Shown: one piece after another, positions 1 to 64,000 of the stretch
Position numbering within the stretch: position 1 is the first letter of the stretch
How the letters are laid out: every line of letters begins with the position of its first letter
Assembly: GCF_002153425.1 (NCBI RefSeq)
Contig: NZ_KZ119600.1
Span: 297,276-361,275, forward strand
Direction of reading: 5' to 3'
Length of the DNA: 64,000 nucleotides
Origin: Litchfieldia alkalitelluris
Lineage (GTDB): Bacteria; Bacillota; Bacilli; Bacillales; Salisediminibacteriaceae
Made by a program: the position numbers and the translations under genes
Notes under the pieces: generated by a model
The model's input: the letters and a program-made list of their open reading frames with translations, nothing else
What the model was told of the DNA's origin: nothing
Databases searched by the model: none

Positions 1-90
1 TAACATTGGCTCTTTCCCCGCACTTACTGGCTCAGATGTCCGCAAACAGTGGATCAAAACTCCGCACTCCTGGCTCATTCTGTCCGCAAT
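1..90. repeat. Tandem-like TGGCTCA/TCCGCA repeats, possible insertion-sequence end
   Basis: Two 28-bp imperfect direct repeats (18-45 and 62-89) share CCGCACT, CTGGCTCA and GTCCGCAA. A third partial TGGCTC unit lies at 8-12. Short repeated units close to a terminus are typical of IS21-family ends, so this may be the edge of an element lying outside the window. No transposase is visible here, and the family assignment is a guess. Confidence 0.3.
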
Positions 91-247
91 AATCAGCCTT
101 TTCATACGGTCTCGAACCGATAGGATAACCGAACTGTCGCTCCATCTCAATTATAGTATGAAAGAAAGTGTTGCCGATTTAGAAGCAATTCGAGAAGATT
201 TTGGTGTTAAGGGTTACATTAAGAGGATTTTTATAATTATGGATTAG
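2..247 (+). other. Open frame entering from the window edge, unrecognised
   Basis: The frame is open from the left edge to the TAG at 245-247. Its last part, from an ATG at 158, encodes 29 residues (MKESVADLEAIRE and onward). The 5' half coincides with the repeated DNA at 18-89, so it is not convincingly coding. A rho-independent terminator follows at 291-331, which suggests that some transcript enters from the left. I do not recognise the protein; it may be the tail of a degraded gene. Confidence 0.2.
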
Positions 248-290
248 AAGCAGTAGAAAACATATGAAAACTGATAAATTCAAATTACAA

Positions 291-331
291 AAACCTTGAT
301 TGGCTTTAATGCCTTTCAAGGTTTCTTTTTT
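291..331 (+). terminator. Rho-independent terminator
   Basis: A 9-bp stem (AAACCTTGA at 291-299 with TCAAGGTTT at 316-324) is followed by a T run at 326-331. It ends transcription entering from the left edge. The stretch from 332 to 586 holds no gene that I can support. Confidence 0.75.
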
Positions 332-586
332 GCGGAACAACTTAGATGCAATTGCTTGCTGGATAAGTCTTTTATTGAAGAGTTTGGTTCATTAGAAAAC
401 AAATACTAAACTGTACTTTTCTCAATTCATTAGATTTTGTGGTTTTCACAAATCCTACAATTTGTTTTAAAACAGCCTTTGGAATTTATGATAGAGATAT
501 TTAAAGAAACTATAACAAATGTCATTATTAAGTAGATTCTAAATAACAATGCTAATAATAATAGTTAGCTTTGTGTGACTCTGTTA

Positions 587-1477
587 TTAGAACACATTTT
601 TACTAATTGAAATAAATGTATTAAGCAGTGGTGTGAGTTTTTTGTCTTTATGCCATGAGATGAAATGATAGATCTCCTGTTTTTCCTCATGAGACCAATC
701 AATAATTTTTAATTGACCTTTATCTACTTCTGCTTCTACTACTTCACTGGGTAATAAAGCAATACCTAAATCTGATTTCACACAGTTCTTTAACGTTTCG
801 ATGTTAGTAATTTCATAAGTAGAATTGAATTTAATTTGATAATCTAATAGCATATCTTCTAAAAGGTTTCTATATGAACAACCTTTTTCCGTAAGAATAA
901 GAGTTTCTTCGATTAAATCTTGTAATGTTAATTTTTTGTTCAGTGTCGCTTTATTATTTGGAGAAGACACTAATACTAATTTTCCTTTTGACAACCTAGA
1001 AACCGTAAGATTAAGATCCTCACTTATATCTATTCTAAAACTAAAAGCAAAATCCATCTTACCACTCTGAAGTTCTGACTGGATTTCCCAATGTTTGTGA
1101 ATAGGTTTGATAACCACTTTTACATTTGGAAATAAAATCTTCAACTCTTTTAAAACTTTTGGTAGCTTATATGCACATTGGCTTTCGGTTGCACCAACTA
1201 CAATAGTACTTGTCATATTGTTATCGTAATTAATCTCGTCAATAGCTGATTGATATTGAGAGATAATGGTGTTGGAGTAGACTTGAAATTTCTCTCCAAA
1301 TGGTGTTAATACTAATTTATTTCCAAGCCTTTCAAAAAGGTTGACCCCTAGTTCACCCTCTAAGCTTTTAATTTGAGAAGTCACACTAGACTGAGCATAG
1401 TTTAAAATCTCAGCAGTCTTGGTAAAATTTAATGTCTTACTCGCCATCTGAAATGTTAATAATTGCTTCATATCCAC
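587..1477 (-). CDS. LysR-family transcriptional regulator
   Basis: This is a 296-residue LysR-type regulator, the usual length for the family. Residues 1-60 form the winged helix-turn-helix (TAEILNYAQSSVTSQIKSLE, then LGVNLFERLG). The rest is the periplasmic-binding-like effector domain. The start is the GTG at 1477, preceded by a GGAG; an in-frame ATG lies two codons downstream. It is transcribed away from the LysW operon across a 140-bp shared promoter region, the classical arrangement for a LysR protein that controls the divergent operon. The inducer cannot be read from the sequence. Because the target operon makes a carrier-bound amino acid derivative, a pathway intermediate is a reasonable guess. 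Confidence 0.9.
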   Translation of the reverse strand: MDMKQLLTFQMASKTLNFTKTAEILNYAQSSVTSQIKSLEGELGVNLFERLGNKLVLTPFGEKFQVYSNTIISQYQSAIDEINYDNNMTSTIVVGATESQCAYKLPKVLKELKILFPNVKVVIKPIHKHWEIQSELQSGKMDFAFSFRIDISEDLNLTVSRLSKGKLVLVSSPNNKATLNKKLTLQDLIEETLILTEKGCSYRNLLEDMLLDYQIKFNSTYEITNIETLKNCVKSDLGIALLPSEVVEAEVDKGQLKIIDWSHEEKQEIYHFISWHKDKKLTPLLNTFISISKNVF

Positions 1478-1617
1478 TAAACTCCACTCCTATCGATAAT
1501 TCCGATTCACCCCATCAGTTTTTCCGACTGGGATATATAACCATATTATCATATAATTAACTTGTTCAGATAGGAAGTAACAATAATTTCAAATTCGAAA
1601 ACATAGGAGGAATTTAA
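1478..1617. promoter_or_regulatory. Divergent promoter region between the LysR gene and the LysW operon
   Basis: This is 140 bp of AT-rich DNA between divergent genes. It contains CCCATCAG...CTGGG and the palindromic ATTATCATATAAT, which may be operator or -10 elements. The ribosome site of the operon is AGGAGG at 1605-1610, eight bases before the TTG at 1618. A LysR box is expected here, but I cannot place it with certainty. Confidence 0.5.
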
Positions 1618-1791
1618 TTGAATAACCTTAGTTGCTTAGTTTGTCAATCTGATATCAAATTTGGGAATGAGTCTTTTGTTGGTGAAATCATTGAATGCTC
1701 GGACTGCGGAGAAGAACATGAAGTTGTAGAAGAAAATGGATCTTTGACAATTGGTTTAGCACCGGAGATCGAAGAATCGTGGGGAGAATAA
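1618..1791 (+). CDS. lysW: LysW-type amino-group carrier protein
   Basis: This 57-residue protein starts at a TTG behind a strong AGGAGG. It has two zinc-knuckle pairs, CLVC (residues 6-9) and CSDC (27-30), separated by a short strand region. It ends in EESWGE, very close to the EDWGE tail of LysW proteins. In characterised LysW systems the terminal glutamate gamma-carboxyl is joined by an isopeptide bond to the alpha-amino group of the substrate, and the acidic body of the carrier presents the substrate to later enzymes. The next genes are LysX, LysY, LysZ and LysK homologues, which confirms the call. It opens an operon running to about 10.48 kb. I take it as the carrier of a dedicated pathway rather than of lysine or arginine supply, because transketolase, DegT and exporter genes follow. 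Confidence 0.92.
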   Translation: MNNLSCLVCQSDIKFGNESFVGEIIECSDCGEEHEVVEENGSLTIGLAPEIEESWGE

Positions 1792-1800
1792 ACCTAGCCT

Positions 1801-2676
1801 ATGAGAGTTTTAATATGTGTTACTAAGTTACGAGATGAAGAAAAGATGATCATTAGCCAGCTAAATCAAAAGAATATAGAAGTAAAAGTCATCTTAGATT
1901 CCATGAGTCTTCCTCTAGAAGAAATATTCCAAGGGAGATTTAATTTAGCGATTATTCGTTGTTTGTCCCAATTAGAAGGGAAAAAAAGAGCTCGGATTCT
2001 AGAAAGTGCTGGGTTACGAACAATGAATAATTCAAAGGCCATTAACATATGTACTGATAAAATTCTTCAAGCCGTAATGTTTCAATAAAATGATATCCCT
2101 CAACCCGATTATATAATTGCATTTACACCTGCCGATTTAATGAAAAGACCATTTAAATTAGGAAACGAATTTTTAATTAAGCCGGCAACTTCTTCATGGG
2201 GACGAGGGATCAGTTTAATTGAAAACGAAAGATGCTTAGAGGCTTGGATAGCTGCAAGAGAGTCTTTGGATGTGAAGAATAAAGAATTCCCTGTTCTTGC
2301 CCAGGAGTTCATAAATAAAGGGGATTTTGATGTTCGTGTCGTTATTATTGGAGAATTGCCTGTCGTGGCTTTTAAACGAGTATCCGAAGAATCGTGGAAG
2401 ACAAATACGCATTTAGGTGCTTCCGTATTTCCAATACCAATTGATAATGAAATAAATGAATTGGTTCACCAGATTGTGAAAACCATAGGAGAAGGTGTTT
2501 ATGGTTTAGATTTATTATATGACTTTGCCCAAGAGAAATACGTAGTTTGTGAAATTAATCAAAATCCTGAATTTGCACAATCTTCGAAAATACACAAAGT
2601 TGACATTCCATTTTTTTTAGCAGATTACGTATATGATGTCATTCATCTAGAACGAGAGGAGAAAGTATATGGATAA
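1801..2676 (+). pseudogene. lysX: LysX/ArgX-type ATP-grasp ligase interrupted by one in-frame TAA
   Basis: This is the ligase expected to join glutamate (or a related amino acid) to the LysW C-terminus. Read in one frame it is about 291 residues, normal for LysX. The N-terminal part (1801-2088) has the IRCLSQ element and ends at a TAA (2086-2088). The same frame then continues NDIPQPDY and into the ATP-grasp core from 2140: IKPATSSWGRG (ATP binding), DVRVVIIGE, and EINQNPEF in place of the NHTMEF-type metal and substrate motif. The stop sits where LysX proteins have Lys/Gln in xAGLPQP, so one substitution (AAA, CAA or GAA to TAA) explains it. It could be a real nonsense mutation, a sequencing error, suppression, or two polypeptides that assemble. 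The ORF restarting at ATG 2140 has no strong ribosome site. Confidence 0.8.
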
Positions 2677-3289
2677 AAAGAAGCAATTTCAAATATCTTT
2701 TGTTTTATCTAGGGTCTTAAATTCGGGGATTATTATGAGTATTGAAAAGAATGAGAAAGAAATAAATGGACTTGAGAAATTGGTAGCCCAAATCACAAAA
2801 TTATCTTATGTTTCTGTTTTTAATAGCTATACAGGAGCTCTTCACGGAGCTCTTAATGGTAAGGATATAGTACATGGAGATTTTGTTACATTATCAAATA
2901 CATCAGAAAATGAACAAAAGTTTCTAAATTGGTTAGGTGTTTTTAATCTAAATAATAATGAAACTGATGCATTTGATAGGATATCGGTAAGTTGGGATAA
3001 CATTAGTGATTTTGAAAAAGTCCTTCTGAATCATTCAACAGTGGTTGTGGATCTGACTGATTTAGGATTTGGACCATGTGCTGTAGTTGCTACGGATGAA
3101 AAGTCAGTATGGGAGAAATCTGAAAGGCTTAAGATATTTGGAGCTTTTGATCTCCGTACAATGTGGACTCAAGAAGAAAGTCATCCAGACATCCAGCCTG
3201 GTATTCAGTTTAATTACAGAGTTAGCCCTTTGGTTGCTGCTTGTGCCAAGGTATCTTTGATAAAAAGAGGTGTAGCTGTTGAGAACTGA
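2669..3289 (+). CDS. Truncated, lysine-less DegT/DnrJ aminotransferase-like protein
   Basis: This 206-residue protein starts at the ATG at 2669 behind GAGGAG and overlaps the ligase stop by 8 nt. NSYTGALHGAL near residue 50 copies the NSGTSALHLAL turn of DegT aminotransferases, followed by GDFVTLSNT (compare GDEVITPSFT). FNYRVSPLVAACAKVSLI near the C-terminus mimics the YNYRMSELQAALG segment. The central region with the PLP-binding lysine is missing, and the protein is half the usual length. It therefore looks like a catalytically dead paralogue. The next gene is the complete enzyme, with overlapping coding ends, so a heterodimer with a regulatory or scaffold half is possible. It could instead be a decaying duplicate. 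The family call rests on a few motifs only. Confidence 0.6.
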   Translation: MDKKKQFQISFVLSRVLNSGIIMSIEKNEKEINGLEKLVAQITKLSYVSVFNSYTGALHGALNGKDIVHGDFVTLSNTSENEQKFLNWLGVFNLNNNETDAFDRISVSWDNISDFEKVLLNHSTVVVDLTDLGFGPCAVVATDEKSVWEKSERLKIFGAFDLRTMWTQEESHPDIQPGIQFNYRVSPLVAACAKVSLIKRGVAVEN

Positions 3290-4598
3290 TTTTTTTAAAA
3301 AACCACTAGATTTTCCTTCAGAGGAAATGATTTATGAAAACCTAGCTTATTTTGGTGGAAAAGCCATTCTTCCTGAAGACAACAGAAAGACAAATTTCCC
3401 ATACATTACAAAAGAAGATATTATGCAGATGTTGATTTCTATTCAACATGAGCCGAACAAAGTTATAGATGAATTTGCTAACAAATATAGGGGGTATGTT
3501 GGTGCTAATTATGCGATTCCTACAGCAAGTGGCACATCGAGTTTACACCTAGCTTTAGTAGGAGCAGGTGTTCAACCCGGCGATGAAGTTATTATCCCTA
3601 ATTTCACATTTATAGCTACAGCTCAGGCTGTAGTGGCTGCAAAAGCAATTCCTGTTTTTACGGATATTGATCCGAAGACATACTGTATGGATGTTACACA
3701 AGTAGAGGAATTGATTACTTCTAAGACAAAAGCAATTATGCCTGTCCATGTCCATGGGCTTCCTGCTGACCTTCCACAATTACAAGAGATTTGTTATAAA
3801 CATGGCATAAAACTTGTCGAAGATGCGTCTCATGCACATTCAGCTTCAATTGATAACAAAGTATGTGGATCTATTGGGGACGCTGCTGGACAGAGTCTAA
3901 TGGCAGATAAAAATTTTCCTGTAGGTGGAGAAGGTGGGATCGCGTTTTTTAAAAAAGAAGAGGACTATAACCGTGCTTTAGAATTCCTAGATGCTTCTGG
4001 GATTGACTACAGAATGTCATGGATAGCTGCAGCTTTTGGAATTAGTCAATTGGAGAGACTTCCTTATTACGATAAAGTGAGGGCACGTAATGCGCAATTT
4101 TTAAGTGACGCACTAGAAGAAACAGATTTGTTTATCCCTCCCTACGTCCCGGAAGGTTATCGACACAGCTATAATATGTACCGGATAAAATTAAATCCAG
4201 CAGCCAAGGGGTTAGAAGATTTAGAAGATTATAAGGTTAAGGAAGCTATCCAACGGATTATTATGGAAGAAGGAATTTTTGCAAGGGAATGGCAAAATCG
4301 TCCAATTCCTGGGCATCTACCATTCAAAAATCAAAAAGGATTTGGTAATCAGTATCCTTTTAGTCTAAGTGAAGTAAATAGGAAGTATAAGGTGTCTGAT
4401 TATCCTCAAACTTTAGATATGTTTCGAAATACGTTAACAATCTGTAGAGAACTAAGATCTCCAATCGAATATGAGAGAATTCAATCTTACGCACTAGCAT
4501 TCAAGAAAATAGATCAAAATCCAGATATGATTCGTAAGGTGGTAGAAGAAATTGGAGAATTAGAATTACCATACGAAAAGGATGCTAGATTAGGATGA
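3279..4598 (+). CDS. DegT/DnrJ/EryC1-family PLP aminotransferase
   Basis: The TTG start at 3279 follows AGAGGTG, overlapping the previous gene by 11 nt. The product is 439 residues. It carries the PLP-phosphate loop (ASGTSSLHLAL), the GDEVIIPNFTFIATAQA segment, the cofactor aspartate in VEDASHAH, and the aldimine lysine in MADKNFPVGGEGG (about K211). These enzymes transaminate keto groups, mostly of nucleotide sugars but also of other polyhydroxy substrates. In this operon the likely substrate is the ketone made when transketolase extends the carrier-bound semialdehyde, which would be a 6-amino-forming step as in DADH biosynthesis. That role is inferred from context. It overlaps the LysY gene by the ATGA quadruplet, indicating translational coupling. 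Confidence 0.85.
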   Translation: MRTDFFKKPLDFPSEEMIYENLAYFGGKAILPEDNRKTNFPYITKEDIMQMLISIQHEPNKVIDEFANKYRGYVGANYAIPTASGTSSLHLALVGAGVQPGDEVIIPNFTFIATAQAVVAAKAIPVFTDIDPKTYCMDVTQVEELITSKTKAIMPVHVHGLPADLPQLQEICYKHGIKLVEDASHAHSASIDNKVCGSIGDAAGQSLMADKNFPVGGEGGIAFFKKEEDYNRALEFLDASGIDYRMSWIAAAFGISQLERLPYYDKVRARNAQFLSDALEETDLFIPPYVPEGYRHSYNMYRIKLNPAAKGLEDLEDYKVKEAIQRIIMEEGIFAREWQNRPIPGHLPFKNQKGFGNQYPFSLSEVNRKYKVSDYPQTLDMFRNTLTICRELRSPIEYERIQSYALAFKKIDQNPDMIRKVVEEIGELELPYEKDARLG

Positions 4599-5638
4599 GC
4601 TCAACAATTAAAACAGCAATTTTAGGTGGCGGAGGCTTTGTTGGGATGGAAATTTACAGAATATTAAAGAAACAAGTGAATGTTTCTATTGAATTTGTTT
4701 CCTCCGAATCATTAGTTGATCAGCCTGTCGAGAAGTACTACCGGATGTTCAAAAATAAAAATAAGCAGTTGAAGTTTAAACCGATTAGTCAACTTGAAGA
4801 TGGGTATGACGTTATATTCTCATGTCTCCCTACAGGAGTTTTACCTATATATATTGATAGAATTAAGTCTAAATCTAAAGTTATTTTTAATGTAAGTGGA
4901 GATTTTAGACTTCAAGATCAGTATCAATTAGAAAAATACTATCCACAAACACTTAATACAAATACTTACTTAGAATCACAGTATTATATCCCTGAATTTC
5001 ACGAATTAGATAAAGAGTCTAAAATCATTAATTTACCAGGATGTATGGCTGTAGCTAGTATTTATTCTCTTTATCCCTTGGTGAAGAACAATTTGATTGA
5101 AAACAAAATTGTAATTGATGCCAAGACAGGATCGAGTGGGGGCGGGAAGAAATCTACGGAACATCCAGCTGAGAGAGCTCACAATTTGCGGCCACATAAG
5201 GTTCATGGTCATCGTCATAAACCTGAAATATGTCATGTCTTTGAAAGTATGTTTGGAATTGCCTTGGACCTGCAGTTTTCTACATATAGTTTAGACTTAC
5301 CTCGTGGAATTATGGTAACTTCTTACACTCAATTAAAAGAAGATATTTCAGAAATTGATGTCAAAAAGTCATACTTTCGTGATTATAAAGGGATGCCATT
5401 TATTGATTATATAAAAGATACTAGAGGGGGACGATTTAATCCGATGATTAAATCTGTAGCAGGGACTAACAGAGTGGAAGTCGCTGCTTATGTAGATGGT
5501 AGAAATTGTGTTTCAATTTGTACATTAGACAATCTGATTAAAGGGGCTGCTGGGCAAGCTATCCAAGCATTTAATCAATATTTCGGATACCCAGAGTTCC
5601 AGTCCTTAAATTTTCATAATGAAGGGATGTGGCCATAA
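4595..5638 (+). CDS. lysY: LysY/ArgC-type carrier-glutamyl-phosphate reductase
   Basis: This is a 347-residue NADPH-dependent semialdehyde dehydrogenase. The N-terminal nucleotide-binding loop is LGGGGFVGMEIYRIL. The catalytic cysteine is in NLPGCMAVAS, and TGSSGGGKK and the His-rich HKVHGHRHKPEI follow, as in N-acetyl-gamma-glutamyl-phosphate reductases. LysY enzymes reduce the LysW-bound gamma-phosphate to the aldehyde. Placement directly after a LysW/LysX pair and before a LysZ kinase supports action on carrier-bound glutamyl phosphate rather than acetylglutamyl phosphate. The start at 4595 overlaps the upstream stop (ATGA). The stop at 5638 lies 10 nt inside the next gene. Confidence 0.88.
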   Translation: MSSTIKTAILGGGGFVGMEIYRILKKQVNVSIEFVSSESLVDQPVEKYYRMFKNKNKQLKFKPISQLEDGYDVIFSCLPTGVLPIYIDRIKSKSKVIFNVSGDFRLQDQYQLEKYYPQTLNTNTYLESQYYIPEFHELDKESKIINLPGCMAVASIYSLYPLVKNNLIENKIVIDAKTGSSGGGKKSTEHPAERAHNLRPHKVHGHRHKPEICHVFESMFGIALDLQFSTYSLDLPRGIMVTSYTQLKEDISEIDVKKSYFRDYKGMPFIDYIKDTRGGRFNPMIKSVAGTNRVEVAAYVDGRNCVSICTLDNLIKGAAGQAIQAFNQYFGYPEFQSLNFHNEGMWP

Positions 5639-7518
5639 TTACTCAATTGTACGTTATTAAGGTGGGGAGTAGTACAGCTCTTTCTTCGAATCATACCGTT
5701 TTTGAACAGATTCGGAAAATTTCGGATAAAGGGAACCAAGTTCTTTTAATCATTGGTGGAGCTACAGGTATAGTGGAATATTATGAGCAAATCCAAAGGA
5801 AAGAGTCATATTTGGAACTGAGTAATGGTGTTCAGGCCAGGTATTGCAATCGAGAAGAAATGAATCATATCTATAATGCTTATGACCAAGTCATGATTCC
5901 TTCCATAAAAAACAATTTACAACACCTTGGATTAAAAACGTATGTACAATGTGCGGGAGACCAAGGTGTTGTAACTGGGAAACAAGGTCCTCCCCTTAGA
6001 GCTAGAGTAAACGGTAAGAAGAGAATTGTGCGAGATTCTTTGTATGGTTCTTACTTTGATTGTGAAACCCAATTGATCCACTCATTACTAAACGATTTTC
6101 ACGTTGTCTGTTTCACACCTCCTATTAAGGATTCAGAGAATCCGAGTAATTATCTAAATATTGATGCTGATATGCTAGCAGCACATTTATCTGTTCATAT
6201 GAAAGCTCATCATCTAAGGTTTGTTACGGGAACTAACGGCCTATTAAAAGATATTGATAAACCATCATCAACCATCAAAAATATTTACTCTAATGATTCT
6301 TTAGAATTTGTAAAAGGGAGAATGAAACAAAAAGTACGGGCAGCTCAACTAGCCATTAAAGATGGAATAAGTGATGTCTGCATAATGGGTCCTTCAATGG
6401 AACCTCAAAAGTCGACATGGTTTTGGAATATGGATGGATATAACAATAACTATGATATTATCAATAAAATTGTTCGTATACCTTCTGTATCTAGAAATGA
6501 AGAAGAACTTACAAATTATCTATTACACAACATCCAATTTCCTGGGGTTAAAAATTCAATAGATCCAGCAGGCAACATTGTATTTGAAAAGGGGGCTGGA
6601 GAACAAACTCTTTTGTTACTAGGTCATGTAGATACCGTTCCTTATTTATGGAAAGTAACAAATGATGAAAAGATGATTACTGGAAGAGGTGCCGTAGATG
6701 CGAAAGGATGTTTTGCAAATTTCATTCAGATGTTAAGAGATGTGGAAGTTCCGAAAAACGGTAAATTAAAAGTCATTGGAGCTGTAGAAGAAGAAGTATC
6801 TTCATCTGCAGGAGCTTATTACGTAAGAGATCATCATCCAGCTGATGCTGTGATTATTGGTGAACCAAGCGGAGAACATAATCTTACTTTAGGTTACCAT
6901 GGATTACTTAAATTAGGCGTTACAATTCAAAAAAGCCAAAAACATAGTGCGTCTAGGGATAATGTAAGTGTGGCAGACCTTTATTACTCTATAAAAAAAG
7001 ATTTAGAAGAAAGGGTAAAGGCAGTCGATTCAAATCATGTAGTAACCACAACCAGGATTAATCAACATAAAAGAGAAAATATAGATGTCTTAGAAGCGAT
7101 CTTAAACTTTAGAATCTCTCCAGGAATAAATGTTGATTACCTAAAAAAACTCAATTTAAAGATTTCTGAAGAAGTAACTATTAATGTCTTGAGAGCTACA
7201 CCAGGATATATGAATAAAAGGAATTGCCCATTAGTCAAATCATTTGCTAAGAGTATGGCTTCGGAAAAAGTGAAAATTAAGTATCTGAAAAAAACAGGAA
7301 CGAGCGACATGAATACCTTGGCAACTAAATGGGTTAATACACCCATGGTAGCTTATGGACCTGGCGATTCCCATCTTGACCACACAAATGAAGAATTTCA
7401 AATATATGAGGACCTGGATCGTTCTAGGACTATATTAAAAGGTGCTATTGACCAATGGTTTTCTCATTTATCGGAGGTGGAGACCGTTGATCATCAATCA
7501 AAAGTTACTCACTATTGA
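5629..7518 (+). CDS. Fused LysZ-type amino acid kinase and LysK-type M20 carboxypeptidase
   Basis: This 629-residue protein joins two enzymes that are normally separate. Residues 1-265 are an amino acid kinase (VIKVGSS, IIGGATGIV, LNIDADMLAA, KGRMKQKVRAAQLAI), as in LysZ, which phosphorylates the gamma-carboxyl of the LysW-bound substrate. Residues 270-625 are an M20 metallopeptidase: GHVDTVP and VDAKG (metal ligands), EEEVSSSAGA (catalytic Glu), IGEPSG, and a C-terminal GDSHLDHTNEE. LysK cleaves the isopeptide bond and frees the product from the carrier. The GTG at 5629 is only just downstream of GAAGGG; a TTG at 5644 is an alternative start. Fusing the first activating step to the last release step ties the whole cycle to one polypeptide and strongly supports a carrier-based pathway. 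Confidence 0.88.
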   Translation: MAIITQLYVIKVGSSTALSSNHTVFEQIRKISDKGNQVLLIIGGATGIVEYYEQIQRKESYLELSNGVQARYCNREEMNHIYNAYDQVMIPSIKNNLQHLGLKTYVQCAGDQGVVTGKQGPPLRARVNGKKRIVRDSLYGSYFDCETQLIHSLLNDFHVVCFTPPIKDSENPSNYLNIDADMLAAHLSVHMKAHHLRFVTGTNGLLKDIDKPSSTIKNIYSNDSLEFVKGRMKQKVRAAQLAIKDGISDVCIMGPSMEPQKSTWFWNMDGYNNNYDIINKIVRIPSVSRNEEELTNYLLHNIQFPGVKNSIDPAGNIVFEKGAGEQTLLLLGHVDTVPYLWKVTNDEKMITGRGAVDAKGCFANFIQMLRDVEVPKNGKLKVIGAVEEEVSSSAGAYYVRDHHPADAVIIGEPSGEHNLTLGYHGLLKLGVTIQKSQKHSASRDNVSVADLYYSIKKDLEERVKAVDSNHVVTTTRINQHKRENIDVLEAILNFRISPGINVDYLKKLNLKISEEVTINVLRATPGYMNKRNCPLVKSFAKSMASEKVKIKYLKKTGTSDMNTLATKWVNTPMVAYGPGDSHLDHTNEEFQIYEDLDRSRTILKGAIDQWFSHLSEVETVDHQSKVTHY

Positions 7519-8302
7519 TCGTTTAGAAGTCAGAAGTCTTGAGGAATTATCCAAAAAAGCAAGGGAGACTATTGTAGAGATTGCAGCTACAGATACTGGC
7601 TGTCATATAGGAGGAAGCCTTTCTGTAATTGATATGTTGATTGCATTATTTGTTAAATTTCATTCAGATGATCAAAGCCAAATTATATTAAGCAAAGGAC
7701 ATGCTGCTGCAGCCTTGTATTCTGTTCTATATGTTAAAGGTATCTTAAAAGACAACCCTGCAGAAAGTTATGGAAAAAGTGACTCTTTATTAACGGGACA
7801 TCCTAACCATAAAATCATAGGAATTCCCTATTCGACTGGAAGTTTAGGGCACGGCATTCCTTATGCAGCTGGATGGGCTCTTGCTCAGAAATTAAAAGGA
7901 TCGAATGGAATTGGAGTAGCGGTGTGTGGAGACGGTGAACTTCAAGAAGGGCTTTGTTGGGAGACATTCCAAGTGGTGCAGGCGAAACAAATTCATAACT
8001 TTGTGTGTGTAGTAGATATAAATGGGGCTCAAAATGATGGATATGTCCATACTATCTCCTCTTTAGAAAATCTTAGAGAACGGTTCGAGTCGTTTGGATT
8101 CGAGACGTTAGAGATTAATGGACATGATTTTGAAGAAATAATTAGATCATTAAACATAATTGGTAGATCTTCAAAGCCCTTAGCAATCTTGGCTCATACA
8201 GTTAAAGGAAAAGGTGTACCGGATATTGAAGGAAATCCCAATTCCCACTATGCAAAGATCCCTCAACGTTTAAAAAACAAATGGAAAAGGAGTATTTTAT
8301 GA
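7487..8302 (+). CDS. Transketolase N-terminal subunit (ThDP-binding)
   Basis: I place the start at the TTG at 7487, behind GGAGGTGG, 32 nt inside the previous gene. Longer frames upstream have no ribosome site. The product is 271 residues. SKGHAAAALYSVL and the ThDP/Mg motif GDGELQEG, with a following IN at about 30 residues, mark the pyrophosphate-binding half of transketolase. Together with the next gene it makes one complete enzyme, the split form common in secondary metabolism. Transketolase moves a two-carbon ketol unit onto an aldehyde. The aldehyde here should be the carrier-bound glutamate semialdehyde made by the LysY homologue. Split transketolases perform this step in the Streptomyces vazabitide pathway. 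The C2 donor is not evident. Confidence 0.88.
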   Translation: MIINQKLLTIDRLEVRSLEELSKKARETIVEIAATDTGCHIGGSLSVIDMLIALFVKFHSDDQSQIILSKGHAAAALYSVLYVKGILKDNPAESYGKSDSLLTGHPNHKIIGIPYSTGSLGHGIPYAAGWALAQKLKGSNGIGVAVCGDGELQEGLCWETFQVVQAKQIHNFVCVVDINGAQNDGYVHTISSLENLRERFESFGFETLEINGHDFEEIIRSLNIIGRSSKPLAILAHTVKGKGVPDIEGNPNSHYAKIPQRLKNKWKRSIL

Positions 8303-9228
8303 CTTTATCTGGAAGGGATGCTTATCGTGACCAATTGACGAAACTAGCAGAATATAATCATAATATTTTGTGTTTAGAAGCAGATTTGGGTGGGGCTAAT
8401 CATACATTCCAATCAGAGTTTCCAGATCGTTTTTTTAATATGGGAATTGCTGAAATGACAAGTATTGATATGGCTGCTGGATTAGCCGAGGCTGGCTATG
8501 TTCCTTTCTTTTCTACATTTGCACCATTTGCATCACTACGTGCAGCTGAAAGTATTAAATTAGCAATGGGATATATGGGGAAAAATATTAAAGTAATAGC
8601 TCCCTACGGAGGAGTATCAGGAGGATGGTTCGGTACCACTCATCATTCTTTAGAAGACATTGCAATTATTAGATCCTTTCCTAACATTAAGATTGCTTGT
8701 CCTTATGGAGAGGAGGATACAAGAAGAGTTATTAGCGAGGCTGCGTCATCTCTCCATCCTTACTATGTTCGTTTATCAAGAAATGAGGCATTTGCAAGCC
8801 TTGAAAGAGAAGAAAAATCTGCTTTTTCTGCTTTAATCAATCAAAAGGGTAATGGGGATGTTTGTTTAATTTCAATAGGTGAACAAGGAACAGAATTGTG
8901 TAAGAAAATACAAGAGAACTATCCAGAAATCTCCCATGTTCATCTATGTTATGTGGATCAATCAAGTTTGTTGGATGCAGTTGTTCAAATAAAAGAACTT
9001 GGAAATGAATTTCTTGTCGTCGAAGAACATAGGTTAGCTGGTGGAACAGCATCTTTGTTATCTATACTTTTGCCTGACAAACGAGTCTATTCTTTTGATT
9101 GCGGTGAAGAGTGGCCTGTATATGGAGGAAACCATAAAGAAACTCTTGCACATTTGAAATTTGATTCGGAAAACTTAGATAGAAAAATAACAAACATATT
9201 AAGTGATGTCGTAAAGCCAAAAATATAG
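8299..9228 (+). CDS. Transketolase C-terminal subunit
   Basis: The start is the ATG at 8299, overlapping the previous stop by 4 nt (ATGA), with AAAAGGAG eight bases before it. The product is about 309 residues and covers the pyrimidine-binding and C-terminal domains: FFNMGIAEMTSIDMAAGLAE (the conserved Glu that activates ThDP), PFFSTFAPFAS, and a C-terminal fold with VEEHRLAGGTAS. Translational coupling to the N-terminal subunit fits a heteromeric enzyme. Its proposed role is the carbon-extension step of the carrier pathway, inferred from the operon. A 1-deoxyxylulose-phosphate synthase is less likely because the two halves are separate and match transketolase in length. Confidence 0.88.
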   Translation: MTLSGRDAYRDQLTKLAEYNHNILCLEADLGGANHTFQSEFPDRFFNMGIAEMTSIDMAAGLAEAGYVPFFSTFAPFASLRAAESIKLAMGYMGKNIKVIAPYGGVSGGWFGTTHHSLEDIAIIRSFPNIKIACPYGEEDTRRVISEAASSLHPYYVRLSRNEAFASLEREEKSAFSALINQKGNGDVCLISIGEQGTELCKKIQENYPEISHVHLCYVDQSSLLDAVVQIKELGNEFLVVEEHRLAGGTASLLSILLPDKRVYSFDCGEEWPVYGGNHKETLAHLKFDSENLDRKITNILSDVVKPKI

Positions 9229-9246
9229 AAGATGAGGAGACACAAA

Positions 9247-10482
9247 ATGGATATTCAAAAGATAGTTGCTTTTGTTGAGCCAAGCTTTTACGGGGTGGAT
9301 TTTGTAGAGAGAACCTACAAGAAAGGATGTCAAGTGATAGCGATAGGATCTTCACTAGATAACCCTAAAAAATATGGATATGAGAATTACTATCACGATT
9401 TTTTAATCGCTGATATTAGGGATCCAAAATCCATATATAATGCGATTAAGAATTCAAAATATGATGGTAAATTAGATGCTTTAATTCCTGCAACCGATTA
9501 TGCTTCTCACTACACAGCTGAGGTAGCTGAATGGCTGTCACTACCGACCATTCCTTCATTTGCCGCTAACAATGCACGGAACAAAGATTTAGCACGTCAT
9601 GCTTATCAGAAGAACAAAGTACCGAGTGCGTTATATGTTAAAGTATCAGATGCTGTGCAAGCATGTGAAGCTGCCTCTAGCATCGGTTATCCGGTAGTCT
9701 TAAAACCCACCAACTGTGCAAGTAGCCAGGGTGTATTCTTTATTAATAATAAAGAAGAATTGCTTCAAGCGTTCCAGAAGTTAAGGGAGTTCAAAAAAAC
9801 ATATATGGGATTTGATGTAAGTACAGATTATTTAATTGAAGAGTACTTGGTGGGGCCAGAATTTAGCGTAGAGCTTTTCCTAAAGGATCAAAAAGTTATT
9901 TTTTCATCAGTTACAGAAAAGGAAACCTCCGATCTCCCATTCTTTGTAGAGATTTCCCATACAGTACCAACCTCTACTCAATTGGATAAAGTTGAAGAAA
10001 TGGTTGAAGTTAGTGTGCAGGCTATGAGGGCGATAGGGATTGATAATGGTCCGAGCCATGTAGAAATTAAATTGACCCTTTCAGGCCCTAAAATTATTGA
10101 AGTAAATGGGCGTCCTGGCGGAGATCAAATTGCTTCGCAATTGCTCTTTAATACGTATGGATTCGATATTTTTGAAGAGACTGTTAATTTTTATTTGAAA
10201 TTACCAATAAATGAACATTATCCAGCTAAAAAAGCAACATCTATTGCTTATTTAACCTCTCGAAACAATGGTGAAGTCTCAAAAATCCGTGGAATCGAGA
10301 ACATAAAGCAGGACCCTTCAGTAATAAAATTTGAAATTAATGTTCAACCAGGAGATTTAGTGAAAATTCCAGAAAGTTCAGATGATCGATTAGGGTATGT
10401 GATAACCACAGGAGAGAATGCCGTCGAGGCCAAACGTAAGGCTATGAATCTGATTAATACTATCCAATTAGTTTACGTTTAA
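9247..10482 (+). CDS. ATP-grasp carboxylate-amine ligase
   Basis: The start is the ATG at 9247, seven bases after AGGAG; an ATG at 9232 lacks a ribosome site. The product is 411 residues. It has the three-part ATP-grasp layout: an N-terminal Rossmann-like domain, the ATP lid (GYPVVLKPTNCASSQGV, IEEYLVGPEFSVEL) and the metal site (VEIKLTLSGPKIIEVNGRPGG). It resembles L-amino acid ligases and carbamoyl-phosphate-synthase-like ligases that form amide bonds with acyl-phosphate intermediates. As the last enzyme before the exporter it probably couples the released amino acid to another amino acid, giving a dipeptide-like product. Acting on the carrier instead of LysX is possible but less likely, because the LysX-type motifs are absent. 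Confidence 0.8.
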   Translation: MDIQKIVAFVEPSFYGVDFVERTYKKGCQVIAIGSSLDNPKKYGYENYYHDFLIADIRDPKSIYNAIKNSKYDGKLDALIPATDYASHYTAEVAEWLSLPTIPSFAANNARNKDLARHAYQKNKVPSALYVKVSDAVQACEAASSIGYPVVLKPTNCASSQGVFFINNKEELLQAFQKLREFKKTYMGFDVSTDYLIEEYLVGPEFSVELFLKDQKVIFSSVTEKETSDLPFFVEISHTVPTSTQLDKVEEMVEVSVQAMRAIGIDNGPSHVEIKLTLSGPKIIEVNGRPGGDQIASQLLFNTYGFDIFEETVNFYLKLPINEHYPAKKATSIAYLTSRNNGEVSKIRGIENIKQDPSVIKFEINVQPGDLVKIPESSDDRLGYVITTGENAVEAKRKAMNLINTIQLVYV

Positions 10483-10502
10483 TCCCCTAATAGCCGTTTA
10501 GA

Positions 10503-10545
10503 AACCCTCACAAGTCATTTGAATTTGTGAGGGTTGGTATTTAAA
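10503..10545 (+). terminator. Rho-independent terminator after the biosynthetic operon
   Basis: An 11-bp perfect stem (AACCCTCACAA at 10503-10513, TTGTGAGGGTT at 10525-10535) is followed by a T-rich but broken run. It separates the enzyme genes from the exporter, which has its own promoter region from 10546 to 10662. Confidence 0.65.
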
Positions 10546-10662
10546 CTATTTTTTAAATTTCCCAACGATTTATTCGATGGTCCTTATTCAAAATATCCGT
10601 TTTACGTCTAAGAATCCCTACGTTAGTATTTAATTAAAGTATATCTATAAAGAGGTGTTAAT

Positions 10663-11877
10663 TTGTCAATCTTAAAAAGGAAAAACTTCATGTTCTTTTT
10701 TCTTGCAGACATCATTTCAGGATTTGGTGTTGGGATGAGTACGATCGGAGCTAATTGGTATTTGCTAGATAAGACAGGTGCGTCAAGTGCAGTGGGAATT
10801 ATGTTAGCTCTTAATGTACTTGCTGGATTTCTTGTTTCTCCTATAACAGGAACCCTAATCGATAGGTTTAATCGAAAAGTAGTTATTCAATTAACTTTTA
10901 TATTGCGGGCAGTAGCTATAGGGATTTTAACAGCTGCTTTTATATTTGATGGGTTTACTATAGGTTACATTTATTTATTTGCCATTATTAACGGGATTGG
11001 CTGGAGTATATATATGTCTGCCTCTCGAAGTCTTATTCAAGAATTACTTCCTGAAAGTGACTTATCTAAAGGTAACTCTTTGATTGAGATTAGTTTACAA
11101 GTCGGTATGTTTATGGCCGGTGCAGCTTCTGGATTTATTTATAAGTTTGCTGGATTTGAAACCATTTTATTAATTAATTGTTTAATGTTTGTTGTTAGTA
11201 GTCTATTTATAATTTTTGTTAAATATCAATCTATCTTGTTAGAGGATAAAGAGGATAGTTTTATAAAATCCTTTAAGAAAGGAATACATTACTTACGTTC
11301 ACACCAATTTATCTTTTTATTGGGGTTTGTATCTATAATTCCTTTAGTGGTAACTATGACCTTTAACGTAGTTTTACCGGAGTATGTGAGTGGAACCTTA
11401 AATGCAGATTCTATCGTCTTTGGTCTCTCAGATATGGCGTACGGAATCGGAGGATTAATATCTGGTCTCATAGCAGCCCCTTTTGCAAGGAAAATCACGA
11501 AAAATAGAGCTTTATCAATTATCTTCACTTTATCTGTTTTAACTTTAGTTGGTTTATCCTTGAATTCTTTAGTAATCATGATTTATCTCGGTAGTTTTTT
11601 AATTGGTTTTTCAAATTCCTCGATAAGAATTATCATGAACACGATGCTTATGGAAATTGTCCCCAAGTCTTTAATGGGCAGAGCAATGTCTGTATGGATG
11701 GGAATTTCTTTATTTCTTCAAGCTATATTTGCAGGAGGTCTTGGATTAATTATTGATATTTTTTCTCCAGGTGTAGGTTTTATGTGTATGGGAGCAATAA
11801 TGTTAGTTGGATTAGTTCTACATTTTTATATTTCCAAACGTATAAGCAATTCATATTATAAAAAAGAGGTGGTATAA
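10663..11877 (+). CDS. MFS transporter, probable product exporter
   Basis: This 404-residue integral membrane protein starts at the TTG at 10663 after AGAGGTG. It has about 12 predicted membrane segments and the A-like motif between helices 2 and 3 (GTLIDRFNRK), as in drug:proton antiporters. RALSIIF and the GRAMSVWMGISLF segment lie in the second half. It sits between the ATP-grasp gene and a flavin reductase, in the same orientation. Export of the small molecule made by the operon, and hence self-protection, is the natural reading, but the substrate is unknown. It ends directly against the next start (TAA then ATG). Confidence 0.85.
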   Translation: MSILKRKNFMFFFLADIISGFGVGMSTIGANWYLLDKTGASSAVGIMLALNVLAGFLVSPITGTLIDRFNRKVVIQLTFILRAVAIGILTAAFIFDGFTIGYIYLFAIINGIGWSIYMSASRSLIQELLPESDLSKGNSLIEISLQVGMFMAGAASGFIYKFAGFETILLINCLMFVVSSLFIIFVKYQSILLEDKEDSFIKSFKKGIHYLRSHQFIFLLGFVSIIPLVVTMTFNVVLPEYVSGTLNADSIVFGLSDMAYGIGGLISGLIAAPFARKITKNRALSIIFTLSVLTLVGLSLNSLVIMIYLGSFLIGFSNSSIRIIMNTMLMEIVPKSLMGRAMSVWMGISLFLQAIFAGGLGLIIDIFSPGVGFMCMGAIMLVGLVLHFYISKRISNSYYKKEVV

Positions 11878-12450
11878 ATGAGAGTAGGTATAATTTATGG
11901 AAGTACAAGAGATCAAGGAAATACAGAGAGATTAACTGAAGAAGTTATAAAGTACTTACCGAACGTAACTAAAATCAACCTTAAACACTACCATATTAAA
12001 GATATTATAGATCAGAGGCATGAAGTTCACGGTTTTTCTCCAGTAGAAGATGATTATGATCAAATTATTGATCAATTACTAGAGTGTAAAGTTTTAATTT
12101 TTGCTACACCAATTTATTGGTATGGTATGACCAGTGTAATGAAACGTTTCATAGATCGATGGTCTCAAACTGTTAGAGATAAAAGTTATCCCAATTTTAA
12201 AGACCTAATGAGTGATAAACAAGCTTATATTATTGCAGTTGGAGGGGATAACCCCAGAGTAAAAGGTCTGCCACTAGTACAACAGTTTTCGTATATTTGC
12301 CAATTTATCGGATTAAATTATAAAGGGTTTGTGTTGGGAGAGGGCATTAAGCCTAATGATATTTTAAATGACAATCAGGCAATAGAGAATGCTCGTAAAC
12401 TTGGAGAATTATTAAAGAAAAGAAATCAAATAGATATTCTAAATCAATAA
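11878..12450 (+). CDS. NADPH-dependent FMN reductase / flavodoxin-fold oxidoreductase
   Basis: This is a 190-residue flavodoxin-like protein. The N-terminal phosphate loop is YGSTRDQGNTERL, and TPIYWYGMTSVMKRFIDRW contacts the flavin in this family. It starts at the base after the exporter stop, with AGAGGTGG upstream, so the two are co-transcribed. It may reduce FMN for a monooxygenase elsewhere or reduce a quinone or nitro-type group directly. No flavin monooxygenase is present in the operon, so its part in the pathway is unclear. It may serve tailoring or protection. Confidence 0.82.
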   Translation: MRVGIIYGSTRDQGNTERLTEEVIKYLPNVTKINLKHYHIKDIIDQRHEVHGFSPVEDDYDQIIDQLLECKVLIFATPIYWYGMTSVMKRFIDRWSQTVRDKSYPNFKDLMSDKQAYIIAVGGDNPRVKGLPLVQQFSYICQFIGLNYKGFVLGEGIKPNDILNDNQAIENARKLGELLKKRNQIDILNQ

Positions 12451-12712
12451 GAAAAAAGGATTTAGAAATATATAAGGATATTGTATGAAGTAAGAAGCAG
12501 AACTAATTTGAATGCATTCCTGACTTTCGGAATTGACACACTAATCTATTTATAAAATATAAGGAGCTCATCGTTATAAATTGAACATTTGGCTCCTGAT
12601 TCTCTTCCTAATAATGGGGGGATAGAGGTATTCTATTTTATAGAGTACTTTTTTCTAATATAACTAATTCGCACTGAATAAGTTAACGATATTACTAAAA
12701 AATGAGAAAATA
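12451..12712. other. Non-coding stretch containing a 16-bp copy of the island repeat
   Basis: I see no gene. AAGTTAACGATATTAC at 12680-12695 exactly matches positions 14132-14147 inside the long direct repeat, and TCGCACT lies just upstream in both. It is likely a fragment of the same family of repeats that flanks the island to the right. Confidence 0.45.
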
Positions 12713-12746
12713 CCAAACCTTTGATGTAAGGGGTTTGGCGTTTTTT
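12713..12746 (+). terminator. Rho-independent terminator
   Basis: CCAAACC (12713-12719) pairs with GGTTTGG (12732-12738), followed by CG and six Ts. It lies just before the IS200-like element and ends the exporter-reductase transcript. Confidence 0.7.
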
Positions 12747-12754
12747 AATGGTTT

Positions 12755-13470
12755 TGAAAACCCCTGGCTATGGCGGGGGTTCTAAAGAGCTTATAGCGTG
12801 GTATTAAAAAAACCTCACTTCATGTAGGATAAAGTTGTTTTCCCGACCACTTCATCTCACCATAGAAAGAGGTATGCTCTGGGAAGGACATGAATAGTTT
12901 AGCCCACACAACATGGAATTGTAAGTATCACATAATATTTGCCCGAAAGTACAGAAGACAGGTCATTTACGGAAAATATAAAAAGAGAATTGGACAAATC
13001 ATAAGAGATTTATGTGAACGGAAAGAAGTAATTATCCATGAAGCAAAGTCTTGTCCTGATCACATCCATAAGTTAGTCAGTATCCCACCCAAGTTGAGTG
13101 TCTCTCAATTCATGGGTTACTTACAAGGAAAAAGTAGTCTTATGATATTCGATCGTCACGCCAATTTGAAGTATCGATATGGAAACCGAAAATTCTGGTG
13201 TCGTGGATTCTATGTTGATACTGTGGGGAGAAATAAGAAACAAATACAAGAATATATTAAGAATCAGCTGTAAGAAGAATACATGGGTGATCAGTTAACA
13301 TTATTCGAAGAATATAACCCATTTACCGGTGAGAAAAATAAGAAGAAATAATGAAATTCTTTAGAATTAGTGAGTGAATGTGGTACAGGTGGGAAACCCT
13401 TTTAGGCCGATGTCGGTAAGAGAGGCTTTTGCCGCAGAGCAAACCACAAGTTCACATTGGTGGTTTTGAT
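12755..13470 (+). mobile_element. IS200/IS605-family insertion sequence
   Basis: A single transposase gene lies between subterminal hairpins. The left hairpin is AACCCC at 12759-12764 with GGGGTT at 12776-12781. The right hairpin is AAACCAC at 13441-13447 with GTGGTTT at 13460-13466. This layout, without long inverted terminal repeats and with no TnpB, is that of the IS200 group, which moves as single-stranded DNA. Exact ends cannot be fixed without an empty-site comparison. The transposase reading frame is shortened by a stop codon. Confidence 0.75.
12890..13273 (+). CDS. tnpA: IS200-type Y1 transposase TnpA with a premature stop
   Basis: This is a 127-residue Y1 HUH transposase. TWNCKYHIIFARKYRRQVIY opens the protein. 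The HUH pair is in CPDHIHKLVSIPP, and the catalytic tyrosine is in the helix IQEYIKNQL. A TAA at 13271-13273 stops the frame, but the same frame continues EEYMGDQLTLFEEYNPFTGE to a TAA at 13349-13351. A full protein would be 153 codons, the normal size. IS200 proteins usually read NQLQEDY here, so a CAA to TAA change fits. The catalytic residues lie before the stop, but the lost tail helix may matter for activity. Confidence 0.85.
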   Translation: MNSLAHTTWNCKYHIIFARKYRRQVIYGKYKKRIGQIIRDLCERKEVIIHEAKSCPDHIHKLVSIPPKLSVSQFMGYLQGKSSLMIFDRHANLKYRYGNRKFWCRGFYVDTVGRNKKQIQEYIKNQL

Positions 13471-13543
13471 TGAGTATTAAATAACATTTGGAAAGTGCGA
13501 TTAACGGTAAATAACTAGTTGTTATTTTTAACAGGCTGTAACT

Positions 13544-13860
13544 ATGTCTACTGTATTATATACTTCAAATAATGGACAAAATATCACTGTAGTGGAATAT
13601 ACTGGTTCAACTGCAGTTTCTGGTTTAAAAGGCTCACTTAGCCAAGATGGAAAACAACATACTATTCCTGTAGGGATTGGACACATTAATGGAACATATA
13701 CTGTAACATCAGTCGTTGAAAAGGTAGAAAATTGGTTATTCCATTTTCTTTTATGATCATTTAAAACATACAAGATGAACCAAAAGCAAGTACAACGTTT
13801 GGTAAAAAGAATTGGAGTCAGATGGTGTTAAGATTGTTGGTAAGGGAGTTGGAACCAAAT
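13544..13860 (+). pseudogene. Degraded gene remnant, unrecognised
   Basis: A 70-codon frame (13544-13756, MSTVLYTSNNGQNITVVEYT and onward) has a protein-like composition rich in Gly, Thr and Val. A second short frame just downstream ends DGVKIVGKGVGTKYIYFP near 13875. Together they may be frameshifted pieces of one former gene. There is no ribosome site and I do not recognise a family. The low-confidence reading is a decayed accessory gene beside the insertion sequence. Confidence 0.25.
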
Positions 13861-14024
13861 ATATTTATTTTCCTTAATAAAATGTAGACAAAAGGGGACA
13901 TTATTGGAATTAACACCTTAATGAACAAAGTACCAATTAGGAAATAAGGACAAAATAAGGACAAAAATTAATTGTTACATAAAGAATCTTATCATCTATT
14001 AAAGTCCTTTGACCAAAAAAAGCG

Positions 14025-14176
14025 TTGCTAACATTTTGCTAACGCACTCCAGTGAAAAACAGTAAAATCAAGTTAAAGATGTTACAGTAAGATTTTAACA
14101 GAACCCTGATATACCGCACTCTACACACACCAAGTTAACGATATTACACACTCTCACCTTAGGGGCGGCATGATGT
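14025..14176 (+). repeat. 152-bp direct repeat, left copy (island boundary)
   Basis: The stretch from TTGCTAACATTTTGCTAAC to GGGCGGCATGATGT recurs at 22093-22244 with the same length and, by my count, about 19 mismatches (roughly 87% identity). It starts with tandem TGCTAAC units; an inverse-spaced pair TTTGCTAACAAAATGCTAAC follows at 14219-14239. Such arrangements resemble arm and core sites of an integrating element. No integrase gene is in the window. Confidence 0.7.
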
Positions 14177-14252
14177 GATAGCTGCTCAACCCCTTGATCT
14201 ATAAGGGTTTTGAAGTGATTTGCTAACAAAATGCTAACATAATGTAAAAAAA

Positions 14253-14296
14253 GAAGCTTCTCAAAGGTTCGTAACTTGTGGGAGGTTTCTTTTTTA
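14253..14296 (+). terminator. Terminator-like hairpin of the GAAGCTTCTC family
   Basis: GAAGCTTCTC (14253-14262) pairs with GGGAGGTTTC (14280-14289) using several G-U pairs, followed by seven Ts. Similar hairpins occur at 17691, 22273, 24560 and 58641. No gene is seen from 14297 to 14661, which should hold the promoter of the next operon. Confidence 0.6.
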
Positions 14297-14661
14297 TCTC
14301 TTGCGTAATTTGAAGTAATCTAGTACGACGTGACCTACTTCCCGCTCCATGATTTATTTGTGTCATCTTCCGCAATCTTTGGGTGTACCTTTAACTAGAT
14401 GTTAATTCTCAATTCAGTTTAGCGAGTTTGTTTGTACTTGGTCCCTTACGTTTTTTCTTAAGTATCATAACTAAATGCTGTACACTTTTACAAAGATAAA
14501 AAAGTTATATTAATGAAATGTTTTATTGCTATGTGTGATTCTTGCAGTACTGGTAGTACTCTTTATACGGAATTTAGGTAGCTGTGTTGTATGGGGGTTT
14601 TTATTTAAGCTAACATCATCTATAATTAAATTAGAATGAATATATTAATTAAGGTGAGATT

Positions 14662-15513
14662 ATGATGAGTAATAATATCATACTAAATAGATTATTTACT
14701 CCAAGTGTTTTTTTGAGTTTAATTAATCATCAAGATTTTGCTATTTTCAATACTTGTATTAAACGTTATTTAAGTGATATAGACTTAACATCAAATAATC
14801 ACAAAATAATAACAAAGTTATATCATTATTTAAGAAAGCAATATAGGAATGAGTACTATTATAAAAATACACTTCTAAACAAAATTTTATTGGGAAGCCA
14901 CAGTTTGAACACCACAGTAGCACTATCAGAAATACCTGTAAATAAATCTAAGGCAGATTTTGTCCTTATTAATGGTAAAGCTACTGTATATGAAATAAAA
15001 ACTGAATTAGACACATTTGATCGACTAGACTCTCAAATTAATGATTATTATAAAATGTTTAATCGTGTCTGTGTCGTAACATCAGAATCAAACTATAACA
15101 AGCTTAATGACAAGCTGTATAATTCTAATGTTGGAATAAGTGTCTTAACAAATAGGAATACAATTAGTCCAAGAAAACAACCAATTGAAGATAATTCACA
15201 TCTAGAACACTCCTCAATGTTCAGAACACTTAGAAAGAAAGAGTTCGAAAATATCCTGAACCTCCACTTTGGTGAATTACCAAAAACTACACAAGTTAAT
15301 TACTATAAAGAATGTTTAAGATGGTTTAATCAAATTAATATTGAAATACTATACCCTTATTTATTGGCTGAGCTAAAGAAAAGGAATATTGGAGAGAAAG
15401 AAGAATTTCTTAATGTTCCCTACGAACTTAAATCATTGGTTTATTTTTCGAAATTTAAAAAAGATGATTATCATAAATTAGAGGATTTTCTAAGTGAAAC
15501 ATGGAGGGGATAA
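14662..15513 (+). CDS. sce7726-family protein, putative PD-(D/E)xK nuclease
   Basis: This 283-residue, very AT-rich gene is first in a three-gene operon. The core ADFVLINGKATVYEIKTELD gives the nuclease-like pattern D99-x11-E111-x-K113, followed by a helix with Q125 (LDSQINDYYKMF). That is the arrangement of sce7726-family proteins, named after Sorangium cellulosum sce7726, which have a restriction-endonuclease-like fold. No function is established for the family. The two-codon ATGATG start leaves one residue of uncertainty. Its partner sce7725 follows directly, overlapping by a few codons if the longer frame of that gene is used. Antiviral nuclease or toxin activity is inferred from the fold and the island context. 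Confidence 0.78.
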   Translation: MMSNNIILNRLFTPSVFLSLINHQDFAIFNTCIKRYLSDIDLTSNNHKIITKLYHYLRKQYRNEYYYKNTLLNKILLGSHSLNTTVALSEIPVNKSKADFVLINGKATVYEIKTELDTFDRLDSQINDYYKMFNRVCVVTSESNYNKLNDKLYNSNVGISVLTNRNTISPRKQPIEDNSHLEHSSMFRTLRKKEFENILNLHFGELPKTTQVNYYKECLRWFNQINIEILYPYLLAELKKRNIGEKEEFLNVPYELKSLVYFSKFKKDDYHKLEDFLSETWRG

Positions 15514-15514
15514 T

Positions 15515-16450
15515 ATGTATTTTCCATATTTACGTGGAAGACAATATGAACTAATTGCAATAAGGGAACTAGCGGAATTAGGATTAATCAGTAATCTAGT
15601 TAAGCCTGTTGTCGAGCCGATTAAACCAACTACTACTCTTTTAAAAACTATTAACAGTTTTATTGAGAATGAATTGGAACTTGCAGTTATTCATAATCCC
15701 CGTGTTGGAAACTTTTCCGATGAATATAGAATTTTAAGTAATGAGAAGCTAAAAGAAAATTTTCAAAATGCATTTAAGAATCCATTTATAATAGTTTCTC
15801 ATATCATTAATGAAAACAGCTATCATGAATTAGATTCCTTATTTAAAGATGGGCATACAAGAGAAGAGTTATTGCTGATTAATAATGATGGTGATAATAT
15901 TGATAACTACTTAAAAATATTTGACAATGCGAAGCCTCGTTTTAATTTGATTCCAGATGCCACATCTATTCGTAGAAGAGTTAGGGAAAATAAGGTGCTA
16001 TTGGCAGATAAATTTGATAAGTTGGTTAGAAATTCAGATTATCTTGACAAGGAAGATAGTTATTTTTCAGAGGATCATCTATTTTATAAAGATGAAGGGT
16101 ATATTGGTTTTTCTGACTATTCTATTGTTGGCTCTGAATATTCCGAGTCTGGTTTTGCTCCATATGCGGTGGCAATTCATATAGTATATAAGGACAATAA
16201 CAATTGTTTTAGAGTTAAACACTTCGTATCTGATTCTAATGAGGACTATAGAGACCCGGCTGGTAAATTTTCTGAAGCTTTGGACAAACTTATGCAATGG
16301 CAATCAGATATGAAGATAAATACTTATGCAATGTCTGAGTTTAGGAAGCATTATGAAAAAGGTACTTATCCGGGATTAGGTCCAATAAAAAAATTAGCGA
16401 TTATGCATCATATTGAGTTAGTGAGTAATTTCTTGGATGAGGAACGATAA
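15515..16450 (+). CDS. sce7725-family protein
   Basis: The start is the ATG at 15515 behind GGAGGGG; a longer frame begins at 15494 without a ribosome site. The product is 311 residues and begins MYFPYLRGRQYELIAIREL, the characteristic opening of sce7725-family proteins, which also resembles phage-type beta-family proteins. PVVEPIKPT follows. The family occurs next to sce7726 proteins in unrelated bacteria, so the pair is probably a functional unit. No enzymatic motif is recognisable. It is AT-rich like its neighbours. The next gene starts 2 nt after its stop, which implies an operon. Confidence 0.75.
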   Translation: MYFPYLRGRQYELIAIRELAELGLISNLVKPVVEPIKPTTTLLKTINSFIENELELAVIHNPRVGNFSDEYRILSNEKLKENFQNAFKNPFIIVSHIINENSYHELDSLFKDGHTREELLLINNDGDNIDNYLKIFDNAKPRFNLIPDATSIRRRVRENKVLLADKFDKLVRNSDYLDKEDSYFSEDHLFYKDEGYIGFSDYSIVGSEYSESGFAPYAVAIHIVYKDNNNCFRVKHFVSDSNEDYRDPAGKFSEALDKLMQWQSDMKINTYAMSEFRKHYEKGTYPGLGPIKKLAIMHHIELVSNFLDEER

Positions 16451-16452
16451 TC

Positions 16453-17529
16453 ATGATATGTTGTGAGAATTGTTTTAGAGATATAGAAATAAAAGCAATT
16501 ATTAAAGGTATCCAAAATACAGGTGATTGCGAGATTTGTTTTAGTACAGACGTCAATATTTACAATACTAATGTAAATACTGAATTAGTGGATAGTTTTA
16601 ATGAATTGATAGAAGTATATACTCCGGTTGATAGTTTGCCAGATATATTTCCAAGAGAAAAATTAGTAATGCTTAAAGATGAGTTATTCGAAAAATGGAA
16701 TATATTTAATATTAATAAGGAAAAAATTTATATTGTTATTAAGAATATCTGTCATGAGAAATACGAAGAAACGCCTGAATATTTTGATTCGTCTATTGGT
16801 ATTCTGGATTTAGATAATACGGATTACCTAGAAGCTAACTCTCTTTTGAAGAACTATGAGTGGGAAGACTTTGTGGCTGAAATAAAAACAAATATAAGAT
16901 TCCATACCAATATAATTAATACAGAGATTTTAAATGAGTTTTGCGAGAGTGCAAAATGTTTCTATAAAAAGGGTAAAATTTTTTATAGAGGAAGACTTTC
17001 AACAAGAAAAGGCTTTTCGAAAGATGAAATGGGGCCTCCACCTGATGAGAAAGCTTCTGACGGAAGGGCAAATCCAGTAGGGGTGAGTTGTTTGTACTTA
17101 GCAAACGATGAAAAAACTACACTACATGAAATAAAAGCTGGACTATATGATTATGTTTCTATTGGTACTTTTGAATTGTTAGAAGATATAGAGTTGATTG
17201 ACTTTACAATAATTGACAAGGTGAGTCCTTTCCTTTCGAATAATTTAGATTTTAAACAGTATATTATTAATAAAAAACATTTAAGTAAAATAAGCCATAA
17301 TATAGCAAAACCCCTTAGAAGGAATGATAGCCCACTTGACTATTTACCAACACAATATATAGTAGATTTTATAAAGAGTAAAGGGCATAGTGGTATAAAG
17401 TATTCAAGTACAATGCGAAAAAATGGTTATAACATAGCTATATTTAATAAAGGTTTGTTTGAATGTAAAGAAGTTAGAGTCCATGATGTTGAAATGGTCA
17501 ATTACGAATCGAACCCTTTGGGAGGATAG
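16453..17529 (+). CDS. RES-domain protein with N-terminal zinc knuckle (HEPN/RES-type)
   Basis: This is a 358-residue protein. Two CxxC pairs (C4/C7 and C26/C29) open it, followed by a helical middle (residues 40-165) as in proteins annotated HEPN/RES N-terminal. A RES domain occupies residues 170-350: YRGR (R179), TLHEIKA (E226) and GIKYSSTM near the end supply the Arg-Glu-Ser set for which the fold is named. Characterised RES toxins degrade NAD+. It is the third gene of the sce7726-sce7725 operon, with no separate antitoxin gene of the Xre type. NAD+ depletion on phage sensing is a plausible output, but that is inference. Confidence 0.82.
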   Translation: MICCENCFRDIEIKAIIKGIQNTGDCEICFSTDVNIYNTNVNTELVDSFNELIEVYTPVDSLPDIFPREKLVMLKDELFEKWNIFNINKEKIYIVIKNICHEKYEETPEYFDSSIGILDLDNTDYLEANSLLKNYEWEDFVAEIKTNIRFHTNIINTEILNEFCESAKCFYKKGKIFYRGRLSTRKGFSKDEMGPPPDEKASDGRANPVGVSCLYLANDEKTTLHEIKAGLYDYVSIGTFELLEDIELIDFTIIDKVSPFLSNNLDFKQYIINKKHLSKISHNIAKPLRRNDSPLDYLPTQYIVDFIKSKGHSGIKYSSTMRKNGYNIAIFNKGLFECKEVRVHDVEMVNYESNPLGG

Positions 17530-17690
17530 ACTAAGATACTTATAGATAACATAGAGCTAAAGCAAAATAACTAGTTATGGGATTAGTTAATTGCTAGATT
17601 GTACTAAACACGCTAATGTAAAATAATAATAGCTCCTCATTAGTTATTAAAAACTAATTAGAAGCTTTTTGACAAATTGTTAACAAAATA

Positions 17691-17738
17691 AAAAAAGAAG
17701 CCTCCCAAATAACTATTGGGAGGCTTCTTTTTTCGTTT
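17691..17738. terminator. Bidirectional 18-bp terminator hairpin
   Basis: A perfect 18-bp inverted repeat (17691-17708 with 17716-17733) runs from AAAAAAGAAGCCTCCCAA to its complement, with A and T runs on either side. It closes the sce7726-sce7725-RES operon. The sequence from 17739 to 17943 holds only the upstream region of the next gene, whose ribosome site is GGAGGTG. Confidence 0.85.
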
Positions 17739-17943
17739 CTTGTCTAACATTGTGATAAACATTTTCTCGTGATTTGAACATTCACATTTATTATGGAGGA
17801 TTTTAACAAATTTTATCGAAGTGTGTTTATAGAAAAATCAAATAACAAAGTGTAATAAAAGAGTGTGGGTTAACCTGAAAAATAATCTCTGAATTCTTTA
17901 TATTGCAAAGAGGAAATGGTAGTAACTTTATTGGAGGTGTAAA

Positions 17944-20676
17944 ATGTCTACTAGTGGAACACTTTTACGAATAGACGCACAGATTCTTAATATAAACAAG
18001 GTTATTTGCCGACACATAGATAACCTTAGTACTTCGCCAAGAGGTGTAGTTTCGCAGGACATTCTGTCTCAATTGCGTAACTTTGTTGAGCATATAATGC
18101 TGAAGTTCTACGCCAATGGCCAAGACATAGATAACAACTATGATAATATCCGCACAGCAATTGACTTTGTAAGAACACAGGGTAATTTAAAAGTGCTGAG
18201 GCGATTTCATGACTATTTGCAAATCGTAGCATCACACTATACACTTGACGAGGAAAACTCCGAGCGGTTAATGCTAAAATATTACGAATACCTTTTGAAA
18301 ATCAAAAACCTTATGAATGACAGATTTTCCTTTGATGTTCTTGGGAACCTTGACAATTTTCCGCTGAACATGGATTCAAACTTACAGGAGTACTATGAGA
18401 AGATTGCTGCTAAGATAAAAGGCTATAATATGCAGAACGCTGGAAAATCTGAGAAATACTATATTCAAAAGGTAAAGCCATTCTTTGTCGGTCAACGGGT
18501 TTACTATGAGGTAACATTTACACCTGCTAATGATTATGCAAGCAAGTTTAACCGGGTTATCGCCTTTACAAGTTTGGAAATATCCGACAACTATGCGGTC
18601 AAGTTTACCTTTGCCCAAGACAGCATTGAAATCCTCGGCAAGACTATGCCTATCACTGTTATCGTAGGTTGGGAAGTTGCAATTCGAGATTGTGAGTTTC
18701 AAAATTTCACAAGTCTGATTAGAGGAACAACCGTTAAGACAGGATATGCCGAACAACAGGGAATCTCCCTATTTTTAACATCAACGGGATTTAATCTAAC
18801 AGAACTGGTTGATTTTCCCGATGCGGAATTTCAAAAAATTAAGCAGCAAGCGACACAACGATCCAAGGCGGTTGTGTTCTTCAATGATTTAGAGCATTGT
18901 CGTGCGATAATGAATACAAATGGCGCAGGCAAAAATCTGCTACGTTATTTACTTTACCATATGAATAACAAAATTATTAAGAACCAGCATCAAACCCTTG
19001 CAAACAATAATTTGTCCGGGCTTTATATGAAAAACGGTTGTATCCCGTTCGACAGTATGCCCTTTAATTCCTCGCCGTTAGGACATAACCCCAGACTGGT
19101 CGATTTGTTCGCTTGTATCAAAGCCGACGAACGGAAGCATGAAATACTTGCACGCTTGGTTAGGAACAACACCGAAATCAAAGGACAACTTTTTACGCCT
19201 GTTAAGGATATTGTTGGATTTGATGATATACCAGCACTCGTAAGAATCTACAACTCTACTTTATGGCACGGTCACCTTGAAAACAGTAAATTAGTGATTG
19301 AATCTGGTCAAATCTTCATTAATGGTTATAAAAACGATACACGGTTCATTATTAGCGAACTTGAGGATCTAGCAAAAAGCGGAGTCGAGAACTATTCAAA
19401 TTCGGTAGAGGCATGGTTGAGCGAACCTAATCATGGTGTTGACTGCGAAGAGAAAAAAAAGGCTTTAACTCAAATGTTTGAAAACTCAAAAGTGGCTCTG
19501 ATGTACGGATCGGCCGGAACGGGGAAATCTACGCTCATAAACCACATAGCACATTTCTTTGCCGATAAGAAAAAGCTGTTTTTAGCACAGACCAACCCTG
19601 CTGTAGATAATTTGAAAAGACGGGTGAAAGCTTCCAACTGCACATTTTCAACGGTTACAAAGTTTGTAAAAAGACAGAACATCATTACTGACTATGACTT
19701 GCTTATAATAGACGAGTGCAGTACGGTGAACAATCGTGATATGAAAGGTATTCTTACTAAAGCAACATATAAGTTGTTGGTTTTGGTAGGGGATTCATAT
19801 CAAATAGCATCTATCCGATTTGGTAACTGGTTTAGTGTGGCCCGTGCGTTTGTTCCCGAAACCTCGGTGTATGAGTTAACACGTCCGTATCGGAGCAACA
19901 ACGAGGGATTGCTTACTCTATGGGATAGAGTACGTAAGATGGACGATACCATTCTGGAACTCATTACACGGCAAGACTATTCCAACACGTTGGACGTTTC
20001 AATTTTTGCCTCTTCTGAAGCAGACGAAATAATTCTTTGTCTTAATTATGATGGGTTGTACGGAATCAATAACATTAATCGTTTTTTACAAGAGAGCAAT
20101 CCGAGCGTTCCAGTGTTGTGGGGAGTTCAGCAATATAAGGTCAACGATCCAATTTTATTTAATGAATCCGACCGCTTTGCGCCCCTGATTTACAACAATA
20201 TGAAGGGGCGGATAGTAGGGGTAGAAATTCTTGATAGTGAAAAGCTAACCGAACGCATACAGTTTGATATCGAATTGGATATGGTAATCAACGGCGTAGA
20301 TGCCTTCGGTCAGGAGTTTGAGTTATTGGACAATTTAGAAAGCGGTAACTCCGTAATACGTTTTTGTGTCAACAAACTTAAAAGTACTGATGAAGATGAT
20401 GACGGCTCTTCAAAATCAGTAGTTCCATTCCAAGTTGCATATGCCGTATCCATCCACAAGGCGCAAGGATTGGAGTATAACTCTGTAAAAATCGTCATAA
20501 CAGATGAGGTTGACGAACTTATAACACATAATATCTTCTACACGGCAATTACCCGTGCGAAAAATAAGCTCAAAATCTACTGGACACCTGAGGTCGAGAA
20601 AAAGGTGTTGAGTAACATAAAACCAAAAAACAACAATAAGGATATACAGTTGTTGAAGCGGGGTAACCAATTATGA
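17944..20676 (+). CDS. Large SF1 helicase/ATPase with apparent N-terminal HEPN domain
   Basis: This 910-residue protein starts at the ATG at 17944 after GGAGGTG. Residues 1-170 are helical and contain LSQLRNFVEHIMLKF, an R45-x4-H50 motif of the HEPN ribonuclease type. The C-terminal half is a superfamily 1 helicase: Walker A GSAGTGKS (522-529), Walker B IIDEC (D590, E591), VGDSYQI, ELTRPYRSN, VSIHKAQGLEYNS and FYTAITRAKNKL. The middle, residues 170-500, is unassigned. Base composition is clearly less AT-rich than the genes on either side, a sign of separate acquisition. AbiH follows 114 nt downstream. A helicase sensor driving an RNase is a recurrent defence architecture, but I know no named system with this exact make-up. 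The HEPN call rests on one motif. Confidence 0.72.
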   Translation: MSTSGTLLRIDAQILNINKVICRHIDNLSTSPRGVVSQDILSQLRNFVEHIMLKFYANGQDIDNNYDNIRTAIDFVRTQGNLKVLRRFHDYLQIVASHYTLDEENSERLMLKYYEYLLKIKNLMNDRFSFDVLGNLDNFPLNMDSNLQEYYEKIAAKIKGYNMQNAGKSEKYYIQKVKPFFVGQRVYYEVTFTPANDYASKFNRVIAFTSLEISDNYAVKFTFAQDSIEILGKTMPITVIVGWEVAIRDCEFQNFTSLIRGTTVKTGYAEQQGISLFLTSTGFNLTELVDFPDAEFQKIKQQATQRSKAVVFFNDLEHCRAIMNTNGAGKNLLRYLLYHMNNKIIKNQHQTLANNNLSGLYMKNGCIPFDSMPFNSSPLGHNPRLVDLFACIKADERKHEILARLVRNNTEIKGQLFTPVKDIVGFDDIPALVRIYNSTLWHGHLENSKLVIESGQIFINGYKNDTRFIISELEDLAKSGVENYSNSVEAWLSEPNHGVDCEEKKKALTQMFENSKVALMYGSAGTGKSTLINHIAHFFADKKKLFLAQTNPAVDNLKRRVKASNCTFSTVTKFVKRQNIITDYDLLIIDECSTVNNRDMKGILTKATYKLLVLVGDSYQIASIRFGNWFSVARAFVPETSVYELTRPYRSNNEGLLTLWDRVRKMDDTILELITRQDYSNTLDVSIFASSEADEIILCLNYDGLYGINNINRFLQESNPSVPVLWGVQQYKVNDPILFNESDRFAPLIYNNMKGRIVGVEILDSEKLTERIQFDIELDMVINGVDAFGQEFELLDNLESGNSVIRFCVNKLKSTDEDDDGSSKSVVPFQVAYAVSIHKAQGLEYNSVKIVITDEVDELITHNIFYTAITRAKNKLKIYWTPEVEKKVLSNIKPKNNNKDIQLLKRGNQL

Positions 20677-20789
20677 CCCCGGAGAACTAATTTGCATCTG
20701 CATTGAGCTGCCAGAACCGTCATATCATTTAACATACCCAAAATGTGCGGGATACTCATTAAGAAGAAACTAAAATGAGGGTGAATAAT

Positions 20790-21704
20790 ATGAAACTGTT
20801 TATAATAGGAAATGGATTTGATAGAGGTCACGGATTAGCAACAAATTATTGGGATTTTCGAACATACTTAGATAATACCAATCCCGAATTCCTGTATTCT
20901 TTTGAGCAACATTATTCCATTTATCCAGGAACGGATGTAGAGGCAAAGAAGAATTTATTATGGAATGAATTGGAAACAAATCTCGCTAACATTGATGAGG
21001 ATGACATTATTGATAACGCTATCGGTATGGATATGGGATTGGATGGTGGCGACATAGGTATATATGATACTTTGTATGCGCATTTCACTGACGAATATAA
21101 ATACATTAAGCAGTTAGCGTCGTATCTGGATCAGTGGGTGCGAACTATTGAAATCGGAGATGTACAAACTAAGACAAGCTTTATCAATAAAGCTAATGAT
21201 GCATTTTATATAACCTTCAACTATACGAATGTACTGGAAACAATTTATGGATTGAGTGAAGATAAAATATTACATATCCATGGCTCTATCCAGGAACACG
21301 ATGATGACCCTATATTAGGACATGGCAATGAAAAGAAAATTAATGATATTCAAAAAAAGCGTTATGAAGCAGAGAATCTATTTGCTGAAAAGGAAATGAG
21401 CATTTACAGGGTAGTACAAGATTATTATTTGCGCACTTATAAAGATATAAATACTTATATGCCTAGCCTAAGTGACTTGAAACGAAAAGAGATCGATGAA
21501 ATTATTGTCATTGGGCACTCTCTCGCTGGTGTAGACATCCCGTATTTCAAAAATATCGATAAGAGTACAATGCAAAAGGCCGAATGGAAAGTGTATTATT
21601 TCAGCGAAATCGAAAAGCAACGAATGTTGGATAGCTTGATTGACTGTGGAATAGTGTTCGAACGCATTGAAATGATACCTTCAAAAGAATTCTATAATTT
21701 GTAA
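20790..21704 (+). CDS. AbiH-family phage abortive infection protein
   Basis: The start is the ATG at 20790, six bases after GAGGGTG; a frame from 20775 lacks a ribosome site. The 304-residue protein opens MKLFIIGNGFDRGHGLATNY, the hallmark of AbiH. It continues YITFNYTNVLE, ILHIHGSI and LGHG, which recall the NAD-binding pattern of SIR2-like enzymes, and ends with a conserved IGHSLAGVDIPYF. Lactococcal AbiH blocks phage growth by an unresolved mechanism. It follows the HEPN-helicase gene in the same direction without a terminator, so the two may work together. Confidence 0.85.
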   Translation: MKLFIIGNGFDRGHGLATNYWDFRTYLDNTNPEFLYSFEQHYSIYPGTDVEAKKNLLWNELETNLANIDEDDIIDNAIGMDMGLDGGDIGIYDTLYAHFTDEYKYIKQLASYLDQWVRTIEIGDVQTKTSFINKANDAFYITFNYTNVLETIYGLSEDKILHIHGSIQEHDDDPILGHGNEKKINDIQKKRYEAENLFAEKEMSIYRVVQDYYLRTYKDINTYMPSLSDLKRKEIDEIIVIGHSLAGVDIPYFKNIDKSTMQKAEWKVYYFSEIEKQRMLDSLIDCGIVFERIEMIPSKEFYNL

Positions 21705-22092
21705 TGTATTTATTGCAATATGCAGCCTTAATTCTTGAGATAGTCTATGCTGGAGCTGGTAGCCGTGAAAGCAGCAGATTTGCAAAAGCATGTATGTTTT
21801 TTTAATAACTAAACCTATAATATTTTGCTGCTACTTCATGAGATTATAGCTAGGCAATATTTAAAGACACATGATGATTTTTGCTCAGGGATTAGTAATA
21901 AAATCGGCCAAGAACAAGAAAATTATTTTAATACGGTAAGTAAACTATTTTCTCCAATATTTAAACAATACTATCTAAATTGTTGGAATGTGACTTGATA
22001 AGTACTAAGAATGCTCACCCAGCATGTCTAGTGTTGCCACAAACATTCAACACATGTGGAGTGTTTGAAGCACAGTGAAAAAACTATTGCAT
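21705..22092. other. Non-coding right flank of the island
   Basis: I see no gene and no clear hairpin in these 388 bases. Short AT-rich frames here are not supported by ribosome sites. Confidence 0.4.
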
Positions 22093-22244
22093 TTGCTAAC
22101 ATTTTGCTAACGCAATCCAGTGAAAAACGGTTAAATCCCGTTTAAGATGTTACAGTAATATTTTTGTAAAACCTTGATATACCACACTTTACGCACACAG
22201 AGTTAAAGATATTACACACTCTCACCTTGGGGGCGGCATGATGT
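22093..22244 (+). repeat. 152-bp direct repeat, right copy (island boundary)
   Basis: This is the second copy of the repeat at 14025-14176, in the same orientation and of identical length, with about 19 differences by my count. Best-kept blocks are the tandem TGCTAAC units at its start and CACTCTCACCTT plus GGGGGCGGCATGATGT at its end. The two copies enclose exactly the defence-like genes. Confidence 0.7.
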
Positions 22245-22272
22245 AATTCATGCTCCACATTCTTGAAATTAT

Positions 22273-22318
22273 AGAAGCTTCTCATAAGTTAACTATACTT
22301 ATGAGAAGCTTCTTTTTT
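22273..22318. terminator. Bidirectional 17-bp terminator hairpin
   Basis: AGAAGCTTCTCATAAGT (22273-22289) pairs perfectly with its complement at 22297-22313, followed by six Ts. It is a member of the recurring AGAAGCTTCTC family. From 22319 to 22636 I find only a weak 69-codon frame (22402-22611) without a ribosome site. Confidence 0.8.
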
Positions 22319-22636
22319 AATTCTTATGTTATAGAAAGTGGGGGCACTTTAGTAATTTAGGTTAATAGGTTGATAAAGAAGTTGTCCATTAATGATTATT
22401 TTTGTTTAAGAGCAATTCGCAGGATGTTTTTTACTTTTTCTCTGGTGTCAAACAGTACCATCATCTTTTCCTCAATCATTACATATGTCAATACTCTGGA
22501 CAATCACCTTTCAATAAGATAAAAAATAGTATATGTTCTTATATTGAGACGTTAATTGATGACTACGTCAATATAAAAATATATGAAAATTATAGTATTA
22601 TATTAAGGTAGAATATAGCTTGATGATGGAGGTCTT

Positions 22637-23356
22637 ATGAAAAAATTAATAAAGAGTGGTATGGTTGTAATCATATTATTGATTGCTGTAAGTTATTTAT
22701 TAAATGAATTATCTCAATCAAGAACGTTTCAATTTTTTGGTGGTTTAGTAACTAGTATAGAAACAAACGAAAAAGTAGTAGCCTTAACCTTTGACGATGG
22801 ACCTGGGGTAAATACACATGAAATATTAGATACTTTAAGAAGACATGACGTGAAAGGGACATTCTATTTAACAGGTTATGAAATTGAAAATGCCTTTGAT
22901 GATGCGAGTAAAATTGTGCAAGAAGGTCACGAAATAGGAAATCACTCCTATTCCCATCAAAGAATGGTTTTTAAATCTCCCTCCTTTATTAAAGATGAAA
23001 TAGATAAAACGGATGAGTTAATACGACAGATTGGTTATGAGGGGGAAATCACTTTTCGTCCACCTTACGGAAGAAGGTTAGTATTGTTACCTTATTATCT
23101 ATCGAAGCAAGATAGGAAAACGATTTATATGAATATAGAGCCTGAATCATATCCTGAAATTGCTGGTGATGCAACTAAAATTGAAAACCATGTTGTAGAA
23201 AATATAGAGCCTGGTTCAATCATTTTATTGCATGTTATGTATGAAAGTAGAAGAGAATCACTCAATTCAGTAGAAGGTATTATTAACTCGTTAAAAGAAG
23301 AAGGATATAAGTTTGTTACAATCTCGGAACTTCTACAGTATGAAATTGAAGAATGA
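22637..23356 (+). CDS. Polysaccharide deacetylase (CE4/NodB family)
   Basis: This 239-residue protein has an N-terminal membrane segment (residues 7-25, IKSGMVVIILLIAVSYLL) that acts as signal or anchor. The NodB domain follows: LTFDDGPG (catalytic Asp and metal-binding Asp), HEIGNHSYSHQRM (metal-binding His pair), FRPPYGRR and IILLHVMY. These enzymes remove acetyl groups from peptidoglycan or other N-acetylglucosamine polymers outside the membrane. The ribosome site GGAGGTC lies just before the ATG. A terminator follows at 23411, so the gene is monocistronic. Confidence 0.88.
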   Translation: MKKLIKSGMVVIILLIAVSYLLNELSQSRTFQFFGGLVTSIETNEKVVALTFDDGPGVNTHEILDTLRRHDVKGTFYLTGYEIENAFDDASKIVQEGHEIGNHSYSHQRMVFKSPSFIKDEIDKTDELIRQIGYEGEITFRPPYGRRLVLLPYYLSKQDRKTIYMNIEPESYPEIAGDATKIENHVVENIEPGSIILLHVMYESRRESLNSVEGIINSLKEEGYKFVTISELLQYEIEE

Positions 23357-23410
23357 TATAGGGAAATTATTTTTAGATGGGTGAGTTTTCAGTATAAGTA
23401 GTAATTCAAA

Positions 23411-23442
23411 AAGAGCAACGCATTCTTACCAGCGTTGCTCTT
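23411..23442. terminator. Bidirectional terminator hairpin
   Basis: AAGAGCAACGC (23411-23421) pairs with GCGTTGCTCTT (23432-23442). It closes the deacetylase gene. Confidence 0.75.
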
Positions 23443-23578
23443 CATAGCTTATGGCGCCATATATGAAGTTAACTAATTCTTTGTCACACTCAAAGGGTGT
23501 CTATTTATCAGGTAATTCCAATTAGTCAATCAGATGAAAAGTGTTGTGGTATTATTTTCCTTGAAGGGGTTGGAATAA

Positions 23579-24538
23579 ATGAAAACTGATAAATTATTGA
23601 AAACAGTTATTGATGTAGTTGGCTTTCCTTTTACATTAACAAATATGTACTTTAATAAAAAAAGAAAAATAAGAGAAATTGGTCTTAAATTAGAAGTCAA
23701 TGACAAATATGTTCATACAATTATTTCTGGAGAAAAAGACGCGGAATATACTGTTATATTAGACGCTGGATTAAGTTGTTGTTCTTTAGATTGGCACTAT
23801 ATCCAACCACAAGTATCCCAATTTGCAAGAGTTATTTCCTTCGATAGAGCAGGATATGGATGGAGTTCTGCATACAATGAACCATATACAAGCCTAGATG
23901 TTGTAAATGATCTTATAAATATTATTAAAGGATTACAAATCAAACCACCATATATTTTAGTAGGACATTCTTTTGGTTCATTAAATATGAGGCTGTTTGC
24001 TAGTATGTATCCTGAATATGTTGCTTCATTGATTCTTATTGATCCAGTTCATGAAAAAAGATACCTTAGCAATGAGTGGGATTCTAGTCGTAAAAAGTCA
24101 CATAAAAGAGCGCTTAATGTGTTTAGATTTGGTTTTCTTACTTCAGGTATAGGTCTTCCAAAATTGTTAAAGCAGTCTGTCGGAAGAAAATTTCTGCCTG
24201 AACCCTTTCAAAAATATGCTGATTATGTAGGTTATCAACCTAAATCTTATGAAGCAGTATACAATGAGTTTTTATTTAGTGAAAAATCTGCTTTGCAGCT
24301 CATGAACTCCCAACCACTAAATGCAACCCTTCCTGTAACCATTTTATCCTCTAATAATTCCGATCCTACTTGGGTTGAACATCAAACTTTACTTGATAAC
24401 TTAACAGAAAACACAATACAAATAAAAACAAACAACCAGCATTCTATACACTTAGAGAATCCTGATGTAGTGATAGATGCGATAAAAGAGGCAGTCAATC
24501 AAGCAAATACAAAAACGCCTTCCTCAACAGAGGGATAG
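23579..24538 (+). CDS. Alpha/beta-hydrolase
   Basis: This 319-residue protein starts at the ATG at 23579, behind GAAGGGGTTGG. It has the nucleophile elbow VGHSFGSLN, the oxyanion region VILDAGLSCCSLDW, an LILIDPVHE stretch, and a catalytic histidine in NNQHSIHLENPDVV near the C-terminus. The first 30 residues include a hydrophobic stretch that may anchor it to the membrane. The substrate is unknown; relatives are annotated as haloperoxidase- or esterase-like hydrolases. It stands alone, followed by a hairpin terminator. Confidence 0.82.
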   Translation: MKTDKLLKTVIDVVGFPFTLTNMYFNKKRKIREIGLKLEVNDKYVHTIISGEKDAEYTVILDAGLSCCSLDWHYIQPQVSQFARVISFDRAGYGWSSAYNEPYTSLDVVNDLINIIKGLQIKPPYILVGHSFGSLNMRLFASMYPEYVASLILIDPVHEKRYLSNEWDSSRKKSHKRALNVFRFGFLTSGIGLPKLLKQSVGRKFLPEPFQKYADYVGYQPKSYEAVYNEFLFSEKSALQLMNSQPLNATLPVTILSSNNSDPTWVEHQTLLDNLTENTIQIKTNNQHSIHLENPDVVIDAIKEAVNQANTKTPSSTEG

Positions 24539-24559
24539 ATAATGATTACGTAAATAGAA

Positions 24560-24604
24560 GAAGTTTCTCTTTAGTTGAAAAAACTTAATGAGAAGCTTCT
24601 TTTA
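24560..24604 (+). terminator. Terminator hairpin of the GAAGCTTCTC family
   Basis: GAAGTTTCTC (24560-24569) pairs with GAGAAGCTTC (24590-24599) with one G-U pair, followed by a T run. It ends the hydrolase transcript. Confidence 0.65.
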
Positions 24605-24760
24605 TTTTTCATGGCTGCTAGCATTTCATACCAAAAGATTAATTTTATATTTAATAAATAGTTAATAAGTAGTTAATTGTTAATTAAGAAGTCTTCATTA
24701 TGATATTCCTGTGCCATTCAAGAGAATGATGTGGTGAGTATGAAATGAGGAGGAAAAAAC

Positions 24761-25825
24761 ATGTTTTTAGCATGGAAAGAATTTAGTAGAAATAAGTTAC
24801 GTTATACCTTACTTAGTTTGATTATGATTGCAGTATTATTTTTAGTGTTTTTTATTACAGCTTTATCAAATGGGTTAGGTTATGCAGATAGTGCAGCGAT
24901 TAGTAATTTAAATGCGGAATATGTCATTCTAAGCGAGGAAGCAGAAGGGGTAATGATCAAATCAGAATTAAATAACAAAAATCTTGATGAAGTTTTTGAA
25001 TTACTTGGTAATGAGTATTCTCCTTTTGCAATAACAATATCTGCATTAGAAAGGAAGAATGAACGGAGTGTAGACATTGTTTACTTTACAGTGAATACGA
25101 GCAGGTACGGTGATGTAGAGATTACAGAGGGAAAGAATTTAAGTGAATTGGAAGAGAATGAAGTAGTTGTCGATGAGAGCATAAAGGGATTTGGTTTTGA
25201 ATTAAATGATACAATTCTCGATTCTAGAACAGATATAGAAATGGTCATTGCTGGTTTTACAAAGGATCATGTATATTCACATATGCCAGTAATTTTCACG
25301 GATGAATCAATTGGTTTTCAAGCTGTATATCGAATGGAAGATACGTATAATGCTGTTCTTTATAACGGGGAGATGGTCGAACTTGACCAGTATGAAGTAC
25401 AAACACTTGATGAAACGATAAAAACAATACCTGGATACTCTGAAACACAAGGATCCTTCACAATGATGAAAGTGTTTCTAGTTGTTATTTCTGTATTTGT
25501 TTCGAGTGTTTTCTTCTATGTTATTACACTACAAAAGACTCACCAATTTGGAATTTTAAAAGCAATAGGAGCGAATACATGGTTTATTACGAAATCTATA
25601 TTAATACAAGTAAGTTTCATAACATTAATAGGTTTAATATTTAGTAATCTTGCTTTCTATGGAATTGTACAAGTTATGCCAGAGGAAATGCCAATTATTT
25701 TATCTTGGAATCTAATTCTAGGAACAGGAATTTTGTTTCTATGCTTAAATACAATAGGCGCTTTACTTTCTATAAGGAAAGTGACGAAAATTGATGCATT
25801 AGAAGCGATGGGGAGGGCGGAATAA
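24761..25825 (+). CDS. ABC transporter permease (FtsX/MacB type)
   Basis: This 354-residue permease has one membrane segment at residues 15-36, a large extracytoplasmic domain (about 40-225) and three C-terminal segments, the four-helix FtsX/MacB plan. LGILKAIGAN-type sequence (FGILKAIGANTWFI) marks the coupling loop. The gene starts after GGAGG and its stop overlaps the ATPase start at one base (TAATG). Transporters of this type move lipids, peptides or antibiotics out of the membrane rather than across it. The adjoining kinase and regulator suggest envelope-stress control. Confidence 0.87.
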   Translation: MFLAWKEFSRNKLRYTLLSLIMIAVLFLVFFITALSNGLGYADSAAISNLNAEYVILSEEAEGVMIKSELNNKNLDEVFELLGNEYSPFAITISALERKNERSVDIVYFTVNTSRYGDVEITEGKNLSELEENEVVVDESIKGFGFELNDTILDSRTDIEMVIAGFTKDHVYSHMPVIFTDESIGFQAVYRMEDTYNAVLYNGEMVELDQYEVQTLDETIKTIPGYSETQGSFTMMKVFLVVISVFVSSVFFYVITLQKTHQFGILKAIGANTWFITKSILIQVSFITLIGLIFSNLAFYGIVQVMPEEMPIILSWNLILGTGILFLCLNTIGALLSIRKVTKIDALEAMGRAE

Positions 25826-26505
25826 TGGAACAATCAATCTTAGAGCTGAAGAGTGTTTCAAAGGATTTCGGTGATGGAAATAGCACAATTAGAGTTTTGA
25901 AAAAAATTAACTTAACAGTAAATAAAGGTGAGTTCATTGCGATTGTAGGACCATCAGGGTCTGGGAAAAGTACCTTACTATCCATTATTGGTGCACTACT
26001 GACACCGACGGTAGGGGAAATAACCATTGATCAACAAATTGTTCATCAACAATATAACAAGAAGCTTAATCAAATTAGAGCTAAGAAAATCGGCTTCATT
26101 TTTCAATCACCAAATCTCATTCCTTATTTAGATGTGTATAGTCAATTACGGATCGTTGCTCACATTGCAAAGATAGATAATAGGCAAGGGGAACGAAGAG
26201 CTCAAGAACTATTAAAGCGGTTGGACTTAAGTCATAGAATGAGAAATTATCCTAATGAGCTCTCAGGGGGAGAAAAGCAAAGGGTGGCCATTGCAAGAGC
26301 GTTTATGAGTGATCCATCCGTTATTCTGGCAGATGAACCAACAGCGAGTTTGGATTCTGTTAGAGGTAGAAACGTCGTGGAGATGATCTCACAGGAAGTT
26401 AAATCAAGTAATAAGGCAGCTATCATGGTTACACACGATGAAAGAATGTTAGACTTATGTGACAGAGTGTATAACATGGAGGATGGCTTATTGTCACAGA
26501 AATAA
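25825..26505 (+). CDS. ABC transporter ATP-binding protein (LolD/MacB type)
   Basis: This 226-residue ATPase is coupled to the permease before it. It contains Walker A GPSGSGKST, the Q-loop FQSPNLIPY, signature LSGGEKQRV, Walker B VILADEPTASLD and the switch His in VTHDERM. All motifs are intact. With the permease it should form a homodimeric half-transporter of the MacB/BceAB class. A terminator-like hairpin follows at 26522, then the sensor genes. Confidence 0.9.
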   Translation: MEQSILELKSVSKDFGDGNSTIRVLKKINLTVNKGEFIAIVGPSGSGKSTLLSIIGALLTPTVGEITIDQQIVHQQYNKKLNQIRAKKIGFIFQSPNLIPYLDVYSQLRIVAHIAKIDNRQGERRAQELLKRLDLSHRMRNYPNELSGGEKQRVAIARAFMSDPSVILADEPTASLDSVRGRNVVEMISQEVKSSNKAAIMVTHDERMLDLCDRVYNMEDGLLSQK

Positions 26506-26521
26506 AAAAATACTACTATTG

Positions 26522-26552
26522 AAATGCAGTTGGAAATCAACTGCATTTTAAG
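26522..26552. terminator. Hairpin between the transporter and sensor genes
   Basis: AAATGCAGTTG (26522-26532) pairs with CAACTGCATTT (26538-26548), followed by TTA. It separates the ABC genes from the two-component genes. Confidence 0.65.
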
Positions 26553-26628
26553 TATGATTAGTGAAATGAATCAATTGAAAGAAAAAATGTGTATTGTATA
26601 AAATTTATAAAGGTAGTGGTAAAACGAT

Positions 26629-27732
26629 ATGACTATCAAAAAACGATTAATTCTTTCAAATATAGGTATGATTATTATTCCTATCGTAGCATTTCTTGCT
26701 ATAGAAATAATGCTAGGTTATATCTTTTACCTTTGGGTAGGTGGAGCAATAAGGGATAATCTAGAATTATTTCTATCACTTCGAATTATTGGAATGTTGT
26801 TGGTTATCATCGTAACAAATGGTATGTTAACTTATTTTGTTTCACAAAGTATTATAAGGCCTATTCAAGAGTTAATGAATGCTGCAAAAGAAATAAGTAA
26901 TGGTAATCTGGATTATAAAATGGAAGTGAACAATAAAAAAGATGAGCTAGATCAGTTAACTGCGGATTTTGAAGCGATGCGTTTGAAGTTAAAGAAAGCA
27001 CAGGAATTACAGAATATCTATGAGGAGAATCAGAAAGAGTTAATTGCGAGTATTTCCCATGACTTAAAGACCCCGATTACATCTATAAGGGGATATGTAA
27101 AGGGGATTCAGGATGGGGTAGCTAATACTCCCGACAAGTTAGATCGTTATATGAAAACAATAGATCAGAAAGCACAGGGGATGAATCAATTAATAGAAGA
27201 ACTTTTTCTATATTCTAAGCTAGATTTACAAAGTGTTCCTTTCGACTTTGAAGAGCTTGATTTGAATGCTTATTTGAAAGATTATATCGAAGAAATAAAC
27301 TTTGATCTGGAAAAAGAGGGAGTAGCAGTTACTTATAACAAAAATGAAGGAGATGTTTATACTGTCTATGCAGATCGAGATAAAATAAAACGTGTACTGG
27401 ACAATATAATTCAAAATAGCCTGAGGTATATGAATAAAGAAATAAAGCAGTTAAAAATTTCTCTAGTAGAAGAGGACGTTCAGGTTCTAGTAGAGATAAT
27501 GGACAATGGAATAGGGATCAAGGAAGATTTGCTTCCTTTTATCTTTGATAGATTTTATCGAATCGACTCCTCTAGAAGCTTAGAAACAGGTGGGAGCGGG
27601 TTAGGGTTAGCTATTGTGAAGAAAATTGTAGAGGAACATCGTGGAACAATATGGGCTCAGAGCCGTTTAGGAGAAGGAACTAGTGTTATCTTCACATTAC
27701 CTAAGCCAACAAAGGAGGACAATTATGAGTAA
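26629..27732 (+). CDS. Sensor histidine kinase
   Basis: This 367-residue kinase has two membrane helices (about residues 10-33 and 48-75) with a short loop between them. A HAMP domain (85-140, IIRPIQELMNAAKEISNGNL) and HisKA with the phospho-accepting His in SISHDLKTPI follow. HATPase_c comes last, with N box IIQNSLRYM, DNGIGI and GGSGLGLAIV. The tiny sensor loop suggests that it senses within the membrane or through the adjacent ABC transporter. The 3' end overlaps the response regulator gene by 8 nt. Confidence 0.9.
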   Translation: MTIKKRLILSNIGMIIIPIVAFLAIEIMLGYIFYLWVGGAIRDNLELFLSLRIIGMLLVIIVTNGMLTYFVSQSIIRPIQELMNAAKEISNGNLDYKMEVNNKKDELDQLTADFEAMRLKLKKAQELQNIYEENQKELIASISHDLKTPITSIRGYVKGIQDGVANTPDKLDRYMKTIDQKAQGMNQLIEELFLYSKLDLQSVPFDFEELDLNAYLKDYIEEINFDLEKEGVAVTYNKNEGDVYTVYADRDKIKRVLDNIIQNSLRYMNKEIKQLKISLVEEDVQVLVEIMDNGIGIKEDLLPFIFDRFYRIDSSRSLETGGSGLGLAIVKKIVEEHRGTIWAQSRLGEGTSVIFTLPKPTKEDNYE

Positions 27733-28411
27733 AATACTCATCATTGAAGATGAACAGAGCATCGCAGAATTAGAGAGAGATTATTTAGAGGTAAATGGAT
27801 TTGAAAGTGATATAGCAAAAAATGGAGAAGAAGGTTTGAAAAAAGCATTAGAAGGAAATTATCAGCTAATTATACTTGATTTAATGTTGCCAGGTATAGA
27901 TGGTTTTGACCTTTGTAAGAAGATTAGAGCACAATTAAATATTCCTATTTTAATGGTGACGGCGCGGAAAGAAGATATTGATATTATTCGAGGATTTGAT
28001 AGAGGGGCAGATGACTATATCGAAAAGCCATTCAATCCAAATGAATTAGTAGCCAGAGTAAAAGCTCATATATCAAGGTATAAACGACTAGTCAATAGTG
28101 AACCAAACGATCATTCTATTCAAGTTAGGGGGTTGGTCATCGATAAAAGCTCCCGTAAAGTTTTCTTAAATCAAGAAGAAAAAACTCTAAGGGGAAAAGA
28201 ATTTGATTTGCTTTTCTTTTTAGCTTCAAATCCAAATCAAGTGTTTAGTAAGGACCATTTATTTGAACGAGTGTGGGGTTACGATTCTATGGGGGATATC
28301 TCTACAGTTACTGTACACATTAGAAGAATTAGAGAGAAAATTGAAGTTGATCCGTCTAACCCAGAGTATATTGAAACAATATGGGGCGTGGGTTATCGAT
28401 TTTTATCATAA
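27725..28411 (+). CDS. OmpR/PhoB-family response regulator
   Basis: The start is the ATG at 27725, seven bases after AAAGGAGG. A longer frame from 27683 lies inside the kinase gene and has no ribosome site. The product is 228 residues: receiver domain with ILIIEDEQ, phospho-Asp in LIILDLMLPG, T in VTARKED and K in EKPFNPNE; then a winged-helix DNA-binding domain ending ETIWGVGYRFL. It pairs with the overlapping kinase and probably controls the ABC transporter upstream. Confidence 0.92.
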   Translation: MSKILIIEDEQSIAELERDYLEVNGFESDIAKNGEEGLKKALEGNYQLIILDLMLPGIDGFDLCKKIRAQLNIPILMVTARKEDIDIIRGFDRGADDYIEKPFNPNELVARVKAHISRYKRLVNSEPNDHSIQVRGLVIDKSSRKVFLNQEEKTLRGKEFDLLFFLASNPNQVFSKDHLFERVWGYDSMGDISTVTVHIRRIREKIEVDPSNPEYIETIWGVGYRFLS

Positions 28412-28413
28412 AC

Positions 28414-28452
28414 AAAAGCTACTGACCTAAATTAGGGGCGGTAGCTTTTCTT
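28414..28452 (+). terminator. Rho-independent terminator
   Basis: AAAAGCTAC (28414-28422) pairs with GTAGCTTTT (28441-28449). It ends the two-component operon. Confidence 0.65.
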
Positions 28453-28578
28453 ATACTCTGATCCATCTATATTTAAGGATTATTTAATAATTTGTTAAGA
28501 GTCTATTTAGAACTACTCGGTATCCTTTAAATAGATCACTTCTTTAGTATACAAGTGATAATACAAGGAGGAAATAGA

Positions 28579-29007
28579 ATGAAAACAAACAAACAGCAAG
28601 TAAATGTTATATATGTTTTAGGCATTGCAATTTCTACAATGTTGATCTTATTTGGAACCATAACATCTATTTCATTATGGATAGATGGTTATCAACTACG
28701 GAGCGTTATGGGCAGCTTGCTCTTTGTTATTATAGGTGGAATGCTCTTAGTTTTTCTATTGTTGATACTAGAGACCAAAAAGTCATACGGCATGAATCAG
28801 CTCATTGCAGCAGGTTATTCCATTGGCATTGGACTTATCCTTTTTAGTATTTTTGTTGGTGTAAACTCTGGAACTACGATGAATAGCTGGGAAATAGCCC
28901 TTTCATCCGGAATGCTCTTCTTTACTAGCGGAGTTGGGATTTTGGTTGCTTTACTAGTAGGGTTTGGGTGGAAAAAGAATAAGGAAATAAGTGGGGAAAG
29001 CGAATGA
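28579..29007 (+). CDS. Four-helix membrane protein, unknown function
   Basis: The start is the ATG at 28579, six bases after AAGGAGG; an in-frame GTG at 28555 lies upstream of that site. The 142-residue product has four hydrophobic segments (about residues 10-32, 42-66, 76-100 and 106-132) and no recognisable motif. It overlaps the next small membrane gene by 4 nt. The two may be accessory parts of the preceding transporter-sensor system, but a terminator separates them, so this is weak. Confidence 0.6.
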   Translation: MKTNKQQVNVIYVLGIAISTMLILFGTITSISLWIDGYQLRSVMGSLLFVIIGGMLLVFLLLILETKKSYGMNQLIAAGYSIGIGLILFSIFVGVNSGTTMNSWEIALSSGMLFFTSGVGILVALLVGFGWKKNKEISGESE

Positions 29008-29198
29008 GAACAATAATCATCATATTTTTCGGATTGTTATTTGGATTTTTACTGGGGATAGTTATTGGTGGTTTTAGGCTATGGGAACCATATCATGTAT
29101 TAGGGGTTATAACCTCCCCACATTATTTGGCATTATTCTTTGCTATTATATTGCCAGTATTAGATGTGAAGTTCTTTCCTAAGGATAAAGAAAAATAG
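29004..29198 (+). CDS. Small membrane protein, unknown function
   Basis: This 64-residue protein has two hydrophobic stretches (residues 2-22 and 34-55) and a charged tail, KDKEK. Its ATG lies within the previous gene (ATGA overlap), indicating coupled translation. The size, two-helix plan and coupling are the only information available. It is probably real because ATGA overlaps like this are typical of operons. Confidence 0.55.
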   Translation: MRTIIIIFFGLLFGFLLGIVIGGFRLWEPYHVLGVITSPHYLALFFAIILPVLDVKFFPKDKEK

Positions 29199-29414
29199 TT
29201 GATACCATTTTGCATATGTAACCAAGTGAAAACGGTAAAACCTCAAACAAATAAAATAGAGTAAGCTTTGAAAAGTTGGTTTCCAATTATTTTTATCAAA
29301 TAACCTAATTAATTACTATAGATAAATAGTATATTCGTGTTTTTTTTAATTCCACTGAATATCTAGTTATATAATCATCCGTAAAATTAATAAGAACATA
29401 GTATAGTAGGAAAC

Positions 29415-29442
29415 CTCCTTTAGAGTAAAGGAGATGGAGGTG
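29415..29442 (+). promoter_or_regulatory. Hairpin covering the first of two ribosome sites
   Basis: CTCCTTT (29415-29421) can pair with AAAGGAG (29427-29433), the ribosome site nearest the ATG at 29434. A second GGAGGTG (29437-29443) serves the TTG at 29452. The arrangement could modulate start choice. Confidence 0.35.
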
Positions 29443-30591
29443 AAGAATACATTGACACCATTATATAAATTACGCCAACCTGCGAATCAAGCATATATTA
29501 AACCAGTAGTAGGCGTATTTGTAAGTCGTTCTGTTATTCGAAAACTATTAGATCAAAATTCCCTTTTTAGGATTAATGAGCTTCGTCAAGCAAATCATGT
29601 GGCAGGTGTAGAGCTGTACTTCTTTTCCATTAAAGATGCTGATATAAATAAAAAGACCATAAAGGGAACTTATTATTGTAATGACACTGATAAATGGACA
29701 CAAAAGATATTTCCTTTACCCGACGTAATGTATAATCGGCGATCTGCGGGGAAGATAAGTGTTCAAGTGTTTCGAGATCAGCTAATAGAGTACGGCTGTT
29801 TATTGCTGAATCCAGTTGCTGATTTTGATAAGTGGGACCAGCATTTTCAATTATTACAGCACAGGGATATAGCAAAACACTTGCCTGTCACTATACCATA
29901 TAAAAATATAGATAGTTTAAAAGAAATGTTGGTATTGCACGATAAAGTATATATTAAGCCTCGAATTGGGCGGTATAGTCGTTATGTTATCCGTGTTAGT
30001 AAGCTACTAAAAGGGGGGTATGAATATTGTTATTACGATAAAAAACTTGTGGTCAAGTATGTGGATAGTCTATATGAGCTTCACCATAGGCTGTCTACAA
30101 TATTAAACGGAAGAGATTCGATTATACAACAGGCCATCGAAAGTGACTATCATAGCCAAGATCGTATAACAGATATGCGAGCAGAGGTTCAGCGTAATAG
30201 TAATGGAAAACTAGAGGTCGTTGCTATATCAGTGCGGGTAGGGGATTTAGGTTCACCTGTTACAAGTATGCGGACAAATGCTAGTGTTTACTCTTTGGAG
30301 AAGTATTTTAAAGTGATGCACGATTATACGGATGAACAATTTAACCGATTAAAGGGTAGAATCGTTCGGTTTCTTGTAAAAATATATACCGGTGTTGAGG
30401 GAGTCCATGGGACTTTTGGTGAATTGGGGATTGATTTAGTATTGGATAATGCTGACAATCCCTGGCTTATAGAATGTAACGCCAAATCAGCCAAGGTTGC
30501 CTTAATTGAATCTTATGATAAAAAGACTATACGTAGGGCCTTCATCAATCCTCTCGCTTATGCTAAATACCTTGCAATAAATAAGAAATGA
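29434..30591 (+). CDS. YheC/YheD-family spore coat-associated ATP-grasp protein
   Basis: This 385-residue protein (379 if the TTG at 29452 is used) belongs to the YheC/D family with an ATP-grasp fold. YNRRSAGKISVQVF in the first half, YIKPRIGRYSRYV (ATP binding), DMRAEVQ, and GELGIDLVLDNADNPWLIECN with the metal-binding acidic residues all fit. NPLAYAKYL ends the domain. YheC and YheD are found in Bacillus spore coats, and the family occurs only in endospore formers, which supports the host assignment. It lies next to a polysaccharide cluster with Sps-like members, consistent with spore-surface assembly. Confidence 0.85.
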   Translation: MEVKNTLTPLYKLRQPANQAYIKPVVGVFVSRSVIRKLLDQNSLFRINELRQANHVAGVELYFFSIKDADINKKTIKGTYYCNDTDKWTQKIFPLPDVMYNRRSAGKISVQVFRDQLIEYGCLLLNPVADFDKWDQHFQLLQHRDIAKHLPVTIPYKNIDSLKEMLVLHDKVYIKPRIGRYSRYVIRVSKLLKGGYEYCYYDKKLVVKYVDSLYELHHRLSTILNGRDSIIQQAIESDYHSQDRITDMRAEVQRNSNGKLEVVAISVRVGDLGSPVTSMRTNASVYSLEKYFKVMHDYTDEQFNRLKGRIVRFLVKIYTGVEGVHGTFGELGIDLVLDNADNPWLIECNAKSAKVALIESYDKKTIRRAFINPLAYAKYLAINKK

Positions 30592-30648
30592 ATTAGTCTA
30601 AGCGTCGATTATCTATCTAGATTAATGGCCTTTACGCTATAACGAAAA

Positions 30649-30672
30649 ATGGTCCTCTTAATTGAAGACCAT
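30649..30672. terminator. Hairpin between convergent genes
   Basis: ATGGTC (30649-30654) pairs with GACCAT (30667-30672), with further TC/GA pairing inside. It may terminate both convergent transcripts; the U run is weak. Confidence 0.4.
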
Positions 30673-30777
30673 CTTCACGTATTGTTTTTGGGTATAGTCT
30701 AACGTTCTTTTCCTAGTATATCGTATGCTTAATGACGTCTTGGACATATTGTTTTTATACTGAATTCAAATTATCGC

Positions 30778-31797
30778 TTAATGATCAACAAGTACTGAAG
30801 TAATTAGTTCGTCCTTGTCTAAATTAAAATTAGCTTTTTTACCAATTACGGAAAAGTAAAGTAGATAAGGATCTTGAAGTGTAGTAACCGATGTACGTTT
30901 AAATCCTAAATCATGTTCTCGAATTATTTGCCCCTTCGTAATGTGACGATTCGATACTAATGCTTTTTTCATAGGTCCAATTTGTCTTTGCGTCAGTTGG
31001 TCATCTGGAATGAACCTACTCTTATTAGTCACAGTTTCAACAAAGGATAGGTTTTCTAGTATCCCTTTTAACCTTTTTGGGTGAACAGACGATTCGTAAT
31101 CTACACGCTTCACGCCAGGGCTTACAGTGATATGTTTTTCAAAAATTCGACATCCATAAATATAGGCATACTCCATGAGCTTTGTGTCTAAGCTACTATC
31201 CCATTCTGTATGATCGGCATACCCGACTGGACACTGGAAATACTCAGAGAGTGACTTGATTTTGGATAATTCAATTTTTGAAACATCTGTTGGGTAATTT
31301 TGATAGCCATACATGAGATAAATCTCACGGTTTTGTTTTGATTTTAAGTGATCTATTGTCCTTTCTAATTCAGTTGTGTTTACCCCACTTAAACTAATAA
31401 ATACAGGGAAACTAGTTTCGTTTATTCGATCTAACAGAGGGATATCATTAATTGATGTACCGTGTATGCTAACGGCATCACAATTTTCATAATCTAATAT
31501 ATCGACACTATCCATATCATCTAGCAAACAAATGACATCCAAATCATGCCTTTTTGCTTCTTTTAGTATTTTCGACCATTCATTTTTATTAAAAACCCAA
31601 TTTTTAACAACTGGGTACAAATTGTGATCACTTGTCATATATTGATCAAGATTCGTTAACAGATGGAATTTAATAGCATGAGCAAACCCTTTTGTTTCTT
31701 GAATAAGCTTTAAAAGATACTGTTGATCCCCTTCGTGTATATAAGCTGTTTCTGCAATGAGATAGGGAGATGATTTCAGTAAAAACGGATTGGTCAT
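30778..31797 (-). CDS. NeuB/SpsE-type nonulosonic acid synthase, first copy
   Basis: I place the start at the ATG at 31797, seven bases after GAGGTG; longer frames reach 31815. The product is about 339 residues. It has the NeuB TIM barrel (YLIAETAYIHEGD, AIKFHLL, DCPVGYADHTEW-type sequence reading CPVGYADH, FEKHITVSP) and a C-terminal SAF antifreeze-like domain (ALVSNRHITKGQIIREHDLG). These enzymes condense phosphoenolpyruvate with an N-acyl amino sugar to make a sialic-acid-like nine-carbon acid. It diverges from the typical sequence more than the second copy at 40675, and resembles B. subtilis SpsE in context. It is transcribed alone, away from the rest of the cluster. Confidence 0.82.
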   Translation of the reverse strand: MTNPFLLKSSPYLIAETAYIHEGDQQYLLKLIQETKGFAHAIKFHLLTNLDQYMTSDHNLYPVVKNWVFNKNEWSKILKEAKRHDLDVICLLDDMDSVDILDYENCDAVSIHGTSINDIPLLDRINETSFPVFISLSGVNTTELERTIDHLKSKQNREIYLMYGYQNYPTDVSKIELSKIKSLSEYFQCPVGYADHTEWDSSLDTKLMEYAYIYGCRIFEKHITVSPGVKRVDYESSVHPKRLKGILENLSFVETVTNKSRFIPDDQLTQRQIGPMKKALVSNRHITKGQIIREHDLGFKRTSVTTLQDPYLLYFSVIGKKANFNLDKDELITSVLVDH

Positions 31798-31948
31798 TAT
31801 CATACACCTCTTCAAAATATTTATTTTATATCCTATACAGATTTTATTTAGATGTTACTTCAAATAAATGGGGGATAGTGCATATTTAATTAAGTATTAT
31901 AAATTCATAAAATGAATGGGAGTGTTCAGGATGTACGGAGGAGAAGTT

Positions 31949-33397
31949 TTGAATGCGCATTTAATTTTAAGATATGGATTAACAAAAGAATTTTTTGAAA
32001 CATTTCGTTCAGTTACTTTTTCTAGGATTGAACTTCCGCTGCTTATGGTACTTGAATATTATAAATATATCCAACCGATTGTGGATAAAAATATATCAAA
32101 TCGAAAGTATAGGAGACAAAAGCGCTATCCCTTCAAGTCTATGAAAGACGTACAAAGAGTTTTATTTCGAAGTCCACCCCCGATCAAAAAATTAGACAGG
32201 AATAAAGAAAGAAAAGCTATTCTAATGCCTGCTGCTTTCCTACCTCTTGCCCTTAAACATCTTAAAAAAGATCATGTAATTTTAATCGTTTCAACCAAAA
32301 AGGATACACTCCTCTTGCAAAAATACAAACTTCCTTCCAACTTTGAAGTTTTTTATATTGGAAAAGAAATGAAATCCATAGAGATTTCAAACAAAAGAAG
32401 GGGGAGAATGGAAAAGATAATAAGAGAAATTTGTCTAGAGAATAAAACACACGAGGTTTTCGGTACACCATCATTTCAAGAATGGCTGATAAAAAAAAGC
32501 TTAAAAGTAATGAAAGAAATGAAGCTTCTAAAGGGGTTAATCCGTCAAAAGCCTATTGGTTTGATACTGCATCATGCAGAACTATCAAGTACAGGAGGGG
32601 CGCTATCTTTACTCGCATTAAGATATGAGCTTCCATTTATTAATGTTCAGTATAATTTAACAACTGATGTGTCAATAATCCCCTCGCGTGCATCTCAATA
32701 TTGTGTATGGGGAAATCATAGTCAAAATTGGTTAATGAGTAAAGGGATTCCAAAAACTAAGATTCATAAAGTCGGTAGTCTGCGTTTTGAAATTGAAAAC
32801 AATACAACCAAGGTAAAACGTCAAGACCTTATGAAAGAGTTAAAAATACCAACCAATCATCAGATTGTGCTCTGGACCACACAACCATTCCCAGAGGAGA
32901 TCAATAGACTGATTTTACAGTGGATAAAAATGTCAATTAAGGATCGTCCATTTACTGTAATCATTAAACCACACCCAAATGACAAACTAGATTATCGCAA
33001 TCTAATAAATGGAGCGGATCAAAACATTCTTTTACCAACTAATTACGAGTTATATGATTTACTAGTAAACGCTGACTATTGTATGACTGTATCCTCAAAT
33101 ACGGCAGTCGAGGCTGCGACAGAAAACAAAGGTATTTTCGTATTACAACCTCCAATGAAGTATGACTTCTTTCAAAACTATAACGGCTATCATGAACATT
33201 TAGTGAAAGCCAATGCAGGGGTAGTCATAAAAAATGAACGCAATATGAAGCATTTACTAAAGGAACTGGCTGTGAACCCCCAGTATCAAAAATCATTAAT
33301 TAAAAAGAGTCAGCAGTTTGCTTTAGAAACCGTTGATCAAAGGGGAAATGCCACTGACCGAATATGTCAGTTGATTCGTACATTACAAGCTAATTGA
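31949..33397 (+). CDS. Putative GT-B-fold surface polysaccharide transferase (SpsB-like)
   Basis: The strongest ribosome site is GGAGGAG before the TTG at 31949 (482 residues). In-frame ATGs at 31916 and 31931 are alternatives. The N-terminal half is basic and unassigned. The C-terminal half has the pattern YCVWGNHSQNWLMSKGIPKT, VGSLRFE, IIKPHPND and SSNTAVEAA, which recalls capsule and teichoic-acid GT-B transferases. It shares this plan with the protein at 34200-35555, suggesting paralogues. In a nonulosonate cluster it may transfer the CMP-activated sugar or glycerol-phosphate units. The activity cannot be read from the sequence. Confidence 0.6.
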   Translation: MNAHLILRYGLTKEFFETFRSVTFSRIELPLLMVLEYYKYIQPIVDKNISNRKYRRQKRYPFKSMKDVQRVLFRSPPPIKKLDRNKERKAILMPAAFLPLALKHLKKDHVILIVSTKKDTLLLQKYKLPSNFEVFYIGKEMKSIEISNKRRGRMEKIIREICLENKTHEVFGTPSFQEWLIKKSLKVMKEMKLLKGLIRQKPIGLILHHAELSSTGGALSLLALRYELPFINVQYNLTTDVSIIPSRASQYCVWGNHSQNWLMSKGIPKTKIHKVGSLRFEIENNTTKVKRQDLMKELKIPTNHQIVLWTTQPFPEEINRLILQWIKMSIKDRPFTVIIKPHPNDKLDYRNLINGADQNILLPTNYELYDLLVNADYCMTVSSNTAVEAATENKGIFVLQPPMKYDFFQNYNGYHEHLVKANAGVVIKNERNMKHLLKELAVNPQYQKSLIKKSQQFALETVDQRGNATDRICQLIRTLQAN

Positions 33398-33413
33398 GAA
33401 AAGGAGGATATTT

Positions 33414-34166
33414 ATGAAAATAGGATTGTTAATTACAGCTAGGTTAAAGTCTACAAGACTTCCATTAAAAGCAATCTTGCCATTAAGAAATAAACCGGTC
33501 ATTGACTTAGTTATTGATCGAGCAAAAAGAGTAGAATATATAGATCAAGTTGTTTTATGTACGTCCTATCATCCCCAGGATAAACCACTAGTGGATCGCG
33601 CGAAGGTAAATGAAATTGACTATTTTATGGGTGATCCAGATGATGTGTTGATGCGTTTATACCGGGCTGCTACATTTTACGGTTTTGATTATATCATTTC
33701 CATTACTGGAGATAATCCGCTATTTTCGACTCACTACACCCATAAAATGATTGATTTGATTATTAGGGAAAAACCTGATTATATAAAAGTTCTAAAGTTA
33801 CCTTTGGGAATGTTTACGTACGGGGTAAGCTATTCCGCTCTAAAAACAGTGTGTGAACAGAAACAAATACGAGATACGGAAATTTGGGGAGAATGGTTTG
33901 AGAAAAATCAAGCATTTAACGTGCAAAATATCGTAGCTGATGAAAGGGACCAGGTAGATGCAAGACTAACATTGGACACTGAAGAAGATTATCAGATGCT
34001 AATGTCATTATCTGAACTTTTAACAGATGATCAATGGTATAGTGATCGCTGTATTGTACAATGCTTAAACAATAATAAAGATCTAATAAGAATAAATGAG
34101 GAAGTTGAACAGAAGAGTTTATCACCAGATGAAAAAAAACGAATACGTCAACATTGGAAACAATGA
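33414..34166 (+). CDS. SpsF-like cytidylyltransferase
   Basis: This 250-residue protein starts 17 bases after the previous stop, behind AAAGGAGG. ITARLKSTRLPLKAILPL is the nucleotide-binding signature of CMP-sugar synthetases and SpsF proteins. ISITGDNPLFS carries the metal-binding Asp, and RLTLDTEEDYQM is the conserved C-terminal box. It should activate a nonulosonic or related acid with CTP. No classical NeuA is present elsewhere in the window, so this is the best candidate for CMP activation of the NeuB products. Confidence 0.8.
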   Translation: MKIGLLITARLKSTRLPLKAILPLRNKPVIDLVIDRAKRVEYIDQVVLCTSYHPQDKPLVDRAKVNEIDYFMGDPDDVLMRLYRAATFYGFDYIISITGDNPLFSTHYTHKMIDLIIREKPDYIKVLKLPLGMFTYGVSYSALKTVCEQKQIRDTEIWGEWFEKNQAFNVQNIVADERDQVDARLTLDTEEDYQMLMSLSELLTDDQWYSDRCIVQCLNNNKDLIRINEEVEQKSLSPDEKKRIRQHWKQ

Positions 34167-34173
34167 TAAGAAG

Positions 34174-34226
34174 GAGCTGTGGCGAGAGATTTAGTTTAAT
34201 CAATTAATCAATCGCCACAGCTCTTT
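34174..34226. terminator. Bidirectional terminator between convergent genes
   Basis: GAGCTGTGGCGA (34174-34185) pairs perfectly with TCGCCACAGCTC (34212-34223) around a 26-base loop, followed by TTT. The right arm lies inside the 3' end of the minus-strand gene. Confidence 0.65.
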
Positions 34227-35555
34227 ATTCGTGATTTCCTTTTGGGAGTCTATACCATTTAAAACAAATTTTCGTTGGAGAGATTTGAGAAAAGTTGGAT
34301 TCTTTATCGATTGTAATATCATTTTTTTTATTTGTTTTGAAGAACGTAAAGGTCGGGGCTGTTTTTTCAAATAATACAATGGCGGTACGGTGCCATAAAA
34401 TACAACTGGCTTTTCAAGTATAAGGGCTTCATATGCAACAGATGAATATGGTGTAATGATCAGGTTTGATTGTATAATCATCTCTCTTAAAGGCTTTTTA
34501 CCATGAGCAACAATCGCTGAGCCCCTTTGAAGTAATAATTTTTTGTACATCTTTTTTTTTCTTTGATCAGGATGTAATTTATAGGTGACTTTGATGTTAT
34601 ATGGAATGTTAGAGATGGCCCGTTCTATCTTTTTAATTAGTTTCTTGTTGTACACATACCCAAGTGGTTGTAAGGCAACAAGTAAATTAAGATCATAATG
34701 TGATCTTTTTTTTGTGTACTTCCTATTCTTGGAGTTGGTATTTGAGCTACGGAAAAAAAGAGGAGCAGCAACTTTAATTTTGTTTTTGGGAGCTCCATGT
34801 GATATCAAATATTGTCTATGAGATTCTCCCCAAACAATATTTACATCTGCATTAACCGGGAGATGTGCCAACTCACCAAATATACCATGTTGAATATTAA
34901 CTGTTAATATCTTTCGGTTTTGAGCAAACGAAGTGACTAAGCAGCCATGCCGATTAATTGTTGAACCATAAACAGTAAGTTTAATTGGATATTGTTCAAA
35001 TAATGTTTGTACTTGACGAATCCGTTTTAATAGTCGTTGTAATCTTTTTTTCATCCATTCTATGAAAGTATTTGTTTTGAAATAATCGGGTGTGGAATTT
35101 GCAGACACGATATGCTCCAAATGTGTAAAAACAAGCCTTTCTTCTTCCGTTGGAATGTAAGATTCCCCTAACTTAGGGAGATAAATTAGGGGGCGACACT
35201 CCTTCACTTTTAACATTGTTTGATATTCCCTCTTATGGTGCGCTAGATAGATAAATGATTTGTTTTTAATCCCTTTTGTTATAGGGTATAACTCCGATCG
35301 TATTAATATATTTCCATCTACATGATGATCTGGATTTGAAGTAATGAGGTAGGGACGGCAAGCATCTTGAATCTTACTATTAAACGAGAAGTCTGTATTA
35401 TATTTAGTCATGTTTTGTTTATTTAAGAATTTTTGAAAATCTCTCAAGAGCAATAACGGTAAAGAGATTTTATTATATTGAAGCAACTTAAAAGTAAATA
35501 AAAATTCAATTGAAAAAAACCAAATGGTTCGGATTTTATGGTCCATGTTATTCAT
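34200..35555 (-). CDS. Putative GT-B-fold surface polysaccharide transferase, second copy
   Basis: This protein has 451 residues; the ATG at 35546 may be the true start, ten bases after AAGAGG. The C-terminal half contains VNIQHGIFGEL, NIVWGESHRQYLISHGAP, VTYKLHPDQRKKK and IITPYSSVAYEALILEKP. These match the GT-B layout of capsule and teichoic-acid polymerases and the plan of the protein at 31949-33397. The N-terminal half is basic and may lie against the membrane. It is followed upstream in the same transcript by the 4,6-dehydratase, so it probably acts on the same surface glycan. Confidence 0.6.
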   Translation of the reverse strand: MNNMDHKIRTIWFFSIEFLFTFKLLQYNKISLPLLLLRDFQKFLNKQNMTKYNTDFSFNSKIQDACRPYLITSNPDHHVDGNILIRSELYPITKGIKNKSFIYLAHHKREYQTMLKVKECRPLIYLPKLGESYIPTEEERLVFTHLEHIVSANSTPDYFKTNTFIEWMKKRLQRLLKRIRQVQTLFEQYPIKLTVYGSTINRHGCLVTSFAQNRKILTVNIQHGIFGELAHLPVNADVNIVWGESHRQYLISHGAPKNKIKVAAPLFFRSSNTNSKNRKYTKKRSHYDLNLLVALQPLGYVYNKKLIKKIERAISNIPYNIKVTYKLHPDQRKKKMYKKLLLQRGSAIVAHGKKPLREMIIQSNLIITPYSSVAYEALILEKPVVFYGTVPPLYYLKKQPRPLRSSKQIKKMILQSIKNPTFLKSLQRKFVLNGIDSQKEITNKELWRLIN

Positions 35556-35636
35556 CCTCTTGCTATGTTTCCCAATTGATCAGTTTCATAATCTCACTAA
35601 TTTCAATAGGTTTGACTTGGTTGGAACGATATGATG

Positions 35637-36575
35637 TTACTTTGGTTGGACGGAAGTTGGGGTAATTTTGGATTCCTGAGTTGGTATAACAATGAAAAAG
35701 TCCTCTCCCTCTAAAACAACATTTTGTTCATTATCATAAAGTAATTCTTCGTGCATTTTTTCACCAGGACGCATTCCGATTGTTTGCACGGAAGGTATGT
35801 TCATTCCAGTTTCTTCACAGTATTTCTTAAATGCTTTTACTAAATCACCTATCTTTAAAGCTTTCATTTTTAAAATAAATGTTTCTCCTCCCTTACAATA
35901 ATACATTGCATTCAAAATCAAGTGGACTGCCTGAGGAATAGTCATGAAAAAACGAGTCATGGCAGGATCAGTCAGACTGAGTGGTTCTTTTGCTTGTATC
36001 TGACTCCTGAATAAGGAAATGACAGACCCTCTAGACCCAATCACATTTCCAAACCGAACAGAACAAAACTTGGTGTGTTTATTATTGAACATAGAATTTG
36101 CACGATAAAACATATTTTCAGCAATGCGTTTTGTCATGCCTAATGTATTTACAGGGTTTACTGCTTTATCTGTACTGATGTTCACAACTTTTTTTACTTT
36201 ATTACTAATACTTGCTTTGATAACATTCTCGCTACCAATAATATTAGTTTTTACGGCTTCTATAGGATGATCCTCGCAGATAGGAACTTGTTTTAAGGCA
36301 GCGGCATGGAAAACATAATCCATATCACGAGTCGCGTACTCAACATCCTGATAATTTCTAATATCAGCTAAATAAAATTGAATGTTTTTCATATTCCCAT
36401 ATTTTTGTTTCATTAAATATTGTTTACTGTCGTCTTTATTTAAAACTAGGATTAGTTTAGGTTTGAATTTTAATAATTCAGCAACAATATATTCACCAAT
36501 GGAACCACTACCACCAGTTACTAATATATTCTTGTTTTTATAGTAAGATTCTAACTCTTTGTCATTAATGGTCAC
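35637..36575 (-). CDS. UDP-sugar 4,6-dehydratase (LegB/CapD-like) with frameshifted C-terminus
   Basis: This 312-residue short-chain dehydrogenase starts at the GTG at 36575 behind TAGGAGG. NILVTGGSGSIGEYIV binds NAD, and the catalytic part has VNISTDKAVNP and GMTKRIAENMF in place of the usual YxxxK arrangement, as in FlaA1/PseB/CapD enzymes. RFGNVIGSRGSVISLF and GMRPGEKMHEELL are conserved. It produces 4-keto-6-deoxy sugars, the first step to legionaminic or pseudaminic acid. The frame ends early: after TPTS the next frame reads PTKVTSYRSNQVKPIEISEI and onward to a TAG at 35563, the usual family tail. An 11-bp insertion would account for the shift. Confidence 0.85.
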   Translation of the reverse strand: MTINDKELESYYKNKNILVTGGSGSIGEYIVAELLKFKPKLILVLNKDDSKQYLMKQKYGNMKNIQFYLADIRNYQDVEYATRDMDYVFHAAALKQVPICEDHPIEAVKTNIIGSENVIKASISNKVKKVVNISTDKAVNPVNTLGMTKRIAENMFYRANSMFNNKHTKFCSVRFGNVIGSRGSVISLFRSQIQAKEPLSLTDPAMTRFFMTIPQAVHLILNAMYYCKGGETFILKMKALKIGDLVKAFKKYCEETGMNIPSVQTIGMRPGEKMHEELLYDNEQNVVLEGEDFFIVIPTQESKITPTSVQPK

Positions 36576-36904
36576 TTTAACTTCCTCCTACTCTATACAA
36601 TCTCATCTTCAATGATTATTAATTCTTGTATATTTGTTAATCATCTCTACTAATCTATGTTTATAAAGGGAATATGCTGTAGATTAATCACTATTTTTAT
36701 ATAAAAAATTAAAAATGGTTGTACGCTTATAGGTATGAGTTTGAAGTGATAAAACCTTAAGTTTGGAGTGGAATTAATATTATTGTAGTAAATTATTTTT
36801 TTCAAAATTAGAAAAAGTGTCTATAGCAGAATGAACAGATATTAATAAGATAATAGAAACAACATGTTTTGAGTGGAGTAATGAATGAGAGGAGTACCTA
36901 TAGG

Positions 36905-38038
36905 ATGATACCTTTATCGAAACCAGACCTGACAATGTTGGAAAGGAAGTACATTTTGGAAGTACTCGACACAGGTCAATTAAGCTTTGGAGAAAAGATT
37001 AATCGGTTTGAAAATCTGTTTAGGCAGCAGTTTGAAATGGAGTATGCAGTAGCCGTAAATAGTGGAACAAGTGCTTTACATCTAGCTGTGAAATCTCTTG
37101 GACTAAAGGCAGGAGACGAGGTTTTGACGACGCCATACAGTTTTATCGCTTCAGCGAATTGTTTATTGTATGAAGGAGTGAAACCTGTCTTTGTAGATAT
37201 TGATCCGAAAACACTAAATATGAATACCGCTAAAATGGAGGAACTAATTACTGCTAAGACTAAGGCAATTTTAGTGGTACATGTATTCGGTCAACCATGT
37301 GATATGGATGAAGTTTTGCGTATTGCAACTAAGTATAATTTAGCAATTATCGAGGATGCTTGTGAGGCGATAGGTGCCAAGTGGAAAGGAAAACAGGTGG
37401 GAACATTCGGTGATGCTGGTATATTTGCATTTTATCCTAATAAACAAATTACTACTGGTGAAGGTGGTATTTTAATAACAAATAATGAGAGCATCTATCA
37501 AGTAGCGGCTAGCTTACGAAATCAGGGACGAAATATAAAGAGTACCTGGCTTGAACATGAACGACTCGGCTACAACTATCGTATGTCTGAACTACAAGCA
37601 GCAGTTGGGGTCGCTCAAATGGAACGACTTAACGAGATTTTGAAGAAACGAAAGCAAGTGGCTGAACGATATCTTGAACTGTTAAAGAAGTTAAAATTGC
37701 CAGTAAAAACCCCATTGATTTCTAATAACTGTGAAATGAGCTGGTTTGTCTTCGTTGTGATTCTTCCAGAAAATATTGACAGGCAAAAAATGATCGACGA
37801 CTTAAGTCAACAAGGAGTTCAAAGTAAACCATATTTTCCATCTATTCATTTACAACCAAGCTATAGAAGAGAGTTTGATTATGAGCGAGGTTTGTTTCCT
37901 GTTAGTGAAGCAATGTCTGATCGAACGTTAGCAATTCCTTTTTATTCAAATTTATCTTTGAATACTCAAAAAAATGTGATTGAAGCATTATCAAAAGCAT
38001 TAAGAAATATGAACAAAGTTAATCAAAACAAAGAATAG
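36905..38038 (+). CDS. DegT/DnrJ/EryC1 sugar aminotransferase (LegC/PseC/SpsC-like)
   Basis: The start is the ATG at 36905 (MIPLSKPDLT), behind AGAGGAG; longer frames reach 36869. The product is about 377 residues. NSGTSALHLAVKSLGLKAGD binds the PLP phosphate, EDACEAIGA holds the cofactor Asp, and FYPNKQITTGEGG carries the aldimine lysine. YNYRMSELQAAVG and a C-terminal H-P-S substrate loop complete it. It should aminate the 4-keto-6-deoxy sugar made by the dehydratase transcribed divergently next to it. An acetyltransferase follows 22 bases downstream, as expected for this pathway. Confidence 0.88.
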   Translation: MIPLSKPDLTMLERKYILEVLDTGQLSFGEKINRFENLFRQQFEMEYAVAVNSGTSALHLAVKSLGLKAGDEVLTTPYSFIASANCLLYEGVKPVFVDIDPKTLNMNTAKMEELITAKTKAILVVHVFGQPCDMDEVLRIATKYNLAIIEDACEAIGAKWKGKQVGTFGDAGIFAFYPNKQITTGEGGILITNNESIYQVAASLRNQGRNIKSTWLEHERLGYNYRMSELQAAVGVAQMERLNEILKKRKQVAERYLELLKKLKLPVKTPLISNNCEMSWFVFVVILPENIDRQKMIDDLSQQGVQSKPYFPSIHLQPSYRREFDYERGLFPVSEAMSDRTLAIPFYSNLSLNTQKNVIEALSKALRNMNKVNQNKE

Positions 38039-38059
38039 GTTAGGGGAGGAGAAATTATT

Positions 38060-38557
38060 ATGGTAGAACTTCAATTGGCTAAAATAGATGACTTTAACTT
38101 TTTTTATGAAATCAAGGCAAACAAGGAAAATATGTATTGGTCAGGACACGAAAATTTACCAAAATATGAAAACTTGATGAATTTTTTTAATGAAACTGTA
38201 AAAAATCAACAAATGGATCTTCATCGAAAAATTTACATTATAATGAGCAATCAATTGAAATGCGGCTATGTATATCTTGATCCTATTGATAAGGAAACAG
38301 CTTCAGTAAGTATTGCCGTAATTGACAAACACTCAGGAAAAGGCTTAGGGCGTAGAGCTTTAAAGAGGTTGTTGCAAATAGCCAAAAACAGTGGTTATCA
38401 ATCTATTCTTGCAGAAATTAGAGAAGACAATGTAAGGAGTCACAAGCTTTTTACATCTATAGGATTTAAGCAAACTGGGGATTATCATTTAAGTCACATA
38501 GAGAATTTAAATAAGAAACTAAAAATGCTCCAGTATAGATTTTATTTTGAGGACTGA
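38060..38557 (+). CDS. GNAT-family N-acetyltransferase
   Basis: This is a 165-residue GNAT protein. Strand 4 and the acetyl-CoA loop are in VSIAVIDKHSGKGLGRRAL, followed by AEIREDNVRSHKLFTSIGF, the classic motif B region. It lies directly after the sugar aminotransferase and before another DegT protein, so N-acetylation of the 4-amino sugar (PseH/LegH role) is the likely job. A ribosome site AGGGGAGGAG precedes the ATG. Confidence 0.82.
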   Translation: MVELQLAKIDDFNFFYEIKANKENMYWSGHENLPKYENLMNFFNETVKNQQMDLHRKIYIIMSNQLKCGYVYLDPIDKETASVSIAVIDKHSGKGLGRRALKRLLQIAKNSGYQSILAEIREDNVRSHKLFTSIGFKQTGDYHLSHIENLNKKLKMLQYRFYFED

Positions 38558-38562
38558 AATAA

Positions 38563-39636
38563 ATGGAGATAGGTAGTGAATTTCATTTAAGGTTAGAGAG
38601 TTTAAAAGAAGCGGATTTCTCCATTTATCATTTATTAAAAGATTACAATGCGCTGTATTTAGATAGTGGCAGGAGTGCATTACGTTTAATACTAAATAAC
38701 ATTAATCGAGGAGAAGTTTTAGTACCAGAATATATCTGTGATTCAGTTATTAACTGTTTTACAGGTTTTGAAATAAAGTGCTACCGGCTTAAACCAGACC
38801 TTGAAATAGATATGGAGGATTTATGTAATAAAATAAGTCCGAGTACAAAAATTGTTTTTTTGATGCATTATTTCGGTGCTTTACAACGAGAGGAAGTTTG
38901 CCTTCAACTTCAAGAACTCCGTAATCAAAAAGGATTCATGATTATTGAAGATACGACGCACAGTATATTTTCATCTCCTATAACGGTAGGCGATTACTGT
39001 ATTTGCAGTTTACGTAAATGGTTTGCAATTCCTGATGGCGGCGTTCTGTATTCTACTCATTCACTACAAAGATGGAAGAACTTAAATTTAAATAGAAATA
39101 GAAGTATTGAAAAGGCTTATGGAATGATATTAAAAACACTTTATTTAGATGGTGAATTAAAATCCAATTCAATCTTTAGAAAGATTTTCGAATCAACAGA
39201 AAACAAATTGAACTGTAAAAAAGAGGTATTAAAAATATCAAGCTTATCGGAATACCTCCTTCAGTGTTATGACCTATCAACAATGATTTCTAAAAGAAAA
39301 GAAAATTATCATCAATTATTAAATGGGATATGGGTTAGTGGATTCTCCCCCATTCAAACATTACAGAAAACTGATTGTCCATTTACGTTACCTATAAGAT
39401 TAAACAATAGAGATCAATTTAGAAAGTATTTAATAAATCATAAAATATTTTGTGCAGTACATTGGCCATTAGAAAAAAATATATTAAATAAAATGAAGAG
39501 AGCTAAACAGCTTTCATTAGAGATAATCTCTTTCCCTATTGATCAACGTTATCACACTGATGAAATAGACTATTTAATTAAGGTGATAAATCAGTATGAA
39601 AGGAGACGAATGGATGCAGGTAATCACTCACCATGA
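38563..39636 (+). CDS. Divergent DegT-like PLP-dependent aminotransferase
   Basis: This 357-residue protein has DSGRSALRLIL near residue 35 (compare SGTSALHLAL), VLVPEYICDSV, FLMHYFGALQ, IEDTTHSIFS (cofactor Asp) and SLRKWFAIPDGGVLYS with the presumed aldimine lysine. It is the second aminotransferase of the cluster and may make a different amino sugar or act on an amino-acid-like substituent. Its 3' end overlaps the next gene by 23 nt, so the two are translationally linked. The PLP motifs seem intact; the substrate is unknown. Confidence 0.75.
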   Translation: MEIGSEFHLRLESLKEADFSIYHLLKDYNALYLDSGRSALRLILNNINRGEVLVPEYICDSVINCFTGFEIKCYRLKPDLEIDMEDLCNKISPSTKIVFLMHYFGALQREEVCLQLQELRNQKGFMIIEDTTHSIFSSPITVGDYCICSLRKWFAIPDGGVLYSTHSLQRWKNLNLNRNRSIEKAYGMILKTLYLDGELKSNSIFRKIFESTENKLNCKKEVLKISSLSEYLLQCYDLSTMISKRKENYHQLLNGIWVSGFSPIQTLQKTDCPFTLPIRLNNRDQFRKYLINHKIFCAVHWPLEKNILNKMKRAKQLSLEIISFPIDQRYHTDEIDYLIKVINQYERRRMDAGNHSP

Positions 39637-40669
39637 GAAAGAAAAGTGGAATGAAATAGTAAAGTCATTCTCAAATTGGGATGTATACTACCTATGCGAA
39701 TATGCAGAATCATTCATGCTGCATGGTGACGGCACTCCTTATTTGTTTTATTTCAAAGATGGTAGCAGTAGATTATGTTACGTAGTTTTGTTAAACGATA
39801 TTGCTGAGATTTCGGCCTATAAGGGGCACATAAAAACTGGTGTTTATTTTGATATTACAACGCCATATGGATATGGTGGTCCTATAGTTGAAGGAGAGTT
39901 TAAAAAACGCAATCAAGCAAAATTTCTTACGGAATTGAGTCAATATTGTCGAGAGAATAATATAATTACTCAATTTCTTCGCTTTCACCCATTATTTCAA
40001 AATCAAGTTTATATGGATAGTATTTGTGAGATTTTTCCTATAAAAGATACGATTACTATGGATACTATTTCATCTGATACCATCCAAAAGAATTTACACA
40101 GCAAAAATCAAAATATGATAAGAAAAGCGAAAAAAGTAGGGGTAGAAATAAAGCAAGATAATGGGGAAAGGTTGGATGACTTTATAAGGATTTACGAATC
40201 AACCATGGACAATAATAAAGCAAGTGAATATTATTATTTTTCGTCTGATTATTATGAGTTTTTAAGAAAGGAAATGAGTGAAAATGTTAGTTTCTTTTAC
40301 GCTTGTAAGGAAGAAGAAATAATAGGTGCATCGATATTCCTCTATAACGACCAATATATGCATTATCATTTGTCTGGGACACAAAAGGAGTTTAGGGAAT
40401 TCGCTTCTATGAATCTATTACTGTATGAAGCGGCGCTTTGGGCTGAGAAAAAGGGGATAAAGCAATTCCACCTAGGTGGAGGTGTTAGCGCTACGGATAG
40501 CTTGTTTAAGTTTAAAAAACAATTTAATAAGAATGGTTATAAGCACTTTTATATAGGTAGAAATATTTTTGATGAGCAGGTGTATAACCATTTACTCCAA
40601 ATTAGAAAAATGATAGATCCAAAGTTTAATATAAACAATGATAAGCTAATTCAGTATAGAAAGGATTAA
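39614..40669 (+). CDS. FemAB-like / GNAT acyltransferase
   Basis: The start is the ATG at 39614, ten bases after AAAGGAG, inside the previous gene; an ATG at 39596 is an alternative. The product is 351 residues. The double-GNAT plan is visible: NWDVYYLCEYAESF in the first half and SKNQNMIRKAKKVGVEI followed by IYESTMDNNKASEYYYFS and HYHLSGTQKEFREFASMNL in the second, as in FemX and related peptidyl or acyl transferases. It may add an amino acid or acyl group to a sugar amine or lipid-linked glycan. It is coupled to the divergent DegT gene upstream. Confidence 0.72.
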   Translation: MQVITHHEKEKWNEIVKSFSNWDVYYLCEYAESFMLHGDGTPYLFYFKDGSSRLCYVVLLNDIAEISAYKGHIKTGVYFDITTPYGYGGPIVEGEFKKRNQAKFLTELSQYCRENNIITQFLRFHPLFQNQVYMDSICEIFPIKDTITMDTISSDTIQKNLHSKNQNMIRKAKKVGVEIKQDNGERLDDFIRIYESTMDNNKASEYYYFSSDYYEFLRKEMSENVSFFYACKEEEIIGASIFLYNDQYMHYHLSGTQKEFREFASMNLLLYEAALWAEKKGIKQFHLGGGVSATDSLFKFKKQFNKNGYKHFYIGRNIFDEQVYNHLLQIRKMIDPKFNINNDKLIQYRKD

Positions 40670-40674
40670 TTTTA

Positions 40675-41670
40675 ATGGGAGTTTATATTATTGCAGAAGC
40701 AGGCGGAAATCATAATGGTAATTTTGATTTAGCCTTACGTCTGATCGATGAAGCAGTAAATGCTGGCGCTGATTGTGTGAAATTTCAAACATTTATAACT
40801 GACGAAGTGGTTTCTAAATCGGCAAAAAAAGCCTCATATCAAAAAGAAACAACAAATGAAGAAGAAAGCCAATACGATATGGTAAAAAAACTAGAACTAT
40901 CCTATAGCCAATATAGGGAGCTTCAAGAGTATTGTAATAAAAAAGGGATTGTTTTTTTATCTACACCATTTGACATAAAAAGTATCTCACTTTTACAAGA
41001 ACTAGACCTGCCCTTTTGGAAAATACCCTCAGGAGAAATTACCAATTTACCCTATCTTCTAGAGATTGCTAAAACAGGTAAAGATGTGGTTCTATCAACG
41101 GGTATGGCTACAATAACTGAAATAAGAGAGGCAATCGATGTTTTGAAAAACAATGGAGCAGGGGAGATAAGTATTCTTCATTGTAATACTGAATACCCTA
41201 CACCAATGGAAGATGTAAACTTAAAAGTCATGGGTTCCTTGAGAGAACTATTCAATTTGGATATTGGATATTCAGATCATACTTTAGGGATAGAGGTTCC
41301 TATTGCTGCAGTAGCATTGGGGGCAAAGGTAATCGAAAAACATTTTACACTGGATAGAACAATGGAGGGTCCAGATCATAAGGCTAGTTTAGAGCCACAC
41401 GAACTAAAAAAAATGGTGGAAAGTATACGTAATATAGAAATGGCATTAGGTCACCCCCATAAAAAACCTACGTTATCAGAGAAAAAAAACATGGAAGTTG
41501 CAAGAAAAAGCATTGTGGCAAGACGTAATATTAGGCAAGGTGAAATATTTAGTGAAGAGAACATCACTGTAAAGCGTCCAGGAAATGGAATTAGTCCTAT
41601 GTACTGGTTTGATGTTTTAGGGAAACAGGCAAGCAAAGATTTTCAAGAAGATGAGTTGATCGATTTATGA
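40675..41670 (+). CDS. NeuB-family nonulosonic acid synthase, second copy
   Basis: This is a 331-residue typical NeuB/LegI enzyme. IAEAGGNHNGNFDLALRLID and DCVKFQTF form the PEP site. FWKIPSGEITN, ISILHCNTEYPTP, IGYSDHTLGIEV and IEKHFTLDRTMEGPDH follow, then a SAF domain (RKSIVARRNIRQGEIF). It condenses phosphoenolpyruvate with an acylated mannosamine-type sugar. It overlaps the NeuC gene by 4 nt. The synthase plus a hydrolysing epimerase next to a 4,6-dehydratase/aminotransferase set points to legionaminic acid rather than pseudaminic acid. Confidence 0.92.
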   Translation: MGVYIIAEAGGNHNGNFDLALRLIDEAVNAGADCVKFQTFITDEVVSKSAKKASYQKETTNEEESQYDMVKKLELSYSQYRELQEYCNKKGIVFLSTPFDIKSISLLQELDLPFWKIPSGEITNLPYLLEIAKTGKDVVLSTGMATITEIREAIDVLKNNGAGEISILHCNTEYPTPMEDVNLKVMGSLRELFNLDIGYSDHTLGIEVPIAAVALGAKVIEKHFTLDRTMEGPDHKASLEPHELKKMVESIRNIEMALGHPHKKPTLSEKKNMEVARKSIVARRNIRQGEIFSEENITVKRPGNGISPMYWFDVLGKQASKDFQEDELIDL

Positions 41671-42842
41671 AAAAAGTATGTGTGGTTACATCAACAAGAG
41701 CAGAATATGGGTTATTACGTAATCTAATTCAAAAGATTCAAGATGACCAATCGTTAGAATTATGCTTAGTCGTAACGGGGATGCATTTATCACAGGAATT
41801 TGGAATGACAGTTGAAGAAATAGAAAGGGATAATTATCCAATAGCAGAAAAGATAGACATTCTATTGAGTGGAGATAGTCCTTCAGCCATTTCTAAAACA
41901 ATGGGGTTAGCCTCTATTTCATTTTCAGATATGTTTGAAAGACAGAAACCAGATATATTAATTGTATTAGGAGACCGTTACGAATTGCTTCCAATTTGTG
42001 CATGTGCCATGAATGCCCGTATCCCCATTGCCCATATTTCTGGTGGTGAAACTACTGAAGGTGTAGTTGATGAGTGCATTAGGCATTGTATTACAAAAAT
42101 GAGTTATTTACATTTTCCTGGTTGCGAACCATACAGAAAACGTATTATTCAATTAGGAGAGTCACCAGAAAGGGTATTTAATTATGGCGATGTTGGAGTG
42201 GAACTGGTAAGGTCGATGAAGCTCTTGCCAAAAACTGAATTGGAACAGTTACTGCATTTTAATTTAAGTGGGGCATATGCGTGTGTTACGTTTCATCCAA
42301 CCACCCTAGAAGATAAAACTGCTGCGAAACAAACAGATGAATTACTGGAAGCGATAAATAAATTCCCTAATATGAAGTTTATTTTCTTAAAAACTAATTC
42401 TGATACAGGTGGACGGATTATCAATAAAAAGATTGATCAATATGTCTCTCGAAATAATAATTGTATTGCCTTTCAATCTCTTAGTATACAAACCTACCTT
42501 TCTTGTATGAAATACTCTTCTGTTGTAATTGGAAATTCCTCAAGTGGTATAGTCGAAGCTCCTACATTCGGAGTCCCTACAATAAACATTGGTGATAGAC
42601 AAAAAGGCCGACTTCAAGCAAGTAGCATCATTAATTGTAATCCGATAGCTAAAGATGTGATTGAAGCGATTAAATTATCTCAAACAAATAGATTTAAGGA
42701 TATTGCATCAAATACAATAAACCCATATGGATCTGGTAACACATCAGCGTTAATTGTTGAAACGATAAAGGATTTTTTATGCGAAAATAAAATTGATTTG
42801 AAAAAAAGTTTTTACAATATTAGTTACGAGATCAATGGTTGA
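41667..42842 (+). CDS. NeuC/LegG-type hydrolysing UDP-N-acetylglucosamine 2-epimerase
   Basis: This is a 391-residue GT-B-like epimerase. It begins VCVVTSTRAEYGLLRNLIQ and contains LGDRYELLP, ISGGETTEGVVDECIRH, FHPTTLE and IGNSSSGIVEAP, all signatures of NeuC. It inverts C2 and releases UDP to give the free mannosamine-type sugar used by the NeuB next to it (ATGA overlap). It is the last gene of the nonulosonate operon; a terminator follows after 198 bases that hold nothing else. Confidence 0.92.
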   Translation: MKKVCVVTSTRAEYGLLRNLIQKIQDDQSLELCLVVTGMHLSQEFGMTVEEIERDNYPIAEKIDILLSGDSPSAISKTMGLASISFSDMFERQKPDILIVLGDRYELLPICACAMNARIPIAHISGGETTEGVVDECIRHCITKMSYLHFPGCEPYRKRIIQLGESPERVFNYGDVGVELVRSMKLLPKTELEQLLHFNLSGAYACVTFHPTTLEDKTAAKQTDELLEAINKFPNMKFIFLKTNSDTGGRIINKKIDQYVSRNNNCIAFQSLSIQTYLSCMKYSSVVIGNSSSGIVEAPTFGVPTINIGDRQKGRLQASSIINCNPIAKDVIEAIKLSQTNRFKDIASNTINPYGSGNTSALIVETIKDFLCENKIDLKKSFYNISYEING

Positions 42843-43040
42843 GGAATAGAAAGGTATGTAGAAGATTAGTAAACAGGATGTTGACATTGAAGATAATACA
42901 AAGGAAAGTAAGTAAGCTAGCAGATGCAGCAACAGATATTTACAATTGGTGTTTATAAGGAGTTCTATTGCTTTAAGTAGGCGGTATGATCATTGTTTTT
43001 CAACGCTGAAAGCTAACCTAGAGTAATGCGATAAAAAGAG

Positions 43041-43079
43041 GGCTTTTCATTAGTGGACAATACTTATGGAAGCCTTTTT
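43041..43079 (+). terminator. Rho-independent terminator
   Basis: GGCTTTTCATTAGT (43041-43054) pairs, with two mismatches, with ACTTATGGAAGCC (43062-43074), followed by five Ts. It ends the nonulosonate operon. Confidence 0.7.
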
Positions 43080-43177
43080 GTATTTATACAAACATGGTGA
43101 TATGTATTATATATAATTTACTTCTGCTACTGCATTTATTTGACCATACATTAATTAAACATATTATTCATAAGAAA

Positions 43178-43205
43178 TATACACTGTCTTTAAATTCACT
43201 TTACA
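43178..43205 (+). promoter_or_regulatory. Putative PhoP box upstream of a HAD phosphatase
   Basis: TATACA (43178), TTTAAA (43189) and TTTACA (43200) stand exactly 11 bp apart, 47 bp before the gene start. Tandem TT(A/T)ACA hexamers at about 11-bp spacing are the binding pattern of Bacillus PhoP. Confidence 0.5.
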
Positions 43206-43251
43206 TCCAAGAGTTACGATATAACTAACAAAATATGGAGGGGGTAGTATT

Positions 43252-44067
43252 GTGTTGGGTGTTCGGGCGGTATTTATTGATATGGATGGTACACTGCTTA
43301 CCAAAGCAAATGAGGTAACAAAAAGGAATAAAGAAGCAATTCACATGTTAATTAATCAAGGGATAAAAGTATTTTTAGCAACCGGTAGGCAGTACGACAT
43401 TACGGTTCCATACCACGAGCTATTAGGATTGAAGACACCAATGATCTGTTTAAACGGTGCAGCCATATACGACGGTTATAATGGGAAACTAATTCAAAAA
43501 AAGACGATTGAAATAGACGAAGAGTTGTTTCATCGAATAACTGCTGAAGAGATGTGTAATGTCATTGTTCATACAGAGGAAGGTACTTATTGTAAGGAAA
43601 GATCTGAGGAAGTTAATATATGGACCCTAGAAGGGAGAGTACCTCCTAAATATATTGGAGATTTACGGCATGCTAATTATGGGGAAGTATTAAAGTATAG
43701 TGTCAATACAGGCAAAGTTAGCCGATCCTTAGCCAAACCATTTACAGAGGATAAAGAAGTAATACATTGGAACAACGGTTTTGAATTACTGGCCCGCGGT
43801 GTATCTAAGTGGTCAGCGATACAAACCTTGATCCGTGCATATGGAATCAGTAGGGAAGAAGTAGTGACAATAGGTGATGGTCCCAATGATGTAACGATGC
43901 TTCGTCATGCAGGATTGGGTGTTGCCATGGGGAATGCAGCTAAGAATGTTAAAGCTAATGCGGATATGATTATTGGTTACCATGATGAGGACGCACTTGC
44001 TGTGTTTTTTGAATCTTATCTCATCAATTCGTATTCAATGAATCTAGGAAATACAGATTTGGGTTAG
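43252..44067 (+). CDS. Cof-type HAD-superfamily phosphatase
   Basis: This 271-residue protein starts at the GTG at 43252 behind GGAGGGGG. VFIDMDGTLL holds the nucleophile Asp, FLATGRQYD the second motif, and VTIGDGPNDVTMLRHAGLGV the metal-binding motif 4; a large C2-type cap lies between. Cof-type enzymes hydrolyse sugar phosphates, FMN or phosphonoacetaldehyde-like substrates with broad range. The Pho-box-like array upstream and the phosphonate-type transporter immediately downstream suggest a role in phosphate scavenging, but the substrate is not known. Confidence 0.85.
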   Translation: MLGVRAVFIDMDGTLLTKANEVTKRNKEAIHMLINQGIKVFLATGRQYDITVPYHELLGLKTPMICLNGAAIYDGYNGKLIQKKTIEIDEELFHRITAEEMCNVIVHTEEGTYCKERSEEVNIWTLEGRVPPKYIGDLRHANYGEVLKYSVNTGKVSRSLAKPFTEDKEVIHWNNGFELLARGVSKWSAIQTLIRAYGISREEVVTIGDGPNDVTMLRHAGLGVAMGNAAKNVKANADMIIGYHDEDALAVFFESYLINSYSMNLGNTDLG

Positions 44068-44119
44068 CATAACTTTAGAGTATTATCTCTATGGAATATA
44101 GATATATTATTAACTTAAA

Positions 44120-44146
44120 TATACAAAAAATTTACAAAACTTAACA
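44120..44146 (+). promoter_or_regulatory. Putative PhoP box upstream of the first PhnDCE operon
   Basis: TATACA (44120), TTTACA (44131) and TTAACA (44141) are spaced 11 and 10 bp, about 80 bp before the start of phnD. TTAACA is the exact Bacillus consensus. Confidence 0.55.
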
Positions 44147-44226
44147 ATTTATCAATTCTCCATTAATATTAGTTCACTACAATGAAGTAGTCAAAGATAA
44201 TCTATTTTTAAAGGGGGAATGGTAAC

Positions 44227-45165
44227 ATGTTATCAATATTTAAAAGTATTGTATTTGTATTCATCAGCATTTTACTTTTGGCTGCATGTGGTGAGGCGGA
44301 AACGGAAACACAAGCAGAAACACCAACTTCACCAGAAACTGCAGGGGAATCGTCTCAAAGTGATGGTGTGGATCGGTCTGAGTGGCCTGAGAAAATTAGA
44401 TTTGCAGTTACAGGAATAGAAGGAATGGAAGAACTTCAACGACGTTACGATGTTTTCCAAGAGTTAATTGAAGATTTAATGGGGGTGGAATTCGAATTTT
44501 TTGCCCTTTCTGATAGGACCATTTCAACAACTGCATTGGAGTATGATCAAGTAGACATTATTTTATCTGGTCCTTCTGAATATGTACTAACTAAATCTGC
44601 TGTGCCGACTGCGGAACCTTTAGCAGCTGTGGAACGTGATGCTTATCATACGGTATTTATTGTGGCGGAAGATAGCGAGTTTAAGACTTTAGAAGATTTA
44701 AAGGGCCATAAAATTGCCATGAAGGATACTGGGTCTACCTCTGGGCATATTGGACCAAGCTCGATTTTAATTGATGCAGGATTTGACTTAGATAGGGATG
44801 TTAATATCCTTCTGCTAGGTGGAGCTTCAGTAGAAGCATTAAAGTCAGGGGAAGTAGACGCTGTTGGAGACGGTATTCGTGTTTTTAACAAAATGGTAGA
44901 AGAGGATGGAGAAGGGGTATGGCGACTTTTACACGAAGGGCCACCACTTCCGCAAGATCCATTTGTAGCAAATCCAAATTTGCCAGAAAGCTTTAAAGCA
45001 GAGTTCAAACGTGTCCTATTAGAAAACCAAGAAGAAATCTTAAATGCCATTTTAAACCACGAGGATAACAATAAATATATTAATGCAAAAATCGTAGAGA
45101 TTAGTGATGCTGATTATGATTTAATGCGTGAGACATATAGCACATTAGGGATTGAGCTAGAGTAA
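44227..45165 (+). CDS. phnD: Phosphonate/phosphite-type ABC transporter substrate-binding lipoprotein
   Basis: This 312-residue lipoprotein has signal peptide residues 1-20 and the lipobox LLAAC with C21. A Glu/Thr-rich linker follows, then the PhnD domain (IRFAVTGIEG, DIILSGPSEYV, LEDLKGHKIAMKDTGSTSGH). PhnD proteins bind phosphonates, phosphite or phosphate at the membrane outer face. It is followed by phnC and phnE in one operon. No C-P lyase or phosphite dehydrogenase gene is in the window, so the natural substrate is open. Confidence 0.88.
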   Translation: MLSIFKSIVFVFISILLLAACGEAETETQAETPTSPETAGESSQSDGVDRSEWPEKIRFAVTGIEGMEELQRRYDVFQELIEDLMGVEFEFFALSDRTISTTALEYDQVDIILSGPSEYVLTKSAVPTAEPLAAVERDAYHTVFIVAEDSEFKTLEDLKGHKIAMKDTGSTSGHIGPSSILIDAGFDLDRDVNILLLGGASVEALKSGEVDAVGDGIRVFNKMVEEDGEGVWRLLHEGPPLPQDPFVANPNLPESFKAEFKRVLLENQEEILNAILNHEDNNKYINAKIVEISDADYDLMRETYSTLGIELE

Positions 45166-45182
45166 TTACAGGTGGGATAGGG

Positions 45183-45986
45183 ATGAATACAATCGAAATA
45201 CAAAATCTTTCAAAGGTCTATCCAGACGGCACCAAAGCATTAAACAACGTAAGTTTTAACGTTAAACCAGGAGAAGCCGTTGTACTATTAGGTCACAACG
45301 GCTCTGGTAAATCAACGTTGTTTCGTTGTATTACAAGCTTTGAGAAACCTACTGAGGGACAGATAAAAATAGATGGCGTAAACATTACGAAATTAAGTAA
45401 AGGGAAACTAAGACCAATCCGTAAAAAAGTTGGAATGGTATTCCAGCACTTTAATTTAATAAATAATTTGAGTGTTTTTCAAAATGTTCTATCTGGAGCC
45501 ATGGGGAAAGTGCGTTTTGCTTTTCAAACTTTTGCGCCGCTTGCATCAAAAGAACTCCGAAGAGAAGCGATGGAATGTTTAGAACGAGTAGGGTTAAGTG
45601 ATTTAGCTAAGCGTAGGGCAGATCAACTTTCTGGTGGTCAGCAACAGCGAGTAGCCATTGCACGTATGCTTATGCAAAATCCTCAAGTTGTTTTAGCGGA
45701 TGAGCCTATCGCCAGTCTTGATCCGAAGGCAGGAAGGGAAGTAATGGATTTACTATGGGAAATCGTAAGGGAACGGGGATTAACTGTAGTTTGTATCTTG
45801 CATCAAATGGATATTGCTAAAGAATATGGAGATAGAATAGTAGCTTTAAAGAGTGGCAAAGTTGTAATAGATGACCATATTCATGACTTAAATGATGAAC
45901 TTATGGCATCTTTATATGAAAAAGAAATGGTAGAAGAAGAGGATAAAGAAAATATAATGGCTGCAGTAAAAGTAGGTGGAATGTAA
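45183..45986 (+). CDS. phnC: Phosphonate-type ABC transporter ATP-binding protein
   Basis: This is a 267-residue ATPase with Walker A GHNGSGKST, Q-loop VFQHFNLI, signature LSGGQQQRV, Walker B VVLADEPIASLD and the switch His in ILHQMD. The QQQRV signature and the two loops around GAMGKVRF are PhnC-like. It energises import with the adjacent PhnD and PhnE. The stop overlaps the phnE start by one base (TAATG). Confidence 0.9.
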   Translation: MNTIEIQNLSKVYPDGTKALNNVSFNVKPGEAVVLLGHNGSGKSTLFRCITSFEKPTEGQIKIDGVNITKLSKGKLRPIRKKVGMVFQHFNLINNLSVFQNVLSGAMGKVRFAFQTFAPLASKELRREAMECLERVGLSDLAKRRADQLSGGQQQRVAIARMLMQNPQVVLADEPIASLDPKAGREVMDLLWEIVRERGLTVVCILHQMDIAKEYGDRIVALKSGKVVIDDHIHDLNDELMASLYEKEMVEEEDKENIMAAVKVGGM

Positions 45987-46813
45987 TGGGACAACGAAGT
46001 TTACACAAAAATAATGATCCATCTAAATGGGACAAAGACATGCCGTCAAGGTGGACTCCCCCCTCCTTTGTAACTTGGTTACTAAGTGTTGTTTTTATTG
46101 CCTTTATGATATCGGGCTTGAATAATGCTAATGTAACATTAGAGCGATTATCGGGTGGAGCTTTCAATATGGGAAAATTCCTAGGAAGTGCATTGCCTCC
46201 TGATACTTCACGGACTTCAGCTATTTTGTCGTCCATCGTACAAACCTTTGAGATTGCATTAGTAGGCACAGTATTTGGGGTGCTACTTAGTTTGCCAGTA
46301 GCTATATTGGCATCGTCCAACACTACGCCGCACCCCATCATTCGTCATGGAACAAGATCTATCGTGTCCATGATGAGAACCATTCCTGACTTAATATGGG
46401 CATTAATTTTTGTTATTTCCGTTGGTCTTGGACCTCTTGCAGGAATTTTAACTATTATTGTTGATACGATAGGCTTTTGTGCTAGGTTTTTCTCAGAACG
46501 TATAGAGGAAATTGAAAAAGGGCCTTCACAAGCGCTGGAATCAACGGGAGCAAGCAGGTTAGGGATTATTTCAGGATCTGTTATACCAATAGGATTTCCA
46601 TCTTTCGTTGGTACAAGTTTGTTTGCCATTGAGAAGGCCATTCGCTCTGCAGTAATTCTTGGATTAGTTGGTGCAGGGGGAATAGGGGTAGAGTTAAATA
46701 CTGCTATGTCCTTAAGGCGCTTTGATGAAGCGTTGATGATTATTATTTTGATTTTCATCGTCGTTCTGATAGTAGAACAAATTTCTACAGCAATTAGAAA
46801 AAAAGTCATTTAA
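45986..46813 (+). CDS. phnE: Phosphonate-type ABC transporter permease
   Basis: This 275-residue permease has about six membrane segments. The EAA-type loop that docks the ATPase reads ALESTGASRLGIISGSVIP. The first 40 residues are hydrophilic. It completes the first PhnDCE importer. Only one permease is present, in contrast to the second locus at 50.8-54.4 kb, so it probably works as a homodimer. Confidence 0.9.
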   Translation: MGQRSLHKNNDPSKWDKDMPSRWTPPSFVTWLLSVVFIAFMISGLNNANVTLERLSGGAFNMGKFLGSALPPDTSRTSAILSSIVQTFEIALVGTVFGVLLSLPVAILASSNTTPHPIIRHGTRSIVSMMRTIPDLIWALIFVISVGLGPLAGILTIIVDTIGFCARFFSERIEEIEKGPSQALESTGASRLGIISGSVIPIGFPSFVGTSLFAIEKAIRSAVILGLVGAGGIGVELNTAMSLRRFDEALMIIILIFIVVLIVEQISTAIRKKVI

Positions 46814-46854
46814 CGGGCAGTGTGTTATCTATAACTTGAACCTGTGATAATAGA

Positions 46855-47115
46855 TGTTGATATGCGCTCCATCTACTTCGCTTTCACGCATGGTAAAGGT
46901 GCGACACCCGCTCTCTTCGCTGTGTCTTCTTTACCGCAGGCGGCTGGTAAGCCTCCTCATTGCTTCAGCTTCCTCGGGAAGAACCACCTGCGGGATGACT
47001 GTCTCTTCCTCTTCAAGATTGACTTCGAGTTAGCTGCGTCGAGACAACTCGATGCAGATGACAAGGCGACGCTCGTACTAATGATTTTCCCACAAGGAAT
47101 ACTAGTAGAGAAAGA
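46855..47115. repeat. GC-rich non-coding segment, probable dispersed repeat
   Basis: About 260 bases are strikingly GC-richer than everything around them. CCGCAGGCGG (46934-46943) and CCACCTGCGG (46984-46993) form an imperfect inverted repeat. A 124-codon frame crosses it but has no ribosome site and an implausible protein. GC-rich, hairpin-forming intergenic repeats of this look are known from Bacillaceae genomes. Confidence 0.45.
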
Positions 47116-47180
47116 GACAGGAGCACCTTTCACTACAATCAACTTTGGCGTCAAAAATCAACACTATTCTTTAACAGAGA

Positions 47181-47717
47181 CTAAATGTAAAAGGAGAACC
47201 CAAAAATTACAAGAATAGCGCTCAAGGTACCGATACATGCACCAATAATACAATCTGTTGGATAATGTAAGCCTAGATAAACACGGGAAAGTCCAATGAG
47301 AAATGCAAGAGGCATAAGTAAAATAGAAAGATATGGTAAGTGAATACAAAAAACCATGATGATCGAAAAAACTGCCGTTGTGTGTCCTGAAGGAAAAGAA
47401 TAGTCCTTTAATGGGCGGGAGCAAAGGTTAACATGTGCTAATTTCGTATATGGACGTTGTCGGCAATACGCTTTTTTAATAAAATGAATCAAAAGATGGC
47501 TGGATACAAGGGAAATAAGGGCTTGGATTCCCCAAAAACGAACAATCTCATTCGCCAATAACATTATAAGTAGTAAGGAAGAAAGACTAAATGTAGCTCC
47601 ACCCAAATGCGTTATTTTTGGTAAAATAGCATCAAAAATTCTACACTTAATATTTTGATTAACAAAGTGAAACAAATGCTCATCGCTAGTTACTAACCAT
47701 GTTACTACGCGATTCAT
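47181..47717 (-). CDS. PAP2-family membrane phosphatase
   Basis: The start is the ATG at 47717, about six bases after GAGGGGG; upstream in-frame ATGs at 47723 and 47747 are less well placed. The product is 178 residues with five to six helices. It contains the three PAP2 signatures KKAYCRQRP, FPSGHTTA and SRVYLGLHYPTD. Such enzymes dephosphorylate undecaprenyl diphosphate or phosphatidic-type lipids at the outer membrane face. It is divergent from a glycosyltransferase and shares its Pho-box-like region, so phosphate recovery from lipids is plausible. Confidence 0.88.
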   Translation of the reverse strand: MNRVVTWLVTSDEHLFHFVNQNIKCRIFDAILPKITHLGGATFSLSSLLLIMLLANEIVRFWGIQALISLVSSHLLIHFIKKAYCRQRPYTKLAHVNLCSRPLKDYSFPSGHTTAVFSIIMVFCIHLPYLSILLMPLAFLIGLSRVYLGLHYPTDCIIGACIGTLSAILVIFGFSFYI

Positions 47718-47819
47718 GCGCATCCCCCTCTTTAGAATTATTGACATGCTTATACCACTTCGTTAAATCCATCATACTATTCTAATGTAAAGCCAGAGTT
47801 TTTCTATTATTGATTTTTC

Positions 47820-47847
47820 TTTAAAAAAACTTTACACAGCCTTCATA
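47820..47847 (+). promoter_or_regulatory. Putative PhoP box between the PAP2 and glycosyltransferase genes
   Basis: TTTAAA (47820), TTTACA (47831) and TTCATA (47842) have exact 11-bp spacing in the orientation of the glycosyltransferase, about 80 bp before its start. The intergenic region is shared with the divergent PAP2 gene. Confidence 0.45.
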
Positions 47848-47925
47848 AAATAATCAGAAAAATCTGTTAAGTTAATGGTGAAGAAGTTTTTAATGCCTAA
47901 TTAACAGATTGGAGAGTGAAGGAAG

Positions 47926-49068
47926 ATGAGAATTGCCATATTTTCTGATACTTATGCACCTGAAGTGAATGGCGTTGCCCGAACGTTAAAAAGGTATACC
48001 GCATATTTAGAGAAGGTGGGAATTGATTATAAATTATTTGTTCCAGAGAGTAGTACCCCTATTCCCACTGTGCCACAAGTAGAGCGCTTTTCAAGTATTC
48101 CATTCGTTTTATACCCTGAATGCAGAATGGCCCTTCCCAATCCACTCTATATTAATGAAACGTTAAAGGCATTTAAACCCACTATGATTCATGTCACGAC
48201 ACCTTTTAACCTTGGTCTATTTGGGGCCCATTATGGAAAGAAAAACAATATCCCAATGATTGCATCTTATCATACGAATTTTGATGATTATTTAGAGTAT
48301 TATCATCTTCAGTTCATGCAAAAGTGGATATGGAAATATATGTCTTGGTTTCATCGTCCCTTTGAAAAAGTATATGTCCCTTCACATACTACAAAAGAAA
48401 AATTAGTAAATTACAACGTTCATCCTAACATTGATATTTGGGGAAGGGGAGTGAACCACTTAGAGTTCAATCCTGAAAATAAGTCCAATAGAATCAAAGA
48501 AAAATATCAAATTAAAGAAAAAAATATTCTTCTTTATGTGGGGAGGCTTTCACCTGAGAAGGATATTCGCATCGTGTTAGAAACCTTCTTCTCGTTACCA
48601 GAAGATATAAAAAAGAATACCCACCTTATGATTGTAGGGGATGGCCCTTTATATAAGTCATTATTATCGAGTAAATCTAATCAAATAACGTTTACTGGCT
48701 TTTTAGAAGGGAAGGAACTAGCTGAGGTATATGCTTCCAGTGATATATTTTTATTCCCTTCCCCTACAGAAACCTTTGGAAATGTTGTTTTAGAGGCACA
48801 AGCTTCTGGATTACCCGTCATTGGTGCGAATGCTGGAGGAGTAAAGAATTTAATAAAAGACGGTCAAACCGGCTTTTTATGTGAACCCAAAAACGCGGAT
48901 GAATTTGTAAGGAAAACGATAACTCTATTAGCACAAGATAATTTTCGTCAAACGTTTGGAAAACAAGCTAGGGAGTTTGCACTAGAGCAAACGTGGGAGC
49001 GAATCTTTGAACGTTTAATCCTTAGTTATAAAGATACTCTACTATCAAAAGAGAGATTTAGTGCATAA
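47926..49068 (+). CDS. GT4-family glycosyltransferase
   Basis: This is a 380-residue GT-B enzyme. IAIFSDTYAPEVNGVARTL is the N-terminal acceptor-domain signature. LYVGRLSPEKD and SPTETFGNVVLEAQASGLPV (with the E-x7-E motif) form the nucleotide-sugar site. It resembles MgtA/PimB-like alpha-mannosyl- or glucosyltransferases that act on diacylglycerol or lipid carriers. In many bacteria such enzymes make glycolipids that replace phospholipids during phosphate shortage. Its neighbours (PAP2, PhoP-like regulators, Phn transporters) and its Pho-like box fit that. Start: ATG behind GGAGAGTGAAGGA. Confidence 0.85.
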   Translation: MRIAIFSDTYAPEVNGVARTLKRYTAYLEKVGIDYKLFVPESSTPIPTVPQVERFSSIPFVLYPECRMALPNPLYINETLKAFKPTMIHVTTPFNLGLFGAHYGKKNNIPMIASYHTNFDDYLEYYHLQFMQKWIWKYMSWFHRPFEKVYVPSHTTKEKLVNYNVHPNIDIWGRGVNHLEFNPENKSNRIKEKYQIKEKNILLYVGRLSPEKDIRIVLETFFSLPEDIKKNTHLMIVGDGPLYKSLLSSKSNQITFTGFLEGKELAEVYASSDIFLFPSPTETFGNVVLEAQASGLPVIGANAGGVKNLIKDGQTGFLCEPKNADEFVRKTITLLAQDNFRQTFGKQAREFALEQTWERIFERLILSYKDTLLSKERFSA

Positions 49069-49103
49069 GTTGTCGTTAAGCGCCACCGGGAGCGTTTCGA
49101 GTA

Positions 49104-49131
49104 TTTACAGAATATTTACTAAATGTTTACA
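49104..49131 (+). promoter_or_regulatory. Putative PhoP box upstream of the PhoP-like regulator
   Basis: TTTACA (49104), TTTACT (49115) and TTTACA (49126) stand exactly 11 bp apart, the cleanest array in the window. It lies about 85 bp before the regulator gene and suggests autoregulation or control by the host PhoP. Confidence 0.6.
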
Positions 49132-49216
49132 GAAAGCGTGTATACACGAAATACCTAATACTCATATGATTACTATGAAAGTTAATGATGAGTATTGAGT
49201 TTTAGGGGGGATAAGA

Positions 49217-49945
49217 TTGTCAAAGCATATTCTTATCGTAGAAGATGAAGAATCCATTGTTACATTGCTAAAGTATAATTTTGAAAAAAATGGTTTTCAA
49301 GTATCGATAGCTATGGACGGAAAAACGGCATATCACAAAGCAGTTCACGGAAAATTTGATTTAATTGTTCTGGATCTTATGTTGCCAGAAATGGATGGTT
49401 TAGAGGTTTGCAAACAGCTAAGACAGAGCAAGATTGTAACTCCGATTCTAATGCTAACAGCAAAAGAAGAGGAGTTTGATAAGGTAATTGGATTAGAACT
49501 TGGTGCAGATGACTATCTAACGAAACCGTTTAGTCCAAGAGAAGTTATAGCTAGAATAAGAGCTATTTTGAGAAGAGTACATAATGACAAGGAAATAGTA
49601 GAAAAGGTAAAGGCGCCCCTATTTAAAATTACTATTGGTGATTTAGAGATATACCCAGAAAACCATGAAATATACTTAAAAGGAAAATCTATTGAACTAA
49701 CACAGAAGGAATATGAACTGATACTTTATTTAGCGAACCATCAAGATAAAGTTCTAACTAGGGACCAAATGTTAAATGCCATTTGGAATTTTGATTTTGT
49801 TGGAGATACAAGAATTGTAGATGTCCATATTAGTCATTTGCGGGAAAAAATCGAAGCTGAAACGAAAAAACCAGAGTATATCAAAACGATACGCGGGTTT
49901 GGATATAAGTTAGAAGCACCAGTTACACATGAGGAATTGTCATAG
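49217..49945 (+). CDS. PhoP-like OmpR-family response regulator
   Basis: The start is the TTG at 49217 after AGGGGGG. The product is 242 residues: receiver with ILIVEDEE, phospho-Asp in LIVLDLMLPEMDG, LTAKEEE and LTKPFSPRE; winged helix with RDQMLNAIWNFDF and TIRGFGYKLE. The sequence is close to PhoP of Bacillus. No histidine kinase gene follows, although PhoP is normally followed by PhoR. It lies in the middle of putative Pho-regulated genes and is probably a second, locus-specific PhoP copy. Confidence 0.88.
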   Translation: MSKHILIVEDEESIVTLLKYNFEKNGFQVSIAMDGKTAYHKAVHGKFDLIVLDLMLPEMDGLEVCKQLRQSKIVTPILMLTAKEEEFDKVIGLELGADDYLTKPFSPREVIARIRAILRRVHNDKEIVEKVKAPLFKITIGDLEIYPENHEIYLKGKSIELTQKEYELILYLANHQDKVLTRDQMLNAIWNFDFVGDTRIVDVHISHLREKIEAETKKPEYIKTIRGFGYKLEAPVTHEELS

Positions 49946-50007
49946 TAACAAATAATCTAACTAATCTAGTTCATAAATTATCAGTCTAGTTTAATGGGGC
50001 GTGATGA

Positions 50008-50763
50008 ATGTTGGAACACTCGGTGTTAATATTAGATAATAATCAAGATCAAATTCTGAAAATGGAAAGTTATTTTAAGAAAATAGGATTTAATTTGTAT
50101 AGTGTAAGTACAAGTAAAGATGCGCTCAAGTTCCTTCAGACGTTTACGCCAGCAGCAATTATTTTAGACATAAATATACCTACAATCAATGGTCTTGATC
50201 TATGTCGTGAATTAAGGTTTATCCAGAATGATTGGACTCCGATCATCATCATTTCCTCCAATGATGATGAATTAGATTCTGTACTTGGACTAGAGTTAGG
50301 CGCAGATGATTATATCATTAAGCCGATTCGTTATAAGGAATTAATTGCTAGGGTAAAATCTATTATTCGAAGGGGAAATCTATGTTGTCTAGGTAGACAA
50401 AAAGATGGTGATATGGAGAATAGTGAAGGTGGCCGCTTAACGAATGGGAATCTGACGCTCGAACCTGACTCTTTTATGTTTTATCTTGATGGTCAGCCAG
50501 TTGATTTGACGCGAAAGGAATATGAAATACTATTTTATTTAATTAGGAACAAAGGAAAGGTTTTATCCCGTTATAAACTGATGTGTGAACTATTAGGTGA
50601 TGAAGATCCAGCTGATGAACGGGTTATTGACGTGTATATTAGTCGGATTAGGAAGAAAATTGAGCCTTCCAGACGTAATCCCATATACATTAAAACGGTC
50701 AGGAATATAGGATATATGATGAAAGATATTTCTTATTATAACAAAGGCTCTGTTAATGGATAA
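50008..50763 (+). CDS. OmpR-family response regulator, divergent orphan
   Basis: This 251-residue regulator has its receiver Asp in IILDINIPTING, LGADDYIIKPIRYKE for the K loop, and a C-terminal winged helix (DLTRKEYEILFYL, TVRNIGYMMKD). The receiver start (VLILDNNQDQILKME) lacks the typical acidic DDE cluster, reading LDNNQD, so Mg binding and phosphorylation may be altered. It follows the PhoP-like gene without its own kinase. It may heterodimerise with it or act without phosphorylation. Confidence 0.82.
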   Translation: MLEHSVLILDNNQDQILKMESYFKKIGFNLYSVSTSKDALKFLQTFTPAAIILDINIPTINGLDLCRELRFIQNDWTPIIIISSNDDELDSVLGLELGADDYIIKPIRYKELIARVKSIIRRGNLCCLGRQKDGDMENSEGGRLTNGNLTLEPDSFMFYLDGQPVDLTRKEYEILFYLIRNKGKVLSRYKLMCELLGDEDPADERVIDVYISRIRKKIEPSRRNPIYIKTVRNIGYMMKDISYYNKGSVNG

Positions 50764-50783
50764 TGTTGATTTTGAACATTGTT

Positions 50784-50823
50784 AAGGACACAACAAGTAT
50801 CCCCCATTGTTGTGTCCTTTTCT
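50784..50823. terminator. Bidirectional terminator between convergent operons
   Basis: AAGGACACAACAA (50784-50796) pairs perfectly with TTGTTGTGTCCTT (50807-50819), with a T run following. It serves both the regulator genes and the minus-strand phn operon. Confidence 0.85.
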
Positions 50824-50850
50824 GTGATTTCCTTTTTTGCTGAAACTTAC

Positions 50851-51651
50851 TTATACAATTCTTTTTCTTATAAAAGCACTAAAATAGTCAATAGCCGTTA
50901 CAACAATGATAATTATTAAAAGAATCATTCCAACTTCATCCCAGTTGCGATTAGCTGTTGCAATAGTAATTAAAGTACCAATACCTCCAGCACCGATAAT
51001 TCCCAAGATAGTAGATGCACGAATATCAATTTCAAAACGATAAATTGCATATGATAAGAACTCAGGAACAATTTGTGGAATAATTCCATAAAACAATACT
51101 TGTATTTTATTAGCACCATTCGCTTCTAATGCCTCTACAACATGCATATCAATGGACTCAATAACTTCACTATATAATTTTCCAAGCATTCCTATTGATC
51201 CGATGGCAATTGCTAATACGCCAGCAAAGGGAGAAGGTCCGATCGCTGCAACGAACATTAAAGCTAATACAAGTTCTGGGAATGCTCGGATAGCATCTAG
51301 CGCCCCTTTTGACAGTATATTCAAAGTTTTACTCTTTGTAATATTACTTGCTGCAAAAAAACCAAAGGGCACCGCAAGAATTGCTGCGAGCAATGTACCA
51401 GTATAAGCCATCTGTATGGTTTGCCACATAAGGATCATCACCTTTTGAAAAGCATCCCAATCAGGTGAAAAGAGTTGAGGAATTACTCTTGAAAAATTAG
51501 TAATCGTACGTTCACTAAAAACACGTTCCCAACGTATGTCAATGGTAGAGAAAGTCCATATGTAAAGGGCAATTAAAGCTAATGCAATCATAATATTTCT
51601 AATGAGAATAGGGGTTGGACGTTTTTTCTTTGGTGGCATAACTAGTTCCAT
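50851..51651 (-). CDS. phnE: Phosphonate-type ABC transporter permease, second locus, distal
   Basis: This 266-residue permease has about six membrane segments and the docking loop ALEANGANKIQVLFYGIIP. Its ATG shares one base with the stop of the preceding permease (TAATG), with GGGAGAG upstream. It is one of two consecutive, non-identical PhnE proteins, which should form a heterodimeric channel. It ends the minus-strand operon before the shared terminator. Confidence 0.9.
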   Translation of the reverse strand: MELVMPPKKKRPTPILIRNIMIALALIALYIWTFSTIDIRWERVFSERTITNFSRVIPQLFSPDWDAFQKVMILMWQTIQMAYTGTLLAAILAVPFGFFAASNITKSKTLNILSKGALDAIRAFPELVLALMFVAAIGPSPFAGVLAIAIGSIGMLGKLYSEVIESIDMHVVEALEANGANKIQVLFYGIIPQIVPEFLSYAIYRFEIDIRASTILGIIGAGGIGTLITIATANRNWDEVGMILLIIIIVVTAIDYFSAFIRKRIV

Positions 51652-52451
51652 TAGACAAGTCTCTCCCTTATCTTATTACTTATATAATCGATAATAACAA
51701 CAGCAACAAAAATGATGATAATAATCGTCATCACTCTTGGGTAATTAAAAAAACTAACTTGTTGCTGCAGAAGCAGGCCTATACCACCAGCACCAACAAA
51801 ACCCAGTACAACTGAAGCACGAACATTCACTTCGAAAACATATAGAGTGAATGATACGAATTGTGGTAAAACTTGTGGTAGAACAGCAAACCAAATAACT
51901 TGCATAGTATTGCCTCCAGCAGCCCGAATAGCATCTATTGGGTTCATATCAATAGCTTCTATCGTTTCGTACATTAGTTTAGCTAAAATCCCTAAGGAAA
52001 AAATAAATAGCGCCATTATACCAGGGAAAACACCAACCCCAAAAATACCAACGAAAATGACTGCTAATAATATATCTGGGATAGTCCTAAGGATGTTCAT
52101 TAGGAGACGGACAGGCATGTGAATCCAAGCATTAGGGAATAAGTTAGCAGCAGAAAGTAAAAATATTGGAATACTAACAAGAGCTGCAACGGTGGTTGCG
52201 ATAATAGCCATTTGAATGGTTTCAGCTAGCTTCTCCCCAACTAGTGGTGCATAACTCCAGTTTGGAGGGAATAAGTCAACAGCAATTCGTTGAAACCCAC
52301 TCCAACCATCAATAAAGTCCAAAATGGAAGACTCAGTTGCCCTAGATGTATAAATGTACATACCAATAACAGCAATTAATATAATCGTTATACGTAATTT
52401 TTCCTTTGTAGAGGTTAGCCCTTGTACTACTGTTTCACTATTCATTATCAT
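51651..52451 (-). CDS. phnE: Phosphonate-type ABC transporter permease, second locus, proximal
   Basis: This 266-residue permease has the docking loop AIRAAGGNTMQVIWFAVLP and about six helices. It overlaps the end of phnC by 14 nt. It differs clearly from its neighbour and from the permease at 45986, so the locus was not formed by recent duplication. Heterodimeric PhnE pairs are common in Firmicute phosphonate/phosphite importers. Confidence 0.9.
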   Translation of the reverse strand: MIMNSETVVQGLTSTKEKLRITIILIAVIGMYIYTSRATESSILDFIDGWSGFQRIAVDLFPPNWSYAPLVGEKLAETIQMAIIATTVAALVSIPIFLLSAANLFPNAWIHMPVRLLMNILRTIPDILLAVIFVGIFGVGVFPGIMALFIFSLGILAKLMYETIEAIDMNPIDAIRAAGGNTMQVIWFAVLPQVLPQFVSFTLYVFEVNVRASVVLGFVGAGGIGLLLQQQVSFFNYPRVMTIIIIIFVAVVIIDYISNKIRERLV

Positions 52452-53214
52452 GACCCCCTACAAGGTCATCCTCTCGTATTTTCCGGCCATAGATTTTTTC
52501 AAAAGTTTGTTCCGTTACTTCGCTTACGGGACCATCAAACACGATTTCTCCAGAACGCATACCGACAATGCGATCAGCGTATTCCATAGCCATGTCGATA
52601 AAATGGAGATTAACGATAGTAGTAATGTTATCTTCTTTATTAATTTTACGTAAATATTTCATTACTTGATGAGAGGTTGGAGGATCTAAACTAGCAACGG
52701 GTTCATCTGCTAGTACAATTTTAGGCTGTTGTGTTAGGACACGAGCTATTGCTACTCTTTGTTGTTGGCCACCACTTAGTTGATCAGCGCGTTGGTACAG
52801 TTTTTCGGCTATATTTACTCTATCTAAACTTTGGTAAGCTAAAGATACTTCTTCTTTTAAAAATAGATTTAATATACTTTTTACCGTTCCAGTATGTCCA
52901 AGGCGTCCAGATATTACGTTTCTCATAACTGTGGATCGCCTAACTAGATTATAGTTCTGAAAGATCATGCCAACTCTTGTTCTGAGCTTTCGTAGGTTAC
53001 GATGATTATAGTTTAGAATATTATTACCCTCGATAAGTAATTCCCCATCTGTAGGAGTAACAAGGCGGTTCATACTACGGATTAATGTAGACTTACCAGC
53101 CCCAGACAAGCCGACGACTACGACAAATTCCCCCTGGTTTACTTTAAGATTTATATTTTTTAATCCTTGTGTCCCATTAGGATAAACAAGTGATACATCT
53201 TTAAATTCGATCAT
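52438..53214 (-). CDS. phnC: Phosphonate-type ABC transporter ATP-binding protein, second locus
   Basis: This is a 258-residue ATPase with Walker A GLSGAGKST, Q-loop FQNYNLV, signature LSGGQQQRV, Walker B IVLADEPVASLD and switch His in NLHFIDM. The start is the ATG at 53214 behind GAGAGGT. It is separated from phnD by 137 bases containing a terminator-like hairpin, so its expression probably depends on read-through. Confidence 0.92.
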   Translation of the reverse strand: MIEFKDVSLVYPNGTQGLKNINLKVNQGEFVVVVGLSGAGKSTLIRSMNRLVTPTDGELLIEGNNILNYNHRNLRKLRTRVGMIFQNYNLVRRSTVMRNVISGRLGHTGTVKSILNLFLKEEVSLAYQSLDRVNIAEKLYQRADQLSGGQQQRVAIARVLTQQPKIVLADEPVASLDPPTSHQVMKYLRKINKEDNITTIVNLHFIDMAMEYADRIVGMRSGEIVFDGPVSEVTEQTFEKIYGRKIREDDLVGGHDNE

Positions 53215-53274
53215 ATGTGTACCTCTCTTTTAATGAATAGGTAGGTAAGGCTCACCTTTTTGTAATGGAAGAGC

Positions 53275-53320
53275 AAAAAAAAGGTGAGGCCGGGACTGTA
53301 AATACAAATCTGTCCCAGCC
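53275..53320 (-). terminator. Attenuating terminator between phnD and phnC
   Basis: On the minus strand GGCTGGGAC (53320-53312) pairs with GTCCCGGCC (53296-53288), followed by TCACC and eight Ts (down to 53275). It would let the binding protein be made in excess over the ATPase and permeases. Confidence 0.7.
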
Positions 53321-53351
53321 CCGGAAGTTTCATAGTGTCATTGTTTTCAGT

Positions 53352-54365
53352 TTAGTCTAGTGAGACACTATCAGAGAAGTATTCATATAGTGTACGTACT
53401 ACATCATATTCACTGTCATTAGCAGTATCGATTCCAGTCCAGTTATATACTTCATCCATAATAGAAATCATATGTTCATCATCATTAAAAGAAAGAAATA
53501 CTTCTGTAATTTTATTAATGTATTCAGCTGAGAAAGTGTTTGTATTCACACTGATGGTATCGTTAGGAATATCATTTGTGTACCCTATAACTCTAGTTTC
53601 TTCCATCATTTCAGGATAATCATCGACTAATCCAGTACGAGCATCGTCAAATGTTGTTGCAACATCTGCGTCCCCTTCAAAGACTGTAACAAGTGCGTTA
53701 TCATGGCTTCCTGCTTGAATTAAGTCACCAAACCATCCCTCCACATCAGTCACACCGAATTCGTCCATAATTTGGGCTGCTGGAAATAAATATCCGCTTG
53801 TTGATGCTAAGTCAGGGAAAGCCCACACTTTACCTTCTAAATCAGCAAGTGATCCAATGTCAGAATCATTTCGGACAGTGTATTGTGCTTTGTATGTGGA
53901 ACTCCCGTGACGGATTGACTTAAGAATCGCTTCAATATGATCATAACGCTCCGTAGCTAATACATAACCGAAGGCTGGAATGAAACCAATATGTACACGG
54001 TCATTTCCCATTGCTTCGACTAACGCCGTATAGTTTGTCATTACTTCACCACGGACACTAATTCCAAGCTCTTCTGAAAGACGTTCAGCAAGTGGAACTA
54101 CCGTGTCAGCAATTTGATCAGAATCTTGAGATGGAACAAAACCCATCACAATTTCATCTGGTAGTGCATCATCTTCATTAGCCGGTTCTTCGTCTTTAAC
54201 TTCCTCTTCGTCAGTAGGCACTTCTTCATCCGTTGAGTATTCAATAACATCTGATTGATCTCCAGCGGATGCTGTTGATTCTGTTACCTCTTCTTCACCA
54301 CTACCACAAGCCACTAACGATAGTGCAAGTAGTGTTGAAAATAATGTTGTGTAAAGCTTCTTCAT
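53352..54365 (-). CDS. phnD: Phosphonate/phosphite-type substrate-binding lipoprotein, second locus
   Basis: The start is the ATG at 54365, eight bases after GTGAGGG. The 337-residue product has a lipoprotein signal with lipobox LSLVAC (C20). A very acidic linker of about 45 residues rich in Glu and Asp follows, then the PhnD domain (IVMGFVPSQDSDQIADTV, HIGFIPAFGYVL, LADLEGKVWAFPDLASTSGY). It shares low similarity with the PhnD at 44227. The acidic linker suits an exposed lipoprotein in a salt-tolerant host. Confidence 0.88.
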   Translation of the reverse strand: MKKLYTTLFSTLLALSLVACGSGEEEVTESTASAGDQSDVIEYSTDEEVPTDEEEVKDEEPANEDDALPDEIVMGFVPSQDSDQIADTVVPLAERLSEELGISVRGEVMTNYTALVEAMGNDRVHIGFIPAFGYVLATERYDHIEAILKSIRHGSSTYKAQYTVRNDSDIGSLADLEGKVWAFPDLASTSGYLFPAAQIMDEFGVTDVEGWFGDLIQAGSHDNALVTVFEGDADVATTFDDARTGLVDDYPEMMEETRVIGYTNDIPNDTISVNTNTFSAEYINKITEVFLSFNDDEHMISIMDEVYNWTGIDTANDSEYDVVRTLYEYFSDSVSLD

Positions 54366-54441
54366 GAAACAATCCCTCACTTTTTGATAGTCTAGTCTTA
54401 CGAGGAGAAGTATACATGAGAGTTTTAGAGAGTTTGATAAA

Positions 54442-54469
54442 TTTACTAGATATTTATATATGTTTTACA
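54442..54469 (+). promoter_or_regulatory. Putative PhoP box in the phnD-HAD divergent region
   Basis: TTTACT (54442), TTTATA (54453) and TTTACA (54464) are spaced 11 bp apart. The direct orientation faces the HAD gene at 54601, but the array also lies 77 bp upstream of the divergent phnD. Confidence 0.5.
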
Positions 54470-54600
54470 TACTTCATAAGAAACACAAAATAATTTCACA
54501 GAGTAGGGCAGAAACGATTTGTCCAAAACTGATATAATCATGAATTGAAGGCGATTTGTAGAGTTTTTTTTAGTTCTTAGATCAATTTAGGTGCAAAGGG

Positions 54601-55449
54601 ATGTGTAATAAAGTGATGAAGGAAAAATTATACATTTTTGATTTAGATGGTACGCTTTATGAAGGAACAGACCACTTTGATTATTACGCTGATAGGCTAT
54701 CGTTAGACGTACCGAAAGAAAAGCAACATGAGTTTTGGAAGGATTATGAGGAAATGAAGGCAGGGAAGCACCAGGTTTCAATTGGGAAGGCATATGATGT
54801 GAAAAATGATGCTGTTTTAACCATTGATCCAATGTCTTTAACGGTTATTAAAGCAGTTGATTGGGAAGGGAATTCATTAGATGTTTTAGCCGAAAAATAT
54901 AGAGGGAAGCAAGTAAAGTTTGATTTTAAAGAGATGATTGCTATTGGAGATGGGTGGTGGCTTCCATTTGTATGTGCCGTTCATTACGGCGTTGAAGATT
55001 GCTATCCGAGGTATGTAGAAACAAAAGCATATATGTCCTCTGATCAATTTGAGTTAGAGAAAATACCTCATTTAAAATCTTTTTTAAATCAGTTGAAAGA
55101 AGAAGCTACAATCGTTTTAATAACAAATAGTGATGAAGAGGACGTACGTCGCTTATTAACTGAACTTGATTTAGATGGCGTATTTCATGAAGTTATTACT
55201 TCAGCAAAGAAACCAACAAAAACAACTGCTTATTTTGAAGAGTTAAAAAAGAAATTCAATATAGAAGCTGATGAAATAGTGTCCATTGGCGATAACTTTA
55301 TAAATGAAATTGCGCCAGCACTATTGTTGGGAATGAATGCAGTTTATATTTCGGAACACATTGATCAAACGGAACACCATAACCTTATCCAAGTAAAAAG
55401 GATAAGTGAATGGATAGAACTTATGGAGCAAAGTAAAAAGAGAAGGTAA
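54601..55449 (+). CDS. HAD-superfamily hydrolase
   Basis: This 282-residue protein has YIFDLDGTLYEGTD (nucleophile Asp), VLITNSDEEDV (motif 2), AKKPTKTTAYF (motif 3 Lys) and VSIGDNFINEIAPALLLGM (motif 4). The cap between residues 25 and 150 is unusual and carries IAIGDGWWLPF. It may dephosphorylate a small metabolite taken up or recycled during phosphate shortage. The start is uncertain: the ATG at 54601 follows AAAGGG directly, and the ATG at 54616 is the alternative. Confidence 0.8.
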   Translation: MCNKVMKEKLYIFDLDGTLYEGTDHFDYYADRLSLDVPKEKQHEFWKDYEEMKAGKHQVSIGKAYDVKNDAVLTIDPMSLTVIKAVDWEGNSLDVLAEKYRGKQVKFDFKEMIAIGDGWWLPFVCAVHYGVEDCYPRYVETKAYMSSDQFELEKIPHLKSFLNQLKEEATIVLITNSDEEDVRRLLTELDLDGVFHEVITSAKKPTKTTAYFEELKKKFNIEADEIVSIGDNFINEIAPALLLGMNAVYISEHIDQTEHHNLIQVKRISEWIELMEQSKKRR

Positions 55450-55483
55450 TTCAGTAGAATTCTAGAAAGGTGGTTTGTGGATA

Positions 55484-56356
55484 ATGGAAAGTCGAAATAA
55501 CGATATAGGTATTAACTTCATGAACCATTCACAATCCAGTAATCATTTGACGTTTATAAATAAAGGATATAAGCCCTCTAATTCACATAAATGGGGACCT
55601 GGTGTACGTGATATTTATGCGTTGCACTATATTACAAGGGGAAAAGGAGTCTTAGAGACAAGGTACGGTACTTATCAACTAAAGACTGGGGATAGCTTTA
55701 TTATATTTCCACATATGGAGATCTACTACTACCCAGATAGTCAGGATCCTTGGGAGTATGTGTGGGTTGAATTTAATGGGGATGAAGTTATGCAACTGTT
55801 ATCGTGGACGATGCTGTCTCCTAAGAAACCTGTTGTTCCAGTATGTGAAATCAATCTAAGGCCATTCTATGAAATTGAGGATAATGTAAACGATAGGCCA
55901 TATAAGACAATACGTTCTGATGCTAAGTTACGTTTGCTACTTTCTTATTATATGGAGTACTATCCAAACGATATGGTAACTGATCAAACGGATTATGTAG
56001 GCATGGCGAAGAATTACATTCATAATAATTATTGGAAAAACGCAATGAAGGTATCGGACATTGTGGACATCGTCAAGGTTGATAGGAGCTATTTGTTTCG
56101 TTTGTTTAAAGAGGATACGGGCATGTCTATCTCTGCTTATTTGACGAAGTATAGAATTCAACGGGCGTGCGAACTTTTGAAAACGTCTGATCTGTCTATT
56201 AAAACGGTGGCTTATTCTGTAGGGTATAGAGATCAGTTGTATTTCTCGAAAATATTTAAAAAGGCAACATCATATGCTCCTTCAGAATATATGATGTTGC
56301 CTCAAGACAATCCAGAGGATCACCGAAATAAGACACACATTCCAGAGTCTCTATAA
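55484..56356 (+). CDS. AraC-family transcriptional regulator
   Basis: The start is the ATG at 55484 after AAAGGTGG; the frame extends to 55475. The product is about 290 residues. An N-terminal cupin-type sugar-sensing domain (HYITRGKGVLETRYGTYQL, SFIIFPHMEIYYYPD) is followed by two AraC helix-turn-helix units (SDIVDIVKVDRSYLFRLFK and IKTVAYSVGYRDQLYFSKIF). The convergent alpha-galactosidase operon is its likely target, induced by a galactoside. Its 3' end overlaps the small gene on the other strand by 37 nt. Confidence 0.9.
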   Translation: MESRNNDIGINFMNHSQSSNHLTFINKGYKPSNSHKWGPGVRDIYALHYITRGKGVLETRYGTYQLKTGDSFIIFPHMEIYYYPDSQDPWEYVWVEFNGDEVMQLLSWTMLSPKKPVVPVCEINLRPFYEIEDNVNDRPYKTIRSDAKLRLLLSYYMEYYPNDMVTDQTDYVGMAKNYIHNNYWKNAMKVSDIVDIVKVDRSYLFRLFKEDTGMSISAYLTKYRIQRACELLKTSDLSIKTVAYSVGYRDQLYFSKIFKKATSYAPSEYMMLPQDNPEDHRNKTHIPESL

Positions 56357-56550
56357 TATTTAATTAACTCTTCAATAGGTTCACGTCCGCAATCTAATTT
56401 TTCCCCTAGGCAATCAATACATAAAAAATCATTGGCTGTTCTAGAGACTAATTTCAAGTAGATGGCAACATCATCTGTTTGGAGAGGGACTCGGCACTTT
56501 CGGCAAGCACGGTTGCTGCTCAACTTATTTGACCAACTTTGCTCGGACAA
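56320..56550 (-). CDS. Small cysteine-rich (zinc-ribbon-like) protein
   Basis: This 76-residue protein contains CRKC, then FLCIDCLGEKLDCG, an arrangement of two CxxC pairs that should bind zinc. It overlaps the alpha-galactosidase stop by 26 nt in the same direction, so it is the second gene of that operon. I do not recognise a named family. The position suggests a role linked to galactoside use, perhaps regulatory. Confidence 0.6.
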   Translation of the reverse strand: MSEQSWSNKLSSNRACRKCRVPLQTDDVAIYLKLVSRTANDFLCIDCLGEKLDCGREPIEELIKYYRDSGMCVLFR

Positions 56551-57700
56551 CTAAACAGTCACGTGCTGGAACAGTAGGTGCAAATCGTTCTGTAAATTTT
56601 CCAAGTTCCTTGTGCTCCATGCAGTCATACAGGTCTAAAGAAAAACCAGACGCGTATGGAAGTCCGAGATCCCAAAATTGTAATGAAATTTCTCTTTGCG
56701 TGTCGCTCAAGTTAAAGAAACCGATGGCAAGGTCACCGTCTGTGAGAACTTTGACAAGCATAAAAACTTCGTCTGTATGGAACCACTGTGGCTCTGGCTT
56801 AATACGATAAGCACCTCTTCCTTCAACATCCTGATTGATTTTAATGAGTTCAGGGTTTAATAGAATATCCTTCGTGACACTATTAGCATTTCGGATATCA
56901 CAACCGATCATAAGAGGGGAGCCCATCATACTCCATAAAGCAAAATGCGTTTTGTACTCATTGTCACTGCAACCGCCAATTTTACTACCGATATAACCAT
57001 CGTTACTTCCACCGTACATTCCCACAATAAGCATATCCATATCATTATGGCAGAAGGCACCGGTGTAACGTGCTTTATCAAGCTGGGAGAGGGTTAAATT
57101 TTTAATTGACTCCCAGTTATCTGTAATGTCGCCAGTCGATCGATACATATGGGCACCAGATTCACGAATCCAGTGGTACACATTATCTTCGCCCCAGTTA
57201 CAAGCGGAAAACAAAATGTCTCTTCCACAATTTTTAAGGGCGAGACTCATTCGTTTATATAACAGTTCCCCTGACATACTCCGAGGTTTAAAGCAGTAAT
57301 CATATTTTAAAAAGTCAACGCCCCATTCGGCTAATAATTGTGCGTCTTGAAATTCGTGTTCAAAGCTCCCTGGAAAGCCTGCGCAAGTATGGGTACCTAC
57401 GCATGAATACATACCAAACTTTAGACCTCTTTCGTGAATATAGTCTGCGAGTGCTTTCATACCGCTTGGAAATTTCTTCGGATCAGGCACTAAATTACCT
57501 TCAGCATCCCTTTCTTTTAAACTCCAACAGTCATCAATCACGATGTATTCATATCCAGCATCCTTATATCCCTCTGAAACAAATCGGTCTGCTACATCTC
57601 GAATCAGTTGTTCATTAATGTCCCAGGTAAAGGTGTTCCATGAATTCCAACCCATAGGAGGTCTTAAACCTAGTAACTCATGTTTGTCCATAATTAACAT
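56525..57700 (-). CDS. GH27-family alpha-galactosidase
   Basis: This is a 391-residue enzyme of glycoside hydrolase family 27. PPMGWNSWNTF opens the barrel, YIVIDDCWS follows, FLKYDYC holds the nucleophile Asp, and RSTGDITDNW the probable acid/base region. MIGCDIRNAN and a C-terminal antiparallel domain complete it. No signal peptide is visible, so it acts in the cytoplasm on imported alpha-galactosides such as melibiose-type sugars. The start is the ATG at 57700 or the in-frame ATG at 57691. No sugar importer is beside it. Confidence 0.92.
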   Translation of the reverse strand: MLIMDKHELLGLRPPMGWNSWNTFTWDINEQLIRDVADRFVSEGYKDAGYEYIVIDDCWSLKERDAEGNLVPDPKKFPSGMKALADYIHERGLKFGMYSCVGTHTCAGFPGSFEHEFQDAQLLAEWGVDFLKYDYCFKPRSMSGELLYKRMSLALKNCGRDILFSACNWGEDNVYHWIRESGAHMYRSTGDITDNWESIKNLTLSQLDKARYTGAFCHNDMDMLIVGMYGGSNDGYIGSKIGGCSDNEYKTHFALWSMMGSPLMIGCDIRNANSVTKDILLNPELIKINQDVEGRGAYRIKPEPQWFHTDEVFMLVKVLTDGDLAIGFFNLSDTQREISLQFWDLGLPYASGFSLDLYDCMEHKELGKFTERFAPTVPARDCLVVRAKLVK

Positions 57701-58230
57701 TCATCCTTTCTTGAATCGTCGAATTTAGTTAGTGTCATAAAAAACTGAGCATTGTTATGTGTTATTAAACCATGTATTGCTTAATTCAGCTATAGCTTGA
57801 TGTTGCTTGTATATGGATAATTGTTGTTTCTTAACTAGGGGACAGGATCCTGACATGTATTAAAGGAAAACTCTATTCTGAAGATAGTGAAGCACTATGT
57901 TGGACTGTAAAAACATAGATAATGGTGTGGTGACGAAGCTATCCATAATTATTTGTAGCTGTCTGGTAGAGTATAGACGGACTTCCAAAAAGCGAGGGAA
58001 CAATGAAGTGCAGCTCATAGTGCAAAAATAGTGACTAGGTAAAAAATAATAGATTAACCCAATATTCTATAATGCTATTTTACTAATTATGGAAGACTAG
58101 GATAAGAGATTAGCAGAATTTAGGTAAAAGTACATAGAAAAAAATGGTAATTTTTACATATTCAAAATTCCAAAATAAGTAAATAAAATAAAGTGGAAAT
58201 GATTGTAATTTTAGATAGGGGGTGTTTTTT
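57701..58230. other. Non-coding stretch
   Basis: These 530 bases hold the promoter region of the alpha-galactosidase at the left and of the RDD gene at the right. I see no further gene, strong hairpin or repeat. Confidence 0.5.
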
Positions 58231-58632
58231 ATGGGGGATGATGTAAGGTATGTTGGATTTTGGAGAAGGTATTTAGCATTTTTAATCGATAATATATTCT
58301 CTACTACTTTATCTATAGTTGCAGTATTACTTTCTCCAGCTGATGAAACAGTCATCACCTTTGTTCTTTTGATAGTGGTGCTTATTGTTTTTACTTACCA
58401 CATTGTAATGCCTAGTGCTTCTTTACAGGCTACTTTTGGGAAATACATTCTAGGAATGAAAATAGTGGGTCTTAATGGAGAACGAATTACAATTTGGAGA
58501 TCAATGGGACGACTTTTTTCCCAGTTCATTTCTAGCATTATGTATGTTGGTTATATCATGATTGCTTTTATGGAAAAGAAAACAGGTCTGCATGATTTAA
58601 TTGCTAGTACTTACGTTGTTATGAGGGACTGA
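58231..58632 (+). CDS. RDD-family membrane protein
   Basis: The start is the ATG at 58231, seven bases after AGGGGGTG. The product is 133 residues. VGFWRRYLAFLIDNIF is the RDD-type first helix entry (here RRYLAFLID), and FGKYILGMKIVGLNGERI the conserved middle loop. Three to four helices follow the family plan. RDD proteins have been linked to ion or osmolyte transport, but most remain uncharacterised. It is a single gene with its own terminator. Confidence 0.85.
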   Translation: MGDDVRYVGFWRRYLAFLIDNIFSTTLSIVAVLLSPADETVITFVLLIVVLIVFTYHIVMPSASLQATFGKYILGMKIVGLNGERITIWRSMGRLFSQFISSIMYVGYIMIAFMEKKTGLHDLIASTYVVMRD

Positions 58633-58640
58633 ACGTATGA

Positions 58641-58686
58641 AGAAACTTCTCATAGTATAACTAAACTACTGAGAAGTTTCTTTTTG
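58641..58686. terminator. Terminator hairpin of the GAAGCTTCTC family
   Basis: AGAAACTTCTCA (58641-58652) pairs with TGAGAAGTTTCT (58670-58681), followed by Ts. It closes the RDD gene. Confidence 0.75.
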
Positions 58687-58851
58687 TTTAATAAAGACTC
58701 GAGTGTAAAATGTATTAATATTACAAAATTACCTTTATTTTATTTCTAACTAGAATTATAATATCTAATTGTATGATAAATTGAAATTATCAGAATAATA
58801 TCTTCGTGAGGGGAAAGGGTGCACCAAATAAATCGTAGAGGAGGAATTTAA

Positions 58852-59325
58852 TTGTCAGAGGAAAAAGAAGTGATCATGGAGGATATGGATAAGCCTCGAA
58901 TTCGAGTAAAAGTGGAGAGAAAAGAGGGAGAACCGACGGCTGCTTTTAAAGGAGCATCTTGGGCAGCATTAATAATTGGAGCTTCTGCATATGCCATTGG
59001 ATTGTTTAATGCGTCAATGGAGTTGAATGAAAAAGGATATTACTTTGCTGTTTTAGTCTTTGGTCTATATGCTGCAGTTTCTCTTCAGAAGGCTGTTCGT
59101 GACCGTGATGAGGGCATTCCTGTTACAAGTATTTATTATGGTATTAGCTGGTTCGCGCTAATCGTAGCAATATCATTAATGGGAATAGGCTTATATAACG
59201 CTGGCAGCATTATCTTAAGTGAAAAAGGATTTTTTGGAATGGCGTTTGTCTTAACCTTATTCGCAGCCATTACCGTTCAAAAGAACGTTCGAGATACACA
59301 AAGGGCAAGAGACATTGAAGAGTAA
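58852..59325 (+). CDS. YiaA/YiaB-family membrane protein
   Basis: The TTG start at 58852 follows GGAGG. The 157-residue protein begins with a charged 35-residue tail, then four helices arranged as two similar halves (FKGASWAALIIGASAYAIGL and YYGISWFALIVAISLMGIGL), each ending in an alanine-rich helix plus a QKxVRD motif. That is the duplicated YiaA/YiaB domain. The function of the family is unknown; it occurs in envelope-stress contexts. Confidence 0.82.
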   Translation: MSEEKEVIMEDMDKPRIRVKVERKEGEPTAAFKGASWAALIIGASAYAIGLFNASMELNEKGYYFAVLVFGLYAAVSLQKAVRDRDEGIPVTSIYYGISWFALIVAISLMGIGLYNAGSIILSEKGFFGMAFVLTLFAAITVQKNVRDTQRARDIEE

Positions 59326-59360
59326 AATCTTCTAAATTTACTTATTAATACTTCAAGCGA

Positions 59361-59395
59361 AACGGACTTCCTGCATTATAGGAAGTCCGTTTTTA
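59361..59395. terminator. Rho-independent terminator
   Basis: AACGGACTTCCT (59361-59372) pairs with AGGAAGTCCGTT (59380-59391), followed by TTTT. It closes the YiaA/YiaB gene. Confidence 0.85.
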
Positions 59396-59660
59396 ATTTG
59401 AAAGTGTGTAGGTTACCTTTTCATGGGTTTCAAATCAATCATATTAGTACTAACTACATAGGTGTAAAGGCGCGAATAGAGGATAATAACCATTAAAAAA
59501 GATAGAGAAGTTAGTCAAAAATCCTCATTTTCAGAAAATTATAAAAACCAGATTGACAATATATGTATATAAGCTTACCATAATTTAGTAGTTATATGGG
59601 TTTTTATCCCACCCCCTCATTAAAAGAGGGAAAACTATTAACTAGAGGAGATGAGTAAAG

Positions 59661-59957
59661 ATGGCAGGACAAATTCGTATGACCCCAGATCAGTTGCAAG
59701 CAAAAGCAAAACGATATGGTCAAGGTTCACAGCAGGTTGATCAAGTTTTAAGAGAACTGTCAAACCTACAAGAGGAATTAAGAGGGGAATGGGAAGGGCG
59801 TGCTTTCCAACGTTTTGATGACCAATTTAGGGAGTTAAGTCCAAAAATCCAGGACTTTTCACGATTGCTGCAAGAGATTGAAATGCAGTTAGTTAAAACT
59901 GCAGAAGCAGTGGCACAACAAGATGAAGCTCTATCACAAAATTTTGGTCTTCGATAA
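59661..59957 (+). CDS. esxA: WXG100-family type VII secretion substrate
   Basis: This is a 98-residue helical-hairpin protein with the W44-E-G46 turn (EWEGRAF) and no signal peptide, the usual EsxA/YukE form. It starts behind AGAGGAG and is the first gene of the Ess locus. WXG100 proteins leave the cell as dimers through the EssC-driven machine and are needed for its activity. A terminator at 60003 separates it from esaA, consistent with separate high expression. Confidence 0.92.
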   Translation: MAGQIRMTPDQLQAKAKRYGQGSQQVDQVLRELSNLQEELRGEWEGRAFQRFDDQFRELSPKIQDFSRLLQEIEMQLVKTAEAVAQQDEALSQNFGLR

Positions 59958-60002
59958 TAGTTTCTGAAGGTCGAAATTCCATTTGTGATGGTCATACTTA
60001 CA

Positions 60003-60036
60003 GAGCTACACGACCAAAGTTGTGTAGCTCAATTTT
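60003..60036 (+). terminator. Terminator between esxA and esaA
   Basis: GAGCTACAC (60003-60011) pairs with GTGTAGCTC (60022-60030), followed by AATTTT. It would limit read-through from the abundant esxA transcript. Confidence 0.7.
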
Positions 60037-60167
60037 CCTTTCTCATCTAAAACAGTATTCTTCTCTGCAATTATGAATAATTTATTCCTTAGTTACTACC
60101 AACTACTTATGAAAAAGCAAAGCAATATATAAATATATTTTGTAATTTACCAGGAGTGAAAACCAAA

Positions 60168-63100
60168 ATGAAGAAGAAAAAATCCCCAATCATCTTATTA
60201 TTTGTTTTGATACTGCTACTAATATCCGGCTTATCATATTTTGCATTAAATCCTGTATCAAAAACAGCAACAGTTGATGGGACACAATTAATGACAGTTG
60301 CATTGGTAAATGAGGATGAAGGAGCTACATTTAATAATAATTTCCTGTCATTTGGAAATGCATTTGTTAGAAGCTTGGATAACAATGATGAGCATGAATG
60401 GTTTGTTGTCAGCCGCGGCGTTGCTGAAAGTGGTTTAGAGCGCCAAGTATACGACATGATGATTGTTATTCCAAATGATTTTACCAGGAAAGCATTATCT
60501 ATTGAGTCAGAATCGCCAGAACGTGTAACTCTCGACTATAAAATCAATGCTTCAGGAAATGATGAAGTAAGACCACAAGCAGAAAAGACGGCAAGTCAAA
60601 TCCTGAATGACTTTAATCGTAGAATAATAGACGTCTATTTTGCAAGTGTGATAGGGAATTTACAAGAAGCTCAAGATAGTATTGCCTCCATCGTTGATAA
60701 CTATGGTTTATATGTAGATACATATAATACCGATGTAAATACGCCACTTGCTAACTATACGAACCAATTCGAGTCTGTTAAAGGTTACACAGAACTCTCG
60801 AAAACTAACTTTGATCAATTAGATAACAGAATCCATTCATTTCAGGATTATTTAGTCGAAAATGCGAGTTCGTACCATGACTTTTTATCGAACTTAAATG
60901 AGGTTTCAGATAAAAAGGAAGAGACTAGTACACTTTCCACAGAATACTTTAATTCTCTAAGTGAATTTGATGCAGCTCTTCGAGAACAAAATATTCAAGA
61001 GCAATTAAATAACTTACAGCAGGCGAACAATCATATTAATTCTCAATTTCAGTTAAATGAAAACATGATGTCAGGTTCCATTGTAGCAGACACAATTAAC
61101 CTTCAATCATTTATTAATCGAGCCAATGAACTTGTTAGACAGACAGAAGAAAATCTGATTGGAACGTTAGAATCTGATTTGAAATCAAAAGTAAGAAGGC
61201 AATTATCTAGTATTCTTGCAGAGTCATTTAATAAAGAATTTGTAAACTTAAATTCACTACTAGATAGTCCTGATAAAAATGTGCATGACGCAATCCAAAG
61301 ACAAATAAATCAGCTGCCTTCATTGTCTGAAAAAGACATTGACGAATCTGGATTATCGGAAGAGACGACAACAGAGTTAAAGAATGTCATTGCAGTGACC
61401 AATAAATATATGAATGAGTTTAATTTTAAACCAGGGGAACAAGATGATTCGAAGCTCCTTTCCCGTCAAATTAGAGATATAAAACAACGCTTTGCTGATA
61501 CGGGTGTTATGATGTCAGATTCGGTCCAACTTCCTAAAAATAGGAAGCCTGGGCAAACCTTTGAGTTAACTATCCCAGATGTATATGAGATACAGGGTCT
61601 TTGGATTACCCTTCCAAATGGAGAAGAAGAAGAATATACAAATATATACTTAGAGAAAGGTAAATTAAATTTACCTGCTAATGATGAAGGTGTGTTTACA
61701 GTTCGAATCAACCTTCGTTTACTGGATGCTGACAGTAATATAGATGTGTTCCAACCAGCTACATGGAGTTGGAAAATGAAACAGAAAAATATTGATGATA
61801 TAGATAATCCAGACCAAATTAGTGATCCTGTTGACAATGAACCAGCTCCAGAAAATGGAGAGCCTGAACAAGAAGAGGGTTCCTCAAATGAAGAAGTAGC
61901 GGAAGAAGAATCTGAAATGGATTCTGAAGAAAAAGCAAATAGTAACGATGACCGACGACCTCAGAGTGAAGAATCTTCTCAAACCGATGAAGAAGGAAGG
62001 ACAGAAGAAGAGGGAAGTAATGAGGAAGAAGAAAGCAATGAAGAGGAAGGTAATGATGAAGAAGGAAATATTGATGAAGATGAAGACAGCAATGAGAACG
62101 GGGAGTCCGATGGTGATTCAAGTGACGAAGAGAACGGGGATTCAAACGACGATGAAGAAAACGAAAAACCAGAAATTATAAGAGTTAAGGTAGTAAATAA
62201 TTATATTTACCACCGTGTGATGTCTCCTTTACTCGATGAACCTACACAGCTGTTAATAAACGCTGCAGATAGCACTGTTAGGGACTATCAGAAAATGATC
62301 CTGCTGTATGAAATCTATTTCGGTATTGATATGAGAGATGAAGAATTAAGAGAGTGGCTAGGGGACAAATCATTAACAGATTTATCAACGGAATCCTCTC
62401 TTTACTATCTATTTAATCATAAAGAATTAGATGAATTACTAACAAACTACTTTGTAAAAAGGGTAACAGATGGTGTTGCAAAAGAGATTAGGAGACCATT
62501 AGAAGATTTTCGTGAGCAGGTTACTGCTTATCGTCAACACATAGACGCAACGGAAGATAAAATGGATCAATTGGCAGAAAAAGTTGGAAGTACAATGGAG
62601 CAAGCCCTCGTTATGAATACCGCCTTAACGGAAGTGTTGGAAAACGTGGAGGATTGGCGTCGGGAGAGCATGAGGCTCCTAGAAGAACAACAACAACTTC
62701 AAGCTGTTGGTAGTGAAGAGCAGACAGCGGTCATGACGTTAGAAAGCAATTTTCAGCCACTTTTAAGTACTAGTGAATTACTTGCTGAGCAAGCAAGTGA
62801 TAATAGAAATGAAGCTGAAAATGTTTATCAAACTTTTGAAATGATTGATAACCAGGCGAATGCTATTCAAGAAAGTGGTGTTGGTCTAGTTTCACAGGCA
62901 GAACGGTTAGGGGAGGATCTGACAAACCAGATACTTGAAGATGAGGTTTTTGTAGAAAACTTTGCTGGTGTCCTTTCTAACAGTCGAATTGGGGAAAGGC
63001 AAAATGAAGATTTATTCGATTTCCTTTCTAACCCAGTGGAAACTAATAATCAAGGAACAATTGTATCAGGAGATACGTTTACACCTTATTTTTTAGTGCT

Positions 63101-63671
63101 GATCATTTTTATAGTTGCACTATTCACTGGCTATGTCATTGCAGCAAACTATCATAAGGAAAATGAAAAAGACACGTTTGAATCGAAGCAAAGCCTTGTC
63201 TCCCGCAATACACCTATTACGGTTTTAACATTGGTTACTGGGTTAGTAGAAGGACTATTAATCGGGATAATCTCCAGTTATTTTTTAGGTCTTACTGGAG
63301 CAAATATGATTAGTTATATTTTCTTGACGACTTTTATTACCTTGATGATTCTTCTAGCTGCTACCTATTTGTTAAGGCAGTTAAAAACGGTTGGGATGTT
63401 TGTCTTACTTGTAGTTTTGAGTATGTATCTATTTTCTTCTAGAGCAATTGGAACTAATAATCTAGGTGCTGGAGCTTTACGTGATATTTCACCTTTGGAA
63501 TATATAGAAAGGTGGATAACTAGTTCTATTGATAGTTCGGCAAATTATTTAACAATGATCCTTATTATCATTGGAATATCAATTGTTTTGCTAGTAGCCA
63601 ATTTAATAGTATTTAACCTCGGATCTCGAAATGGAGAGTTGGATGATGATTCAAAGGCTAAAGCGAGTTAA
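60168..63671 (+). CDS. esaA: Type VII secretion membrane protein EsaA (YueB-like)
   Basis: The start is the ATG at 60168, eleven bases after AGGAG; a GTG at 60156 is possible. The product is about 1167 residues. One membrane helix lies near the N-terminus (IILLFVLILLLISGLSY), a long extracytoplasmic coiled-coil region follows, and about six helices lie in the last 190 residues, the YhgE/Pip layout. Residues 548-671 form an extremely acidic Glu/Asp/Ser/Asn stretch within the extracellular part. EsaA proteins span the envelope, and the B. subtilis homologue YueB is the SPP1 phage receptor. The start of essA overlaps its 3' end. Confidence 0.9.
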   Translation: MKKKKSPIILLFVLILLLISGLSYFALNPVSKTATVDGTQLMTVALVNEDEGATFNNNFLSFGNAFVRSLDNNDEHEWFVVSRGVAESGLERQVYDMMIVIPNDFTRKALSIESESPERVTLDYKINASGNDEVRPQAEKTASQILNDFNRRIIDVYFASVIGNLQEAQDSIASIVDNYGLYVDTYNTDVNTPLANYTNQFESVKGYTELSKTNFDQLDNRIHSFQDYLVENASSYHDFLSNLNEVSDKKEETSTLSTEYFNSLSEFDAALREQNIQEQLNNLQQANNHINSQFQLNENMMSGSIVADTINLQSFINRANELVRQTEENLIGTLESDLKSKVRRQLSSILAESFNKEFVNLNSLLDSPDKNVHDAIQRQINQLPSLSEKDIDESGLSEETTTELKNVIAVTNKYMNEFNFKPGEQDDSKLLSRQIRDIKQRFADTGVMMSDSVQLPKNRKPGQTFELTIPDVYEIQGLWITLPNGEEEEYTNIYLEKGKLNLPANDEGVFTVRINLRLLDADSNIDVFQPATWSWKMKQKNIDDIDNPDQISDPVDNEPAPENGEPEQEEGSSNEEVAEEESEMDSEEKANSNDDRRPQSEESSQTDEEGRTEEEGSNEEEESNEEEGNDEEGNIDEDEDSNENGESDGDSSDEENGDSNDDEENEKPEIIRVKVVNNYIYHRVMSPLLDEPTQLLINAADSTVRDYQKMILLYEIYFGIDMRDEELREWLGDKSLTDLSTESSLYYLFNHKELDELLTNYFVKRVTDGVAKEIRRPLEDFREQVTAYRQHIDATEDKMDQLAEKVGSTMEQALVMNTALTEVLENVEDWRRESMRLLEEQQQLQAVGSEEQTAVMTLESNFQPLLSTSELLAEQASDNRNEAENVYQTFEMIDNQANAIQESGVGLVSQAERLGEDLTNQILEDEVFVENFAGVLSNSRIGERQNEDLFDFLSNPVETNNQGTIVSGDTFTPYFLVLIIFIVALFTGYVIAANYHKENEKDTFESKQSLVSRNTPITVLTLVTGLVEGLLIGIISSYFLGLTGANMISYIFLTTFITLMILLAATYLLRQLKTVGMFVLLVVLSMYLFSSRAIGTNNLGAGALRDISPLEYIERWITSSIDSSANYLTMILIIIGISIVLLVANLIVFNLGSRNGELDDDSKAKAS

Positions 63672-64000
63672 TATAGTTTTCTGTTTTCTATTGGTATGGT
63701 TGTTTTCCCCTTTGCTAGTATTTGGTGAAGACTCACCAGAGGAAAGGGGAAAAATGAATCTTGAGGTGGATCGGATTAATACAAATTCCAATAGTAATAA
63801 TCAAAGGATTACTTTAACAGAATTGGAACGAAATCTCCCTGATTTGTTCACTGTAGGTACGTTGGAAAAAATTAATTATAAACAATTGGAAGAAGACAAA
63901 TGGTTGGAAGAACTGCAAGGGGCACTGTTTCAAGCAGAAGTGAATACTGACCAGCAATTGGAAGAGGTTCAAGCAGCATTGTTTACTGAAGAATATACAG
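63646..64000 (+). CDS. essA: Type VII secretion protein EssA, partial
   Basis: A frame from the ATG at 63646 (or 63643), behind GGAGAG, runs open to the window edge. It overlaps the esaA stop by 26 nt. The first 25 residues are a hydrophobic signal or anchor (VNIVFCFLLVWLFSPLLVFG). A soluble part follows with repeated EELQGALFQAE/EEVQAALFTEE. Position after EsaA and an N-terminal hydrophobic segment match EssA, a small membrane part of the Ess machine. The C-terminus lies outside the window. Confidence 0.75.
   Translation, partial: MIQRLKRVNIVFCFLLVWLFSPLLVFGEDSPEERGKMNLEVDRINTNSNSNNQRITLTELERNLPDLFTVGTLEKINYKQLEEDKWLEELQGALFQAEVNTDQQLEEVQAALFTEEYT

Follow-up and report, generated by a model that had tools for sequence, protein, structure and literature searches.

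Gene content and layout of the locus

The window, i.e., the whole analysed stretch of 64,000 nucleotides from Litchfieldia alkalitelluris, contains a co-directional block of genes at 1618-12450, preceded by a divergent regulatory gene. The following features were recognised:

587..1477, minus strand: LysR-type regulator, divergent from the operon (PF03466 and PF00126)
1502..1518, no strand: imperfect inverted repeat between lysR and lysW, CCGAT...ATC(A/G)G, a candidate LysR site
1618..1791, plus strand: LysW-type amino-group carrier protein, C-terminus ...EESWGE (PF21344, 46 bits, cut-off 27; PDB LysW matches)
1801..2088, plus strand: lysX 5' piece, pre-ATP-grasp domain (PF22626, 42 bits), ending at an in-frame TAA at 2086-2088
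2140..2676, plus strand: lysX 3' piece, RimK/LysX-type ATP-grasp domain (PF08443, 71 bits; PDB LysX matches), in the frame of the 5' piece
2669..3289, plus strand: small DegT-fold subunit, PLP lysine absent (PDB 8y96 chain C, 211 bits)
3279..4598, plus strand: large DegT/DnrJ aminotransferase subunit with lysine 211 retained (8y96 chain A, 606 bits; PF01041, 231 bits)
4595..5638, plus strand: LysY/ArgC-type reductase (TIGR01850, 260 bits, cut-off 233.6; trees)
5629..7518, plus strand: LysZ-LysK fusion, amino-acid kinase and M20 [LysW]-hydrolase (PF00696, PF01546)
7442..8302, plus strand: transketolase N-terminal subunit, TkN (PF00456, 91 bits; split transketolase 6yak); the true start is probably nearer 7500 than 7442
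8281..9228, plus strand: transketolase C-terminal subunit, TkC, with Tyr109 and Trp116-Phe117 (PF02779, 98 bits; split transketolase 6yaj)
9232..10482, plus strand: L-amino-acid ligase, ATP-grasp_4 and LAL_C2 (LAL_C2, 73 bits; PDB BL00235 3vot, 103 bits)
10663..11877, plus strand: predicted MFS exporter (PF07690, 127 bits; PF05977, 64 bits)
11878..12450, plus strand: NADPH-dependent FMN reductase / flavodoxin-like protein (PF03358, 73 bits)
12713..12738, plus strand: terminator-like hairpin 3' of the last gene, a weak candidate (the scanned stretch has 7 such sites, with 6.1 expected by chance)

A preliminary description of this DNA had proposed a LysW-carrier-dependent biosynthetic operon, and all the components it named were found at the coordinates listed above, except that lysX is not one open frame; the LysR gene was absent from its list. 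Pfam and NCBIfam gave family matches for every gene of the operon apart from the small DegT subunit and the missing middle of lysX. The carrier assignment was borne out by the PF21344 score, and this protein is the sole LysW match of the genome (profile search, E 0.001). The LysZ and LysK functions are both present, but joined in one 629-aa protein, with the kinase at about residues 7-252 and the hydrolase at about 278-610 (TIGR01902 above its cut-off, NF003367 and NF010659 below theirs), while what had been called an ATP-grasp ligase could be narrowed down to the L-amino-acid ligase type by its LAL_C2 domain. The MFS protein reached 96 bits against the EntS model, under the cut-off of 324.

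The LysR protein is 67% identical to the LysR at the same position in locus L005, and a LysR gene is also found in L096; the inverted repeat was spotted by eye in the lysR-lysW gaps of these two loci and the window. Rfam at the gathering threshold returned no riboswitch or T-box match in six Firmicute loci, and in positions 1-20000 of the window the only Rfam matches were two sub-threshold Thr_leader ones (17666-17758), outside the operon. An IS200-type transposase lies directly downstream of the operon.

Since lysX is split into two same-frame pieces by the in-frame TAA, the pathway may be off in the L. alkalitelluris genome, and it is for this interruption alone that we regard the original observation as only partly confirmed. 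The operon in this genome may even be a decaying remnant without a product, which we consider quite possible, if somewhat short of an even chance; besides the stop itself, the adjacent transposase and the presence of LysW in only one of nine genomes of the genus would agree with such decay. However, the remaining operon frames are open, and omega of lysX in comparison to L096 (NG86; rough, as dS is 0.83-1.71) equals 0.107 before the stop and 0.064 after it, both inside the 0.046-0.138 span of the twelve stretches compared, which argues for a recent stop or a sequencing error.

Conservation of the core and its relation to lysine and arginine synthesis

The eight-gene core is present in full, with its gene order kept, in 67 of the 72 loci fetched from Firmicutes, Actinobacteria and Proteobacteria, three of them on plasmids; thus, the gene block is not a product of chance. 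As for the other five, L038, L059 and L062 start at a contig end and have the genes from the DegT pair to TkC, and L075 and L076 are not relatives. Homologues of LysX, LysZ, LysY and LysK adjoin the carrier, with lysX interrupted in the window. LysW ends in WGE in 66 of 67 sequences, the exception being the broken L073, and LysZ and LysK share one ORF in 69 of 70 loci. This fusion is not unique to the lineage, as it also occurs in three Streptomyces loci that lack a DegT gene.

The preliminary description knew of no characterised Firmicute example. The operon itself is not rare in Firmicutes, with 24 loci from one scan, and the homologous aminotransferase pair of Serratia has already been solved. 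In all 24 of these scan loci, MFS and ligase genes adjoin the core. Actinobacterial relatives instead have different ligases or a permease for amino acids, so the end product is not readable from the core. The neighbour analysis disregarded clusters 0-6, interpreted as antisense shadow frames of GC-rich loci, and omitted L073, L075 and L076. In Clostridium locus L021, homocitrate-synthase-like and aconitase genes lie upstream, and we infer that they probably belong to another pathway.

Phylogenetic trees covered two of the operon proteins, LysY and TkC. In both, the 30 lineage rows (the window, L096, L098, five rows from the Streptomyces sample and 22 loci that we selected from the 72) fall on one side of a branch with support of 100/100. 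The Streptomyces loci with a single aminotransferase do not form one group, requiring 2 changes on the TkC tree and 5 on the LysY tree.

The carrier, ligase, kinase, reductase and hydrolase families are common to this operon and to LysW-dependent lysine or arginine synthesis, as in Thermus and archaea, and LysY exceeds the ArgC cut-off (260 against 233.6 bits), as could be expected if the block were a spare lysine or arginine pathway. Nevertheless, the LysY proteins of the operons cluster together, separately from both the ordinary ArgC of the genome and three ordinary LysW-pathway LysY, and they did not group with the ordinary pathways in either LysY tree. Grouping of the Lys-type enzymes with those pathways had been named as the outcome that would speak against a separate function, and for LysY, the one such enzyme in the trees, the reverse was found. 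Moreover, three ordinary Firmicute LysW loci gave no transketolase, DegT or ligase match upon scanning, and the genome already encodes LysA, ArgJ and a distinct ArgC elsewhere. We thus consider a spare pathway highly improbable; ordinary lysine or arginine synthesis was rejected on the LysY placement and on the LysA, ArgJ and ArgC found elsewhere.

Aminotransferase, transketolase and the proposed pathway

What had been described as DegT aminotransferases proved to be two DegT-fold genes, encoding a PLP subunit of 439 aa and a second protein of 206 aa, the latter without the cofactor lysine, with no Pfam or NCBIfam match at E 0.001, and with a predicted structure matching 8y98_C. The PLP lysine of the large subunit (Lys211) is kept in 71 of 71 rows (L073 and L074 omitted, the L074 gene being in two pieces). 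Since the small subunit lacks this lysine, the pair is probably a single two-part enzyme; its assembly is a prediction, as the models were of single chains. The next structural match after 8y96 was Fic25 (31-32% identity over the fold), whose complex with the PLP-(5S,6S)-N2-acetyl-DADH adduct is among the top matches.

The transketolase consists of two subunits with the catalytic residues intact. In the alignment, the catalytic Glu and two Arg of TkC are present in 71/71 rows (L073 and L048 omitted from TkC counts, L073 from all residue counts), and four His, Asp164, Gln168 and Asn194 of TkN in 72/72, while position 252 of TkN, whose His was a candidate for the active site, has this residue in only 10 of 72. 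Tyr109 of TkC, invariant in the 71 rows, occupies the site of human transketolase His416, which we take to be phosphate-binding, and is accompanied by an equally invariant Trp-Phe at 116-117; in contrast, position 109 is His and positions 116-117 are mostly His-Leu in 16 Streptomyces TkC of two other types. An Asp common to the human (D424) and Carboxydothermus enzymes is replaced by Phe in 71/71 TkC rows, and by Leu, Phe or Tyr in the same 16 Streptomyces proteins. In E. coli transketolase, a change of the corresponding Asp469 helped to shift the acceptor range to non-polar aliphatic and aromatic aldehydes (PMC5073344).

We propose that the operon most probably encodes an amino-group-carrier-protein pathway leading to a nonproteinogenic amino acid of the 2,6-diamino-5,7-dihydroxyheptanoic acid (DADH) type and then to an exported small peptide. 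Its substrate, donor, product, ligase partner, export and regulation are those that we would expect from the observed gene content, gene order, conservation, residues and relatives. LysX would link glutamate, through its amino group, to the C-terminal glutamate of LysW. Phosphorylation of the side-chain carboxylate would fall to the LysZ half, and LysY would reduce the phosphorylated intermediate to a semialdehyde. The split transketolase would then add a C2 ketol unit to this aldehyde, which has no hydroxyl on the neighbouring carbon, and the two-part DegT enzyme would aminate the new ketone with L-Glu as the amino donor. After the LysK half has freed DADH or a stereoisomer, the L-amino-acid ligase may join it with a second amino acid, and the resulting peptide may be exported through the MFS protein, presumably under LysR control. 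Glutamate loading, carrier modification and DADH as the product are predictions from sequence, and LysX could load alpha-aminoadipate instead, giving a C8 product. Carrier-bound DADH synthesis as such has been described (PMC9303977). The sequence of loading, reduction, extension, transamination, release, ligation and export outlined in the preliminary description thus fits the gene content, although the genes are not simply the vazabitide set and lysX is interrupted.

With Tyr109 in place of His416, the donor or the stereochemistry, and hence the product, may differ. We therefore put forward, tentatively, that the transketolase uses another C2 donor or stereochemistry within the same amino-acid class, and that the product is an undescribed DADH epimer or analogue. 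The invariant Tyr109 and Trp-Phe, the different, two-part aminotransferase and the separate clade would all be consistent with this, but both TkC Arg, taken as phosphate ligands, are kept, and the Tyr may serve the same donor.

The surroundings of the operon in other genomes bear on the fate of the product. By analogy with opine metallophores, it could be a peptide for metal binding or signalling that leaves through the MFS protein and is then re-imported. Of 24 Firmicute loci, 15 have a complete set of Opp-type importer genes upstream of the operon and on its strand (similarity clusters; representatives checked with Pfam). In L036, tkC is followed by an SBP_bac_5 gene, Kosakonia L037 and the near relative L073 have a divergent TonB receptor and a FecCD-type transporter, and the operon contains a flavin reductase. 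On the other hand, the TonB case is one lineage, no Opp-type gene was found beside the operon in the window or annotated in L005 and L006, and the L017 binding protein reached only 251 bits against Opp4A (cut-off 650) and 80 against CntA. Nor did the 12 upstream regions scored, out of 28 prepared, contain a clear Fur or Zur box (for scan loci, the 300 bases before lysW, while the promoter may lie elsewhere): the best Fur matches were 8-10 of 14 against shuffle means of 8.4-9.8, and the best Zur matches 10-14 of 20 against 11.0-12.4, a few scores lying 2-3 over the mean, with the spread not computed. We regard this function as quite unlikely.

A broader version of the preferred DADH-type pathway is doubtful as a whole: a further carrier-protein class, spread from phylum to phylum in part by plasmids, in which a transketolase without the phosphate-binding His would use another donor or configuration, the pseudo-aminotransferase subunit would shape a new C7 amino acid, and the peptide would be re-imported by a dedicated Opp system in some Paenibacillus.

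Comparison with known systems

Carrier-protein routes to unusual amino acids are familiar from Streptomyces. Here, Firmicutes, Proteobacteria and Actinobacteria encode related chemistry in a compact module that is in some cases plasmid-borne. The lineage is set apart by its two-part aminotransferase, the fusion of kinase and hydrolase and a transketolase active site of its own kind. With the core complete in more than 60 loci, there is ample material for reconstitution of the eight-protein pathway and the search for a new small-peptide family. Among the open-licence literature matches listed, none dealt with such an operon in Firmicutes or with the pathway in Serratia. A Bacillaceae LAP region with 4% similarity to vazabitide A (PMC12272613) was not counted as the same thing.

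The vazabitide A/ficellomycin type of Streptomyces has LysW, LysX, LysY, LysZ, LysK, a split transketolase and a DegT-fold aminotransferase (Fic25) in common with the operon, and the preliminary description had taken the two sets to be the same. This is too simple: the Streptomyces loci compared, which are Fic25-like, none being identified as the vazabitide or ficellomycin cluster itself, have no small DegT subunit, encode LysZ separately from LysK (in all 11 loci with both) and possess His, not Tyr, at TkC 109. Identity between Fic25 and the listed large subunits of the two-part type is about 35-39%, and the loci with a single Fic25-like aminotransferase fall outside the operon clade in both trees. 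With its small and large DegT subunits and fused LysZ-LysK, the operon is thus not a sub-type of that group. Vazabitide A is described as an NRP product (PMC9303977), whereas the operon has an L-amino-acid ligase.

The azinomycin azabicycle pathway likewise uses a kinase, a reductase, a two-gene transketolase and an aminotransferase to reach acetyl-DADH, but it is described as relying on N-acetyl protection, for which a carrier protein is named as the alternative, followed by sulfation and aziridine formation (PMC9570651). Pfam scans of the operon revealed no sulfotransferase. In bacilysin-type systems, an L-amino-acid ligase is likewise combined with an MFS exporter. The operon ligase shows weak similarity to BacD structures but is nearer to BL00235 (3vot), and the amino acid supply is different.

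The nearest solved structures are those from Serratia sp. ATCC 39006 (PDB 8y96-8y98), a system known here from the PDB record titles, by which we take 8y96 to be a heterooligomeric aminotransferase. Both chains of this enzyme match the operon subunits (606 and 211 bits), and its large chain is identical to that of Prodigiosinella locus L035 over 204/204 residues compared. That locus has the same core, MFS, ligase and reductase genes, and differs in its proteobacterial host and in the reductase gene preceding lysW. Since both subunits are homologous and the gene order is the same, the operon belongs to the lineage of the Serratia heterooligomeric aminotransferase.

The interrupted carrier-protein operon

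The window corresponds to bases 297276-361275 of contig 1; the genome measures 4.88 Mb and is assembled in six contigs. A block of LysW-carrier genes running in one direction had been put forward in the preliminary description; all of its named components were found on the + strand, but the lysX frame is broken by a TAA codon.

587-1477, divergent from the operon: LysR gene
1618-12450, + strand: operon of LysW, two-piece lysX, small and large DegT, LysY, LysZ-LysK fusion, transketolase halves (TkN, TkC), L-amino-acid ligase, MFS transporter and flavodoxin-like reductase

The LysZ-LysK fusion (629 aa) matches a kinase family in its first part and M20 hydrolases in its second. The stop in lysX is in frame at 2086-2088, and the two pieces were analysed separately throughout. 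In L096, the nearest relative found, which comes from the same order, lysX occupies one frame. Compared with that gene, the window lysX gave an omega of 0.107 before the stop and 0.064 after it, inside the range of 0.046-0.138 over the twelve stretches compared (reductase gene left out), values that are rough since dS was 0.83-1.71. Thus, either selection was maintained until recently or the stop is a sequencing error.

An IS200-type Y1 transposase gene (12890-13273) separates the operon from a defence-like island (14662-21704) with a Cll-like protein (63 bits), a RES-domain protein, an AbiH protein and a helicase of 910 aa that matches PDC-S53 at 1326 bits. Before the helicase gene, at 17666-17758, there is a hairpin with a sub-threshold Thr_leader match on both strands. 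Further on (30778-42842) lies what looks like a legionaminic/pseudaminic-type sugar cluster, whose genes include two that are NeuB-like, one for a DegT aminotransferase and one resembling UDP-GlcNAc 2-epimerase.

Distribution and transfer of the operon

Species genomes were scanned once, with four aligned large DegT proteins as the query; this yielded 69 loci, to which three plasmid loci were added, giving 72 scored loci. The core, from LysW to TkC, was complete and in order in 67 of them. L038, L059 and L062 start where their contig starts and contain the core from the DegT genes onward; L075 and L076 are non-relatives. L073 was scored complete, yet numerous frame changes break it up, and the large DegT of L074 is in two pieces. 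In 69/70 loci a single ORF encodes both LysZ and LysK. Three of the 67 full-core loci (L056, L064 and L073) have no lysX that is full length within a single frame; in L056 this may be just a matter of start position. The hosts include Paenibacillus, Kroppenstedtia, a Clostridium MAG, Chromobacterium, Chitinimonas, Prodigiosinella, Kosakonia, Streptomyces and other Actinobacteria, and plasmids carry the operon in Pseudalkalibacillus, Staphylococcus epidermidis and Streptomyces camelliae. The 54 kb S. epidermidis plasmid (L006), of human blood source, has the operon at 13372-22092 with the MFS and reductase genes upstream.

The distribution of LysW is patchy. Counting the window genome itself, it was detected in 1/9 genomes of the genus, in 4/397 of the order at E 0.001 (3 over the cut-off) and in 36/398 of the phylum at E 0.001 (15 over the cut-off). 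Wide regions were read in two other LysW genomes of the order, both of which have the operon, and in four of the phylum, where one has the operon and three an ordinary LysW set. LysY of the window shares 85% identity with its L096 counterpart and 71% with that of L005, a plasmid locus; for the large DegT the values are 88% and 81%. The ordinary ArgC of the window genome shows 52% and 57% identity to those of the same two genomes, L005 being taken as a plasmid of genome G364. Since the operon proteins are closer than ordinary ArgC and the operon is carried on plasmids, these sequence comparisons support its movement by horizontal transfer.

In each of the 24 Firmicute loci that the scan yielded, MFS and ligase genes accompany the core. 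The reductase scored above 150 bits in 20 of these 24 and 31 bits in L027, and was not found in L012, L019 and L021. A complete Opp importer set, recognised by similarity clusters whose representatives' families were checked, is located upstream in the same orientation in 15/24, on the other strand in L063 and partially in L011 and L028. A divergent TonB receptor gene accompanied by FecCD genes is present in the Kosakonia locus L037 and in its near relative L073. Actinobacteria and Chromobacterium have other ATP-grasp ligases, an SBP_bac_5 gene or an amino acid permease in this place. In a Kitasatospora locus (L036), the gene immediately after tkC (15770-17593) encodes an Opp-type binding protein, a second tie of the lineage to peptide uptake.

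Properties of the operon enzymes

Synthesis of lysine or arginine by the operon is very unlikely, as the genome encodes LysA (518 bits), ArgJ (535 bits) and a separate ArgC adjoining ArgJ, and the operon LysY forms its own group. The phylogenetic check of Lys-type enzymes suggested earlier was run for LysY and did not refute a distinct pathway: in a tree of 76 LysY/ArgC rows, a branch (100/99) separates the 72 operon rows from the ArgC of this genome and three LysY proteins of ordinary LysW pathways. The tree program flagged long branches, most notably that of this ArgC.

The large DegT subunit matches chain A of PDB 8y96 over its whole length (606 bits) and the small subunit matches chain C (211 bits). 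This entry, released 2024-12-18, is titled as a heterooligomeric aminotransferase of Serratia sp. ATCC 39006, and one form has PPE, a PLP-glutamate adduct, bound. Over 204 compared residues the Serratia large chain is identical to that of the Prodigiosinella locus L035. All 71 large subunits compared retain the PLP lysine; the small subunits read LTDLGFGP-like at this stretch (matched by eye), and only 2/72 have any lysine among the 12 residues at this position. AlphaFold models had a mean pLDDT of 81.5 (small) and 79.6 (large). After the Serratia chains, the best matches of the large-subunit model were Fic25 of Streptomyces ficellus, including its complex with the PLP-(5S,6S)-N2-acetyl-DADH adduct (DADH, 2,6-diamino-5,7-dihydroxyheptanoic acid).

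In the transketolase, TkC keeps the catalytic Glu and both Arg in 71/71 rows, and TkN keeps four His, Asp164, Gln168 and Asn194 in 72/72, with His at position 252 in only 10/72. Alignment to the human enzyme places Tyr109 of TkC at His416 and Trp116-Phe117 at Glu423-Asp424, and all 71 TkC rows have Tyr, Trp and Phe there. This His binds the donor phosphate in transketolases. Its change to Tyr was observed only in the lineage with a two-part aminotransferase (71/71 rows vs 0/16 of the Streptomyces TkC of two other types). Those 16 all keep the His, and their Asp is replaced by Leu in 11, by Phe in 3 and by Tyr in 2; thus, Asp loss is common to all three types. As changes of Asp469 in E. coli transketolase are described as having helped to broaden its acceptors to aliphatic and aromatic aldehydes (PMC5073344), loss of the Asp would be compatible with an acceptor aldehyde bearing no neighbouring hydroxyl. 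The split transketolase of Carboxydothermus, reported to be active as a tetramer with two of each chain (PMC7661550), keeps the His and Glu-Asp, unlike the operon TkC.

Comparison with Streptomyces loci and known pathways

LysW was found in 21/150 Streptomyces genomes, and 25 fetched regions were classed (L118 came from a genome reached by another route): 5 are two-part, 12 have a single Fic25-like aminotransferase, 4 have a transketolase without a DegT gene in the stretch and 4 are incomplete or other. The 12 single-type proteins show 50-86% identity to Fic25, and the two-part large subunits among the matches listed about 35-39%. LysZ and LysK occupy separate frames in 11/11 single-type loci having both and a single frame in 3/4 loci that lack a DegT gene in the stretch; the fusion is thus common to the latter and the two-part type. 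These four loci (L117, L149, L152, L153) hold LysW, LysX, LysY and a split transketolase; in L117, L152 and L153 the fusion is on the opposite strand and scores 298-303 and 385-398 bits with the profiles of the two-part lineage. In both the TkC tree (46 rows) and the LysY tree (52 rows), the 30 two-part rows make up one side of a branch (100/100), and the single-aminotransferase type is not one group in either.

We propose that the operon would build a DADH-type amino acid on the LysW carrier, along a route like the carrier-bound one described for vazabitide A (PMC9303977); for such a pathway, substrate and donor are inferred, as are the stereochemistry, the partner used by the ligase and what becomes of the peptide. 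The literature searched described no product of this operon type and no Firmicute case. The Streptomyces comparison covers fetched LysW loci, none of them identified as the vazabitide cluster itself. Carrier-protein synthesis is already known, and one enzyme of the lineage is structurally solved: the Serratia sp. ATCC 39006 aminotransferase, both subunits of which are homologous to the operon DegT pair.
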